This document shows positions 1 through 47,951 of a stretch of DNA of 47,951 bases, in pieces. Positions within the stretch are counted from its first letter, which is position 1. Each line of letters begins with the position of its first letter. Below the pieces are notes generated by a model. It was not told where the DNA came from. It was given only the letters and a program-made list of their open reading frames with translations, and ran no database searches. The stretch covers positions 1-47,951 of IMG/VR virus record IMGVR_UViG_3300033571_002253; one strand, written 5' to 3'. This stretch comes from a virus. A program made the translations under genes and the position numbers.

Positions 1-97
1 AATGTGTGCCAATTGTAGTAGACTTTATAGTAAAAAAATAAAACGCGGTAAAAAGTCAATAATGAATGTTACTGTTGATATGGATATCAGTCTTTGA
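1..97 (+). CDS. Possible C-terminal end of a gene cut by the window edge
   Basis: An open frame enters from the left edge and stops at TGA 95-97. The visible peptide is about 31 residues from an in-frame ATG at 2, with a CxxC pair (CANC) near its start and a basic stretch after it. The stop lies inside the 3' end of the convergent HNH gene, whose stop is at 87-89, so the two would meet tail to tail. The length is too short to judge coding potential or function, and it may be chance. Confidence 0.3.
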   Translation, partial: MCANCSRLYSKKIKRGKKSIMNVTVDMDISL

Positions 98-842
98 TTG
101 TAGACTTAACTCTTGGCTTTCCACCAATTTTCCAGCCCTGAGATAGCCATTGTTCTAGTGTATCTTTTTTGACTTTCTTTTCTATACCATCTTTATTGAT
201 AGAAATATTACCCAATACTGCCATTCTTACATTGTCAGAATGACCGTCTTTTTTTCTTTTTCCTTTTGCACCTTGACTTATTGATTGTCTGTGTTCTTTA
301 GAATGCGGTCCTTTTGGTTTACCTTTTAATGCTAGTGATATTTTGTTTTTTGTTTCTTCGCTGCGTTTAGTACCGATAATAGTAGCCGTTCTTTTCGCTA
401 TAGTTTCCGCTGATGGTTTTGGTCTTTTTAAAGCAATCATTCTAAGTTTCTGTTTTTGTTCTTCACTCATGGCTCTGCCTTTGTTGGGCGGAGTTTTTCC
501 TTTCATTACTTTGCTGTGGTTTTCAGAATGTTCTATTCTGTATTTTTCATATACTCTTGCTGTAATTTTGGTATGATATCTTTGCTGATATCTATTTTCC
601 GCTTTCATTCCATTTAATGCATATAGCATCTTGCTTCTATCTTCGCCTTCTGTCATTTTTATAAGCAACCAATGACAGATAAAATGTTCTCTAGCAGTTA
701 GTTCAACAAGATTCTCTTTGTCATTACTTCCACCAAGTGACTGAGGTATGATATGGTGTGTCTCAGTATATCCGTCAACTATGCGTTGTTTGGCATTACT
801 GGTAATGGTATGATAAAGTTTGGAATATTTATTTGTTAGCAT
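87..842 (-). CDS. Free-standing HNH homing endonuclease with NUMOD3-like repeats
   Basis: A 251-aa protein when started at ATG 842. The N-terminal third carries an HNH nuclease core: THHIIPQSLGG (H29, H30), then N44 in ENLVEL and H53 in AREHF. The remainder is strongly basic and contains repeated segments such as GKTPPNKG, MSEEQKQKL, RSEETKNKISLALKGK and SKEHRQSI, typical of NUMOD3-type DNA-binding modules of homing endonucleases. HNH enzymes cut DNA at or near a homing site, allowing the gene to copy itself. An upstream ATG at 869 exists, but 842 is preferred: MLTNKYSKLY is a usual opening for this family, and a late-promoter-like box ends five bases before 842. It lies just beyond the gp23 terminator, so it seems to be its own transcription unit. 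The family call is firm and its target is unknown. Confidence 0.88.
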   Translation of the reverse strand: MLTNKYSKLYHTITSNAKQRIVDGYTETHHIIPQSLGGSNDKENLVELTAREHFICHWLLIKMTEGEDRSKMLYALNGMKAENRYQQRYHTKITARVYEKYRIEHSENHSKVMKGKTPPNKGRAMSEEQKQKLRMIALKRPKPSAETIAKRTATIIGTKRSEETKNKISLALKGKPKGPHSKEHRQSISQGAKGKRKKDGHSDNVRMAVLGNISINKDGIEKKVKKDTLEQWLSQGWKIGGKPRVKSTIKD

Positions 843-847
843 GATGT

Positions 848-855
848 TATTTAGT
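848..855 (-). promoter_or_regulatory. Candidate late promoter, ACTAAATA, for the HNH gene
   Basis: The minus strand reads ACTAAATA, a two-mismatch variant of the T4 late box TATAAATA. It ends exactly five bases before the ATG at 842. In T4 geometry transcription would begin at the A of the start codon. It sits downstream of the gp23 terminator, which would otherwise leave the gene poorly transcribed. Confidence 0.4.
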
Positions 856-882
856 ATTGAATTTAACATTCCACTAAATTTT

Positions 883-916
883 AGTCAAAAAGAAAGGGAA
901 CCGAAGTTCCCTTTCT
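883..916 (-). terminator. Rho-independent terminator after gp23
   Basis: On the minus strand an 11-bp perfect stem (891-901 with 906-916) is closed by a TTCG loop, C(UUCG)G type, and is followed by CTTTTTG at 883-890. It lies about 40 bases past the gp23 stop and before the HNH start, so it should end the head-gene transcript. Confidence 0.9.
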
Positions 917-954
917 CGTTGCGTTTGACTATTCGCAAATAAGAATGATTCTTA

Positions 955-2151
955 TTATTGAAAGGTCAAATTACTTACGGCTATTTCCCCAACATAGTCT
1001 GCGGCATTGCCGAAACTTGAAGCAGTATTAGTTAGCTCTATGTAGCCATATCTGGTCATAAAGCTTACTACTGGTTCGAATGTTGATGGGTCTAGAACAA
1101 CACCACTGCTCATCAATGGAATGTATGGGCAGTAGAATGCTGCTGCGTCTGTCTCACTTGAACCCTTATAACCGACTAGTACAGCCTGTGTATCTGGGGC
1201 ATATGAGTCAACGAATACGCGCATTGCACCGTTCAATGTACCAACGAACTTAGTGTTTGTTGGAGCTTCGAATGTGCCTTCAGTTGTTCTTGCGAATGCT
1301 GAAGTTGTTGCTGACTGTAGAACAGTTAGTGATGCTGATGAAACAACAGCCCAGTTACCTGCGCCACGACGAGTGCGCTGTGCAATCAAGTTTGCAACAC
1401 GGTTGATTAGAACTGCTAGAGCAGCATGTTCGTCACCAACATAAGTTGCTGTACCTGATACAGTTGCCTGGTTGTATGTGAACTCAGTTGATGCTAGAGT
1501 GCGCAATGACAACAAGATTTCCTGATCGATTTCAGCAGTGATTTCCTGAGCAAGTGCTGCCATGATTTCTGCTTCGACATCGATACCGTGCTGTGACTGT
1601 GCGTCCTGAGCAGCTTCAAAAGTCCAGCGTGCCTGCAACTTACGACTCTTGGCTTCAACAGCCTGACTCAAGATTTGTACGCTGATCTGCTTACCACCGT
1701 TACCTTCTAGTGCAGCAGTGTCATTACCAGTGTAGTAATTTGTGCTTGTTGCATTTGATGGTGCGCGAGAGTATGCCTGAGCGATCTTGAATGGGCTCAA
1801 TGCTTCTTCACCAGCAGTAACAGAAGTTGCTGCTGCTGAGTTATCAGTCAATGACTGAGCATAGCGCACACGCAAGGTGTGTATTTGACCAACTGGACCA
1901 GTCATTGGCTGTACGCCGACTAGTTCGTTAGCGATAACTGTTGGCATAACACGACGAATGACCGGTAGAATTACACGGTTCAATGTTGCGATATTACCAG
2001 CAGTTGTAGTTCCTGCTGAACTTTCAGCAAGTAACTGCTTCTTAGTGTTCTCTAATAGAACACCCATTGTTGAGCGACGAGTGCCCTTCAAGCCTTCTAG
2101 TAGGGCATCTTTAGTCTTATCCCAACGGCTTTCTAAAAGTACATTTGACAT
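955..2151 (-). CDS. 23: Major capsid protein, T4 gp23 family
   Basis: A 398-aa capsid protein that forms the head hexamers. The family hallmark is the segment around residues 53-100, including NRVILPVIRRVMPTVIANEL and GPVGQIHTLRVRYAQ. The C-terminal part, with FMTRYGYIELTN, is also typical. It is clearly shorter than T4 gp23 (521 aa), so insertion domains are probably reduced or missing. The N-terminus contains LAE(43)-S, matching the (I/L)xE cut consensus of the gp21 protease, and would yield a propeptide of about 43 residues; LLE-S at residue 7 and LLE-G at residue 19 are further possible sites. A strong AGGAG ribosome binding site at 2161-2165 supports the start. It is the last gene of the head block and is followed by a strong terminator, fitting high expression. 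Confidence 0.96.
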   Translation of the reverse strand: MSNVLLESRWDKTKDALLEGLKGTRRSTMGVLLENTKKQLLAESSAGTTTAGNIATLNRVILPVIRRVMPTVIANELVGVQPMTGPVGQIHTLRVRYAQSLTDNSAAATSVTAGEEALSPFKIAQAYSRAPSNATSTNYYTGNDTAALEGNGGKQISVQILSQAVEAKSRKLQARWTFEAAQDAQSQHGIDVEAEIMAALAQEITAEIDQEILLSLRTLASTEFTYNQATVSGTATYVGDEHAALAVLINRVANLIAQRTRRGAGNWAVVSSASLTVLQSATTSAFARTTEGTFEAPTNTKFVGTLNGAMRVFVDSYAPDTQAVLVGYKGSSETDAAAFYCPYIPLMSSGVVLDPSTFEPVVSFMTRYGYIELTNTASSFGNAADYVGEIAVSNLTFQ

Positions 2152-2160
2152 TTTTTGTAT

Positions 2161-2165
2161 CTCCT
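2161..2165 (-). promoter_or_regulatory. Strong ribosome binding site for gp23
   Basis: The minus strand reads AGGAG nine bases before the gp23 ATG. It is one of the best Shine-Dalgarno matches in the window, in line with the amount of capsid protein needed. Confidence 0.8.
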
Positions 2166-2175
2166 AATATATGTC

Positions 2176-3285
2176 TTATAGCCCTGCCAGACGCTTAAGG
2201 TCAATCACATTGTCTCTGACATCTGGATCTTCCTCAATTTCTCTTTTGGCAGTTTGTTTATCACCAGTTACTTCTTTTACAACGCCTTCTGATAACCTGA
2301 CTTTGTTAGTCTTGTTAGGTGTGCCGTTGTTTAGAACTGCTGGTAAATATTTATCGAAAGCATTTTTCAAATCTTTGGTTTGAACGCTTTCTAGTAAAGC
2401 CTTCATTACTTCGGCCTTCTCTTTGTTTAACGGAGAAAGAAGTTTTTCTAATTCTTTTCCACGCTGAGTTGATTCCTTAATAATGCGGACTTCACGATCC
2501 TTTGATTCGACTAACTTCTTGGCCTGTTCAAGCTTATTGTTAGCCTCGACAAGTGCTTTTTCCTTTGCTGTTATTGCCTGCATTAGTTTGCGTGCCTCTG
2601 CCTTATCGTTTAGATAAGTTACAGAGTATTCGCTAGCAAATGCTTCGAACAACTTGCGACCAAAGTTATTTTCACGAGCCTGTTTTATATCTTCTTTAAG
2701 TTGTGATAGTTCACCCGTTAACTGAGATGTCACAGCCTTATTGACACGCTTTGCGCTTTCAGCAATAAACTTAGATTTTAATGCTTCTAGTTGCTTACGA
2801 CCTTCTGCAACTAACTTGACGCGAGCCTCAACAACAGCCTTCTTGTCTACATAGAACTCTTTGATTTCTTTCGAAAGAGCATGTATGATAAACTTTTCTA
2901 GCTTTTCTTGATTTTCCATCTGTAGTTTGCGGTCGTTGCGTAATTCGCGGATTTCTTCAGCCAATTTCTTGACCATAAAATCGTTGAATTTTGATGCGCT
3001 TTCACGCAATTTCAATTTTGCCTTAACACGGTCATCATTCATTAGTTGTCTTTCTTCACTAAATTCTTTGATTTCTTTTGTTAGGCTTTCTGTTACCATC
3101 TTGTCAAGGGCTTCTACCATAACTGTGCGATCATGTTCGTACTTTTGTGCGAATTCTTCGCGCAATTCAGCACGGACTTGATCTTTGGCTTCTGTTAATT
3201 TTGATTCCCAAACTTTGTTTAGTTCGTTTGAGACATCTTCATTTATTAAGCCACTTTCTAGTAATGGTTTGATAGCATCCAGCAT
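2176..3285 (-). CDS. 22: Prohead scaffold (core) protein, gp22-like
   Basis: A 369-aa, highly charged protein rich in Lys, Glu, Arg and Leu, with heptad-like spacing over most of its length, consistent with long coiled coils. Sequence similarity to T4 gp22 (269 aa) is not obvious by eye. The assignment rests on its place between the gp21 protease and the gp23 capsid genes and on its scaffold-like composition. Scaffold proteins fill the prohead and are degraded by gp21 during maturation. Repeated LxE-type tripeptides, for example LLESG near residue 9, would serve as cut sites. A GGGGA ribosome binding site just upstream supports the start. The C-terminal 60 residues are less helical, with a more variable, Asp-rich end. 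Confidence 0.85.
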   Translation of the reverse strand: MLDAIKPLLESGLINEDVSNELNKVWESKLTEAKDQVRAELREEFAQKYEHDRTVMVEALDKMVTESLTKEIKEFSEERQLMNDDRVKAKLKLRESASKFNDFMVKKLAEEIRELRNDRKLQMENQEKLEKFIIHALSKEIKEFYVDKKAVVEARVKLVAEGRKQLEALKSKFIAESAKRVNKAVTSQLTGELSQLKEDIKQARENNFGRKLFEAFASEYSVTYLNDKAEARKLMQAITAKEKALVEANNKLEQAKKLVESKDREVRIIKESTQRGKELEKLLSPLNKEKAEVMKALLESVQTKDLKNAFDKYLPAVLNNGTPNKTNKVRLSEGVVKEVTGDKQTAKREIEEDPDVRDNVIDLKRLAGL

Positions 3286-3298
3286 GCTGTTATCCCCT

Positions 3299-3940
3299 TT
3301 ATTTTATTTTTAAATCCTTGATGAGGCGTTTTACTTCCTCAGCCAAGTATTTCTGTACCTGTTTGTTGCCCTTTGCGTCCCTTGCGATTCCCAAAAGTTT
3401 ATGTCCATGCTTCATATTCATGAGGCCTTCATAAATTGCTTTTGGATATGCGTTAGGTGCGCTTGGTTGTGCAACGATATCAACTGTGATTATTTCAAAA
3501 TCACTTACTTTGCCGTCCATGTCGTTTACATTACCTGATCCACGACTTGAAACGCCTAGTTTCACACCACTCTCCAACATAGTTTTTACTAACTGACCCA
3601 TTGGAGTAGGTAAAATCTTTAGTTTGCCGAACCCATTTGCACCATCCATCCACATATTTGTAATCATGTGGCTTACACGGTCAAGATTGATTTTTAAATC
3701 ATCTGGGTGATCGACTTCTCCTAATACTGAGTATCCTTCTTGTATCTGTTTGTTTAACGATTCGACTGCGTTTTCAATTTCAGAAACGGGGTAAACACGC
3801 TCGTTTGCATTTTTTACCCCGCCCTGAATAAAGATGCCCTTCATATAGAGGGTCTTTAACTCGTCGTTGCCTTCCTTAACGGATTCGACAACCATGCTTG
3901 CCCTATCGAATGTTAGGTGTTCTCTTAGATACAAAGCCAT
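3299..3940 (-). CDS. 21: Prohead maturation protease, gp21 family
   Basis: A 213-aa serine protease, almost the same length as T4 gp21 (212 aa). It cleaves scaffold and capsid proteins in the prohead before DNA packaging. Visible motifs are GVKNANERVYP near residue 41, GEVDHP with the probable catalytic His78, GVSSRGSG with the nucleophile Ser131 or Ser132, and VDIVAQPSAP near residue 153. These are hallmarks of the T4 prohead protease family. A GGAG ribosome binding site precedes the ATG at 3940. The gene lies between the acidic core protein and gp22, as in T4. Confidence 0.95.
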   Translation of the reverse strand: MALYLREHLTFDRASMVVESVKEGNDELKTLYMKGIFIQGGVKNANERVYPVSEIENAVESLNKQIQEGYSVLGEVDHPDDLKINLDRVSHMITNMWMDGANGFGKLKILPTPMGQLVKTMLESGVKLGVSSRGSGNVNDMDGKVSDFEIITVDIVAQPSAPNAYPKAIYEGLMNMKHGHKLLGIARDAKGNKQVQKYLAEEVKRLIKDLKIK

Positions 3941-3959
3941 TGCTCCAAGTTACTCCCTA

Positions 3960-4883
3960 TTAGCCCTTGCTCACTGGGCTTTTGTTGTTAACTCCCGAAG
4001 CCTGTGATGTCACTGGCTTTGGTGCTGCTGACAACTTCTTGCCCTTTTGCCCTGGTGCATTACCAAATGATCCTGCACCTGGAACTTCTTTTTCGCCCTT
4101 AGTACCATAATTGCTTGGTGCTTTTGGACCGTTTGGTACAGTCTCATGATCACCTGCAAATTTTACTGGCTTGCTGCCCATTCCTCTTGCACCTGAATTT
4201 GCTGCAACTACGCTTCTCTTGTTTGCGCCATCATCGCCGCCAATTTTGCTGTTATATAGACCTGGAACCTTTTGTAGTTGAACTGCTTCTGCTAGTGACT
4301 CTTCATCTTCCATGTCCTCTTCATCATCGGCCATGTCTTCAGCATCGTCTTCCATGTCTTCCATGTCATCTTCCATGTCCTCTTCATCGTCGGCCATGTC
4401 TTCAGCATCGTCTTCCATGTCTTCCATGTCTTCGGCATCACTATCGGCGCCCATAATTTCTTCAAATTCAGCCATCAATTCGTCTAGTTTGTCTTTGATG
4501 CTGGCTAAATCGCCCTTGTCAACTTCGCCGCCAGTCATGTCATCTGACATATCAGCATCCATGTCCATGTCCATGTCCATGTCTGCATCATCTTCGACAT
4601 CAACATCTACCATTTCGTCGCCCATATCATCAGAGGCTAATGCGATGTCTTCTTCGGCTTCGACAACATCTCCGGACTCTTCTGCTGAGATTTCGTCCAT
4701 GAGGTCACCGACCTCACCTACCATATCAGTTTCGTCCATATCGTTCATCATTTCTTCATCCATGATTGACTCATAGATTTGTCTTGACTTTTCTACTACG
4801 ATTTCGTGAAATAATTCGTTTGCTTTATCTTCCTGTTCATTTATGATTAGGTCGATAAGTTTTTGATACTTGTTGTGTTCCAT
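3960..4883 (-). CDS. Acidic prohead core protein, gp67-like N-terminus with expanded Asp/Glu repeat region
   Basis: A 307-aa protein in three parts. Residues 1-45 (HNKYQKLIDLIINEQEDKAN onward) form an amphipathic helical segment whose spacing recalls the start of T4 gp67, a small acidic core protein. Residues of about 45-205 are extremely acidic, with MDMDMDMD and EDMEDDAEDMADDEEDMED repeats. Residues of about 210-307 are Gly, Pro, Lys and Asn rich and probably disordered. T4 gp67 is only about 80 aa, so this is a much enlarged version if homologous. It sits in the gp67/gp68 position between portal and gp21, so a role in the prohead core is likely. An AGGAGA ribosome binding site and a perfect TATAAATA late box at 4920-4927 lie upstream. 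Confidence 0.7.
   Translation of the reverse strand: MEHNKYQKLIDLIINEQEDKANELFHEIVVEKSRQIYESIMDEEMMNDMDETDMVGEVGDLMDEISAEESGDVVEAEEDIALASDDMGDEMVDVDVEDDADMDMDMDMDADMSDDMTGGEVDKGDLASIKDKLDELMAEFEEIMGADSDAEDMEDMEDDAEDMADDEEDMEDDMEDMEDDAEDMADDEEDMEDEESLAEAVQLQKVPGLYNSKIGGDDGANKRSVVAANSGARGMGSKPVKFAGDHETVPNGPKAPSNYGTKGEKEVPGAGSFGNAPGQKGKKLSAAPKPVTSQASGVNNKSPVSKG
4310..4435 (-). repeat. 63-bp tandem duplication in the acidic repeat region
   Basis: Two adjacent 63-bp units (4310-4372 and 4373-4435) are nearly identical, differing at one internal base change and in the last few bases. Each encodes about 21 residues of the Asp/Glu/Met repeat. A shorter hexamer run (ATGTCC repeated) occurs at 4561-4584 and encodes Met-Asp pairs. 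The pattern points to growth by slippage or unequal recombination. Confidence 0.85.
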
Positions 4884-4919
4884 TTTATTTTCTCCTGGAT
4901 ATAAATGGCTTTGTAGAGA

Positions 4920-4927
4920 TATTTATA
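4920..4927 (-). promoter_or_regulatory. Late promoter TATAAATA for the core-protease-scaffold-capsid genes
   Basis: The minus strand carries a perfect T4 late box, TATAAATA. The predicted start of transcription is near 4914, giving a leader of about 30 bases with an AGGAGA ribosome binding site before the ATG at 4883. It is the only perfect consensus box noticed in the window and heads the genes that need the highest output. Confidence 0.78.
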
Positions 4928-4978
4928 AACAAGACAAATAAAATGCACAATAAGTACGATTTTTTTACATTTTTGAGG

Positions 4979-5197
4979 TTAAACCGTAGGTTGAGGGGGT
5001 TTTCCGTACTGTTCTTTGACTTTTTTGAGGTATTCTTTAGTCTCAAAATTCCTAACATCAAGCATTTTTCTTAGTTTGCGTATCTGAGATAATGTTAGTT
5101 TAGTTTTGCGACTAGTGCGCCATACTGGTTTGCTGTTATCTTGATTGACATCTTGATAACCACCAACTGGAGGATTAAACATTTCGTATAAGTTCAT
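4979..5197 (-). CDS. Small basic protein between portal and core genes
   Basis: A 72-aa protein starting MNLYEMFNPPVGGYQ. It is rich in Lys and Arg in its middle (RTSRKTKLTLSQIRKLRKML). A longer frame extends upstream into the portal gene, but that extension is out of frame with the portal and looks non-coding. The ATG at 5197 fits: it lies just past the portal stop, five bases after a GATAAATA box. It occupies the interval where T4 has gp67/gp68, but its basic character does not resemble gp67. Because it lies among head genes, a role in the prohead core or vertex is likely but inferred from position only. Confidence 0.7.
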   Translation of the reverse strand: MNLYEMFNPPVGGYQDVNQDNSKPVWRTSRKTKLTLSQIRKLRKMLDVRNFETKEYLKKVKEQYGKPPQPTV

Positions 5198-5202
5198 ACT
5201 TT

Positions 5203-5210
5203 TATTTATC
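5203..5210 (-). promoter_or_regulatory. Candidate late promoter GATAAATA ending five bases before an ATG
   Basis: The minus strand reads GATAAATA directly after the portal stop codon and five bases (AAAGT) before the ATG at 5197. With T4 spacing the transcript would start at the A of this ATG. There is no room for a Shine-Dalgarno sequence on such a transcript. Confidence 0.55.
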
Positions 5211-7013
5211 TTATGCCGGCGGACTTCCCGGAGTAGCGGCGGGTCCACCTGCTGGTGCTGCGGATGGTGGTGCTGCACCGGCTGGGCTAGGTGTGACCGG
5301 TCCCGCAACTTCAGGCGGAGCCTCTAAATCTTCAGGTGGTTCAGTCATTTCTTCACCCGTATTTTCATCAGTTTCTATATCACCTGGACTTACACCTACG
5401 CTACGCAAATCTGATCCCTTAGCAGCCTCAATAACTTCTTTACCGTTTTCTTCGCGCCATAGTTTTTCGTTTTTACTGATTTCTTCTTCAGTAAGTCCTA
5501 AAAATCTTTCCATAGCAAATCTTTTGCTGATATAAGGGAACTGTTCCATTGTTTGATAGGTTGATACTCTTGCATTATCAAGTTCGCTTTGACGGTAAGC
5601 AGCAAAGTTCTGCGGTGGGTTAAATTCTAGTGAGTATAATCCACTATCAATATTGAATCCTCTCCAGCGCATGAACAATTTAAACTCTTGATCCAAAATC
5701 AAAGACATATAGTTTTGTAGTCTTTGACAATATTGATTGAAACGATATTCTTGAATTAGTGCTGTTCCTACACGACCGTCACTAAGTGGTCTATCGCTGT
5801 CATCAGGTCCTGTTGGCAAGTAACTACTTGGTACACGCAACCCTCTTGCTAATCTATTGTTAAAGTAACGCAAGTCATCAATTTCACCCAAATTTTGTCC
5901 ACCTTGCATGACTTCTACACTTGAGCCTCTTCCATCTGCTGTAACAGGGAAGAAATAATCTTCGTTCATTGAAAGTGGATTATATGTAGCATCTACTATT
6001 GATTGACCGCCATAAACTGATGGAATTCTGCGTTGGTGTATTTCATTTTTGATGCGCTCTACGAATGCCATAGCCATATGACTTGGCATGTTGCCGACAT
6101 CAATTTTGAATAGTCTGCGCTCAGGCGCTCTTTGTACACGGTATATCAATACAGCGTCTTCTAATAATTCTTTTTGTTTATAAACTTTGAAAACATTTTC
6201 TAATATGCTTTGTCCAAATGGCCAAAATCTATCAAGTCCTTCAGTCAAACTTATATGTAAAATGTGTTTAGCATCGATTGCACTTTCACTTTGACCAAGT
6301 GTAAATCTGCTACCCGATGTATTATATGGCATAGCAGGAACAGTATAAGGAGTGTTAGTGCCGCCGCCGGTACCACCGAGTCCAGTAGCAGGATTTGCAG
6401 CAAAGTCAGTGTTTGTTTTCTGTGCTACTGTTAAATCTTGTAGATTGATGTTTATGTCTTTGATTACATATTGTTCAGGCTTTTTACCTTCACTTTCATT
6501 GACAATGACTTTGATAACTTTGACCATATCGACCCAATATAATTTGAAATTTTCTGGGTCGCGTACAAATACTTGATCTCCGTACTTGATTACATTACGG
6601 AATATCTTGAACATTCTTTGGTCAAATTCATTTAATTTACACCATTGTTGTAACTGTGTTTTTAATATCTGAAGTTCATGCGGGGTCGGTTTTTCCTTAA
6701 AATTGATACTAAAAGGTGTACCATTATGTTCGTTCTTTTGTGTACTAAATTCTGAAATGATATCTAAGCAAGCATTGATTTCAGCATCAACATCCATCAT
6801 TTCATATTGATTATATCGTTCTATTCTATTTGGGTGACCCGTGTAGACTTCAGGAAGTCTACTCATGTAGTTCTTATATCCCCATTCTGCGTTGTTATAT
6901 CCGCCATTTATATTACTTTTTGCACCCGAATTCCATGAGCCCGTATTACTATTTGCACCGCTGATTGGACTACTAAAGCCGGATTTGTTTACGAATTTTC
7001 TTTTATAGGTCAT
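5211..7013 (-). CDS. 20: Portal vertex protein, gp20 family
   Basis: A 600-aa portal protein that forms the dodecameric ring through which DNA is packaged and to which the tail joins. Typical gp20 segments are visible: IERYNQYEMMDVDAEINACLD near residue 63, VYRVQRAPERR-like IYRVQRAPERRLFKIDVGNM near residue 290, EDYFFPVTADGRGSSVE near residue 353 and LPTGPDDSDRPLSDGR near residue 398. It is longer than T4 gp20 (524 aa), mainly because of a low-complexity Pro/Ala/Glu-rich tail from about residue 540. The next ORF downstream, with an intervening promoter-like box, starts 14 bases past its stop. A box AATAAATA ends five bases before its ATG. Confidence 0.96.
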   Translation of the reverse strand: MTYKRKFVNKSGFSSPISGANSNTGSWNSGAKSNINGGYNNAEWGYKNYMSRLPEVYTGHPNRIERYNQYEMMDVDAEINACLDIISEFSTQKNEHNGTPFSINFKEKPTPHELQILKTQLQQWCKLNEFDQRMFKIFRNVIKYGDQVFVRDPENFKLYWVDMVKVIKVIVNESEGKKPEQYVIKDININLQDLTVAQKTNTDFAANPATGLGGTGGGTNTPYTVPAMPYNTSGSRFTLGQSESAIDAKHILHISLTEGLDRFWPFGQSILENVFKVYKQKELLEDAVLIYRVQRAPERRLFKIDVGNMPSHMAMAFVERIKNEIHQRRIPSVYGGQSIVDATYNPLSMNEDYFFPVTADGRGSSVEVMQGGQNLGEIDDLRYFNNRLARGLRVPSSYLPTGPDDSDRPLSDGRVGTALIQEYRFNQYCQRLQNYMSLILDQEFKLFMRWRGFNIDSGLYSLEFNPPQNFAAYRQSELDNARVSTYQTMEQFPYISKRFAMERFLGLTEEEISKNEKLWREENGKEVIEAAKGSDLRSVGVSPGDIETDENTGEEMTEPPEDLEAPPEVAGPVTPSPAGAAPPSAAPAGGPAATPGSPPA

Positions 7014-7018
7014 AGTGT

Positions 7019-7026
7019 TATTTATT
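7019..7026 (-). promoter_or_regulatory. Candidate late promoter AATAAATA ending five bases before the portal ATG
   Basis: The minus strand reads AATAAATA, one mismatch from TATAAATA, and overlaps the stop codon of the upstream tape-measure-like gene. The five-base spacer ACACT precedes the portal ATG at 7013. This is the same arrangement as at 5203 and 24268. Confidence 0.5.
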
Positions 7027-10000
7027 AGGCACGCGCATAACGCAACAATTTGCTTTGTGTGTCGTTTCCTGTATCCAATTTATTGATTACATTATCCAAC
7101 TTGTTTGATAACATTTCCATTAAGTTCTTATTGATATTCACTATATCGTTTTGAATTTGCTTTGTTTCTGCTGTTTTATCAGCCGAAGCCAACTGTGCTA
7201 CTACTTCTTCTGTAGACTTTTTACCTAGTTCTGCTAGTATGCTATTAGGATCTAATGGAACAACCATTTCAGTTCCGTGAAGCAACGCAGGATATCCGGT
7301 ACTAGGCCCTGATGCAAGTCCACCTGTTTTTGCCTCAATAACTTGCCCCGGTTTAAATCCTTCTACTTTTGTAATAGTAGATACTAATGCTTGTCTTTGT
7401 GCCATATTCAATGAACCAAGCACAGTAAACGGACTTGTTTGTGTTGCTTGCACTACAGCATCGATATATCTTTTTGTTGCATTTTCATTTGGTGGAGCAT
7501 ATCTAGATATTGCTTGTGCTATAGTAAGATTGGCATAACTAGGGCCAAACAGTAAATCTTCTTTTGCTCTTGCTCCCATTTCATATGTAGGGAATACTGC
7601 AAATCTGCCATCATGTCCAATAGCCCCTCTTCTTTTTGCGAAATTGCCATATTCAAGATTACCTGGATTGTTGTTTCTCCAGTTTCTTGCACCTTTTCGT
7701 GTCTGTGTTTTTCCGTCACTTGTTTGTACTACAGTATAACCAGGACCCGCGTCTACAACCTTTGTTATAACTCCGCCTTGACCTCCTGCATTTTTGCCTG
7801 TGACAGATGCCATACCTCCAATTGCAGGGGCAGTAGGTTCAGTTGTACCGCCACCAAAAACGGACATCACAGAATTACCAAGTGTAGTTAATAGTTGACC
7901 TATTGCACCGCCTACCCCAGATCTTGCCAACGGACTAGTGCCTGTTCCCCCACCGCCGGGCATAACGCCGGCTGCTCCGCTAGCTCCGCCGCCACCCGAT
8001 AGATTGATAATCATAGAATCGCCCAATTTTTCTAAGAATTTAGTATGATCACTTGTAATTTTTACTAATCTATCCATCAAATCTAATGTTTTTAGATTGG
8101 TTTTATTAATTTCCTGATTTTCAGTAGTTGAAACTTCTTGATTATTTTTTAATTGATCAACCAATAATTCTGGTTTAGTTCCTTCTTTGACGGCAGATAC
8201 TAAAGCAGTAGGTAAATTAGATGCGGCTGTTCCTGTACTGCCCGACAATGCTGATATTCCCATACCTAAACCAGTTCGTAGTGCGCCGCCTCCCGGTATC
8301 ATACCTAATCCCATACCCAAAGCATCTAGTGCAGCGCCGCCAAAATTCCCTGCTCGTAGGTTTCTTACTAGATCCATACCCGACATAACTGTACCAACAC
8401 CTGGCATCATTCTACCAAACATACCCAATGCTCTGCTTGCACCTCCCATTCTACCGGCAAATCCTGCAATAGGACCACCGGGAGGACCACCGGGAGGAGG
8501 AATATTTGGGGGTGCGCCTCCGCCTTCGCCACCACCTCCGGGAGGTATTGGTCCGCGACCTCTCAATCTACTTGCAAATCTACCTACTGCTCTAGCGCCT
8601 CTTACTGCACCCATTACACCGCCTGCTATTGCACCAAGAGTCTTAATTCCTGCTACTACAACCAATGCACCTAACACCATTGGCATAATACCAACTAATG
8701 CGTCAAATGCTTTGTATAGTTTATCCGTAGCAGTTGCTAACTGTGGCCATTTATCTAATGCACCTTGTATATTTTGTTTTAAATCTTGTTCGAATTTAAC
8801 TCTAGTTTCTATTTCTTTTTCAAGTGCGGCATTTCTTGCGTCTTCAAATCTATCGGGTGCATCTTTTGCTTCTTGAGTTTCAGTTTTGATTTTCTTTAAT
8901 ACAGTGCCTATGTCTTCGCCACTAGCCAGCATAGCGTTTAGTTTAGTCAGGCTATCACCTGTAATACCCAACATTTTAGCGACTTGTTGTGCATTTTCAA
9001 ATGACCCGGTAATAGGGTCTTTCATCTCCTGCACTCTTTGGTTTAATCTAGCCTGATATTCTCTTGCAAATTCTTCTGTATTAAAAGTACCGCTTTGAAA
9101 CTGTTTGTGGTACTTATCCATATCAATTCCCAAATTAGTAAATTGCTCTGCTAATTCCTGAGACATTTTACCGCTTTCTAAGAATGTTTGGAATGACCCA
9201 GCCACATCTGCTTTACCTATGGCTACTAATACTTCTCCCACTTGATTAAATTCTGTTTTCTGTCTTTCTACAAGTTCAAGTTGTGCTTGAATAGTTTTTC
9301 TTTCTTGTTCGTTTGTTGCTTGATTGAGTTGCGCTCTTAAATTTCGTTCCTTATTGAGCAAATCATTATTAATAACTTGTGCTTGTATTGTGTTGGCTGC
9401 TTGCTCAAGTTGTTTCTTGACAGAATCTACATTTTCACCTGTCAATCTTGATAATTCTTGCAATGTATCAACATATCTTAATGATTCTTTTCTAACCTTA
9501 CCCGAATCTATTTCTTGCTGTGTAAATGCTCTACCCGACATTCTTTGTAATGCTAAAAAGTCACCCTGGTGTTGTGTCAATTCTTCAAAACTTATGCCCA
9601 AACTTCTATATTGACTACGGACCTTTTCGCCCACATTAGTCATTTTTATGAAGTTTTCAGCACCTCTAGCAGCATCACCGCCTAAACCCTGCAGTGCTGC
9701 ACCTGCACTACGCATTGGTTTTAGTATATTGTCAAATTCTGCCATTGTTCTGCCTGATGCATTAACTAAGTCCTGCAACTTGTCGGTAGTCATAGTAGCA
9801 CTTGCGCCAATCTGACTTAATGAATCATTTGCTTTTAAACTATTGTCAATAAACTCCGCTTGTTTTTGCATATAAATTGTCATGCCCTTGACAATTCCAC
9901 CCATCACTGTGCCTAATACTCCGAAATTTTTACCTAAATCATATGCCAAATCGCCGGCCTTTCCAACTGCATTACCGTACTTGCTCATTTGACCCGAAGT

Positions 10001-10372
10001 ATTGTTAATGGTATCAAGCAATATACCAGATAAGTCTAACATATTGCTACCCAATTGCCCCATTGCATCTTTAAGGGCTTTACTTCCTTGTGCTAATTCA
10101 TGTTGTGCTTCAGTTAAAGCCTGAACAACATGAGCATTTTCTCTTGTTACTTGGGTAGATCTTTGTGTTGCAGTAGTGTTATCTGTTTCAGCCCGTTGTC
10201 TGTCTCTAAGTGTATTGATAGTTCTACGATTAGCATCTGTTGTATCATTGGTAGATCTTGCAATACGAAATAAAGAGGTATTTAAGGTGCTTAATGATTC
10301 GGTAAAATCTTTCAGTTCTTCATTTGAAAGATTTATAAATCTTAAAAATTGGTTTAGTTCTTGTTCATTCAT
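7025..10372 (-). CDS. Tape-measure-like tail protein with peptidoglycan-hydrolase-like segment
   Basis: A 1115-aa protein. Residues of about 1-540 are mostly helical with coiled-coil stretches. Residues of about 552-590 are hydrophobic (GIMPMVLGALVVVAGIKTLG), as in tape measures. Residues of about 600-645 are Gly/Pro rich (PPGGPPGGPIAGFAG). A segment of about 890-1010, with RNNNPGNLEYG, GRFAVFPTYEMGA and ISRYAPPNEN, matches a lysozyme/transglycosylase-like domain seen in many phage structural proteins. The C-terminus returns to helix. This architecture is that of a tape measure protein, which sets tail length and can help the tail pass the cell wall. T4 gp29 has 590 aa, so this one is much longer. 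An AAGG ribosome binding site supports the start at 10372. It lies divergent to a pair that look like tape-measure chaperones. Confidence 0.75.
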   Translation of the reverse strand: MNEQELNQFLRFINLSNEELKDFTESLSTLNTSLFRIARSTNDTTDANRRTINTLRDRQRAETDNTTATQRSTQVTRENAHVVQALTEAQHELAQGSKALKDAMGQLGSNMLDLSGILLDTINNTSGQMSKYGNAVGKAGDLAYDLGKNFGVLGTVMGGIVKGMTIYMQKQAEFIDNSLKANDSLSQIGASATMTTDKLQDLVNASGRTMAEFDNILKPMRSAGAALQGLGGDAARGAENFIKMTNVGEKVRSQYRSLGISFEELTQHQGDFLALQRMSGRAFTQQEIDSGKVRKESLRYVDTLQELSRLTGENVDSVKKQLEQAANTIQAQVINNDLLNKERNLRAQLNQATNEQERKTIQAQLELVERQKTEFNQVGEVLVAIGKADVAGSFQTFLESGKMSQELAEQFTNLGIDMDKYHKQFQSGTFNTEEFAREYQARLNQRVQEMKDPITGSFENAQQVAKMLGITGDSLTKLNAMLASGEDIGTVLKKIKTETQEAKDAPDRFEDARNAALEKEIETRVKFEQDLKQNIQGALDKWPQLATATDKLYKAFDALVGIMPMVLGALVVVAGIKTLGAIAGGVMGAVRGARAVGRFASRLRGRGPIPPGGGGEGGGAPPNIPPPGGPPGGPIAGFAGRMGGASRALGMFGRMMPGVGTVMSGMDLVRNLRAGNFGGAALDALGMGLGMIPGGGALRTGLGMGISALSGSTGTAASNLPTALVSAVKEGTKPELLVDQLKNNQEVSTTENQEINKTNLKTLDLMDRLVKITSDHTKFLEKLGDSMIINLSGGGGASGAAGVMPGGGGTGTSPLARSGVGGAIGQLLTTLGNSVMSVFGGGTTEPTAPAIGGMASVTGKNAGGQGGVITKVVDAGPGYTVVQTSDGKTQTRKGARNWRNNNPGNLEYGNFAKRRGAIGHDGRFAVFPTYEMGARAKEDLLFGPSYANLTIAQAISRYAPPNENATKRYIDAVVQATQTSPFTVLGSLNMAQRQALVSTITKVEGFKPGQVIEAKTGGLASGPSTGYPALLHGTEMVVPLDPNSILAELGKKSTEEVVAQLASADKTAETKQIQNDIVNINKNLMEMLSNKLDNVINKLDTGNDTQSKLLRYARA

Positions 10373-10410
10373 CTTTTAACCTTAATTTTTGTAACTCATG
10401 GTTTTTGACC

Positions 10411-10418
10411 GATAAATA
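10411..10418 (+). promoter_or_regulatory. Candidate late promoter GATAAATA for the gp26-like gene
   Basis: GATAAATA sits 50 bases before the ATG at 10469; the leader contains an AGAGGA ribosome binding site. A weaker minus-strand box, ACTAAATA at 10426-10433, could serve the divergent tape-measure-like gene. Confidence 0.62.
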
Positions 10419-10468
10419 TATCTTGTATTTAGTACCAAAAAATAAGAGCCAACAAAGAGGATAATATA

Positions 10469-11293
10469 ATGGACAATAACCCACTAAAGCAGTATTTTCG
10501 TAGACCGGCAGTTTATATAAGATTACCTAGCAAAGGTCTTGATTACCCTGAAGGCTCATTAGAAATGCCAGAAAACGGAGAACTACCTGTTTATCCTATG
10601 ACCGCTATAGATGAAATAACAAGCAGAACACCAGATGGTTTATATAATGGAGCAGCCGTTGTAGAAATTATCAAAAGTTGCATACCTAATATAAAAAACC
10701 CATGGCACATCAGTGCTTTAGACTTAGATACTGTGTTGTTGTCTATTAGAGCAGCATCAGGTGATGGAAAACTTGATGTTCAAACTACTTGCGAAAAATG
10801 TGAAAATCAAGATGAGTACAAAATAGATATACCTGCATTGCTTGCAAATTTGTCTAGCGGCAATTATAACGAAGAATTGGCACTAAATGACTTGTTGATA
10901 AAGTTTAAACCAATCAAGTTTTTAGAAATCAACCAAGCAGCATTAACACAATTTGAAGTAAGTAAGTCAGTTGCTAAAATCTCAGAAGCATCATCTAAAG
11001 AAGAGATAATGAAAGTCAGTCAAGATGCGTTAAAAGCAATCACTGAACTTACAATGCAAATAGTAGCAAAAGGCATAGAATACATCAAAACACCTACGCA
11101 TGTAGTAACAAATTCAGAATACATTCTAGACTTTTTGTCGAACTGTGATAAAAATACATATATTGCTATCAGAGATTATAGTACCGACTTAAAGGCAAAA
11201 TCTGAAATAAAGCCAATGCAAATCACTTGCACTAATTGCAATCATCAATTCGAACAAAAACTTACATTGAACCCTAGCGATTTTTTCGGTTAA
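10469..11293 (+). CDS. 26: gp26-like baseplate/tail-assembly protein with paired zinc-finger cysteines
   Basis: A 274-aa protein of the T4 gp26 baseplate family (T4 gp26 is 208 aa). Recognisable features are YFRRPAVYIRLPSKG at the N-terminus, YPMTAIDEI near residue 42 and SALDLDTVLLSIRAA near residue 82. Cys108-x2-Cys111 (CEKC) and Cys254-x2-Cys257 (CTNC) could form one four-Cys zinc site joining the two ends. The gene begins after a good ribosome binding site (AGAGGA). Its last codons are GAT TTT TTC GGT TAA, which hold a T TTT TTC slippery heptamer, and the following gene begins in the -1 frame at the stop. A -1 shift would give a fusion of about 349 aa, as in G/GT tail-assembly chaperones. 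Location next to the divergent tape measure fits such a role. Confidence 0.8.
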   Translation: MDNNPLKQYFRRPAVYIRLPSKGLDYPEGSLEMPENGELPVYPMTAIDEITSRTPDGLYNGAAVVEIIKSCIPNIKNPWHISALDLDTVLLSIRAASGDGKLDVQTTCEKCENQDEYKIDIPALLANLSSGNYNEELALNDLLIKFKPIKFLEINQAALTQFEVSKSVAKISEASSKEEIMKVSQDALKAITELTMQIVAKGIEYIKTPTHVVTNSEYILDFLSNCDKNTYIAIRDYSTDLKAKSEIKPMQITCTNCNHQFEQKLTLNPSDFFG

Positions 11294-11308
11294 TGCTTCT
11301 TGCGTTAA
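11281..11308 (+). promoter_or_regulatory. Candidate -1 programmed ribosomal frameshift site
   Basis: T TTT TTC occupies 11281-11287, with the zero frame reading GAT TTT TTC GGT TAA. The -1 frame then reads CGG TTA ATG and runs straight into the small ORF at 11293 with no stop. A seven-pair stem (11290-11296 with 11302-11308, one T-G pair, five-base loop) begins a few bases downstream and might stimulate the shift. The heptamer fits the X XXY YYZ rule exactly. Confidence 0.6.
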
Positions 11309-11517
11309 AACCAGAAAAAATCAAGAAGCTATTAGATACATACGACAAAGAAGTTATAGAAATAAAGGCATCGTGCCTTAGGTTAGCCTGGTATATGAGA
11401 GGTAGTGTCTCATATACCGATGTTCTGAATATGAGTTCCATGGAAAGAGAAGAAATAAACAAGATAGTAGAAAAGAATCTAGAGACTACAAAAAGTTCGG
11501 GTATTCCTTTCGTTTAA
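11293..11517 (+). CDS. Small tail-assembly protein, positional counterpart of gp51
   Basis: A 74-aa protein starting MLLALKPEKIKKLLDTYDKE and ending with KNLETTKSSGIPFV. It is mostly helical. Its ATG overlaps the stop of the gp26-like gene (TAATG), in the -1 frame. In T4, gene 51 adjoins gene 26, but T4 gp51 is 249 aa and I see no clear sequence match. Two modes of expression are possible: re-initiation at the TAATG overlap, or -1 frameshifting at 11281-11287, which would make this segment the C-terminal extension of a chaperone fusion. Both could operate. The gene is real by context, spacing and composition; its function is inferred. Confidence 0.75.
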   Translation: MLLALKPEKIKKLLDTYDKEVIEIKASCLRLAWYMRGSVSYTDVLNMSSMEREEINKIVEKNLETTKSSGIPFV

Positions 11518-11523
11518 TTGTCA

Positions 11524-11972
11524 GTTGGCCAGGGGCCAACTCTGTACTCGCTATCGCTCGTCCAGTAGTTTTATTTAAAATTTACGGTCTTATAGATTTA
11601 ATGGGCTTGTTTTAATGATAATCTTTTCGAAACACTTGCCGCTCTGAAGCCATGGTAGTGCTATTCAGCACTACCACAGTTTGGACTTGCCTGCCCGTCA
11701 TCCGTGACGCTTCTTCCCGTATAGTCGCCTACTATTGACACTATACGCCACCGGTTGCCCTGTAAAGTTTATGGACTGTAGTATGGGGATAATATCCCAG
11801 CAACGCATGTTACATATCCGCAAAGCGTAATAAGATATGTACTCATTGAGGGTTCGCACAAACGAGAGCCCTCTCGGTGTTCGATACACATATTTCTATA
11901 TGCATCCAATACTCCAGATCTGCAGGCGACTGTCTACACAGGCTTGCTCAAGGAGGATAGGACTTTCCTATC
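11524..11972. ncRNA. Hairpin-dense gene-free interval, candidate structured RNA
   Basis: The interval 11518-11985 between two convergent genes has no convincing ORF on either strand and looks richer in G+C than its neighbours. It holds at least nine simple stems: 11524-11540 (7 bp), 11653-11676 (10 bp, perfect), 11696-11709 (5 bp), 11718-11747 (8 bp), 11786-11798 (5 bp, nested within GTTGC 11754-11758 / GCAAC 11800-11804), 11812-11840 (7 bp enclosing CGC-AAA-GCG), 11848-11873 (5 + 4 bp), 11889-11902 (5 bp) and 11956-11972 (7 bp). Only one or two would be needed as terminators, and none has a clear T tract. I could not match it to tRNA, tmRNA, RNase P or a group I/II intron core. Strand is undetermined, because the stems work on both. 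Confidence 0.5.
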
Positions 11973-11985
11973 AGACGAATTGTTA

Positions 11986-12537
11986 TTACCCTAAAGTGTT
12001 TAATTCTATTTTATTTGACTTGGTGTCTGTATTACTGCAATATGCTTTAAGAAGGTCTTTGTTTAATTTAAAAAAATGTTCCCATTCAATTATAATCCAG
12101 TCTTTGTATTTTGCACTAGTATAATATAAAAATCTATCTGTTATCCATGTAAGATTTGTTGGCACACAGACAAAACGGCCTTTTCTATTAAACTTCATGA
12201 AAAGAATATTTAAGTCGTTTTCTTCTGCAACAGCCATCATTTGGTCAAGCCATGCATCTAATGTTTTACAGTCTCCTGTCAATACTTGATGAAATGGAAA
12301 ATCGGAATAACTCTTACACTCAGCATTCATTTTGCTAAAACTTTGTCCGGGCACGATATCACCTTTGAAACTGCGTATCTGCCCTTCATGTAAAATTTGA
12401 GTTCGCTGCTGGTTCTTGCCGCCCACATACGCACCAGAGCCCGGAGCACGAATAAAACTTTCACCATAGAGTTTACTAAGGTATATGGCTACTTCGCGCT
12501 CAAAACTATTTCCCTTTTGTTTTTGTGGATTAGGCAT
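11986..12537 (-). CDS. Holliday-junction-resolvase-like PD-(D/E)XK nuclease
   Basis: A 183-aa protein. The N-terminus KGNSFEREVAIYLSKLYG, followed by RAPGSGAYVGGKN, is typical of archaeal-type resolvase or related phage endonucleases. Probable active-site residues are Glu13 or Glu15, Asp60 in FKGDIV, and Glu73 and Lys75 in AECKSY, the PD-(D/E)XK pattern. Such enzymes cut branched DNA to clear replication and packaging substrates; T4 uses the unrelated gp49 for this. It is followed on the same strand, upstream in transcription, by gp46, gp47 and gp55, so a shared role in recombination and replication is likely. Box GATAAATT lies five bases before the ATG, although AGAG in that spacer could also act as a weak ribosome binding site. 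Confidence 0.78.
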   Translation of the reverse strand: MPNPQKQKGNSFEREVAIYLSKLYGESFIRAPGSGAYVGGKNQQRTQILHEGQIRSFKGDIVPGQSFSKMNAECKSYSDFPFHQVLTGDCKTLDAWLDQMMAVAEENDLNILFMKFNRKGRFVCVPTNLTWITDRFLYYTSAKYKDWIIIEWEHFFKLNKDLLKAYCSNTDTKSNKIELNTLG

Positions 12538-12542
12538 ACTCT

Positions 12543-12550
12543 AATTTATC
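12543..12550 (-). promoter_or_regulatory. Weak late-promoter-like box GATAAATT before the nuclease gene
   Basis: The minus strand reads GATAAATT, with mismatches at the first and last positions of the T4 box. Its five-base spacing to the ATG at 12537 equals that of the boxes at 848, 5203, 7019 and 24268. It may be chance in AT-rich sequence. Confidence 0.3.
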
Positions 12551-12571
12551 TCTTTTAGCTGTTGTTTAAAA

Positions 12572-14335
12572 TTAATTCAAGTCTCTGGCTGTGTTGTATG
12601 TAGTAAACCCATTTTCTTTTATAACCTTAAGAACACTAGGCACACGACCCGCAAGTTCTTCTCTGTGACTCACTAACCAAACACTCTTGTTGCGATTACG
12701 GCTCATATCTTTCAATATCGCTATACTATTTTCAACACCCATAGTATCTAAACCGCTATCGATAAGTTCGTCAATAAACAATGTGTTGATTGGTGTATAT
12801 AGACTTTCCCATACATCACGGAAAGCAAAACTCAGACCCAATATCAAACGGTTTCGTTCACCACGACTTAAATTATCAAAGTCGAGTTCACGGCCTAGTT
12901 CAGTTATCTCAACCGATAAGTCGTTCAGGAAAACAACCTGGTGAGGAAGACCTATCTTATCCAAGTAGTGTGTGAGCCTTGCGTTGAGATAACTGAGATT
13001 TTGGTCAATAATTTTCTTTCGTACAAAACTGTCTTTGTTTGTTAATAAATCAAGCAAAAACTTCTGATGTTCTGCAACTCTCGTATATTCGTTTATTTTG
13101 TCAAAACTTACGATTTGTAATGCTTGATTTTCCATATCTGTGATTTGGTCAGTATATGGGTTTAAATCTTTTTCTTTTTCAGCAATTTTTTCTACCAAAG
13201 TACTTACCAAACTACGGTGCTGAAATGCTTCTTGTTCAGTGTCATAAAACAACTTTGGTTGCTTGCCTATAGGACCTAACTCAGTTTTGGCTTGATGATA
13301 AGTTGCCAGACTAATATTGAGTGTCTCAATGTTTTTTGTTGTTTCTTTAACAAACTTTTCTCTTTCTTTTAACAAAGAAACATGTTGATGGTCATGAATT
13401 TCTTGACCGCAGGTATGACACTTATGTTCCTGCAATGTAGACAACTCTACCTTTGCTTTTTTCAATGCCTTTTCTTCACGCTCTACATCTGCTTCGTCTC
13501 TGGCAATAGCCTTGTCAATGTCTGCGATATCTTTTTTCTTTTGATTATATAGAGCCAAATCCTTATGACCTTGAAGTTCGGCTTCTATGTCCAATTTTTG
13601 TAAATCTTCAAGGTCATTTTTTAACTTAGTTAAATCTTCATTGTATTTGGCATCCCAAATCTTTGCTCTACGCTTTAAACTATCAATCTGCTCTTGAATT
13701 CTTTTATTAGCCTCTTCAATAGCCTTGTTTTTGTATTCTTCTTCTGTTATTTTGTCCTTAGTAATTTTTATTTGCTCTTTTAATGATTCTGCTTTTTCAC
13801 TAAGCAATGTAATACCAAGCAACTGTTCTATAACATTACGCTGGTCGTTGGCCTTCATAGCCAAAAACGGCTCACTATATGTGTTCAATGCAACAATATG
13901 TTTAAACATGTCAGATGTCATGTTTATTGATTTTTCGATATGAATCTGTGTCTCTTTGTTTTCACCCTGAGCATCATTTACATGTTCAGTTTCTTGATTA
14001 TTGACATAGAATTTTAAAATATTTGGCTTTCGACCCCTTTCAATTTTATAGTCAACACCATTTACACTAAAATCTAGCGTAACCATCATGCCCTTACCGT
14101 TAGTGCGGTTGATTAAATTATCTTTACGAATGCTGTTGATTGGAGTTCCAAACAACACATAACTCAATCCCTGAATTAATGTAGTCTTACCAGTACCATT
14201 TCGTGCACCGTCACCACCTAAGTCAAGATTTTCACCTAGTATAAGTGTTAGTTCTTTACTGTCAAAATCTACTGCTTGTGTGACTTGACCTATGCTTAGG
14301 AAGTTACGCAATGTTATGTTCTTCAATATAATCAT
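12572..14335 (-). CDS. 46: Recombination endonuclease large subunit, gp46 (Rad50-like)
   Basis: A 587-aa SMC/Rad50-type ATPase, close to T4 gp46 (560 aa). The Walker A motif is GARNGTGKTT at residues 43-52. Long coiled-coil arms flank a zinc hook, Cys306-x2-Cys309 (CHTC). The ABC signature LSRGERNR lies near residue 489 and Walker B TLFIDELIDSGLD near residue 517. With gp47 it resects DNA ends to make 3' single strands for recombination-dependent replication. Its ATG overlaps the gp47 stop (ATGA), so translation of the two is probably coupled and stoichiometric. Confidence 0.95.
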   Translation of the reverse strand: MIILKNITLRNFLSIGQVTQAVDFDSKELTLILGENLDLGGDGARNGTGKTTLIQGLSYVLFGTPINSIRKDNLINRTNGKGMMVTLDFSVNGVDYKIERGRKPNILKFYVNNQETEHVNDAQGENKETQIHIEKSINMTSDMFKHIVALNTYSEPFLAMKANDQRNVIEQLLGITLLSEKAESLKEQIKITKDKITEEEYKNKAIEEANKRIQEQIDSLKRRAKIWDAKYNEDLTKLKNDLEDLQKLDIEAELQGHKDLALYNQKKKDIADIDKAIARDEADVEREEKALKKAKVELSTLQEHKCHTCGQEIHDHQHVSLLKEREKFVKETTKNIETLNISLATYHQAKTELGPIGKQPKLFYDTEQEAFQHRSLVSTLVEKIAEKEKDLNPYTDQITDMENQALQIVSFDKINEYTRVAEHQKFLLDLLTNKDSFVRKKIIDQNLSYLNARLTHYLDKIGLPHQVVFLNDLSVEITELGRELDFDNLSRGERNRLILGLSFAFRDVWESLYTPINTLFIDELIDSGLDTMGVENSIAILKDMSRNRNKSVWLVSHREELAGRVPSVLKVIKENGFTTYNTARDLN

Positions 14336-15348
14336 AGTTTTCTATAAGTCTCTAGTAGTAATTTATTATCGTAAAACTGACTTTCAATTTTTGTTATTTG
14401 GTCCGTTATTATTTGGTCAACGCTCTCAAACTTCAACTCGCCGGGAGCAAGATCGATTGCATGTTGATCTAACTTCATAGGTATCAATGCCATTTCTCGT
14501 AATTGATGTTTTGGAACCAGTGTTTCTTTTATGAAATTTGCCTCTTCATAACTGATATCAATGTCTAAATGAACACGAACACTACTACGGGGCAACAACA
14601 TTCCATCTGGGTTTTCAAGAATGTCACTTAATTTGTATACACGAAATACAGGTTGTTTAGGCCATGATATGAACAATGGATCTTCTCCCCACTCTAATAT
14701 CATCATGCCTCTAGCATCATCACCCGCATCTGCATAATTGTGCGGGAAGCAATTTCCCATATACCAAATGTTTTTTCGTGCTTGTCTTTTATGAAAGTGT
14801 CCTGAAAAAACTTTTTCAAAACCACTCAAATGCTCGTCGTTGATTTCACCTAAATCAGGCATTTCAACCATAGCGTTCATGAAGAATCTGGGTAACTCAA
14901 GATGGCTGAACAAATACTTGCCTTTCATCTTTGATAACTTTTTGTAATCTTCACCCACTAACCACGGCGAGATAACGACATCGCCCTCAGTGAAAAAGTC
15001 ATTGACTATATGTACATTTGGTAAATGCTTCGCCCACTCAACACTGTGTATATCACGACGATCACGATAATAAAGGTCATGATTGCCTGGAATGAAATAA
15101 ACTCTATCAAAAGCATCGTTTAGTTTTTCTAATGCTCGTAGACCAAACTGCATAGTCTGAATATTGATACTTGCTCTATGGTGATTGTAATCGCCCAAGA
15201 AAAAACAAGTTTCACAGTTTTCTTTTTTAGCAGTAGCAATGAACCAGTCGACAAAATCTGAACAATCTTGATTGTGTTCTATGCTGTTGCTCTTTAAACC
15301 AAAGTGTATGTCTGTTAGGCACGCTGCCTTCTTGAATAAGTTAGTCAT
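14332..15348 (-). CDS. 47: Recombination endonuclease nuclease subunit, gp47 (Mre11-like)
   Basis: A 338-aa metallophosphoesterase, the same size as T4 gp47 (339 aa). Mre11 motifs appear in order: LTDIHFG (Asp13, His15), FLGDYNHH (Asp53), IPGNHD (Asn89, His90), and GHFHKRQ in the second half. It supplies the nuclease active site of the gp46/gp47 complex. The 3' end overlaps the gp46 start by four bases. No good ribosome binding site or late box is seen at its start, which fits earlier-class expression, though the promoter was not identified. Confidence 0.95.
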   Translation of the reverse strand: MTNLFKKAACLTDIHFGLKSNSIEHNQDCSDFVDWFIATAKKENCETCFFLGDYNHHRASINIQTMQFGLRALEKLNDAFDRVYFIPGNHDLYYRDRRDIHSVEWAKHLPNVHIVNDFFTEGDVVISPWLVGEDYKKLSKMKGKYLFSHLELPRFFMNAMVEMPDLGEINDEHLSGFEKVFSGHFHKRQARKNIWYMGNCFPHNYADAGDDARGMMILEWGEDPLFISWPKQPVFRVYKLSDILENPDGMLLPRSSVRVHLDIDISYEEANFIKETLVPKHQLREMALIPMKLDQHAIDLAPGELKFESVDQIITDQITKIESQFYDNKLLLETYRKL

Positions 15349-15391
15349 TTGTATATTTTACACAATTTATTTTATCATTCAAATATAACGG

Positions 15392-16288
15392 TCATTCTTC
15401 ATATGAATCAAATTTCGCATCACGCATTTGTCTAGTGTAACTTGGATTCAATCCATGTATTTCAAGAATGTCATCACGAATATTTTGATTACGCTTTTCA
15501 GTATTCAACACACGGCAAAAACTATTTGTGATAGCGGCTGTGTAATATGCGAATGGGTTAGCACTTTTTGCTTCGTTAAAACGCAAACCAACATAGGTCA
15601 ATTGAAGTATGGCGCTGTTTCGCATTTCGTCGTTGTAAGTATATCCGCGCCAATTGAATTTCATAGCGTACTTTTCGCAAAGCATCATGTACATTTTTGC
15701 TAACTTGTCTGTGATTTTTCCATGGTCTTTACTGAAATGACCAGTCTTTACCCCTCCCTTCCAGTGACTCTTGCCCACACATATGGCACTGTTATTTTCA
15801 TCTAACTTATAATGTTGGAATGGGGGAAAATTGACTTTGACATGAACCATGTCATCTACATCGTCAACGGTATTTTCATCTTCTAAATCTTCGAACAACG
15901 ATTCATTATCGGTGTCTTCAAAATCTAAAATATCTTTAGCCGTTTTCTTTTTAGTTTGCTTTTTTGGTTGCTTTTGACTTACCGGGATATGGTCCCATGT
16001 CATAACACGAAATACTAGATCGGTTACGGGTATATCCTTTATTTTGACTTCGTTTCCCGTTTCGGTGAGTATTCTTGCTGCCCTTGCTTCTCTAGCGGCT
16101 TTTATATTTTTTGGTTTTGATAGTTGATCTAATGATTTTTCTAATGGACTTTGTGGCATATCTATTATTAGATCATATTGATGATACTCTTGGCGACTAA
16201 AACAGCAATAACTTGTTTTGCTAGAATGTATCTCTTTTAGAATATCTTTATTGTTTAAATAATTAACAGGTTTTTTCGCTATAGACAT
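15392..16288 (-). CDS. 55: Late-transcription sigma factor, gp55 family, with N-terminal extension
   Basis: A 298-aa protein from MSIAKKPVNYL; a longer frame starts at 16330, but AGAGGA at 16292-16297 decides for 16288. The C-terminal half holds the gp55 sigma-like core: DKLAKMYMMLCEKYAMKFNW, then DEMRNSAILQLTYVGLRFN and NPFAYYTAAITNSFCRVLN. gp55 directs host RNA polymerase to TATAAATA-type boxes, which are abundant here. It is much longer than T4 gp55 (185 aa): residues of about 1-105 are basic and unlike T4, and residues of about 125-160 are very acidic (FEDTDNESLFEDLEDE). The extreme C-terminus, FDSYEE, could act as a sliding-clamp contact as in T4, which is inference. Confidence 0.88.
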   Translation of the reverse strand: MSIAKKPVNYLNNKDILKEIHSSKTSYCCFSRQEYHQYDLIIDMPQSPLEKSLDQLSKPKNIKAAREARAARILTETGNEVKIKDIPVTDLVFRVMTWDHIPVSQKQPKKQTKKKTAKDILDFEDTDNESLFEDLEDENTVDDVDDMVHVKVNFPPFQHYKLDENNSAICVGKSHWKGGVKTGHFSKDHGKITDKLAKMYMMLCEKYAMKFNWRGYTYNDEMRNSAILQLTYVGLRFNEAKSANPFAYYTAAITNSFCRVLNTEKRNQNIRDDILEIHGLNPSYTRQMRDAKFDSYEE

Positions 16289-16291
16289 AGT

Positions 16292-16297
16292 TCCTCT
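16292..16297 (-). promoter_or_regulatory. Ribosome binding site AGAGGA that fixes the gp55 start
   Basis: The minus strand reads AGAGGA three bases before the ATG at 16288. The alternative start at 16330 has no comparable site. Confidence 0.7.
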
Positions 16298-16377
16298 TGT
16301 TATAATGTTGTAAAAATGATACAGCAACACCGCTGAACTGTCAAGATAAAATAATGAATTTACGGGTGTTTTGCGGC

Positions 16378-16385
16378 GATAAATA
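16378..16385 (+). promoter_or_regulatory. Late promoter GATAAATA for the plus-strand baseplate block
   Basis: GATAAATA lies 39 bases before the ATG at 16425, with the predicted transcription start near 16391. The leader has no evident Shine-Dalgarno sequence. A minus-strand AATAAATA at 16394-16401 faces gp55 and might be a late promoter for it. Confidence 0.62.
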
Positions 16386-16424
16386 CTATGTCTTATTTAT
16401 TGTTTTAAATAGTAACCAAAAAAT

Positions 16425-18092
16425 ATGTCTACCCCACAACAAGAAATACAAGCATTTTTGAACAAATATGGCAAGTTAGTAACAGCCATTAAAGCATTGC
16501 AGAATGCCGTTGCAAGAGGAGCCATATCAAAAGCAGAAGCAAATAATTTAATTAGCCAAAATTTTAGTGCTTTGCAAACTATTAAAGGGCAACTAGAAAC
16601 ATACATTGAAAATAATCAAAGTAACATTAGGGCGGCATATAGAACTGCATTTATCAGTAGTACGCCATATGGTGATTTGCAAGACAATTTAGATGATTTA
16701 AATAAACAATTATCGGCATTGGGAAATCTTGTTAGATTTGATAAAATAAGAGTCACCGAATCACAAATTCAAGCAAGATTTACAGGATATGCCAACGAAT
16801 TTCAGGCTTTAACCAAACAAACCGAAATAGCCGAAGATAGATGCGCTAGGGGATTTAAAAAAGAAGCAGATGCAGCATTTACCTCAACTAGAGAAGGCTT
16901 GAATGTATTACTAGCCAAATTAAATGAGTTAGCAGCAGAAGCAAAAAAGGCAAATTTAACTTCACTGAACACACAAATCAGTGCATTTGCATCAAGTGTC
17001 GGTACTGCCATTTCTCAAAATGTTGAGGCACAAAACAGATGCTCTAGAAGAATTACTCTGCCGCCTACCGGTGCTACTGGCGCAACCGGTGCTACTGGCG
17101 CAACCGGATCCACCGGTGTTACTGGTGCTACCAGTCCTCCCGCTACTAACCCAAGTGCAGGGCCCAACAACACCACATCAGGGCTTACTAGCGCACGAAG
17201 TCAGGCTGCACTCAAAGACACTACCAATTTTGAAGATAAAAAAGATTGGAGAGTTAGATTAAGTTTGAGTCCAGGTGCAAATTATTTGTATATGGCAGAC
17301 GATCCCGGTATATTAGCACCACTTAAAGTTACCAAAGGAGTAATTTTTCCCTATACTCCCACTGTACAAGTCAGTTATGCAGCAAATTACGATACTACGG
17401 CATTGGCACATTCTAACTTTAAAATAAATCAATACTTAAACAGCAGCGTAGACAACATACAGATAACTTGCGATTTTACGGCACAAGATACATATGAGGC
17501 TAATTATTTGTTAGCAGTTATACACTTCTTTAGGTCATTGACAAAAATGTTTTATGGACAAGACGAAAATCCTAAAGCAGGAACACCGCCCCCATTAGTA
17601 TATCTATTTGGATATGGGCAATTTCAATTCAATGCGCATCCATTAGCAGTATCAAACTTTACTTTAAGTTTACCTGACGGGGTAGATTATATAAGAGCAG
17701 GACAATCAACCAGCAATCCTGGAGTTAATCGTAGTTCTAGCAGTATGCAGGCACCTGAAAAACCTAATCCGGTCGTACAAAATACATCAGCCGGAAGCAC
17801 ACAGGCTTCTAGATTGCAACAGGGATTTGCAAAGATTGGAAATGGATTCGAACAAGCACTTTCTCCCGGCGGGGGACTGTCAACGCCGTTGTTTGGTGGC
17901 AATGGCGGATTTAATAGTTTGGTACCTCCGGGCACAGATGAACCTACTTATGTACCTACCAATATACAGTTAAGTATATCCTGTGTTCCAATAGTAAGTA
18001 GATATGACATTAGTAATAGATTTAGTCTTAAAGATTATGCACAAGGCAATTTACTCAGAGGAATCAACAACAAAGGTGGAGGTATTTGGTAA
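16425..18092 (+). CDS. Baseplate/tail structural protein with collagen-like linker
   Basis: A 555-aa protein in three parts. Residues of about 1-210 are helical. Residues of about 215-236 form a Gly-x-y collagen-like linker (TGATGATGATGSTGVTG). Residues of about 270-555 form a conserved domain with GVIFPYTPTVQVSYAANYD, CDFTAQDTYEANYLLAVIHF, MFYGQDENP, GTPPPLVYLFGYG and PTYVPTNIQLSISCVP. That C-terminal domain is widely seen in baseplate operons of aquatic T4-like phages. It could correspond to the tube-cap or tube-initiator proteins gp48/gp54, but I cannot establish this. Its stop overlaps the next gene (TAATG). Confidence 0.8.
   Translation: MSTPQQEIQAFLNKYGKLVTAIKALQNAVARGAISKAEANNLISQNFSALQTIKGQLETYIENNQSNIRAAYRTAFISSTPYGDLQDNLDDLNKQLSALGNLVRFDKIRVTESQIQARFTGYANEFQALTKQTEIAEDRCARGFKKEADAAFTSTREGLNVLLAKLNELAAEAKKANLTSLNTQISAFASSVGTAISQNVEAQNRCSRRITLPPTGATGATGATGATGSTGVTGATSPPATNPSAGPNNTTSGLTSARSQAALKDTTNFEDKKDWRVRLSLSPGANYLYMADDPGILAPLKVTKGVIFPYTPTVQVSYAANYDTTALAHSNFKINQYLNSSVDNIQITCDFTAQDTYEANYLLAVIHFFRSLTKMFYGQDENPKAGTPPPLVYLFGYGQFQFNAHPLAVSNFTLSLPDGVDYIRAGQSTSNPGVNRSSSSMQAPEKPNPVVQNTSAGSTQASRLQQGFAKIGNGFEQALSPGGGLSTPLFGGNGGFNSLVPPGTDEPTYVPTNIQLSISCVPIVSRYDISNRFSLKDYAQGNLLRGINNKGGGIW
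17070..17105 (+). repeat. Perfect 18-bp tandem repeat encoding the collagen-like linker
   Basis: Two exact 18-bp copies of GGTGCTACTGGCGCAACC (17070-17087, 17088-17105) encode GATGAT twice. Imperfect Gly-x-y triplets continue to about 17131. Such repeats commonly vary in copy number between relatives. Confidence 0.9.
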
Positions 18093-18406
18093 TGGCAGTG
18101 AACAACATTTATCCTACAACTAGTCCCTACTATGATACTAGTGTGTTTAATGGCAAATTTTTAGATTTTCTGGCAAACAGGCCTATACCAAAACAACCCA
18201 GCGATGTTTTATATACTATACCAGCAGTCTATGAATATAGACCAGATATGTTAGCATATGACCTATATAATGATAGTAGACTTTGGTGGGTATTTGCAGC
18301 CAGAAATCCAAATACATTAGGGGCAGATCCTTATTTTGAATTTAAAACAGGTACTGAAATTTATATCCCTAAATTAGATACATTAAAACAAGTATTAGGT
18401 ATATAA
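18092..18406 (+). CDS. 53: Baseplate wedge protein, gp53-like
   Basis: A 104-aa protein starting MAVNNIYPTTSPYYD at the ATG that overlaps the preceding stop; an upstream TTG at 18086 is unlikely. The segment YEYRPDMLAYDLYNDSRLWW, followed by VFAARNPN, matches the conserved core of gp53 (RPD, then a Trp-Trp motif and Asn-Pro/Asn-Asn). The end, FKTGTEIYIPKLD, resembles the LysM-like finish common in this family. gp53 locks wedges into the hexagonal baseplate. At roughly half the length of T4 gp53 (196 aa) this is a compact version. Confidence 0.85.
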   Translation: MAVNNIYPTTSPYYDTSVFNGKFLDFLANRPIPKQPSDVLYTIPAVYEYRPDMLAYDLYNDSRLWWVFAARNPNTLGADPYFEFKTGTEIYIPKLDTLKQVLGI

Positions 18407-18409
18407 TAA

Positions 18410-20770
18410 ATGAATAACAATAATGCTGTAAATGACGATACAGGACCAGTTGGAGCCACTGGTCCAGTTAACGCAGCCGGTGCTACGGGTCCTAATGTTA
18501 ATTCAAATAAAGATTTACCGGGAAGAAGAACATATAATCCTTTATCCAAATTAGCCAGTTATGTATATAACTTGTCCTTGTATCAGGTAACACCCGATGC
18601 TTATGAAGCGTTTATATTATCAGGCAGACGAAATATAGATATTTTAAAATCTGCACAGCCATTAAACGAAGTGTCTTCTCAAAGAGCAGAAAAATTAGGT
18701 GCATATTTGATAGCACAATCGGGCGGAATCAACAATAAAACACAATCAAGGGCTCCGGGTTTTGAATTAGATTATTATATAGAAAATTTTGAAGTAAAGG
18801 TTGCTACAAGCCAGAAAGAATTACAAACATCCGCGTTTGTTGGTACAGGTAAAATGACCATAGTAGAACCATATGGTTTTAGTTTTTTGGCAAATTTAAA
18901 AAGATGTTTATCTTCTTTGCAAGAGTATAGTAAAGCCACTGGATTTCAGGATAGCACAAATGCACTTAGACAGTTCTTTGTATTAGGTATAAGATTTTAT
19001 GGATATGACATAAATGGCAATTTAATAAAAGGAACAGATACTATCAACGGAGAAGCATTAGATCCTGAAAATGGTACTGAAGCATTATTTGAAACATTTT
19101 ATGATTTATCACTAGTAAGTCTAAGGTTTCAATTGACGGGCAAGGGGACAACTTATAATTTAGAATTTGCAAGCCCCGGAGCCATGACTATGTTGGGTAC
19201 TAAACGGGGAAGAATAACAACAGGTGCTAGAGTTGTAGGAAGCACAGTTAAAGAAATGCTAAATGGACCTGATGGTTTGTTGACTAAATTAAATAATGAG
19301 CAAATAGCACAGACAAACACTAATCCAAAAACTAGAGAAATACCTAACAAATTTCTTGTTGAATTTGCTCCTGGTGCAGAAGAATTAATAGCAAATGCAA
19401 GCATGGTATTGCAAAGCGACATTGATAAGATTAAGTTTCCCGGTAGTGCTGCAAAAAATGCTACTGAGGTAACTGACAGTACGGGCTTGAAAGAAAAACC
19501 AAATTTTAATGCTAGAGAAATGTCATTTACTAATGATACTGGTATAATACAAGCAATAACGCAAATAATACAACGCAGCACTTTTATGACTAATGCGCTT
19601 AATACGGTGCTAACTAATACTTTACAACCCAACAACAAAAATGTTCAACAATTGCCTAATAATAGTCCTCAAAAACTATCATGGTTTACAGTAAGTGCTA
19701 AAATTTCTGATATAGCCTGGGATAGTAAAACAAACGACTGGGCATATACTACTACATTTATTATAACTCCCTATGAGATTGTATCAATCTCAACACCATA
19801 TGTTTCTAATTTGTCAAAGTACTATGGACCGCACAAGTATTATGAATATTACTTGACGGGAAAAAATACAGAAGTTATAGATTTCTCGTTGACATTTAAT
19901 ACGGGATATTTTAATACAGTAATAAGTAATATACCCGGCACTGCACCAATAGCAGAAAAACCGGGTTCTAATGCGGGACAAACTTCTACTGCACCGGGCG
20001 TTTTAAGCGGCGGCGACAAAACAGCAGTGTCTAATTTGGGCAACGAAGCACAAGCAGGAGTAATTACTGCTCTAAATGATCCTAGTGCATACGCTACAGG
20101 AAAAATAGTAATTTTGGGAGACCCTGACTTTTTAGTAAAAGACCAAGTAACGAATATAAGTCAACTATATGAAAAATTTTATGATACTAGCAGGTTTACT
20201 GCTAGCGCACATGGAGGACAGGTTTTCATAGAAGTCATATTAAAAGAAGCAGTTGATTATGTACATAGTATGGGATTAAAAGAAATAAACGATAGCATAC
20301 AGTTTTATCCATACCCAAAACATGTACAAGATATTGCTAAAGGTATTGTATATCAAGTAAATATGGTTAATGCAGCATTTGCACAGGGAAAATTTACTAT
20401 GACATTAGAATTAAATGGGGCAGCGTCTTGGGCAAAAGATGAGAGTAATCAACAAGCAAGAGAAATTACGGGTAGCAGCGGCGCTAACGCTCCAGGTAAC
20501 AACAATAACTCTACTGACAACAATCAAGGCAGTAAAGCAGATCCACAAGTTAATCCACCTAAAACAACAAGCCCGGTAGGAACACAGGCAGTAAACAACA
20601 CAGTAGGTAACCCCTCACCGCAGACAAAGAGAGGTGTTGCAGCAGATGATTCTCAGCCCAGTCCTGCACCTAGTCCAGCAGGCAGAACAGATGAGGGCAG
20701 GGAAACTGTACCGTCTGCTCCAAGTGGTGCTAGAGGGCCTAGTGCAAGGCTAAGACCGCCGTCTGGTTAA
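18410..20770 (+). CDS. Large baseplate-associated structural protein
   Basis: A 786-aa protein that starts with a short collagen-like tract (TGPVGATGPVNAAGATGPN, residues of about 11-29). Conserved-looking segments include FELDYYIENFEVKVATSQKE near residue 120, GTGKMTIVEPYGFSFLANLK, FVLGIRFYGYD near residue 201 and SAKISDIAWDSKTNDWAYTT near residue 430. Residues of about 685-786 are low complexity, rich in Pro, Ser, Asn and Gly. Position between gp53-like and the gp5-like spike suggests a hub protein, and a gp27 counterpart is possible, but I do not recognise the fold. It begins four bases after the preceding stop. Confidence 0.75.
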   Translation: MNNNNAVNDDTGPVGATGPVNAAGATGPNVNSNKDLPGRRTYNPLSKLASYVYNLSLYQVTPDAYEAFILSGRRNIDILKSAQPLNEVSSQRAEKLGAYLIAQSGGINNKTQSRAPGFELDYYIENFEVKVATSQKELQTSAFVGTGKMTIVEPYGFSFLANLKRCLSSLQEYSKATGFQDSTNALRQFFVLGIRFYGYDINGNLIKGTDTINGEALDPENGTEALFETFYDLSLVSLRFQLTGKGTTYNLEFASPGAMTMLGTKRGRITTGARVVGSTVKEMLNGPDGLLTKLNNEQIAQTNTNPKTREIPNKFLVEFAPGAEELIANASMVLQSDIDKIKFPGSAAKNATEVTDSTGLKEKPNFNAREMSFTNDTGIIQAITQIIQRSTFMTNALNTVLTNTLQPNNKNVQQLPNNSPQKLSWFTVSAKISDIAWDSKTNDWAYTTTFIITPYEIVSISTPYVSNLSKYYGPHKYYEYYLTGKNTEVIDFSLTFNTGYFNTVISNIPGTAPIAEKPGSNAGQTSTAPGVLSGGDKTAVSNLGNEAQAGVITALNDPSAYATGKIVILGDPDFLVKDQVTNISQLYEKFYDTSRFTASAHGGQVFIEVILKEAVDYVHSMGLKEINDSIQFYPYPKHVQDIAKGIVYQVNMVNAAFAQGKFTMTLELNGAASWAKDESNQQAREITGSSGANAPGNNNNSTDNNQGSKADPQVNPPKTTSPVGTQAVNNTVGNPSPQTKRGVAADDSQPSPAPSPAGRTDEGRETVPSAPSGARGPSARLRPPSG

Positions 20771-20783
20771 ATAGAGAAAATTT

Positions 20784-23700
20784 ATGGCAGAAGACATAAT
20801 CAAACCTAATGGACCTACAAATAGAAGTAAACCAGGCGGAATGGACGCTAATCCGCAAATGGTTCCATTATTGGGTGTTGTTAAAGACAACATAGACCCT
20901 ACCCGTGCAGGTAGAATATTTGTATATTTGGCAAATAACAGCGGGTTAGATCCTGATAACCGCGAAAACTGGCGACCTGTAAAAATGCTTACACCGTTTT
21001 TTGGTTCAACAAGAGGTGACGGGGCCAAAGACAACTATGGTAACTTCAAAAACAATCCAAGTAGTTATGGAATGTGGATGGCTCCACCTGACATAGGCAC
21101 TACAGTGTTGTGCTTGTTTGTAAACGGAGATTTAAACTATGGGTTTTATATAGGCTGTGTGCCTGACCCTGACGCACTGCAAATGGTTCCTGCTATTGGT
21201 GCAACTGATAATGTAGTACCTAACAAAGGTGAAGCACAAAGTTATGGTGGTTCTATAAGACTGCCTGTTACTAATATAAACAAAAACAACAAGGCTATAG
21301 TAGATACTCCCGATTATTTGACCGCAGCAAAGCCTGTTCATAGTTATACTTCGGCTGTCATGTTTCAACAGGGAATTTTACGAGACCCTATTCGCGGTCC
21401 TATTAGTACTAGTTCGCAGCGTGAAACACCTAGTAGAGTAGGTTGGGGTGTAAGCACGCCAGGCAGACCCATATATGAAGGCGGGTATGACGATAAATCT
21501 ATAGTCAATAATTTAAGTTCTGAAAAAAACAATCAACTTCGTGTTGTTTCTAGAAGAGGTGGACATACTATAATTATGGACGACGGAGATATAATAGGTC
21601 GTGATAATTTAGTTAGAATTCGTACAAGTTTGGGGCATCAAATATTGATGAGCGATGATGGCCAAACATTGATGATACTGCATTCGAATGGTCAAAGTTA
21701 TATCGAATTAGGTAAAGAAGGTACAGTAGACATATATTCAACTAATTCAGTAAACATTAGAACACAGGGTGATTTGAACTTACATGCAGATAACAATGTT
21801 AATATTCATGCAGCAAAAAATTTCAACTTGCAAGCCGAAAATATACAAATAAATACCGAAAAAGAGTTTAAACAAAGAGTAGGTACTAATTACACTAACT
21901 TTACATTAGGCAAACATACTACTAAAGTTACGGGTGCTATGAGCATGGAAAGTAAAGGTGACATTAGTATGGCAAGTTCTTCGCTAGCATATGTAAATGG
22001 TAGCAAGATATATTTGAATACAGGACAAACATCTACAAAACCAGCAGAAGTTCCTGCTATAGAAAAGGTTTTACATACAGATACACTATTTGACGCACAA
22101 AAGGGATATTTGGCTGCACCTGCAAAATTAGTAAGCATAACCAGTCGTGCGCCTGCACATGCGCCGTGGTCTAATGCAGGACAGGGCGTTGATATCAAAA
22201 CAGACCTTAACAGTTCAAGTCAGTTACCATCAAGCCCTAATACTAGCGTGAGTACTACTAATGATGTAGCAGCTAGCGCAGGAGTAAGAAACCCCGTAAA
22301 TGTCGCTACTACTGCAACTGCGCCAACCGTTAGCGCAGTAAGTCAAGCAATAGATGTAAACGCTACAAAGGCCATAACGGGACAAATAGCAGCAGATGCA
22401 GCGAACGGACCTTTAGCAGAAGCAACTACTAAAGGTGTAGCAATTGCGCAAACAGAACAGGGAACAACAGTAGGTGTAGGTCAATATGCACAAACTCCTG
22501 AACAGTTAGAAAAATCCGGGGTTTTAAAACCCGGGGCAGCGGCATTAGTAACAACTTTGGCTGCGGCTACAGGAAACGCAATATCAGCCTTTACAAACAA
22601 CCTGTTTACAGGCAAGTCTGGAGCAGAAAATCTTCCAACTTTCTTAAGCAACAAACAGGCTCAGAATGAAAGTATAGTGCAAAATTTGCAACAGGCGCAA
22701 GTACAACTACAAAATTCAGCAGTTGTTACTGGTAAGGAAATAGCCGGGCAGTTGGGAGGTTTAATTTTAAGCACAGCAAAAAATGGGTTATTGAATACAC
22801 TTGATGCAGTAAAAAATTCTGCGCAACTGAGTGTACAGTCTGAGTTGGCTAATTTCCAATTTGGATTAGGTTCAGCAACATCTCAGGCATTTCAAGGACA
22901 AATCAACGGACTTTCAGGTAGTATAGATGGCGTAATGAAAGATATAGCAGCGGGCAACTTTGCAGGGTCGTTGGGTGAATTGGGTCAAGGTGCGTTAAAT
23001 GGTCTAGAAAGTTCTGTTAAAAACTTATTGCAATCACCTTCATTAGAAGATGCTATCAATCAGGCATCAGGAATAGCAAGCAAAGCATTTAGTGCTATTG
23101 CAAGCAGCATGAAACCATTAAAAGCAGGTGTCCCGCAAAATCTTTCTACGATTGCAAAACAAAACATTGAGTCTAACGAAGTAGCTGCTAATAGCGGCAA
23201 AAACATCAGCGATAAAATCAAAAATGCCGCTAATAAATTGGCTAATATAGCAGTTGAATCTGCGGTTAATAATACAGTTTCAGGATTGAATTCTTCATTG
23301 TATAAATTAAACAATACGGCACAAACAACTGTAGCAGAATCATTGTTGCAAATAGCAAATGTTCCGCAAACAAATAATAGGGGTTCTAGTGCGATAGCCT
23401 CATCATTTAACAATGCATCAAATCTACTTAATAATGGCAACGATGCATTGACAAGTTTAAGCAATATTGCTAGATCGGTAGGAACAAGTGCTGCAATGTC
23501 AGCAGTATCTAGTTTGGCAAGCGGACTATCTAATTTACCCGGCGGTCAAAACGCAGTGTCAAGTGTAACAAACCTATCGATAGGTAATATGCCAAACTTA
23601 CCGGGTATAAATGATTTGTCAAATATTATACAAAATACAGCGACAAATGCATTAAACAATGTAACAAATAATTTACAAGTGGGCGTAAATCAATTATTGA

Positions 23701-24242
23701 CTAATACGGTATCTGATTTAACTAATAATTTAAGTTCATTGATACCTAAAAATTTACCTGCAGGACTATCCTCACAATTACAAAATGCTATTGGTTCTAT
23801 AGCAGCAGCAGGTTCAGGAATAAAAATACCTAGCATCGGATTGAATACTAATGATAGGTCATCAATAAATATTGCAGTTATAAATCAACTAGATGATCCT
23901 GGCATACCGCCGCCAACTTTTGGAAATGAATCTATAGTAGAAGAAATTTTCGAAAATTTAAATAGATCTATTGAAGAGGAAGAAACTACCCGTCGTTCAG
24001 AACTTGCGGCTCAAGTAGAAAAAGCAAGAAAAGAATATGACGCACAGAATCAAGTAGTCGAAAACTTTGCAAAACAATTGGCAACCATTCTAGAATCAAA
24101 TAAAAAATCAGGAATTCCATATACTTCACTTCCCGCTGCATTACGCGCTGACCAGCGTAACTTTATGATGCAGTATAACAAGGAAAAGATTAAATTGGAA
24201 CGATTAGACGCAACCTATAGAGAACTTTTGCGTAAACTTTAA
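20784..24242 (+). CDS. 5: Central spike / baseplate hub protein, gp5-like without lysozyme domain
   Basis: A 1152-aa protein. Residues of about 25-135 look like the gp5 OB-fold (LGVVKDNIDPTRAGRIFVYL, then WMAPPDIGTTVLCLFVNGD). Residues of about 255-400 carry short alternating strands of spike beta-helix type (VRIRTSLGHQILMSDDGQTL, TVDIYSTNSVNIRTQGDLNL). The remaining part to about residue 1040 is a long Ala/Ser/Asn/Gly-rich region, followed by a charged coiled coil (VEKARKEYDAQNQVVENFAK). T4 gp5 (575 aa) contains a lysozyme domain between OB-fold and helix; I see none here. A hydrolase-like segment is instead present in the tape-measure-like protein. A weak AGAGA ribosome binding site precedes the ATG. 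Confidence 0.82.
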   Translation: MAEDIIKPNGPTNRSKPGGMDANPQMVPLLGVVKDNIDPTRAGRIFVYLANNSGLDPDNRENWRPVKMLTPFFGSTRGDGAKDNYGNFKNNPSSYGMWMAPPDIGTTVLCLFVNGDLNYGFYIGCVPDPDALQMVPAIGATDNVVPNKGEAQSYGGSIRLPVTNINKNNKAIVDTPDYLTAAKPVHSYTSAVMFQQGILRDPIRGPISTSSQRETPSRVGWGVSTPGRPIYEGGYDDKSIVNNLSSEKNNQLRVVSRRGGHTIIMDDGDIIGRDNLVRIRTSLGHQILMSDDGQTLMILHSNGQSYIELGKEGTVDIYSTNSVNIRTQGDLNLHADNNVNIHAAKNFNLQAENIQINTEKEFKQRVGTNYTNFTLGKHTTKVTGAMSMESKGDISMASSSLAYVNGSKIYLNTGQTSTKPAEVPAIEKVLHTDTLFDAQKGYLAAPAKLVSITSRAPAHAPWSNAGQGVDIKTDLNSSSQLPSSPNTSVSTTNDVAASAGVRNPVNVATTATAPTVSAVSQAIDVNATKAITGQIAADAANGPLAEATTKGVAIAQTEQGTTVGVGQYAQTPEQLEKSGVLKPGAAALVTTLAAATGNAISAFTNNLFTGKSGAENLPTFLSNKQAQNESIVQNLQQAQVQLQNSAVVTGKEIAGQLGGLILSTAKNGLLNTLDAVKNSAQLSVQSELANFQFGLGSATSQAFQGQINGLSGSIDGVMKDIAAGNFAGSLGELGQGALNGLESSVKNLLQSPSLEDAINQASGIASKAFSAIASSMKPLKAGVPQNLSTIAKQNIESNEVAANSGKNISDKIKNAANKLANIAVESAVNNTVSGLNSSLYKLNNTAQTTVAESLLQIANVPQTNNRGSSAIASSFNNASNLLNNGNDALTSLSNIARSVGTSAAMSAVSSLASGLSNLPGGQNAVSSVTNLSIGNMPNLPGINDLSNIIQNTATNALNNVTNNLQVGVNQLLTNTVSDLTNNLSSLIPKNLPAGLSSQLQNAIGSIAAAGSGIKIPSIGLNTNDRSSINIAVINQLDDPGIPPPTFGNESIVEEIFENLNRSIEEEETTRRSELAAQVEKARKEYDAQNQVVENFAKQLATILESNKKSGIPYTSLPAALRADQRNFMMQYNKEKIKLERLDATYRELLRKL

Positions 24243-24267
24243 AGAAACTAGACGCTTACTTGATATT

Positions 24268-24275
24268 GATAAATA
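24268..24275 (+). promoter_or_regulatory. Candidate late promoter GATAAATA ending five bases before the gp25 ATG
   Basis: GATAAATA is followed by TAATT and then ATG at 24281. With T4 spacing the transcript would begin at the start codon itself. No Shine-Dalgarno sequence is visible. Confidence 0.58.
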
Positions 24276-24280
24276 TAATT

Positions 24281-24733
24281 ATGGTACAATATATAGGATT
24301 TAGTACAGCAGACGCATGTAAAGCACGAACAACTAACCAAAATAGCGGTATAGGTGGGGGCCCAGGCACTATAGCCAATCCTATAATAGTAGGTAAAAAA
24401 TACCGTCTAACCGATGTAAATTTGGTAGTCCGCGATTTTTTTAATGCTTTAAACATTAGACAGGGCGAAAAAGTAGGACAGCCCGACTATGGTTCTAGGA
24501 TATGGAATTTTCTGTTTGACCCTAATACACAAGACATTACATTTGAAATTGAAAATGAAGTTCGCAGAATTGCGGGGTTAGACCCCAGACTAGCACTGAA
24601 TTTCATAAAAACTTACCCTCAAGACAACGGGCTACTAATTGAAGTACAAATTACTGTATTGCCCTTTAATCAGTCAGCATTATTAAATGTATTCTTCAAT
24701 ACCAACACAAATACTGCAACCATACAGTCATAA
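24281..24733 (+). CDS. 25: Baseplate wedge protein gp25
   Basis: A 150-aa protein of the gp25/GpW family of contractile tails (T4 gp25 is 132 aa), which nucleates the sheath on the baseplate. The diagnostic segment is GQPDYGSRIWNFLFDP near residue 66, followed by EIENEVRRIAGLDPRL. The usual ATG at 24281 (MVQYIGFSTADACK) is preferred over a TTG at 24260, which would add seven residues and overlap the promoter-like box. The N-terminal 40 residues are Gly/Asn rich. It is followed by the gp6-like gene. Confidence 0.93.
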   Translation: MVQYIGFSTADACKARTTNQNSGIGGGPGTIANPIIVGKKYRLTDVNLVVRDFFNALNIRQGEKVGQPDYGSRIWNFLFDPNTQDITFEIENEVRRIAGLDPRLALNFIKTYPQDNGLLIEVQITVLPFNQSALLNVFFNTNTNTATIQS

Positions 24734-24751
24734 AAGTCGCATTTTTTATAT

Positions 24752-24759
24752 GATAAATA
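24752..24759 (+). promoter_or_regulatory. Late promoter GATAAATA before the gp6-like gene
   Basis: GATAAATA lies 22 bases before the ATG at 24782, with transcription expected near 24765. The short leader has only GAG as a weak ribosome binding site. Confidence 0.65.
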
Positions 24760-24781
24760 CATAATAATTTGAGAATTTAAT

Positions 24782-27700
24782 ATGGCTACAAGTTCTAGAC
24801 AAGCAGCACTTTTTGGTATAAATGATTGGAAAACAATATACCAAACTTTTCGTGAAGCAGATTTCCGTAGTTATGATTATGAAACACTACGCAAAAGTTT
24901 CATAGATTACTTGCGTGTCTACTATCCAGAAACTTATAACGATTTTATAGAATCAAGCGAATTTATAGCATTGCTTGATGTTATAGCATTTATGGGTCAG
25001 GGTCTTGCATTTAGAAATGACTTGAATGCCCGTGAAAACTTTATCGATACAGCCGAACGCCGTGATAGTGTAATTAAGTTGGCCAACTTAGTTAGTTATA
25101 CTCCAAAAAGAAATATTGAGTCTCAGGGATATCTAAAGGTCAATAGCATACAGACTAGCCAAAATCTAACAGATTTAAATGGAGTTAATTTAAGCAATCT
25201 TCCTATATTATGGAATGACCCTGCTAATCCAAATTGGTTCGAACAGTTTAATACCATAGTAAATGCTGCGTTGATTAATTCACAGCGAGTTGGAAGACCC
25301 GGAAATGTCAATGAAATTTTAGGTGTAACTACATCGGAATACACACTACAGATATCTTCGAATAGTTTGCCTATAGTTCCATTTTCTACTGTAATTGACG
25401 GTACACCCATGAATTTCGAACTTGTTAGTGTGACTAGCATGGGCGAAGATTATCCATATGAAATCCCACCTGCCCCTACAGGTCGTTTTAACATGCTTTA
25501 TAGAAACGATAAGTTGGGTTTTGCAAGCGCGAACACAGGTTACTTTTTTTACTTCAAACAAGGCATTTTGAATAATTTTGATTTTAATTTACAAGAACAG
25601 ATTGCAAACCAAACTGTGGATATCGATGTACAAGGTATCAATAATGAAGATACATGGTTGTACCAACTTAACGACAACAATAATTCTAGATTGCTATGGA
25701 GAAAAGTAGATAATATATATGCTAACGCATATCTACAATCTGAAACCAGTAATAAGAATATTTTTAGTGTGACATCTAGAACAAACGACCAAGTAACCTA
25801 TGTATTTGGTGACGGAGTGTTTAGCGAAATACCAGTAGGAACATTTAGAGCCTATGTTCGCTCAAGCAACGGATTGACTTATACGATAGACCCTACTGAA
25901 ATGCAAAATATAAATGTTGCATTTACATATATAAGCAGAGAAGGCAGACCCGAAACATTGACTGTTGGGCTAACACTTACACAGCCAGTAAGCAATGCGC
26001 AGGCTCGTGAAACTATCACAAGTATTAAGCAAAGAGCACCAACTCGTTACTATACACAAAACCGTATGGTAAATGGTGAAGACTACAACAATTTCCCATA
26101 TACTTTGTATAGTTCAATCATAAAATCTAGAGCAATCAATCGCAGTAGCGTTGGTGTGTCTAAAAATCTAGATTTATTAGACCCTACAGGTAAGTATTCA
26201 AGTATTAACAGTTTTGGCAGCGATGGTGCTATATGGCAAGATGAAACCAATGGTGATTTGTTGTTTACTGTGAATAATACTAGCGACATCATATCATTTT
26301 TTAGTGATACATTAAATGGTGTTTTAGCATTGAACAGAGCAAATCAATTTTATATTACTAATACAAGCACTAATAGCAATAGTTGGTATAAAAGATTCAA
26401 CATTAATTCAAGTACCGGCGACGGCACTGTATATTGGAAAACTAGCAGTGTAGATGCTAACAGCAACACTGGATATTTTTACAATCTTGATTTTAGTATA
26501 CAAGTACCTGACCAGTTAGGAATATTTAGCACAACAAATACCAAGTATGTAACTAAAGGTGCATTAATTCAATTGACTGCACCTAGCGGGTATTATTTCG
26601 ACAATAACAATAGATTGGTTGCAGGTATTGCAGGCTCTAATCCTACTTCTATTTGGACCACAGTTTTAAATGTTATAGGAGATGGAACAAACAACGGTGA
26701 CGGCAATTTTAGTAACGGAACAGGGCCTGTAACATTAAATGGATATGTACCTTCTAATGTAATTTTGTCGCAAGTTATACCAGTATTTGATAACTCGTTG
26801 AGTATATCAATCATACAAGAAGCCATACTTAAAATAGAACTTCAACAAAACTTTACACTGGTTTTCAATAACAGTTTGATGGTTAACCAAGATAGATGGA
26901 GTATAAAACCTTATACTAATGCGAATTGGTTCGTAAAATTTACTAGTTTGGGTAATAATAGATATAATGTTGAATATAGGTCTCTAAGATATTATTTCGG
27001 TAGTGTAAGTGAAATACGGTTTACTTATGCGTTAAACGAATTAGTTTATGATCCATTTAGTGGCAAAATTCTGCAAGACTTTGTTAATGTCTTAGGAATC
27101 AATACGCAACCTGATAGCCTATCCGCAATCGGTAAAGACAAAAAGATTAATATAATAGGACAAACAGTAGAAACAGATGGATATGTAAATGATTTTGAAG
27201 TTGAAATTAGTAATACTGATGTTAATAACAAACAACTAATACTAAATCCAGATTATTTTACTGAAATCACAGGCGTGATTAATAATAACAATAATACTGG
27301 AAAGTATGTATTTTTCGTTGAAATTCAAGACGCAGTGAATATAACTAGACTGCAATTAGTACCGTTCGGAGAAATTGTTTATCAGTATCAAACTAAAGAT
27401 CAAATAGAAGTTGTCAAATATGAATACCCAGTTGGTCAGGTATTTTATGCCTATGGAGATGATAAATTCTACAAATCTATACAGGATACTACAGTAAGAA
27501 CTCCATTCTATGTATTGACTGAACAAACAAACTACTCGTACAAATTTGGTCGACAGGGTTTGAGTTTTCAGTATAGACATAATTCTAACAACACAGTTCG
27601 AATCGATCCTGCAACCACTAACATAATTGATTTGTATGTAGTTACACAATCATATTACACACAATATCAAAACTATATACAGGATAGTACAAATACTATA

Positions 27701-28174
27701 CCAGAGCCACCTAAACCAACCATAAATGAACTTAGCGCAGCATATGGTAAGGTTAATGATTATAAAATGTTAAGCGATAGTGTGGTATTAAATAGTGTTG
27801 TGTTCAAGCCATTGTTTGGACCAAAGGCACAGGCTTCATTGAGGGCAACTATTAAAGTGATTAAAAACTCTACAACAAGCGCAAGTGACAGCGAAATAAA
27901 AAGTGCAGTATTGACTTCTATGAACAACTATTTTGATATTAATAATTGGAATTTTGGTGATACATTCTTCTTTTCAGAATTAAGTGCCTATTTGCATAAT
28001 GAAATAGGTGATTTAATCAGTTCTGCGGTTTTGGTGCCAAACAGCCCAACAGAACCATTTGGAACTTTGTATGAAATCAAGTGTGCACCTTATGAAATTT
28101 TTGTAAATGCTGCAACAGCAAATGATATTTTGGTTATAGCAGCATTGACACCAGACCAACTACAAGTAGCATAA
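24782..28174 (+). CDS. 6: Baseplate wedge protein, gp6-like
   Basis: A 1130-aa protein. The start region (FRSYDYETLRKSFIDYLRVY, then PETYNDFIESSEFIALLDVI and LAFRNDLNARENFIDTAERR) is the hallmark of the gp6/J-type wedge proteins of contractile tails. A second family segment is NQVTYVFGDGVFSEIPVGTF-like (near residue 340), followed by QRAPTRYYTQNRMVNGEDYN near residue 420. T4 gp6 is 660 aa; here a long beta-rich insertion occupies about residues 470-900, and the end (FEIKCAPYEIFVNA-like YEIKCAPYEIFVN) closes the protein. It follows gp25 as in many contractile tails, and the giant ORF begins one base after its stop. Confidence 0.9.
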   Translation: MATSSRQAALFGINDWKTIYQTFREADFRSYDYETLRKSFIDYLRVYYPETYNDFIESSEFIALLDVIAFMGQGLAFRNDLNARENFIDTAERRDSVIKLANLVSYTPKRNIESQGYLKVNSIQTSQNLTDLNGVNLSNLPILWNDPANPNWFEQFNTIVNAALINSQRVGRPGNVNEILGVTTSEYTLQISSNSLPIVPFSTVIDGTPMNFELVSVTSMGEDYPYEIPPAPTGRFNMLYRNDKLGFASANTGYFFYFKQGILNNFDFNLQEQIANQTVDIDVQGINNEDTWLYQLNDNNNSRLLWRKVDNIYANAYLQSETSNKNIFSVTSRTNDQVTYVFGDGVFSEIPVGTFRAYVRSSNGLTYTIDPTEMQNINVAFTYISREGRPETLTVGLTLTQPVSNAQARETITSIKQRAPTRYYTQNRMVNGEDYNNFPYTLYSSIIKSRAINRSSVGVSKNLDLLDPTGKYSSINSFGSDGAIWQDETNGDLLFTVNNTSDIISFFSDTLNGVLALNRANQFYITNTSTNSNSWYKRFNINSSTGDGTVYWKTSSVDANSNTGYFYNLDFSIQVPDQLGIFSTTNTKYVTKGALIQLTAPSGYYFDNNNRLVAGIAGSNPTSIWTTVLNVIGDGTNNGDGNFSNGTGPVTLNGYVPSNVILSQVIPVFDNSLSISIIQEAILKIELQQNFTLVFNNSLMVNQDRWSIKPYTNANWFVKFTSLGNNRYNVEYRSLRYYFGSVSEIRFTYALNELVYDPFSGKILQDFVNVLGINTQPDSLSAIGKDKKINIIGQTVETDGYVNDFEVEISNTDVNNKQLILNPDYFTEITGVINNNNNTGKYVFFVEIQDAVNITRLQLVPFGEIVYQYQTKDQIEVVKYEYPVGQVFYAYGDDKFYKSIQDTTVRTPFYVLTEQTNYSYKFGRQGLSFQYRHNSNNTVRIDPATTNIIDLYVVTQSYYTQYQNYIQDSTNTIPEPPKPTINELSAAYGKVNDYKMLSDSVVLNSVVFKPLFGPKAQASLRATIKVIKNSTTSASDSEIKSAVLTSMNNYFDINNWNFGDTFFFSELSAYLHNEIGDLISSAVLVPNSPTEPFGTLYEIKCAPYEIFVNAATANDILVIAALTPDQLQVA

Positions 28175-28175
28175 A

Positions 28176-31100
28176 ATGACTAGAATTAGAACATTAGACT
28201 TTTTACCAACTATTTTTCAGACATCCACTAATAGTCAGTTTTTGGGTGCAACACTTGACCAATTAGTAAATCCACCTGTTACTAGAAAGATAGATGGATT
28301 TGTGGGTAGCAAATTCGGGTCTGGCATAAATGCCAATGATTATTATGTAAAAGAACCAACCAAACAAAGAACTGATTATCAATTAGAGCCCGGTGTTGTC
28401 TTTACTAAAAAAAATGAAAGCGTAGCAAAAGATTTCATAAGTTATCCTGGTTTACTAGATGCATTGAAATTACAAAACGGTATAACAAACAACAATGATA
28501 GGTTGTTTAACAGTCAATTTTATAGTTGGGACAGTTTTACTAATCTTGACATGATTATAAATTTCAACCAATATTATTGGTTGCCACAGGGATTACCTTT
28601 TGTTACAGTAACTAGTGACAATTTGTTAGATGTTGATACAGACATTTTGGGACAACTAAACTACACAAGCGCAAACGGTATTGTATTTACAAACGGATTA
28701 AAAGTAACTTTTGATGGTAATGTTACTCCTCAAACTTATCTAGAAAACGAATATTATGTGCAAGGTGTCGGTACAGGTATAGAACTTATTCCTGTAAATT
28801 CATTGATTGTACCCGAAGCATACACCGATTCAACTACGATACCTTATGATATTTTACCATATGATATAGGCAACTTTGATGGACAACTATACATACCAGT
28901 AAATCCTGATTACATAACAATTGCTAGAAATAGTATAAACAAAAATCCATGGGCTAGAAGCAATCGTTGGTTCCACATTCAAGTAATACAGGCAACTGCT
29001 TCTTACCTTGATAATCCGTCAATAATAACAACCTATGCAAATGAAAATAATAAGGCAAAAAGACCTATCATAGAATTTTATCCAAACATAAAGTTATTCA
29101 ACACAGGAACTGTTGCCAAAGATAGCATAGACTTTATTGATACAAGAACAACAAATGCATTTACTGAAGTTGCAGGACAAGCAGCATATTATCCAGATGT
29201 ACAAACATATACTTCATATACTGGTACAATATTAACAAATCCTACAGTTCAAACAGGTAGTTATATATTGGGTCAAACATATGATATACAAAAACTAGAT
29301 AGCACTACCTTAGAAACTTGGCAAAATATGGGCGCAAGTTTAGTATTTGATGGAAATTTTGCGATCGGTACAGAGTATATAATAACTAATTTGGGAACTA
29401 CTGATTGGAATAGCATAGCAGGCACTACGGGTGTTGTGTACACTGTGGGAGATAAGTTTACTGCTGTAAATCAGGGTGTTGTAGTGGGTACAGGAAGCGG
29501 CACTGCATTGACTGTGCAGTTTGTCACTAACACTAATGGCATTTATGGTAGTAATAGTTTTACAGCAGACACAGAATATTTCATAACTGATTTAGCCCTA
29601 ACTGACTGGGTAAGTTTGGGAGCAACAGAAGTAACAGTAACAAATGTTGGTTTAGGCTACCTATCTGTTTCTTCACTTGTATCAGGACAAGTTTATGTAA
29701 TTACAGATTTAGGTACTACAACTCAAACACAGTGGAACACTATAGCAGGCACAACAGGTCTTACATATGAGATAGGAACAAGATTTAAATGTGTAACCTC
29801 AGGAGTTGGAACGGGTCAGGCAGGCGTAGAATACTACATATCTAGTTTGGGTTCAGTGACACAGCAAAGATGGAATACTTTAGTAGGCACTACTAATGTT
29901 ACATACAGTGTGGGTGATTTAATTATACCCGCAACACCGTTGTTAACCGGCGACGGTACATTGATTAAAAGACAGTTCACAACTAATACAGAAATTTCTG
30001 GGTTGCCTTTCCGCAATGTAGGTACAGGTCAAGCAGCACAAGGATTTGGTTCATCTTTAGCACAAACAACTACAAATTTAATAATCGATAGCAATCAAGT
30101 AACTGGTAGTTTGATACCAGGTATGTATATAAACGATTTGATACTAGGGCAAGAAAGCATACTACCTCCAAATACTAGAATCGTAAGTATCACAGGTGAT
30201 AATACACTTACAATTTCAGTATTTTGGTCAGTACCAACCATAGTTTCGGGTACAACAGCAGATGCAAGTTTTGTTGCAAGTACTAAAAATAATGCTGACT
30301 TATTGTTGTATGATGGCGCAAGAATAGTATTTGCAAATGAAAACAATGTAGGCATAAGAAGCAAGATTTATGTCGCTAACTATAGCACATTGAGTTCAAG
30401 TTTTCCTGTATTGACATTGACTGAAGCAGCAGATGGACAAATGCTAGAAAACGACCAATTTGTGGTAACTAGAGGCCAAAATAATCAAGGCAACAGTTAT
30501 TATTTTGATGGTGTAAATTACAATCTTGCACAATCTAAACCCGATATCAACATACAACCAAAGTTTGACATCTTTGATAACAACGGAATCAGTTTTGGCG
30601 ATGAAAGTGTTTATGAATCTACTACATTTGCAGGTTGTGAATTGTTCAAGTATAAAGTTGGCGTTGGTGCTAATGACAGTATTTTAGGATTCCCTATCAG
30701 TTACAGTTCAATCAATAATGTGGGTGATATAACTTTTGAAGTTTCACTCAATACCGACACTTTCAACTATGTAAGCAGTATTGCACAAAATGCACCAGTA
30801 ACACAGAATGTCAACACAGGTTATGTGTACAATTATTCTAACAGAACTGACTATACAAGATTACTAGGATGGCAGACTGCTGTTGCACCTAGCACTCAAT
30901 ATCAAATATTCGAATTTGATTATACACCAAATGTTCCAAAAGTGTTATTAGAGAACGGTGATACACTAACATTTACAGTGACATGCGATGTAGGGACTTT
31001 AGACAGAAACGAAACTATTTGGCCAAATCTACAAGTCTATAACAACAATACACTGTTGACAGAAACAGAAAACTACACAGTAACATTTAATCAAGATAGC

Positions 31101-34100
31101 ACTGTAGTAAATGTCTTTTTAACTGTTGATGAAAAAACAGTTATACAGGTATTATTGTTAAGTGACCAAGTCAGTGAAAACGCATATTATTCTGTGCCTA
31201 TAAACCTAAGCAACAATCCTTTCAATACTGATATCACTACAGTAGATATCGGTGATATCAGAGGCCAATATCAATCAATATTCTATAACAATCCCGACAC
31301 TACAGGAACAGTTTTTGGTTCAAACAATACTAGAGACTTAGGTAATTTAGTGCCATGGGGCAACAGAATCATACAAAATAGTGCAAGTTTGGTTCTTCCT
31401 AGTGCATTCTTGCGTAATGGAAGTTATAGTTTGTTCAATGCACTTGAATACAATAGCAAAGAATACATCAAGTTCAAGACTTTACTTATCGACACAATAA
31501 GCAAGACAGATTATCAACAAAGGTTCGACCCTGCATTTATACTTGATGATGCACTAGCGCAAATTACCAGTGTTAAAAATCAGGATATGCCATTCTTTTG
31601 GTCAGATATGTTGCCAAACAAGGCTGCATACATAACCAACATATATACTGTTCAAAATACTGTTTTAAACAGCGTATATCCATTAAGTAAGATTTATAAT
31701 TTTACGACTGCAAATTATGATGGTGTATTGGTATATCTAGAAACTACAGTAGACAACATCAGAGTTGTAAAACAATTGTACAGAAATATCGATTATACTG
31801 TAAGCACAGATAGTCCTAGCGTAATTGTCACAAAAGATTTGATAAAAAATGACAAGATTATAGTCAAAGAATACAACCAAACATATGGTTCTTATGTACC
31901 TAACACACCAACTAAGTTGGGCTTATACCCTGCTACGATTCCAAGTGTAGTGTTGGATACATCTTATAATGAACCAACATACTTCATCAGAGGCCATGAT
32001 GGGTCATATACAAAATTGTATGGACAATACATTCCAGAAACCAACTTGTTAGTTGATTATAGAGACCAGGGTCTACTAGAATTCGAAACAAGAATTTATA
32101 ATAATTTAAAACTAAGCAATGTCATACCTATACAAGATGTAGAGGTGGTTCCCGGTTACTTCAGAGATACAGATTTCAGTTATGCTGAATGGCTACAAAT
32201 GTATACACCTAATTTCTTGAATTGGGTTGGTCAAAATAGACTTGATTATAAGACACAAATATATTTGACAAACGACCAATGGACTTACAACTATAAAAAC
32301 AGTCAGGATAGGTTGAATAGAGAAATAATACAACAAGGATATTGGAGAGGCATTTACCAATATTATTACGATACTACTACGCCAGACCAAACTCCATGGG
32401 AGATGATTGGTTATACTAACAAACCAAACTGGTGGGAAAATCGTTATGGTCCCGCACCTTATACAAAAAACAATCTAATACTATGGCAAGATTTAGAAAA
32501 CGGTATAGACTATAACAATGGAAATCCTGTCGAACTTACACAATTTAAGCGTCCTGGATTAACTAACATCATACCTGTTAATGATTCGGGTGAATTATTG
32601 GAACCATTTTACACAGTAGTAGGAAATTATAATTCTAATACACTTAAAAGAAACTGGGTAGTAGGAGATGATAGTCCTGTAGAATTTAGTTACCGCCGTA
32701 GCAGCACATACCCATTTGACTTGATGCGTTTATATGCATTAACACAGCCCGCTAATTTCTTTAATCTTGCAGTAGATGTTGATAACTACAAATATAATAC
32801 AGAGTTTAATCAGTTTCTATACAATGATAGAAGTCATTTAGTTCCAAATCAGTTAGAAATATATGGAAATGGAACAGCAAAAACATCATACATCAACTGG
32901 ATAGTTGACTATGAAAAACAAGCAGGTGTGGGTGCAACCGAAAAGATAACAGATTTACTACGAAATCTAGATGTCAGACTTGTTTACAGACTTGCGGGCT
33001 TCAGCGACAAAACATTGTTAAAATTCTTTGTAGAAAAAGGTAGCCCTGAATCAAATAATGCTTCATTGTTGATTCCAGACGAAAGTTATCAAGTGTTATT
33101 GTATGAAAATCAGCCATACAATAGATTGACATATAGCAGTGTTGTTATACAAAAAGAACTTTTAGGCTACAGAGTTTACGGAAACAGTCAAAGCATCGCA
33201 TACTTTACTGTATTAAAACCTATACTCAATGGCAACACTTCAACTATAACAGTACAAGATGCAACAGTAGAAGTTGCCAATGACTATTACAGTACAGTAG
33301 AATATATCCCATATGGAACTTTGTTTTATAGTACATATGACATAGCACAATTTTTGATGAGTTATGGAAAATATCTACAAACTGAAGGCTTTATATTCGA
33401 CCAAATAGAAAACGGTATTGAAATAACCTGGAATCAAATGGTTGCAGAATTCTTGTATTGGTCACAAGTAGGATGGCAAATAGGAAGCATTGTAACTTTG
33501 AATCCTAGTGCTAATAAGTTACTTGTGAACAAAGAAAGCACAATAGTTCAGCCATTGGTGTTCCAGCAGAACAACTTTATATTAAATCAAAACTTATATC
33601 CAATAAACAATAAGGATTTGTGTATTTTTAGAGAAGGTAGCGAATTTAGAGCAACTCCATTGAATGCCGGCGACAGTATTTCTTATGCGCAATTCAACAT
33701 GAGTAACATAGAACACGGTATTGTGTTAGATAATATTACATTATTCAACGATGTGATTTACAATCTGGTATCAGGTCTAAAACAAAATAGAATTTATCTA
33801 CGAGGAACTAAAAGTGCTGAATGGAACGGCACTATGTTTGCCAGCGGCTTTATATACAACCAAGACAACATTCAAGAGTATTCAGGTAATATAAAATATA
33901 CTAAAGGCTCAATCGTAAAATATAAAAACAAGTATTGGACTGCATTGAAAATAGTACAACCTAATAATGTTTTCAGCGAATTAGATTGGAAGGAAACTGA
34001 GTACAACGAAATACAGAAAGGGTTACTACCAAATCCAAGTACAAGAAGTTACGAATCTGCGTTGTACTACAACATTGACAAAGCAAACTTAGAACAGGAT

Positions 34101-37100
34101 GCTGACCAGTTGTCATTTAGTTTGATTGGCTTTAGACCAAGACCATATATGGAAAGTGCTGATTTAACTGATATTACACAAGTCAATGTATATAAAAACA
34201 TGATTAAAGAAAAGGGCACAAAAAATACATTAAATGCCTTTAGAAACGCACAATTGCCTCAGGGTAATATTGATTATGACATATATGAAAATTGGGCTAT
34301 CTTGTCTGGAACATTTGGCGGAGTAATTAACAATAACTTTATTGAATTCAAACTAAGTGAAAGTAAATTAACGGGTAATCCAAGTATAGTTGGTCTAACT
34401 AACGGCAACGACATAGAAGGTGCAGAACAACTAGTACCTATCTACTCTTTGTTCAACTACAGTAATCCTGTTACTACCGCACAAGTTTTACCTACTACAA
34501 CTAGCACTTACGAAAGCGAGTTATATCCAAATGCAGGATATGTAAACATCAATGATGTTAAAATGTCATCATATTCATTTGCAGGTTTATCAACGGCTGT
34601 TGATAAAAATGATTTGATAGTAACTCTTAACCAACTTTATGTGAATGATTATGTATGGCTAGCAGATTATCTATCAACATGGCAAATACTAACACCTTAT
34701 AGTATTGGGCAAGTATTGCAAGTCCGTAGCAATTTAAACGGCACAAGCACGGTTACATTCAACAAACCACACAATTTGACTAGAAATACTATTTTTAGCA
34801 TAGTAAACTTTGACACATCGGTAAATGGATACTATGTCGCAGAACAAATTATTAGTCCTTACCAAGTACTAGTTCTATTGAATTTGGGAAGCAGTAACCG
34901 TCAGATTACTGGTCAAGGAATAGTTTTAGGCTTCAACAATAATAGAGTCAGTAAGCCAAGTGATATACAAAATCTACCATTATTAAATTATGAATTTACA
35001 AAATACAAAGCATGGGTAGATCAAAATACAGATGGTAATTGGGCCGTTTATAGAAAATCTATCAATTATCTGTTCGATAAAGAATTCACTAAAGTAAGCA
35101 GTGATAAGTTTGGAGCAGCAGTAAACTATAACCCATATAGTGACTTATTGATTAGCGATACTGGTTTGGGTACTGTTTACAGATATCAATATGACACAAT
35201 ATCTAATCAATATAATTCTGACCAAACATTCATCGAAGGTGACAGTTTCGGCACAAGCATAGTAAATGCGGCAAATATAATATTTGTATCTAAACCAACA
35301 GGCTTGTCTAGTGTCGATAGATTTGTAAAACCATATATTGTCAATACATCAATAGTATCAGATAACATGATACCGTATCAGTATAACAGTGCTACTGTGG
35401 GACCATTTGTGCAGGGTATTTTAGCACCAGCAGGATGCACTAACTTTGGTCAAAGTATGGCGGCTTCAGAAGACGGCAACTACTTGTATGTAAGTGATTT
35501 TGACACATCTACTCCCACAGCAAGAAATAAAATTCATGTTTACAGAAAGAACAACATCGAAGTACAAGCGCCTTTTGTTGAAAAACAAACTTATCAAATC
35601 AGTGAGTTAGGCACAACAGACTTTACAGACATTGGCGCAGTAGAAAACAAGGTTGGTATATATTTTATAGCAACAGGTACGGGTAGTGGCACAGGTAAGG
35701 CACTGCAATCTAATTATGAATTGGTTGCAACTATCGATGGTCCAAACACTGCTGTAGATAAGTTTGGTTATAGTCTATCAACAAACTATTACGGAGACAC
35801 TTTAGTAGTTGGTGCTCCATATACAGAAGTCGATTCTATGCTAAGGTCGGGCAAGGCTTATATCTATCAAAGAATTGTTCAGAATTTTGAAGCACAATCA
35901 ACTAGTACCGGATTAGAATTTGCACTATGTTTTACTCCTAATTCTGCTCCTATTTCTGTCTATATCAATGGTACTTATGTTCAAGCAACTGAATACAACA
36001 TAACGGGAAATATTTTAAAATTCAATGGTCAATTGAATGCGGGTGATATAATTACCGCAGGCAGTAATGAATTTGTATTAGTACAAACTTTAGAAACATC
36101 TGTACCTAAAACAGGTCTACAATTCGGTACTAGTGTTGATAACAACATATATGGTACAGAAATTTTGATAGGTGCGCCGTTTGAATTAACTAACAACACG
36201 ATAGAAGGGGCAGTTTACCGCTACACATATGGTAGCGCAAGATTTGGATATATTACCGGCACAAATGAAGTAAATGTATCAACAGATAGAATACTGTTAA
36301 TAAATGGCTATAAGGTAACGATACCTGCAGGCACTGCATTACAAGCAGCAAGTGCAATAAATCTAGCAAAAATAACCAATGTGGTTGCAAGTGCAAACAA
36401 TAACATCTTGACTATAAGTCTATTAAACAATGCCCTAGCACAAGTCAATCAAGAATTGTTGATAGGCGTGACCGAGATAGACACATTAAGTGAATTGGGC
36501 TTTAACTTGTTTACCAACACACAAACAATTCTTTGCCCACATCCTGTTGGTTCAACACAGTTTGGAACTAACATCAAGTTTAACGAACAAAATTCAATAG
36601 TCGTGAGTGCAGTAACAGGTACACGATTTACACAAACTACTTTTGATTTTACTGATGATGAAAACCTAGATAATGATACGGTATTTGACAACAATTCAAC
36701 TCAGTTCTTAGATACATTTGCAAATGCCGGCGCAGTATATATGTTTGATTATCTAGAAAATTACAACGAAACACTAGATAATATAGGTGCATACACATAT
36801 GCTCAAAGTTGTAACAGTCAAAATCTAGAATATGGACAACAGCCATTATATGGAACTGCATTAGATTTTGCAGATAATAAAGTAATCATAGGTACTCCAA
36901 ACTACAGACCTACTGATATTGACGGACAAGTTATAGTTTATAGCAATAATACAGGTATCAAAAACTGGTCTGTATACCGTCAAAGTAATCCTGTTGTAGA
37001 CATCAATAGCATACAGAATACTCAGTTGTTCAGTGCTGAAACTAACAACACATTAATTAACTTAGATTATATGGACCCATTACAGGGTAAATTGTTGGGA

Positions 37101-40100
37101 GCAATAAGAGAAAATATAGATGTTATTTCTAATATTGACCCTGCTAGTTACAACAATGCCAACAATACACAAACAGGTTTTGTTTGGGGAACAGCACAAG
37201 TAGGTACGGTTTGGTTTGATACATCAACTGTTCGTTTTATAAACTATCACCAAAATGACAACACATATAATGCTAGATATTGGGGAACATTATTCCCTGG
37301 AAGTGATGTAAGAATATATAGTTGGATAGCAAGCAATGTACCTCCAGTAGAATACCAAGGCCCGGGAACACCTAGAGATACTGGACTGTTCACAGTACAA
37401 ACTGTCTTGAATTCAAGTAATCAAGTCACTCCTGTATATTACTTTTGGGTCAGAGACACCGGTATCGTATTCCCTGATAAAACATTAGCAGATGTAACAG
37501 TAGCAGAGTATATAAACAATCCTCAGTCTTCGGGCATCAGTTACATGACTCCTATTTTGCCTGATGCATTTGCTTTGTATAATGTCCAAACTTACATTAA
37601 CGCAAATGATACAGTACTACACATAGGATATAATACTAGTAATGTAGAAGATGTTGCCCATACAGAATACACATTGATTCGTGAAGATTTTCCAAGTGAT
37701 TTCTTGCCTGGTTTACCTAATGTAGCAAAGGGCATAAATTATCCTGAATCATTATATGATAGGCTATTGGATAGTCTGTCGGGCACTGATGAAATCGGTA
37801 GTGTTGTTCCCGATCCTTTCTTGCCTAAAGCAGTACAATCTGGTGTATTAGTAAGACCAAAACAAAGTTTCTTCTATAACCGATTTACAGCACTACAGAA
37901 CTATTTGCAATATGCAAACTCAGTTATGTTGTTGTATCCAATCACCGAAATTCGCAGACCTACTTTCTTGGATGAAAGCGGAACATATTACAATGTTGCC
38001 GACTTCTATGAATATGTAAATTGGTGGGCAGTAGGATATAATGATAATACAAAATCTACATTACAAGTTCAGTTTTATGCAGACTTATCTACACTCAATG
38101 TACCACAAGGAACAATAGTTACAGTAGCACAAAATAGTCAAGGTCTAGCAGAAACTTATATCTACAATGGCGAAGGTATATGGAATAGAATAGGCTTACA
38201 AAATGGAACAATACGGTTTAAAGATGAACTATATGACTATGCTTTAGGCAAATATGGATTTGGTGGTGACTTCTTTAGTACTGCTCCATTTGATCAGTAC
38301 CCAAGTGAAGAAACAAGATGGATAGTTCGTGCAATCAACGAGCAAATCTTCACTAATGACCTATTGATTTATAGAAACAAGGGTCTGATATTGTTGTTCA
38401 ACTACATACAAAGTGAAACACATGAAAACCAAAACTACTTGCCTTGGTTAAATAAAACATCGTTAGTAGATGTTTCTCATACAATAAGAGAGTTGAAACC
38501 ATTACAAAACTTTGTAAGCGACAACCAAGAGTTCTTGTCTGGCTATGTAAATGAAGCAAAACCATATCATGTTGTGATAAAAGAATTCTTGTTTGAATAT
38601 AAAGGCACTGATATGTATCAGGGAAATATTTCTGACTTTGATTTGCCAGCAACTTACGATACAAATATAGATACTTTTGTAAGTCCTCAACTAGTATATA
38701 ACAACTCTAATACACCATATGAATTCTTGCCTGACAGTGCAGTTTGGAATAGAACTGAATATAACCAGTGGTTTAATAACTATGGTGTAAGTTTATCAGG
38801 ACAAGCAGATTACTACATGACTAATTTGGCAAGTTATGTTACATTGGCAAGCAATTTCTTGATTGTTGATAACATTTCGGGTTTCCCTGTACAGGGCGTA
38901 ATCAAGATTGCTGATGTAGGTGATGCAAACAAATTTGAATTCATAGGATATAACTCTATAGACAAAGAACTAAACATGCTTTTGGGATTAGTTCGAGGAG
39001 TCAACGGTTCTGAAATATATGACCACATCCCAGGTGAAAAAATATATATTGATTTGCCGAAAGTTTTGGTATTGAATGGCGGAAAGAGTTATACATCAAC
39101 ACCAAATGTAACCGCATATATTGACACAGTTAAATATCCATTGCCTAAAGAAGAAATGGTACTAGAAGCAGTAATGAACGGTGATAAAGTATCTAGTATA
39201 AATGTAATTAATGATGGATTAGGTTATGCGGTCACTCCTGAAATAATCATAGACCCTAGCATAGTATATGATTTTGACAGTATATTTGTAGACTTGTCTA
39301 ACAATACAATACAAGTGTTTGCACCTGAGTTGGCCACAGGAGAACTAGTAAAATATACAACAGGCAATAATAGTATAGGCGGATTAAAAACCAATCAGTA
39401 CTATTATGTAAATGTCCTTGAAACAGTACCGAATATAATCATAGCCTTGTATACAACTTACATTGACTGTGTAAATGATAATAATCGCATTGTATTCATG
39501 AGTACTGGTTCGGGAACACAAAGTCTACAATTGGGTGCAAGGGCTATACCTATCACTACAAGCAGCCCAATAAGAGAAAACAATATTACATTGCGTTTTG
39601 ACAGAACTAGTTATGATAGTCAAGTGACAAACTGGGAAGCAAATAGTTTCTATGCAGGAAACTTTATGGGTTCCTTTGAAAATAGCATAAACATGTCAAG
39701 TTCTAATATTGAGTTGAGTTCTGTAAATCCTGACATAAACAATATATTAGCAAGCAATGGCGGTATTGTATTCCCTATCGAGTCAGTAACTAATGATAGG
39801 CAGTTAGTATGGTCATCATTTGAACGAAATATACAATCAACTAATGGTTCTACTGATGTTATTACATTAGATGTTGATATTTCTACAGATAACGCTAGCG
39901 GTAGTACTATTGGATTTACTGTGGGCATGCCTGTAAAATTCATAGGTATTGTAGGCACAAGCAATATTGTGTTAGGAACAACATATTATATAAGTGAAAT
40001 CGTGAACACTACACAATTCAAGATTTCAAGCACACAATATGGCCCAACATTTGATGTAGGTTCGTTTACGCCATCAGTAGATGCATTTAAGTGTGTGACT

Positions 40101-43100
40101 GCACAAGTAATCGATACTGCTGTTGTTTCTGTTGTATATCCAGGCATCAGAAACGCAACAGCAACAAATGACACTAACAACACAATTACTGTTCCATTAG
40201 ATAAAATAGGTACAGGCGGCACACAAGGCTTGTATACTGGATTAAGCGTTGTGTTTACTGGAAATACATTTGGAAATGTAGAAGAAAATGTAGTTTACTT
40301 TGTTGCAAGCGTCATAGATGAAGAAACATTTACTATAAGCGAAAACAGTAATCCACTTACTATCAAAGGTACAAGCATCAACACAACTAATCAGTTGATT
40401 GTTTCAACAACTACGGGATTGAATGTAAATGACAAGATAATATTCAACTCAATGAGTATTAATGGGGTCAATACTTCTAACTTTGGAAACATCATAAAGG
40501 GCAATGTGTATTATGTAAAGGAAATTGGTGTCAATGTAATTTCACTAAGTGAGACAGTTGATGGTCCAGAGTTTGTTTTAAGTGCGATTCAAGCGAACGC
40601 ATATACATATGCCTTCTTTACAAGTCAAGAAGACACAGTAGATTTGTCTACAGCAACAGGCAACATGTCCATGAACATACAAATGCCTGTAAGCCCTGGT
40701 CAAGTCAATGGTCAAGAATTAACTTTCTATCAAACATCTGTGCAGTACCCAAATATTACTGGTACTACTTTTGGAAATCTCGTAGAACAGACAGTAGAAC
40801 AAGTATTAGCATCTCCTAACCGTATAGCAATAGACGGTAATATGGATAGACTATATAATGGATTCTCATTCAGAGTAGCAGATGATGTGGGCGGATTATA
40901 TTCTGATAGAACATACTACATGACTGGTCTACAAAACCTACAAATAGAGTGCGCATCAACAAGTAATACAACATCCACTATTAATGCGAACTTTAACGGT
41001 AATATCATGACTATTACTAGTAAAACAGGAACAGATTTACTCTATAAAGGAACACTCATCACAGGCACAGGATTATTCGAACCAATTTATATCACAGACT
41101 TCATAACAGGTTCAGGAGGTTTGGGTACATATACAATCAATACTGATTTCTTTGTGTATACTGAACTAAACGGGTTAACCGCAAGCACAGGTATAATAAC
41201 CACTGAAGCATCTTTCGACACAAATAGCATTTATGAGGGAATGCCTGCTGTATTCTCTGGTAATAATTTAGGTGGCATACAGTTGGGCTTAACATACTAT
41301 GTAAGAACAATAATTAATAGTACACAATTTACTATCTCTGCTCTCAAAAACAGAGCAAGTGTTGTATTAGACCCATCAGCAGGTACTATGACATTGACTG
41401 GCGCAGTATCAGCAAGTGCTTACTTAGATGTAGAAAATCTTGAAATAGGTGATACTTACGATATACAAACTATAGGCACTACTGATTTTACTACTGTGGG
41501 TGCAATATTAGAAACAAACGGTGCGTTTGTGGTTGGAGTAACTTATGTCATTCAAGATTTAGGAACTACACTGCAAGCAAGTTGGAACTCAATAGCAGGA
41601 ACAATAGGCGTAACTTATAATGTAAACGACACATTTACAGCAGTTATAAGTGGTTCAGGGGCGGGAAACGGCAAAGCATACCGTAAACAATTTACTGCAA
41701 CAAGTACAGGCATTGGTACAGGAACTGCGCTAGTACAGTTGACCAATGATGATACTCAAACAACATTAACACAAGAAATAATTTCAAACCCAACATTTGA
41801 CATTAGTTACATATTGGGCGGTTATAGAGCCATTGTTAACAATGGCGGAACTGGGTTTACTATAGATAACACCATTACTATCAATGGTAGTTTAGTAGGA
41901 GGCACAACTCCAGATAATAATGTAACATTGACTGTTGACACTATATATCCTATAGTTGCAGGCGTTAATGATTTAGATATACCAATCGAATCAAATGGAC
42001 AAATAACAAATGTAAGTTGTTCAGGAACACCTAATGAATTGTCAAATAACTATTATCTAAAAGTCAAAACAGCAAATTCATTTGAAGTTTATAGTGATAG
42101 TAGAATGACTGTACCAGTAAGTGGTCTAACTATTCCATATACTGGATTTACAACTACAACTGCTACAAGCATCACTGCTGCTAACGACAGAATCACTGTA
42201 TCTGATTCAACTATTTTCAATGTCAATGACCCTGTTGTATTTACAGGCAACATATTCACTAATGAGATAGTTTTAGGCAACACTTATTATATTTTCGATA
42301 AGCCAACTAGTACAACTGTAAGATTGACAGACAATCCAGGTGGAACAGTAATAAACTTTACAACTGACAGTTCAGGTTCGATGTCTATGACTACAGCAGG
42401 TAGTTATATGCTGTTGAATACACCTTTCTATGTAAATTCTAGCATTGTAAAATACAATAACAGAGTTTATGCGTGTGTTGTAAGTAACAATGATAGTGAG
42501 TTTGTATTTGGTAAGTGGGAAGAATTGAACAGCGGTGACCGTAGACTGAACGCAATGGATAGAGTTATAGGATACTACCAACCAACTGACAATATGCCTG
42601 GTGTAGAACTTGAACAATTGTTCGATGGAGTCACATACCCAAATACAACATATAAAGGAAATACTTTTGACTTATCTAGTCAGCATAGTATAAACACCAA
42701 CCTACAAGATCAAGTATTCTATCCAACTAATGTAAATTTGGCAAGCGCAATATTTAACGGTACCAATTATGTAGCAGTATCTAATATGCCTACATACAGT
42801 GGATTAGCAGCAGATATAGAAATATCAAATGATTGGTTGTTAGCAAAACTAGCAGATCAACCAATGTCATTGACTGATATTCTGTATGTCAACAACAAAT
42901 ATATCTTGACTGCTAACAATACTGCAATACCATTATTGGTTAGCAACGACGGAACAACATTTAGTGCCGATGGATACTATGTTCCATATTTGACTCCAGA
43001 AGTTGACATACCTTATGTCAAAACTAAGTTGATTGCAAGTGATTTATATTTCAATAATGTTGCATATGGTAATGGTAAGTATGTATTTGTAGGAAAAAAC

Positions 43101-46100
43101 ATCACTACTACTAGCGATTTAGCACTTTACAAAGAAACATATAAGTTCTCTAGCCCAACTACAGGAGAACTATACGGTGTTGCATACATAAACAATGATT
43201 TTTACACAGGATTTTTGGCTGTAGGGTATCAGGGAACAGACAAGACAATACTATACAGCACTGATGGATTAAGTTGGACTAAAGTATCATCTACTGCATA
43301 TAACTACGGTTCAGCAACAGTACCGCAACAAAACGCTACATTGAATGCCATAAGTTATGATGACGATTCAATAGTTGTAGTGGGTGAGCAAGGTGTGATA
43401 TACAAAGCTACATCGTTGAATGATTGGACACTGGTTCAAGTCGCTAACGATAATCTCAATGCGATAACATTTGCAGATAATACTTTTGTCGCCGTCGGTG
43501 ATCAGGGTATAGTTTATAAGAGCAATGATGCTGTATCATGGACATTGGTATCTACCCCTACAGTTGAAGATTTGAATGATGTGGTTTATGCTACAAATGT
43601 TTCGACATTTACTATTGTCGGAAACAATAATACTGTTCTACAGACTACAGATATAAATGCTATATCGGTTGTATATGATACTACTGAAATATTCAGCACT
43701 CCAGACCCTGTTTATACTGTACAGGGAGATATTTTCCAATCAGGCTATGCTCCAGAAGAATTAGTTGCAGGTGTAGTAACTGACCAACTAACTATGATTG
43801 TCACTACTCGTCCTGGCACTAACTGGCCTGCTGAAGAGTATGCACATGTTGGCTATAATGTGGTAAGCACAGAACTTGATGCAAACATAGATAATACATA
43901 TAGTTTTGATGGCTTAGTAAACATACCTGCAGAATTATCAGTGTTTGTAACACAATCAGGACTATCAACTACTATTTACGATACACTAGACTATACAGTT
44001 GATTGGGTCAACAAAACCATAGAACTAAACACTAATATAACCGGCTCAGACAAATTAAGAATTGATGTCTATGAAGTAGGAAATGGTGACCAATTAGTCA
44101 AATCTAACACTGACAATGACCCAATAATTAATAATAGTATCACTGGGTTTGATGAAATATATTTGAGTTGCAATTATGCAGGACAGCGTATCAACGGAGG
44201 CGGAATAGTACATCCAGATACCGGCACTATAGATGATGTTGCAACACAAACAGAAAGCACTAATGATTTAATAACTGTGTTAGATACTTCATTGTATCAA
44301 CCAAATGATGAAATAACCTTCGCAGGAACCGTGTTTGGCGGAGTTGTAGAAGGAACAATCTATTATGTGAAATCAATCAATATTGCTCAAAGTGCAATTA
44401 CTATAAGTGATAGTTTACTAGGAGGAATAGCAGGTCCTGTTTATTCCTTGACTAATGGCAATGGGTCGATGACTGTAATAATACAAACAGGCCCAGGTGA
44501 TTTTTATACTATGCCTGCAGTTTATCACAACGGCATTAAACTAGTACCCGGACATACAAACATAGTATTCAGAACTAAGTCAAGCAATAATTCAGTTGTG
44601 ACTTATACTACTTTGGGCTTGTTACCAAATCAAAAAATAGTATTTGGTGACAATATGATAGGAAGTTTGACACCTCATCAAACTTATTACATCAAGTCTG
44701 TTCTAAATGGCACAGAATTTACTGTTAGCAATACTATCGGTGGAACTACTATATCATTAACAGACGGAGTTGGATCTGCAATATTTGTCACAGAAGATTA
44801 TGCTGCATCAACAATAGAAAATAGTGTGAATGCTAAAATCATTCTATCTGAAAACTTTGATATATCTACAGATTATCTAGCATATAGTTTCTTTGCTGAA
44901 ACTGAACCAGCACAATATGGATATACAATACCAGAAACACAGGTTATAACAAGCACAGGTTCAAGTACATATACACTAACTAACTTCATAAACGAGCAAA
45001 ATTCTACAAACGCTATTGTTGAAATAGATGGCCGTAGAATTATGCCTGCTATTTCAATACCTTACGATACTGTACCATATAGCATTGGTGGATATGACTA
45101 TGATGATAATTATTATATAAACCCAGCCAACGACACAATTACATTCTATACAACTACTCCAACTGTTGGACAAAAGATAGCAATCACTACATTTAATGAC
45201 ACACAAAGACAGTACTTGAACACTCAGTATGGTGTGATTGCAAATGCTACAAATACATTTACATTGATAACTACTTACACAGTAGGTAGTTCAACAGCAC
45301 GAATCAATGTAACTGATACTGAAAACTTGATAGTAGGTACTCCAGTCATATTCACAGAAACAGGAGTATCTTTGGGTGCAGCAACAACCATTCCTGAAAT
45401 CATTGCAGGAACACAATACTATGTTACTGATATTGATTTAGCCTTTAATACTATTGCAATAAGTCAGGAAAGAAACGGACCTAACATGACATTTACTGCA
45501 ATTAGCGCATGTAGTATAAACCTAACTCAGTGGGAACAAGACAATGTTGATAGATTGTGGGTCACGGTAAATGGCTACAGGGTTCCATCAAGCAACTTAG
45601 TATTAGGCCCTGCAAATGAAGTAACTATACTATCACCTGTAATAGTTGTAGGAGATGAAGTCATAATTACTAGCATGATGCCTTCAGCGTCTCCGGACAG
45701 CGAGGTCTATATGCAACTAGTAGACAAGAATAATCAGGGTACAGTTTATAGAGCAAACAGTGGCACAAAAACTTATGTCACTCAATCTGTAACAGACTTA
45801 AACAATACCATAGTAGTAAATGATTTGTCAAATATAACTAACACTATAGTTCAAACCAATACTACACCTGTTAAAACACTGAACTACTACTTGATACCAT
45901 TGAACGCGAACAAAAATGACATATCAGATATCACGGTTTATAACAACAACATAACTAGATTGGGATATATTCCAAATGATTTCATACAACTTGAAGTGTC
46001 TGGTACTGGTCCATATGTGAAAATCTATGAAGGGTCTTATATAGAAACAGGCGATAGTTTAACCATAACAACTATTGAGGGTAAGATCATATATATCAAC

Positions 46101-46358
46101 GGCGAATATATGCGCATAGATAACATTGATACTTCTACAAACACATTGACTGTTACACGGGGAATCAATTCATCAGTAACTCAAAACTACATACCCGAAT
46201 ACTCGGTTGTTTATAGTCTATTGGAATCTAACAAAATGCCACTATCTCAGTATAACCAAATTTGGAGTCCAATACCTGGAACATACAACACAATTAAGGG
46301 CGACCCATTGCAGATTTCAGATAGCAATGCAGCAATATTCCTAAATGAGGATAATTAG
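28176..46358 (+). CDS. Giant 6060-aa baseplate/tail structural protein
   Basis: One uninterrupted frame of 18.2 kb encodes 6060 residues, starting MTRIRTLDFLPTIFQTST one base after the gp6-like stop. The N-terminal part (FLGATLDQLVNPPVTRKIDG, DSFTNLDMIINFNQYYWLP) resembles large structural proteins that follow gp6 in aquatic T4-like phages, the place of gp7/gp8 in T4. Visible modules in order: LGTT-type repeats (29275-29928); a large mixed region with Trp/Tyr-rich segments; FG-GAP-like propeller repeats (35095-36960); a second conserved region (NRFTALQNYLQYANSVMLLY, near 37900); YY-type beta repeats (39840-42400 and 44230-45520); and a BNR/YCF48-like propeller (42730-43680). The composition is very rich in Asn, Thr, Ser, Tyr and Gly and poor in Lys, as in extracellular fibres. 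No frame break or change of codon habit is evident. Role in adsorption or baseplate periphery is inferred. Confidence 0.85.
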   Translation: MTRIRTLDFLPTIFQTSTNSQFLGATLDQLVNPPVTRKIDGFVGSKFGSGINANDYYVKEPTKQRTDYQLEPGVVFTKKNESVAKDFISYPGLLDALKLQNGITNNNDRLFNSQFYSWDSFTNLDMIINFNQYYWLPQGLPFVTVTSDNLLDVDTDILGQLNYTSANGIVFTNGLKVTFDGNVTPQTYLENEYYVQGVGTGIELIPVNSLIVPEAYTDSTTIPYDILPYDIGNFDGQLYIPVNPDYITIARNSINKNPWARSNRWFHIQVIQATASYLDNPSIITTYANENNKAKRPIIEFYPNIKLFNTGTVAKDSIDFIDTRTTNAFTEVAGQAAYYPDVQTYTSYTGTILTNPTVQTGSYILGQTYDIQKLDSTTLETWQNMGASLVFDGNFAIGTEYIITNLGTTDWNSIAGTTGVVYTVGDKFTAVNQGVVVGTGSGTALTVQFVTNTNGIYGSNSFTADTEYFITDLALTDWVSLGATEVTVTNVGLGYLSVSSLVSGQVYVITDLGTTTQTQWNTIAGTTGLTYEIGTRFKCVTSGVGTGQAGVEYYISSLGSVTQQRWNTLVGTTNVTYSVGDLIIPATPLLTGDGTLIKRQFTTNTEISGLPFRNVGTGQAAQGFGSSLAQTTTNLIIDSNQVTGSLIPGMYINDLILGQESILPPNTRIVSITGDNTLTISVFWSVPTIVSGTTADASFVASTKNNADLLLYDGARIVFANENNVGIRSKIYVANYSTLSSSFPVLTLTEAADGQMLENDQFVVTRGQNNQGNSYYFDGVNYNLAQSKPDINIQPKFDIFDNNGISFGDESVYESTTFAGCELFKYKVGVGANDSILGFPISYSSINNVGDITFEVSLNTDTFNYVSSIAQNAPVTQNVNTGYVYNYSNRTDYTRLLGWQTAVAPSTQYQIFEFDYTPNVPKVLLENGDTLTFTVTCDVGTLDRNETIWPNLQVYNNNTLLTETENYTVTFNQDSTVVNVFLTVDEKTVIQVLLLSDQVSENAYYSVPINLSNNPFNTDITTVDIGDIRGQYQSIFYNNPDTTGTVFGSNNTRDLGNLVPWGNRIIQNSASLVLPSAFLRNGSYSLFNALEYNSKEYIKFKTLLIDTISKTDYQQRFDPAFILDDALAQITSVKNQDMPFFWSDMLPNKAAYITNIYTVQNTVLNSVYPLSKIYNFTTANYDGVLVYLETTVDNIRVVKQLYRNIDYTVSTDSPSVIVTKDLIKNDKIIVKEYNQTYGSYVPNTPTKLGLYPATIPSVVLDTSYNEPTYFIRGHDGSYTKLYGQYIPETNLLVDYRDQGLLEFETRIYNNLKLSNVIPIQDVEVVPGYFRDTDFSYAEWLQMYTPNFLNWVGQNRLDYKTQIYLTNDQWTYNYKNSQDRLNREIIQQGYWRGIYQYYYDTTTPDQTPWEMIGYTNKPNWWENRYGPAPYTKNNLILWQDLENGIDYNNGNPVELTQFKRPGLTNIIPVNDSGELLEPFYTVVGNYNSNTLKRNWVVGDDSPVEFSYRRSSTYPFDLMRLYALTQPANFFNLAVDVDNYKYNTEFNQFLYNDRSHLVPNQLEIYGNGTAKTSYINWIVDYEKQAGVGATEKITDLLRNLDVRLVYRLAGFSDKTLLKFFVEKGSPESNNASLLIPDESYQVLLYENQPYNRLTYSSVVIQKELLGYRVYGNSQSIAYFTVLKPILNGNTSTITVQDATVEVANDYYSTVEYIPYGTLFYSTYDIAQFLMSYGKYLQTEGFIFDQIENGIEITWNQMVAEFLYWSQVGWQIGSIVTLNPSANKLLVNKESTIVQPLVFQQNNFILNQNLYPINNKDLCIFREGSEFRATPLNAGDSISYAQFNMSNIEHGIVLDNITLFNDVIYNLVSGLKQNRIYLRGTKSAEWNGTMFASGFIYNQDNIQEYSGNIKYTKGSIVKYKNKYWTALKIVQPNNVFSELDWKETEYNEIQKGLLPNPSTRSYESALYYNIDKANLEQDADQLSFSLIGFRPRPYMESADLTDITQVNVYKNMIKEKGTKNTLNAFRNAQLPQGNIDYDIYENWAILSGTFGGVINNNFIEFKLSESKLTGNPSIVGLTNGNDIEGAEQLVPIYSLFNYSNPVTTAQVLPTTTSTYESELYPNAGYVNINDVKMSSYSFAGLSTAVDKNDLIVTLNQLYVNDYVWLADYLSTWQILTPYSIGQVLQVRSNLNGTSTVTFNKPHNLTRNTIFSIVNFDTSVNGYYVAEQIISPYQVLVLLNLGSSNRQITGQGIVLGFNNNRVSKPSDIQNLPLLNYEFTKYKAWVDQNTDGNWAVYRKSINYLFDKEFTKVSSDKFGAAVNYNPYSDLLISDTGLGTVYRYQYDTISNQYNSDQTFIEGDSFGTSIVNAANIIFVSKPTGLSSVDRFVKPYIVNTSIVSDNMIPYQYNSATVGPFVQGILAPAGCTNFGQSMAASEDGNYLYVSDFDTSTPTARNKIHVYRKNNIEVQAPFVEKQTYQISELGTTDFTDIGAVENKVGIYFIATGTGSGTGKALQSNYELVATIDGPNTAVDKFGYSLSTNYYGDTLVVGAPYTEVDSMLRSGKAYIYQRIVQNFEAQSTSTGLEFALCFTPNSAPISVYINGTYVQATEYNITGNILKFNGQLNAGDIITAGSNEFVLVQTLETSVPKTGLQFGTSVDNNIYGTEILIGAPFELTNNTIEGAVYRYTYGSARFGYITGTNEVNVSTDRILLINGYKVTIPAGTALQAASAINLAKITNVVASANNNILTISLLNNALAQVNQELLIGVTEIDTLSELGFNLFTNTQTILCPHPVGSTQFGTNIKFNEQNSIVVSAVTGTRFTQTTFDFTDDENLDNDTVFDNNSTQFLDTFANAGAVYMFDYLENYNETLDNIGAYTYAQSCNSQNLEYGQQPLYGTALDFADNKVIIGTPNYRPTDIDGQVIVYSNNTGIKNWSVYRQSNPVVDINSIQNTQLFSAETNNTLINLDYMDPLQGKLLGAIRENIDVISNIDPASYNNANNTQTGFVWGTAQVGTVWFDTSTVRFINYHQNDNTYNARYWGTLFPGSDVRIYSWIASNVPPVEYQGPGTPRDTGLFTVQTVLNSSNQVTPVYYFWVRDTGIVFPDKTLADVTVAEYINNPQSSGISYMTPILPDAFALYNVQTYINANDTVLHIGYNTSNVEDVAHTEYTLIREDFPSDFLPGLPNVAKGINYPESLYDRLLDSLSGTDEIGSVVPDPFLPKAVQSGVLVRPKQSFFYNRFTALQNYLQYANSVMLLYPITEIRRPTFLDESGTYYNVADFYEYVNWWAVGYNDNTKSTLQVQFYADLSTLNVPQGTIVTVAQNSQGLAETYIYNGEGIWNRIGLQNGTIRFKDELYDYALGKYGFGGDFFSTAPFDQYPSEETRWIVRAINEQIFTNDLLIYRNKGLILLFNYIQSETHENQNYLPWLNKTSLVDVSHTIRELKPLQNFVSDNQEFLSGYVNEAKPYHVVIKEFLFEYKGTDMYQGNISDFDLPATYDTNIDTFVSPQLVYNNSNTPYEFLPDSAVWNRTEYNQWFNNYGVSLSGQADYYMTNLASYVTLASNFLIVDNISGFPVQGVIKIADVGDANKFEFIGYNSIDKELNMLLGLVRGVNGSEIYDHIPGEKIYIDLPKVLVLNGGKSYTSTPNVTAYIDTVKYPLPKEEMVLEAVMNGDKVSSINVINDGLGYAVTPEIIIDPSIVYDFDSIFVDLSNNTIQVFAPELATGELVKYTTGNNSIGGLKTNQYYYVNVLETVPNIIIALYTTYIDCVNDNNRIVFMSTGSGTQSLQLGARAIPITTSSPIRENNITLRFDRTSYDSQVTNWEANSFYAGNFMGSFENSINMSSSNIELSSVNPDINNILASNGGIVFPIESVTNDRQLVWSSFERNIQSTNGSTDVITLDVDISTDNASGSTIGFTVGMPVKFIGIVGTSNIVLGTTYYISEIVNTTQFKISSTQYGPTFDVGSFTPSVDAFKCVTAQVIDTAVVSVVYPGIRNATATNDTNNTITVPLDKIGTGGTQGLYTGLSVVFTGNTFGNVEENVVYFVASVIDEETFTISENSNPLTIKGTSINTTNQLIVSTTTGLNVNDKIIFNSMSINGVNTSNFGNIIKGNVYYVKEIGVNVISLSETVDGPEFVLSAIQANAYTYAFFTSQEDTVDLSTATGNMSMNIQMPVSPGQVNGQELTFYQTSVQYPNITGTTFGNLVEQTVEQVLASPNRIAIDGNMDRLYNGFSFRVADDVGGLYSDRTYYMTGLQNLQIECASTSNTTSTINANFNGNIMTITSKTGTDLLYKGTLITGTGLFEPIYITDFITGSGGLGTYTINTDFFVYTELNGLTASTGIITTEASFDTNSIYEGMPAVFSGNNLGGIQLGLTYYVRTIINSTQFTISALKNRASVVLDPSAGTMTLTGAVSASAYLDVENLEIGDTYDIQTIGTTDFTTVGAILETNGAFVVGVTYVIQDLGTTLQASWNSIAGTIGVTYNVNDTFTAVISGSGAGNGKAYRKQFTATSTGIGTGTALVQLTNDDTQTTLTQEIISNPTFDISYILGGYRAIVNNGGTGFTIDNTITINGSLVGGTTPDNNVTLTVDTIYPIVAGVNDLDIPIESNGQITNVSCSGTPNELSNNYYLKVKTANSFEVYSDSRMTVPVSGLTIPYTGFTTTTATSITAANDRITVSDSTIFNVNDPVVFTGNIFTNEIVLGNTYYIFDKPTSTTVRLTDNPGGTVINFTTDSSGSMSMTTAGSYMLLNTPFYVNSSIVKYNNRVYACVVSNNDSEFVFGKWEELNSGDRRLNAMDRVIGYYQPTDNMPGVELEQLFDGVTYPNTTYKGNTFDLSSQHSINTNLQDQVFYPTNVNLASAIFNGTNYVAVSNMPTYSGLAADIEISNDWLLAKLADQPMSLTDILYVNNKYILTANNTAIPLLVSNDGTTFSADGYYVPYLTPEVDIPYVKTKLIASDLYFNNVAYGNGKYVFVGKNITTTSDLALYKETYKFSSPTTGELYGVAYINNDFYTGFLAVGYQGTDKTILYSTDGLSWTKVSSTAYNYGSATVPQQNATLNAISYDDDSIVVVGEQGVIYKATSLNDWTLVQVANDNLNAITFADNTFVAVGDQGIVYKSNDAVSWTLVSTPTVEDLNDVVYATNVSTFTIVGNNNTVLQTTDINAISVVYDTTEIFSTPDPVYTVQGDIFQSGYAPEELVAGVVTDQLTMIVTTRPGTNWPAEEYAHVGYNVVSTELDANIDNTYSFDGLVNIPAELSVFVTQSGLSTTIYDTLDYTVDWVNKTIELNTNITGSDKLRIDVYEVGNGDQLVKSNTDNDPIINNSITGFDEIYLSCNYAGQRINGGGIVHPDTGTIDDVATQTESTNDLITVLDTSLYQPNDEITFAGTVFGGVVEGTIYYVKSINIAQSAITISDSLLGGIAGPVYSLTNGNGSMTVIIQTGPGDFYTMPAVYHNGIKLVPGHTNIVFRTKSSNNSVVTYTTLGLLPNQKIVFGDNMIGSLTPHQTYYIKSVLNGTEFTVSNTIGGTTISLTDGVGSAIFVTEDYAASTIENSVNAKIILSENFDISTDYLAYSFFAETEPAQYGYTIPETQVITSTGSSTYTLTNFINEQNSTNAIVEIDGRRIMPAISIPYDTVPYSIGGYDYDDNYYINPANDTITFYTTTPTVGQKIAITTFNDTQRQYLNTQYGVIANATNTFTLITTYTVGSSTARINVTDTENLIVGTPVIFTETGVSLGAATTIPEIIAGTQYYVTDIDLAFNTIAISQERNGPNMTFTAISACSINLTQWEQDNVDRLWVTVNGYRVPSSNLVLGPANEVTILSPVIVVGDEVIITSMMPSASPDSEVYMQLVDKNNQGTVYRANSGTKTYVTQSVTDLNNTIVVNDLSNITNTIVQTNTTPVKTLNYYLIPLNANKNDISDITVYNNNITRLGYIPNDFIQLEVSGTGPYVKIYEGSYIETGDSLTITTIEGKIIYINGEYMRIDNIDTSTNTLTVTRGINSSVTQNYIPEYSVVYSLLESNKMPLSQYNQIWSPIPGTYNTIKGDPLQISDSNAAIFLNEDN
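29275..29928 (+). repeat. LGTT-type protein repeats, N-terminal cluster in the giant protein
   Basis: Four or five related modules of about 40 residues follow the pattern Y-x-I-x2-LGTT-x(3-4)-W-x2-IAGT-x-G-x2-Y-x-VGD. Examples are YIITNLGTTDWNSIAGTTG (29370 on), YVITDLGTTTQTQWNTIAGT (29685 on) and YYISSLGSVTQQRWNTLVGT (29827 on). Distant copies lie at 35585-35704 and 41449-41680. Confidence 0.8.
35095..36960 (+). repeat. FG-GAP-like beta-propeller repeats in the giant protein
   Basis: Repeated units contain a FG pair, a short strand and a gap sequence: DKFGAAVNYNPYSDLLISDT, NFGQSMAASEDGNYLYVSDF, DKFGYSLSTNYYGDTLVVGA, LQFGTSVDNNIYGTEILIGA and TQFGTNIKFNEQNSIVVSAV, then a last YGTALDFADNKVIIGTPNY. 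Most are followed by an aromatic YxYQ/YRY strand. The spacing and number suggest a propeller of about six to seven blades, as in integrin-alpha-like adhesion domains. Confidence 0.7.
39840..42400 (+). repeat. YY-type beta repeats, first cluster in the giant protein
   Basis: Modules of about 75-90 residues share a V-x-F-TGN-x2-G-x(2-4)-G-x-x-Y-Y-V-x-x-I-x(4)-F-x-I-S pattern. Examples are LGTTYYISEIVNTTQFKISS, ENVVYFVASVIDEETFTISE, LGLTYYVRTIINSTQFTISA and LGNTYYIFDKPTSTTVRLTD. The number and spacing suggest a string of small beta domains. Confidence 0.75.
42730..43680 (+). repeat. BNR/YCF48-like propeller segment in the giant protein
   Basis: Repeats pair a VGxxG strand with a strand reading YxSxDxxxW: GFLAVGYQGTDKTILYSTDG, VVVGEQGVIYKATSLNDWTL, FVAVGDQGIVYKSNDAVSWT and FTIVGNNNTVLQTTDIN, with earlier weaker units near YILTANNTAIPLLVSNDGTT. 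This is the look of BNR-type or photosystem-assembly-factor-like propellers, here in a phage structural protein. Confidence 0.7.
44230..45520 (+). repeat. YY-type beta repeats, second cluster in the giant protein
   Basis: Further copies of the same module type: EGTIYYVKSINIAQSAITIS (near 44350), HQTYYIKSVLNGTEFTVSNT (near 44680) and AGTQYYVTDIDLAFNTIAIS (near 45405). They are separated from the first cluster by the BNR-like segment and by a fibre-like stretch. Confidence 0.7.
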
Positions 46359-46361
46359 CAT

Positions 46362-46526
46362 ATGATAAATAAGACTATAGAAAATAGTAATAGTATACCA
46401 GACAAAAACAAAACAAATGCAGAGAAAAAACCCAACGAATTTGGGGGAGTGTATTTTTCCTCACATATAAAAATACATGACCCAAACAGTAAAGAGGTAT
46501 TAGTAGAAAAGAGGGCAGATACATAA
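46362..46526 (+). CDS. 54-aa ORF resembling the start of the next gene
   Basis: A frame from ATG 46362 to TAA 46524-46526 encodes MINKTIENSNSIPDKNK through to KEVLVEKRADT. Its end, IKIHDPNSKEVLVEKR, aligns without gaps with LKVYDPNTLEVFVDKR at residues of about 12-27 of the following protein, so the two are probably related by duplication. It starts three bases after the giant ORF and its stop overlaps the next ATG (TAATG). A GATAAATA box (46364-46371) overlaps its start, so a transcript from that box would begin inside it, at an in-frame AUA codon at 46377. It may be a small structural protein or a truncated duplicate; its function is unknown. Confidence 0.55.
   Translation: MINKTIENSNSIPDKNKTNAEKKPNEFGGVYFSSHIKIHDPNSKEVLVEKRADT
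46364..46371 (+). promoter_or_regulatory. Late-promoter-like GATAAATA overlapping the 54-aa ORF start
   Basis: GATAAATA begins two bases into the ORF. The predicted start of transcription is 46377, so the box would serve the 204-aa gene at 46526 well, with a leader of about 150 bases, and the 54-aa ORF poorly. Confidence 0.5.
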
Positions 46527-47140
46527 TGATAAATTTGACATATAAAATTGAAGGTTTTCTTAAAGTTTACGACCCAAATACCTTAGAGGTTTTTGTAGAC
46601 AAAAGGAATGCCATAAATTACGAAAACATGAGTGAGGCTCTAGCAGACACACTAAGCAATCGCGGGTATGGACAAATATATCAAATGGCTTTTGGTAATG
46701 GCGGAGCCAGCGTAGACGAAACAGGAGTCATAACTTATTTGCCACCTAATACTACTGGACAAAATGCTGCGTTGTACAATCAAACATATGCCAAAATCGT
46801 AGATGATACTAGTGTTTTTAACTTAGACCCTACAAGAAACAAAATGACAGTAAACCATGTTTCGGGCAAACTATACTCAGATATATTGGTTCAATGTTTA
46901 CTAGATTACGGTGAACCACCGGGTCAGGCTGCGTTTGATAACAGCACACAAACAGATTCAAGTTTTATTTTTGATGAATTGGGCTTACTGGCTAATTATG
47001 GCACTGATAATGAGGGCAACACGATAACAAGATTGCTAACTCATGTTATTTTTCACCCAGTTCAAAAGAGTCTGAATAGACAGATTCAAATTGATTATAC
47101 AGTAAGAATACAGAGCTTAACGAATTTAATTACTATTTGA
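46526..47140 (+). CDS. Conserved virion structural protein of aquatic T4-like phages
   Basis: A 204-aa protein with GFLKVYDPNTLEVFVDKRNA near the N-terminus, then NYENMSEALADTLSNR and YQMAFGNGGASVDETGVITY. The middle and end (ILVQCLLDYGEPPGQ, RLLTHVIFHPVQKSLNRQIQ) are compact and mixed. I recognise the family from fibre-proximal regions of such phages but know no assigned function; a fibre attachment or baseplate role is likely from position. A GAGG ribosome binding site precedes the ATG, which overlaps the stop of the 54-aa ORF. Confidence 0.78.
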   Translation: MINLTYKIEGFLKVYDPNTLEVFVDKRNAINYENMSEALADTLSNRGYGQIYQMAFGNGGASVDETGVITYLPPNTTGQNAALYNQTYAKIVDDTSVFNLDPTRNKMTVNHVSGKLYSDILVQCLLDYGEPPGQAAFDNSTQTDSSFIFDELGLLANYGTDNEGNTITRLLTHVIFHPVQKSLNRQIQIDYTVRIQSLTNLITI

Positions 47141-47142
47141 TA

Positions 47143-47150
47143 GATAAATA
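47143..47150 (+). promoter_or_regulatory. Late promoter GATAAATA before the collagen-repeat protein
   Basis: GATAAATA lies 21 bases before the ATG at 47172. The short leader contains CGGAG as a ribosome binding site. Confidence 0.68.
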
Positions 47151-47171
47151 CAAAATCGGAGTTACATAATT

Positions 47172-47951
47172 ATGGCATATACGATTGTTAAAAGTGATGG
47201 TACAGTACTGACAACCATTGCTGACGGACAAATTAACACAACAAGCACTTCACTGGGATTATTCGGTAGAAATTACAGTGGATATGGGCAAGCATTAGAC
47301 ACAAATTTTACACACATACTGGAAAATTTTGCTGATAGTACCCCACCACCAAACCCATTGCGTGGACAACTCTGGTATAATACAAACAACCAAACAATGT
47401 ATATATGCCCTATTGACGGTGAAACAGTAGCAAATAACTGGATAGCATTATCGTCAAGTTCAAACGGCAGTACTACATTTGGTAATGTGACAGTCAGTGG
47501 TAATTTATCAGCAAATAATGCAACTATTACAAATAGTTTAAGTGCAGCAGATATTGCATGTGCAACATTAAGTGTAAGCAGTTTAGCCAATATAGCAAAT
47601 GCTAATGTAACTACTTTATTAGAAGCAGGCAATCTTAGAACTAGAGTTATTACTACAGGTGCAGCAGGAACTACGGGTAATATTACAGGCACATGGTCGT
47701 TGACTTCAGGTTCAACACTTAGTGGTAATGGCATTATTAATATTCCTACAGCAAATTTAGTTGGTGTAGATGGTAACACAAGCAATATATTATATGGTAA
47801 TGGTGTATTTGCAAATGCATTGACTACAGTTGGTGCAACAGGTGCAACTGGTCCAAGCGGAAGCGCAGGTAGTCAGGGAGCAACTGGTAGTACTGGCCCA
47901 GCAGGTAGTGCAGGTAGTCAGGGAGCAACTGGTAGTACTGGCCCAGCAGGT
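47172..47951 (+). CDS. Fibre-like structural protein with collagen repeats, cut by the window end
   Basis: An open frame of 260 codons runs off the right edge with no stop. The start, MAYTIVKSDGTVLTTIADGQ, then NTTSTSLGLFGRNYSGYGQA and PPPNPLRGQLWYNT, is highly typical of a tail-fibre-associated protein of aquatic T4-like phages. Residues of about 95-215 are Asn/Thr/Ser/Ala rich and beta-like. From about residue 216 the sequence becomes Gly-x-y collagen-like (VGATGATGPSGSAGSQGATG), ending in two exact 15-residue repeats. The C-terminal, probably receptor-facing, part is outside the window. Confidence 0.88.
   Translation, partial: MAYTIVKSDGTVLTTIADGQINTTSTSLGLFGRNYSGYGQALDTNFTHILENFADSTPPPNPLRGQLWYNTNNQTMYICPIDGETVANNWIALSSSSNGSTTFGNVTVSGNLSANNATITNSLSAADIACATLSVSSLANIANANVTTLLEAGNLRTRVITTGAAGTTGNITGTWSLTSGSTLSGNGIINIPTANLVGVDGNTSNILYGNGVFANALTTVGATGATGPSGSAGSQGATGSTGPAGSAGSQGATGSTGPAG
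47862..47951 (+). repeat. 45-bp tandem repeats encoding collagen-like triplets
   Basis: Two 45-bp units (47862-47906 and 47907-47951) differ at a single base and encode SAGSQGATGSTGPAG twice. The array reaches the last base of the window and probably continues. Gly-x-y triplets suggest a trimeric collagen-like shaft. Confidence 0.93.

Follow-up and report, generated by a model that had tools for sequence, protein, structure and literature searches.

Programmed -1 ribosomal frameshifting is a well-known phage mechanism and has already been described for T4-like phages. The slippery site of the lambda chaperone pair, gpG and gpGT, is G_GGA_AAG, and the tape measure gene lies downstream of it; the usual order in phages places the chaperone gene upstream of the tape measure gene on the same strand. 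Frameshifting in the tail assembly chaperones of T4-like phages is reportedly the subject of Vladimirov, Gautam & Davidson 2022 (Virology 566:9-15), the abstract of which is said to state that several T4-like groups keep frameshifting and that T4 uses genes 26 and 51. As cited in PMC10885494, that study describes some T4-like phages that do not frameshift and instead have a short gene and, separately, a longer fusion gene. As far as it is relayed in PMC12846349 and PMC10885494, the short form belongs to the gp26 family, the long form adds a C-terminal part, and groups other than T4 carry a poly-T frameshift site. The chaperone locus of the Vandenendeviridae and Andersonviridae (phage Adele) also shifts to the -1 frame at a T-rich motif; the shift is conserved, and annotations often list the extension as a hypothetical gene of its own (PMC12846349).

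The locus examined here lies in a 47,951-nucleotide stretch of viral DNA, hereafter the window, and shares the features relayed from the 2022 study. It differs in belonging to a clade of uncultured aquatic phages (the window clade) and in having a covarying hairpin, although this clade and the related jumbo phages may figure in that study as well. The Vandenendeviridae/Andersonviridae locus has a different motif (GTTTTT) and belongs to other phage families (PMC12846349). Relative to lambda, both the slippery site and the position of the tape measure gene differ, the latter being divergent in the window. T4 gp26 and gp51 are also close in kind: both match PF12322, and gp51 has an extra C-terminal stretch that appears homologous to the -1 ORF of the window. 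In T4, however, the two proteins come from separate genes that diverge from each other, and gene 26 has no such heptamer at its end.

Gene layout and conservation of the heptamer

The putative short form of the chaperone (TAC-N, T4 gp26-like; 274 aa plus stop) is encoded on the plus strand at 10469..11293. It matches PF12322 (E=1.3e-14) and phrog_150 ('baseplate hub'), and has full-length homology with gp26-like proteins of jumbo phages, including Atu_ph07, Phosso, PA5oct, RaK2, 121Q, and GAP32. The gene ends with the zero-frame codons GAT TTT TTC GGT TAA, which contain the slippery heptamer T_TTT_TTC (11281..11287) and the TAA stop codon (11291..11293). The -1 frame is open between the stop codons at 11275-11277 and 11515-11517, such that slippage on TTT TTC followed by CGG TTA ATG would generate a 349-aa fusion. 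The C-terminal extension added in this way (TAC-C) is 76 aa in length and runs on the plus strand from the CGG at 11287 to 11517. The ATG of a 74-codon small ORF is located at 11293, forming a TAATG overlap with the stop codon of the gp26-like gene. The heptamer, the open -1 frame, and the predicted fusion reading had all been identified in the initial annotation and are confirmed here. No PF12322 match is found in the small ORF alone; the domain sits in the upstream frame, and the locus is not a single uninterrupted ORF of the T4 gp51 type, with PF12322 and the extension together.

Across the main ORFs of the window (15,201 codons), T_TTT_TTC occurs in the zero frame only twice, and its presence among the final ~14 codons of any one gene has a probability of ~0.2%, conservation left aside. 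A TAATG overlap by itself imposes a -1 relation between two ORFs, so the overlap is not evidence of frameshifting and the question must be decided by relatives. The heptamer and -1 continuity are present in 24/24 IMG/VR relatives, which are 47-65% identical and comprise 17 distinct sequences, and at the equivalent site in 17/17 jumbo-phage relatives, with T_TTT_TTC in 15 and T_TTT_TTT in two. T_TTT_TTC with the -1 relation is also found in 132/134 cyanophage-type loci and in all 69 of the gene-holding loci fetched via a neighbouring RNA (described below), some of which are contigs already counted in the earlier sets. Among distinct window-clade sequences, the heptamer is invariant (69/69). These counts confirm that the heptamer is real and far beyond chance. 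Together with the change of surrounding codons, stop position, and start codons around a fixed heptamer and frame relation, they lend support, by the comparison of relatives that the initial annotation had called for, to its suggestion of a chaperone frameshift resembling that of G/GT. Frameshifting very probably occurs in this phage group, and the comparative case for it is unusually clear.

Two loci depart from this pattern, in different ways. In S-SCSM1 (L055, ~3187), the heptamer is kept and the extension is in the +1 frame. This relation is probably due to a one-base sequencing indel, and would otherwise require a -2 shift; it was set aside as an indel because it is the only such case of 134. 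In Cygsa01 (L057, ~2809), the heptamer is lost and a TAATG overlap with the extension ORF is present instead, a possible switch from frameshifting to re-initiation.

It could be argued that the two phenylalanines at the end of the gp26-like protein are kept for reasons of protein function and that the frame relation is a coincidence, as F272 and F273 are invariant residues. This explanation can practically be dismissed, being contradicted by synonymous constraint at the site: the codons are fixed as NNT TTT TTC, whereas Phe codons outside the site in the same genes are 60-63% TTT. GAT TTT TTC are the sole conserved columns of the window-clade gp26 alignment with one codon throughout, and the other Phe columns are a mixture of TTT and TTC. 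Selection on the -1 frame (see below) is likewise not accounted for by a protein-level requirement. In the jumbo-phage group, the base before the codon pair is always T, while the amino acid encoded there is S, N, H, Y, R, A, or D. The zero-frame stop codon in these relatives varies in its position relative to the heptamer and can lie up to ~40 nt from where the site begins, indicating that the length of the overlap is free and the site is not.

The extension, its probable translation, and the downstream hairpin

Alternatively, the small ORF could be an independent gene reached by termination-reinitiation where the TAATG overlap lies, with the heptamer incidental. In the window, a separate 74-aa protein could be made by re-initiation from the ATG at 11293, which overlaps the stop codon; an early ATG is also found in L023, L026, L027, and L033, and Cygsa01 has a stop-start overlap without the heptamer. 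However, in 51/69 distinct window-clade sequences, the opening 18 codons of the -1 ORF include no ATG, GTG, or TTG. Over codons 3-17, pN/pS is 0.52 in the -1 frame compared to 0.90 and 1.54 in the other frames: purifying selection is confined to the -1 frame and acts ahead of any start codon. Because start codons are mostly absent and the -1 frame is selected, the TAATG overlap is not a group-wide route to the extension domain. No Shine-Dalgarno-like sequence was found upstream of 11293, and a merely incidental heptamer would not be expected to be invariant. A separate gene is thus very unlikely, and the -1 ORF appears to be translated as an extension, even though the window itself does have an ATG. 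In the public genomes of Atu_ph07, PA5oct, and RaK2 (L026, L028, L037), the extension is truncated or unannotated; annotations in which it is cut short or missing are therefore carried by several jumbo phages.

A putative frameshift-stimulating hairpin is located on the plus strand at 11295..11329. It corresponds to the seven-pair stem reported in the initial annotation, and is formed by GCTTCTT (11295-11301) and AAGAAGC (11323-11329) following a 7-nt spacer after the heptamer. The basal six pairs (GCUUCU/AGAAGC) are 95% formed across 69 sequences, with 16 compensatory cells compared to 2.6 in shuffles (0/500 shuffles as high); this covariation was slight with the first 17 sequences and clear only with 69. 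The paired codons are fixed (CTT in 16/17, AAG in 17/17), whereas nearby Leu and Lys codons vary. Folding energy in the window clade is low relative to shuffles (mean z -2.53), and hairpin stability in the jumbo-phage group is not significant (mean z -0.75). The window clade has the elements of a canonical -1 signal, an X_XXY_YYZ heptamer with a structure 5-9 nt downstream, although the structure is unsupported in the jumbo group.

The hairpin also bears on whether the long form arises through transcriptional slippage on the T run, with no slipping of the ribosome. In its favour, the conserved element is a homopolymer (T6, or T7 in two relatives). Bacterial RNA polymerase slippage usually needs 8-9 Ts, however, and six fall short of this. 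The phase of the heptamer is also fixed and the covarying hairpin has the spacing that a ribosomal stimulator should have, making polymerase slippage extremely unlikely.

We are highly confident, as judged from sequence comparison, that programmed -1 ribosomal frameshifting lets this locus specify two forms of a tail assembly chaperone. We infer the frameshift event and its efficiency as follows. Most ribosomes would read to the TAA, yielding the short form of 274 aa. Occasionally, both tRNAPhe would re-pair one base back at U_UUU_UUC, aided by the hairpin 7 nt downstream, and a minority of ribosomes would continue as ...PSDFF-R-L-M-L-L... to produce the 349-aa long form. On this reading, a frameshift mechanism already known from other phages would also operate in jumbo phages and in a large clade of T4-like aquatic phages that are uncultured.

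Tape measure neighbour and relationship to T4 gp26 and gp51

A tape-measure-like gene with a lysozyme-like C-terminal part is located on the minus strand at 7025..10372 and is the presumed client of the chaperone. Relatives of this gene are adjacent and divergent in 20/24 IMG/VR loci. In pEa_SNUABM_47 and RaK2, the neighbours at this place carry a tape measure annotation or resemble such a protein, and the name of the window gene is taken from this public annotation and similarity. The divergent position noted in the initial annotation is confirmed. By analogy with the T4-like literature and the lambda case, both forms may be tape measure chaperones: acting jointly, the short and long forms would keep the product of the neighbouring tape measure gene soluble by coating it, and would bring tail tube subunits to it, as do gpG and gpGT. 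The fold of the short form, predicted from the window-clade alignment, matches predicted viral T4-like hub assembly proteins; a Foldseek search against the PDB identified no solved structure at E<=0.001. The tail region of the window contains a single 6060-aa ORF (28176-46358).

Homology between the extension and gp51 is visible through cyanophage fusions. In profile comparisons, the window-clade fusion matches the cyanophage fusion (E=4e-15), which in turn matches T4 gp51 via its C-terminal part (E=1e-14). Direct links are weak, both when the window-clade extension is compared with gp51 (E=7e-5 over 32 columns) and when the fusion profile is run by hmmsearch straight against T4 gp26/gp51; the cyanophage fusions are needed as a bridge. 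With this bridge, homology to the T4-like chaperones includes the extension, and the small ORF is identified as the predicted C-terminal extension of a long tail assembly chaperone. The initial annotation had taken the gp26-like gene and the small ORF as a T4 26/51 pair. This assignment must be revised in two respects: genes 26 and 51 are divergent paralogues rather than a consecutive pair, and the small ORF corresponds only to the C-terminal extension of gp51, not to the whole protein.

As judged from these sequences, cyanophages make the extension by the same predicted -1 shift; in T4 it is an in-frame part of gene 51, and the short paralogue has a gene of its own, 26. PF12322 is present in one copy in 7/8 jumbo-phage genomes searched (SCTP-2 being below detection) and in cyanophage S-RIM8, and in two copies in T4, RB43, and another T4-like record. 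The simplest reading is that most groups have one frameshifted gene and that the T4 group has two genes for the two forms. A simple evolutionary case can now be tested, in which cyanophages and jumbo phages would use a single gene with a frameshift and T4 the paralogous genes 26 and 51.

A probable structured RNA adjacent to the chaperone locus

Between the chaperone extension and a PDDEXK gene, right after the latter, is a predicted structured non-coding RNA of ~307 nt on the minus strand (11652-11958), conserved and strongly covarying. It is probably a previously undescribed RNA, absent from Rfam 15 and carried by about 80 or more contigs of uncultured T4-like phages. Neither the window nor eight RNA-bearing loci have a match in Rfam 15 at its thresholds, and a permissive Rfam search of the RNA stretch returned one match at chance level only. 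A blastn search of the RNA against 50,697 phage records identified nothing, the RNA model has no match in 11 named phage genomes or in L021, a member of the window clade, and the T4 late-promoter consensus TATAAATA is not found near the RNA.

Of the 63 predicted pairs, 36 show compensatory changes. Across 16 sequences the pairs are 98.0% formed, compared to 29-41% in slid controls; the alignment used for these counts is also the one that gave the structure, and they lean towards it. Chance is nevertheless a very unlikely explanation for the structure, as the slid controls fall far short of it and compensatory changes are many. The plus strand fits the fold less well than the minus strand. A 145-position model of the RNA matches 79/80 further viral loci fetched by a core 20-mer, a set that includes some contigs already counted.

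Follow-up and report, generated by a model that had tools for sequence, protein, structure and literature searches.

The question raised by this locus is what occupies positions 11518-11985 of the window, the window being the whole 47,951-nucleotide stretch of virus DNA analysed here (IMG/VR record IMGVR_UViG_3300033571_002253). A sequence-only reading had described this interval as intergenic and hairpin-dense, richer in G+C than its surroundings and without a supported ORF, and had put it forward as a candidate new phage structured RNA. The interval does lie between convergent genes, one ending at 11517 on the plus strand and the other at 11986 on the minus strand. Its G+C content is 0.43-0.47 vs about 0.28-0.37 across most nearby DNA, and its folding outperforms that of dinucleotide shuffles (plus strand, z -3.2; minus strand, z -4.0). 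On the evidence of sequence comparison, which supports that proposal, 11636-11957 is an intergenic RNA gene, conserved and noncoding, of about 320-340 bases and read from the minus strand.

The locus and the extent of the RNA

The genes and elements of the locus are the following:

10469-11293, plus strand: baseplate hub gene, T4_baseplate/gp26-like
11293-11517, plus strand: small convergent gene that follows the baseplate hub gene
11523-11541, unstranded: hairpin AGTTGGCC/GGCCAACT directly after the convergent gene, found by alignment in the same place in relatives with its stem sequence changed
11636-11957, minus strand: core of the conserved structured RNA, type 1, with an 81-pair structure; cmsearch with covariance model R1, whose 47 source sequences include that of the window, gives 271.5 bits over the full length (1-337)
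11986-12537, minus strand: gene for a PDDEXK_15 endonuclease of the RusA-like resolvase family, oriented like the RNA and with its stop codon 13 bases upstream of the RNA's 5' hairpin

Past the endonuclease the minus strand carries SbcC/SbcD-like (gp46/47) and gp55-like sigma genes, and the RNA is located at the 3' end of this gp55-47-46-nuclease operon, facing the convergent baseplate-hub genes. With its 5' hairpin it extends over about 11636-11972. The left part of the interval (about 115 bases, 11518-11635) contains two terminator-like hairpins and is outside the conserved RNA, as this is formed by 11636-11957; by blastn of relatives the conserved part starts near window position 11634. The hairpin at 11542-11565, with a conserved loop and a variable stem (TCGCTATCGCTC / TCACTTCGTTC), has one copy in the window and is found after the convergent gene in most relatives. 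A repeated ACAGAACCCT motif was observed between the nuclease stop and the RNA in L006, L007, L015, L067, L069, L098 and L116.

None of the six frames is conserved open across 102 homologues, the maximum being 2 open, and the lengths of these 102 are even over the three remainders modulo 3; with no open frame kept, a missed protein is ruled out. A small ORF at the 3' AUG (CCAUGGCUUC) was ruled out by eye because indels do not preserve its frame. A role of CCUCCUUGAG as anti-Shine-Dalgarno is unlikely, since its CUCC pairs with GGAG and co-varies with it (L197; helix 1). Pairwise identity averages 71% over the RNA, compared with 69% over the nuclease gene and 59-60% over the two convergent genes, and conservation of the RNA is at least equal to that of its neighbouring genes.

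Fold, covariation and strand

The predicted fold is compact and multi-branched, comprising 81 pairs in 13 helices, two long-range pseudoknots and long invariant unpaired stretches. Its elements are given in window positions:

11956-11972, minus strand: hairpin GATAGGAAAGTCCTATC at the 5' end, immediately preceding the core, with a GGTCGAGG-type stem in relatives and compensatory variation at columns 350/358 and 352/359
11912-11955, minus strand: 5' module, helix 1 (11952-11955/11912-11915) around helix 2 (11938-11943/11926-11931), also in type 2 RNAs
11883-11906, minus strand: helix 3, a variable hairpin with full covariation (double changes in 7/7 pairs)
11749-11879, minus strand: helix 4 (11875-11879/11749-11753), which closes the multi-branch core
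11848-11873, minus strand: helix 5 enclosing helix 6 (GAGGG/CCCUC; UCG/CGA), cells 100% paired, double changes in 4/5 and 2/3 pairs
11807-11846, minus strand: helix 7, a long hairpin that contributes its loop to pseudoknot 1, double changes in 10/11 pairs
11707-11828, minus strand: helix 8, pseudoknot 1 (11823-11828 with 11707-11712), 100% paired, double changes in 5/6 pairs
11754-11804, minus strand: helix 9 (11799-11804/11754-11759) and the variable hairpin helix 10
11715-11775, minus strand: helix 11, pseudoknot 2 (11773-11775 with 11715-11717), double changes in 3/4 pairs
11719-11746, minus strand: helix 12, a covarying hairpin, double changes in 9/11 pairs
11653-11676, minus strand: helix 13, the near-invariant GGUAGUGC/GCACUACC hairpin, followed by the conserved CCAUGGCUUC...CGGCAA 3' end

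One type 1 RNA (L158:1767-2262) has a helix 10 longer by about 140 bases.

The sequence-only reading had proposed that relatives be aligned and examined for compensatory changes, which mark a structured noncoding RNA. In alignment A2, formed by 47 diverse sequences and separate from the alignment used for the blind score, such change is massive: both sides are changed in 56 of the 81 pairs, compared with 39 after shuffling and 20-30 in slid controls, and doubly changed cells number 574, vs 152 and 47-87 respectively. Paired cells reach 96.7% for the structure vs 31-44% in slid controls, a percentage that favours the structure over its slid versions because it was derived from the same sequences; the double changes and the blind ranking are much less affected. 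A pairing-blind score over 55,698 column pairs places 18 of its top 20 and 35 of its top 50 inside the structure, the top column pairs being stacked Watson-Crick helices, two of them long-range and crossing others.

Two of the stems picked out from the window by eye, GTTGC/GCAAC and ACATATC/GATATGT, correspond to helices 9 and 7 and both covary, and GGGAT/ATCCC is present as a variable hairpin. The inner CGC/GCG and the pairing of GAAG (11646-11649) with CTTC (11710-11713) are not supported, however, as both use bases that covariation assigns to the pseudoknot 11707-11712/11823-11828. The minus strand, exact ends, pseudoknots, spread in jumbo phages and second class go beyond that first description.

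The strand was identified from the G-U pairs. At the pairs of the structure, read on the minus strand, there are 139 G-U vs 25 A-C cells, and in the top pairs from the pairing-blind score 69 vs 12. This excess indicates that the RNA is read off the minus strand, as the nuclease operon is. A plus-strand reading is ruled out, since folding on that strand would give the reverse asymmetry.

Distribution in jumbo phages and a second class

More than 150 IMG/VR contigs have a type 1 homologue in this gap, most of them from T4-like jumbo phages and the largest 525 kb long, and the fold is preserved among more than 100 related uncultivated giant phages. Searches with the two flanking proteins gave 84 IMG/VR loci, most with a gap of roughly 400-600 bases between the same genes. 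The pattern for the near-invariant hairpin (helix 13) matched at least 120 IMG/VR stretches; a further pattern, based on the central part of the RNA, recovered largely the same contigs plus additional ones among the matches listed. Once near-duplicates were removed, 102 distinct type 1 sequences were left. In the profile search the element is in the same gap, beside the post-gp26 small gene and/or the upstream nuclease wherever these are within the fetched DNA, and the distance from the upstream stop to the core is 7-54 bases in almost all loci. Four contigs of 259-525 kb were searched and contain exactly one full-length copy each.

In cultured phages no homologue was identified by blastn of the phage collection, and the covariance models found neither type 1 nor type 2 in SCTP-2, Phosso, Paride and Atu_ph07, which have related nuclease or hub genes. 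GTDB genomes gave no exact pattern match in a scan that detects only copies with the near-invariant hairpin. Pseudomonas phage Paride (L208:2294-4483) presents more than 1 kb between the hub and resolvase genes, with mostly very short doubtful ORFs and no match to either RNA model. In relative L022 (5047-5655) the flanking genes are the same and the 609 bases between them match neither of the two classes, which may point to a third class or to a loss.

The second class (type 2) was found from the divergent loci L074 and L082 through pattern GGTACNGGTCAACCGCCTCC, which matches at least 120 IMG/VR contigs. It is a large, conserved and divergent class in the same slot of other jumbo phages, with an invariant GGGGGUACNGGUCAACCGCCUCC (L218-L337, e.g. 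L219:2242-2558) and a structure of its own, where 26 of 57 pairs show double changes. Among 130 type 2 loci, the hub or small gene is nearby in 98 and a PDDEXK gene in only 23, many loci ending before either gene is visible. The two types do not occur together in any of the large contigs tested: none of 9 with type 1 has the type 2 pattern and none of 8 with type 2 has type 1. The two profiles do not recognize each other over their full length. The 5' module is common to both, as seen in partial R1 matches with compensated pairs at type 2 loci L074 and L261 (E 0.014 and 0.05). Types 1 and 2 are taken to be orthologous in position and probably related, the likeness between their profiles being limited to this module. 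The blind strand test of type 2 gave 14 G-U and 14 A-C, and its strand was assigned from the 5' module that both types have and from the way it is oriented compared with type 1.

The gene before the RNA is less constant. A GIY-YIG-type protein is directly upstream in four of five examined type 2 loci (L219, L289, L232 and L287), the two that were tested both matching SegE_GIY-YIG, and a GIY-YIG-like protein was recognized by eye upstream of the type 1 RNA in L141. The nuclease is thus exchanged, PDDEXK_15 vs SegE-type GIY-YIG, and the RNA stays (L141:6718-7161, L219:1802-2230, L287:1305-1763). An RNA that keeps its place at the operon end while the preceding gene changes would be either a gene of its own or a processed 3' UTR. 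Radical-SAM-like proteins were observed by eye just before the nuclease in L219, L289 and L141.

Known RNA classes and the proposed role

A covariance search against Rfam, including GOLLD, ROOL and group I introns, had also been suggested from the window. With Rfam 15, cmscan identified no family in the window at gathering or E-value threshold, nor in relatives of both types at E-value threshold; the best hit, a CRISPR-repeat model (E 1.8), was taken as chance. A literature search, with subscription papers and preprints mostly outside its coverage, gave no description of this RNA. No known RNA family contains it; viewed more broadly, it can be placed next to GOLLD and ROOL among the large phage RNAs.

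GOLLD and ROOL are large pseudoknotted phage RNAs without coding capacity and of unknown function (PMC12286853). As large, pseudoknotted, noncoding phage RNAs they are the nearest analogues in kind, but the present RNA fails their covariance models in Rfam. GOLLD is often over 800 bases long whereas the present RNA has about 330. Both are usually near tRNA islands; in contrast, ARAGORN identified no tRNA within the 48 kb window, and the present RNA is at the gp46/47-gp26 boundary of T4-like jumbo phages. OLE and raiA-motif RNAs are well conserved, elaborate bacterial RNAs, and OLE forms a ribonucleoprotein complex. The present RNA is likewise conserved and elaborate, but OLE and raiA are cellular and it matches no model in the Rfam copy used, which may or may not include raiA. 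The manA and wcaG RNAs are structured cis-regulatory leaders of marine (aquatic) T4-like phages; unlike them, the present RNA is not followed by a co-directional gene, and nothing in Rfam matches it. A group I intron is discarded by the Rfam result and by the intergenic position in all relatives, a tmRNA or tRNA-like element by ARAGORN and Rfam, and an OMEGA/TnpB-type guide RNA by the adjacent nucleases, which are PDDEXK_15 or SegE GIY-YIG and not TnpB/IscB.

The reading considered probable is that 11957-11636 (minus strand) gives a conserved noncoding RNA, produced by read-through and acting in trans in a structural or catalytic role. Transcription would proceed from the nuclease/gp46-47-gp55 operon, as the 5' hairpin about 13 bases after the stop codon leaves little room for a separate extragenic promoter. 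By eye, neither a consistent -10 box nor a late-promoter motif was found upstream of the RNA, which goes against a promoter just before it. The terminal hairpins would then free or protect the RNA, and this would act in trans during infection, probably as a ribonucleoprotein core or an RNA-only assembly. A riboswitch or leader-type cis role is unlikely because no co-directional gene is downstream.

The best surviving alternative, though a rather unlikely one, is a cis-acting 3' UTR or boundary element, which by folding would shield the nuclease operon mRNA at its 3' end or insulate the two convergent operons. It fits the constant position of the RNA, type 2 included, behind a co-directional gene at the operon's 3' end, where it faces convergent genes and lies, almost always, a short distance from the stop codon. 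An RNA of this size, with two pseudoknots and long unpaired stretches that do not vary, nevertheless goes far beyond a stabilising hairpin, the convergent side already has a simple one (11523-11541), and type 2 RNA persists where other genes separate it from the hub genes or the nuclease. That the RNA is a guide or cofactor of the adjacent nuclease, or the remains of a homing element, appears improbable: a nuclease gene is directly upstream in almost all type 1 and several examined type 2 loci, but its family switches without change of RNA class, cultured phages carry the nuclease without the RNA, L268 has another gene in between, and the RNA is not scattered as a mobile element would be, the examined pattern matches being all at this locus. 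A functional single-stranded DNA structure, such as a replication or recombination site, would suit the adjoining gp46/gp47 recombination genes and the single copy per genome, but is very hard to reconcile with G-U pairs kept on one strand only, a mark of RNA folding.

With a trans-acting RNA as the preferred reading, types 1 and 2 may, with confidence about evenly balanced, be the founding members of a superfamily of large trans-acting RNAs, a vertically inherited core gene of natural T4-like jumbo phages that functions either as a ribozyme or as the RNA at the core of a phage ribonucleoprotein. Large RNAs with elaborate structure are seldom found as new classes, and several earlier examples proved to be ribozymes, cores of ribonucleoproteins or cages made only of RNA. 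The present RNA occurs in many uncultivated jumbo phages, is as well conserved as the protein genes of the phage itself and, with its covariance model, strand and ends in hand, is directly testable. Annotation of jumbo phages by proteins only can miss a core gene such as this RNA.
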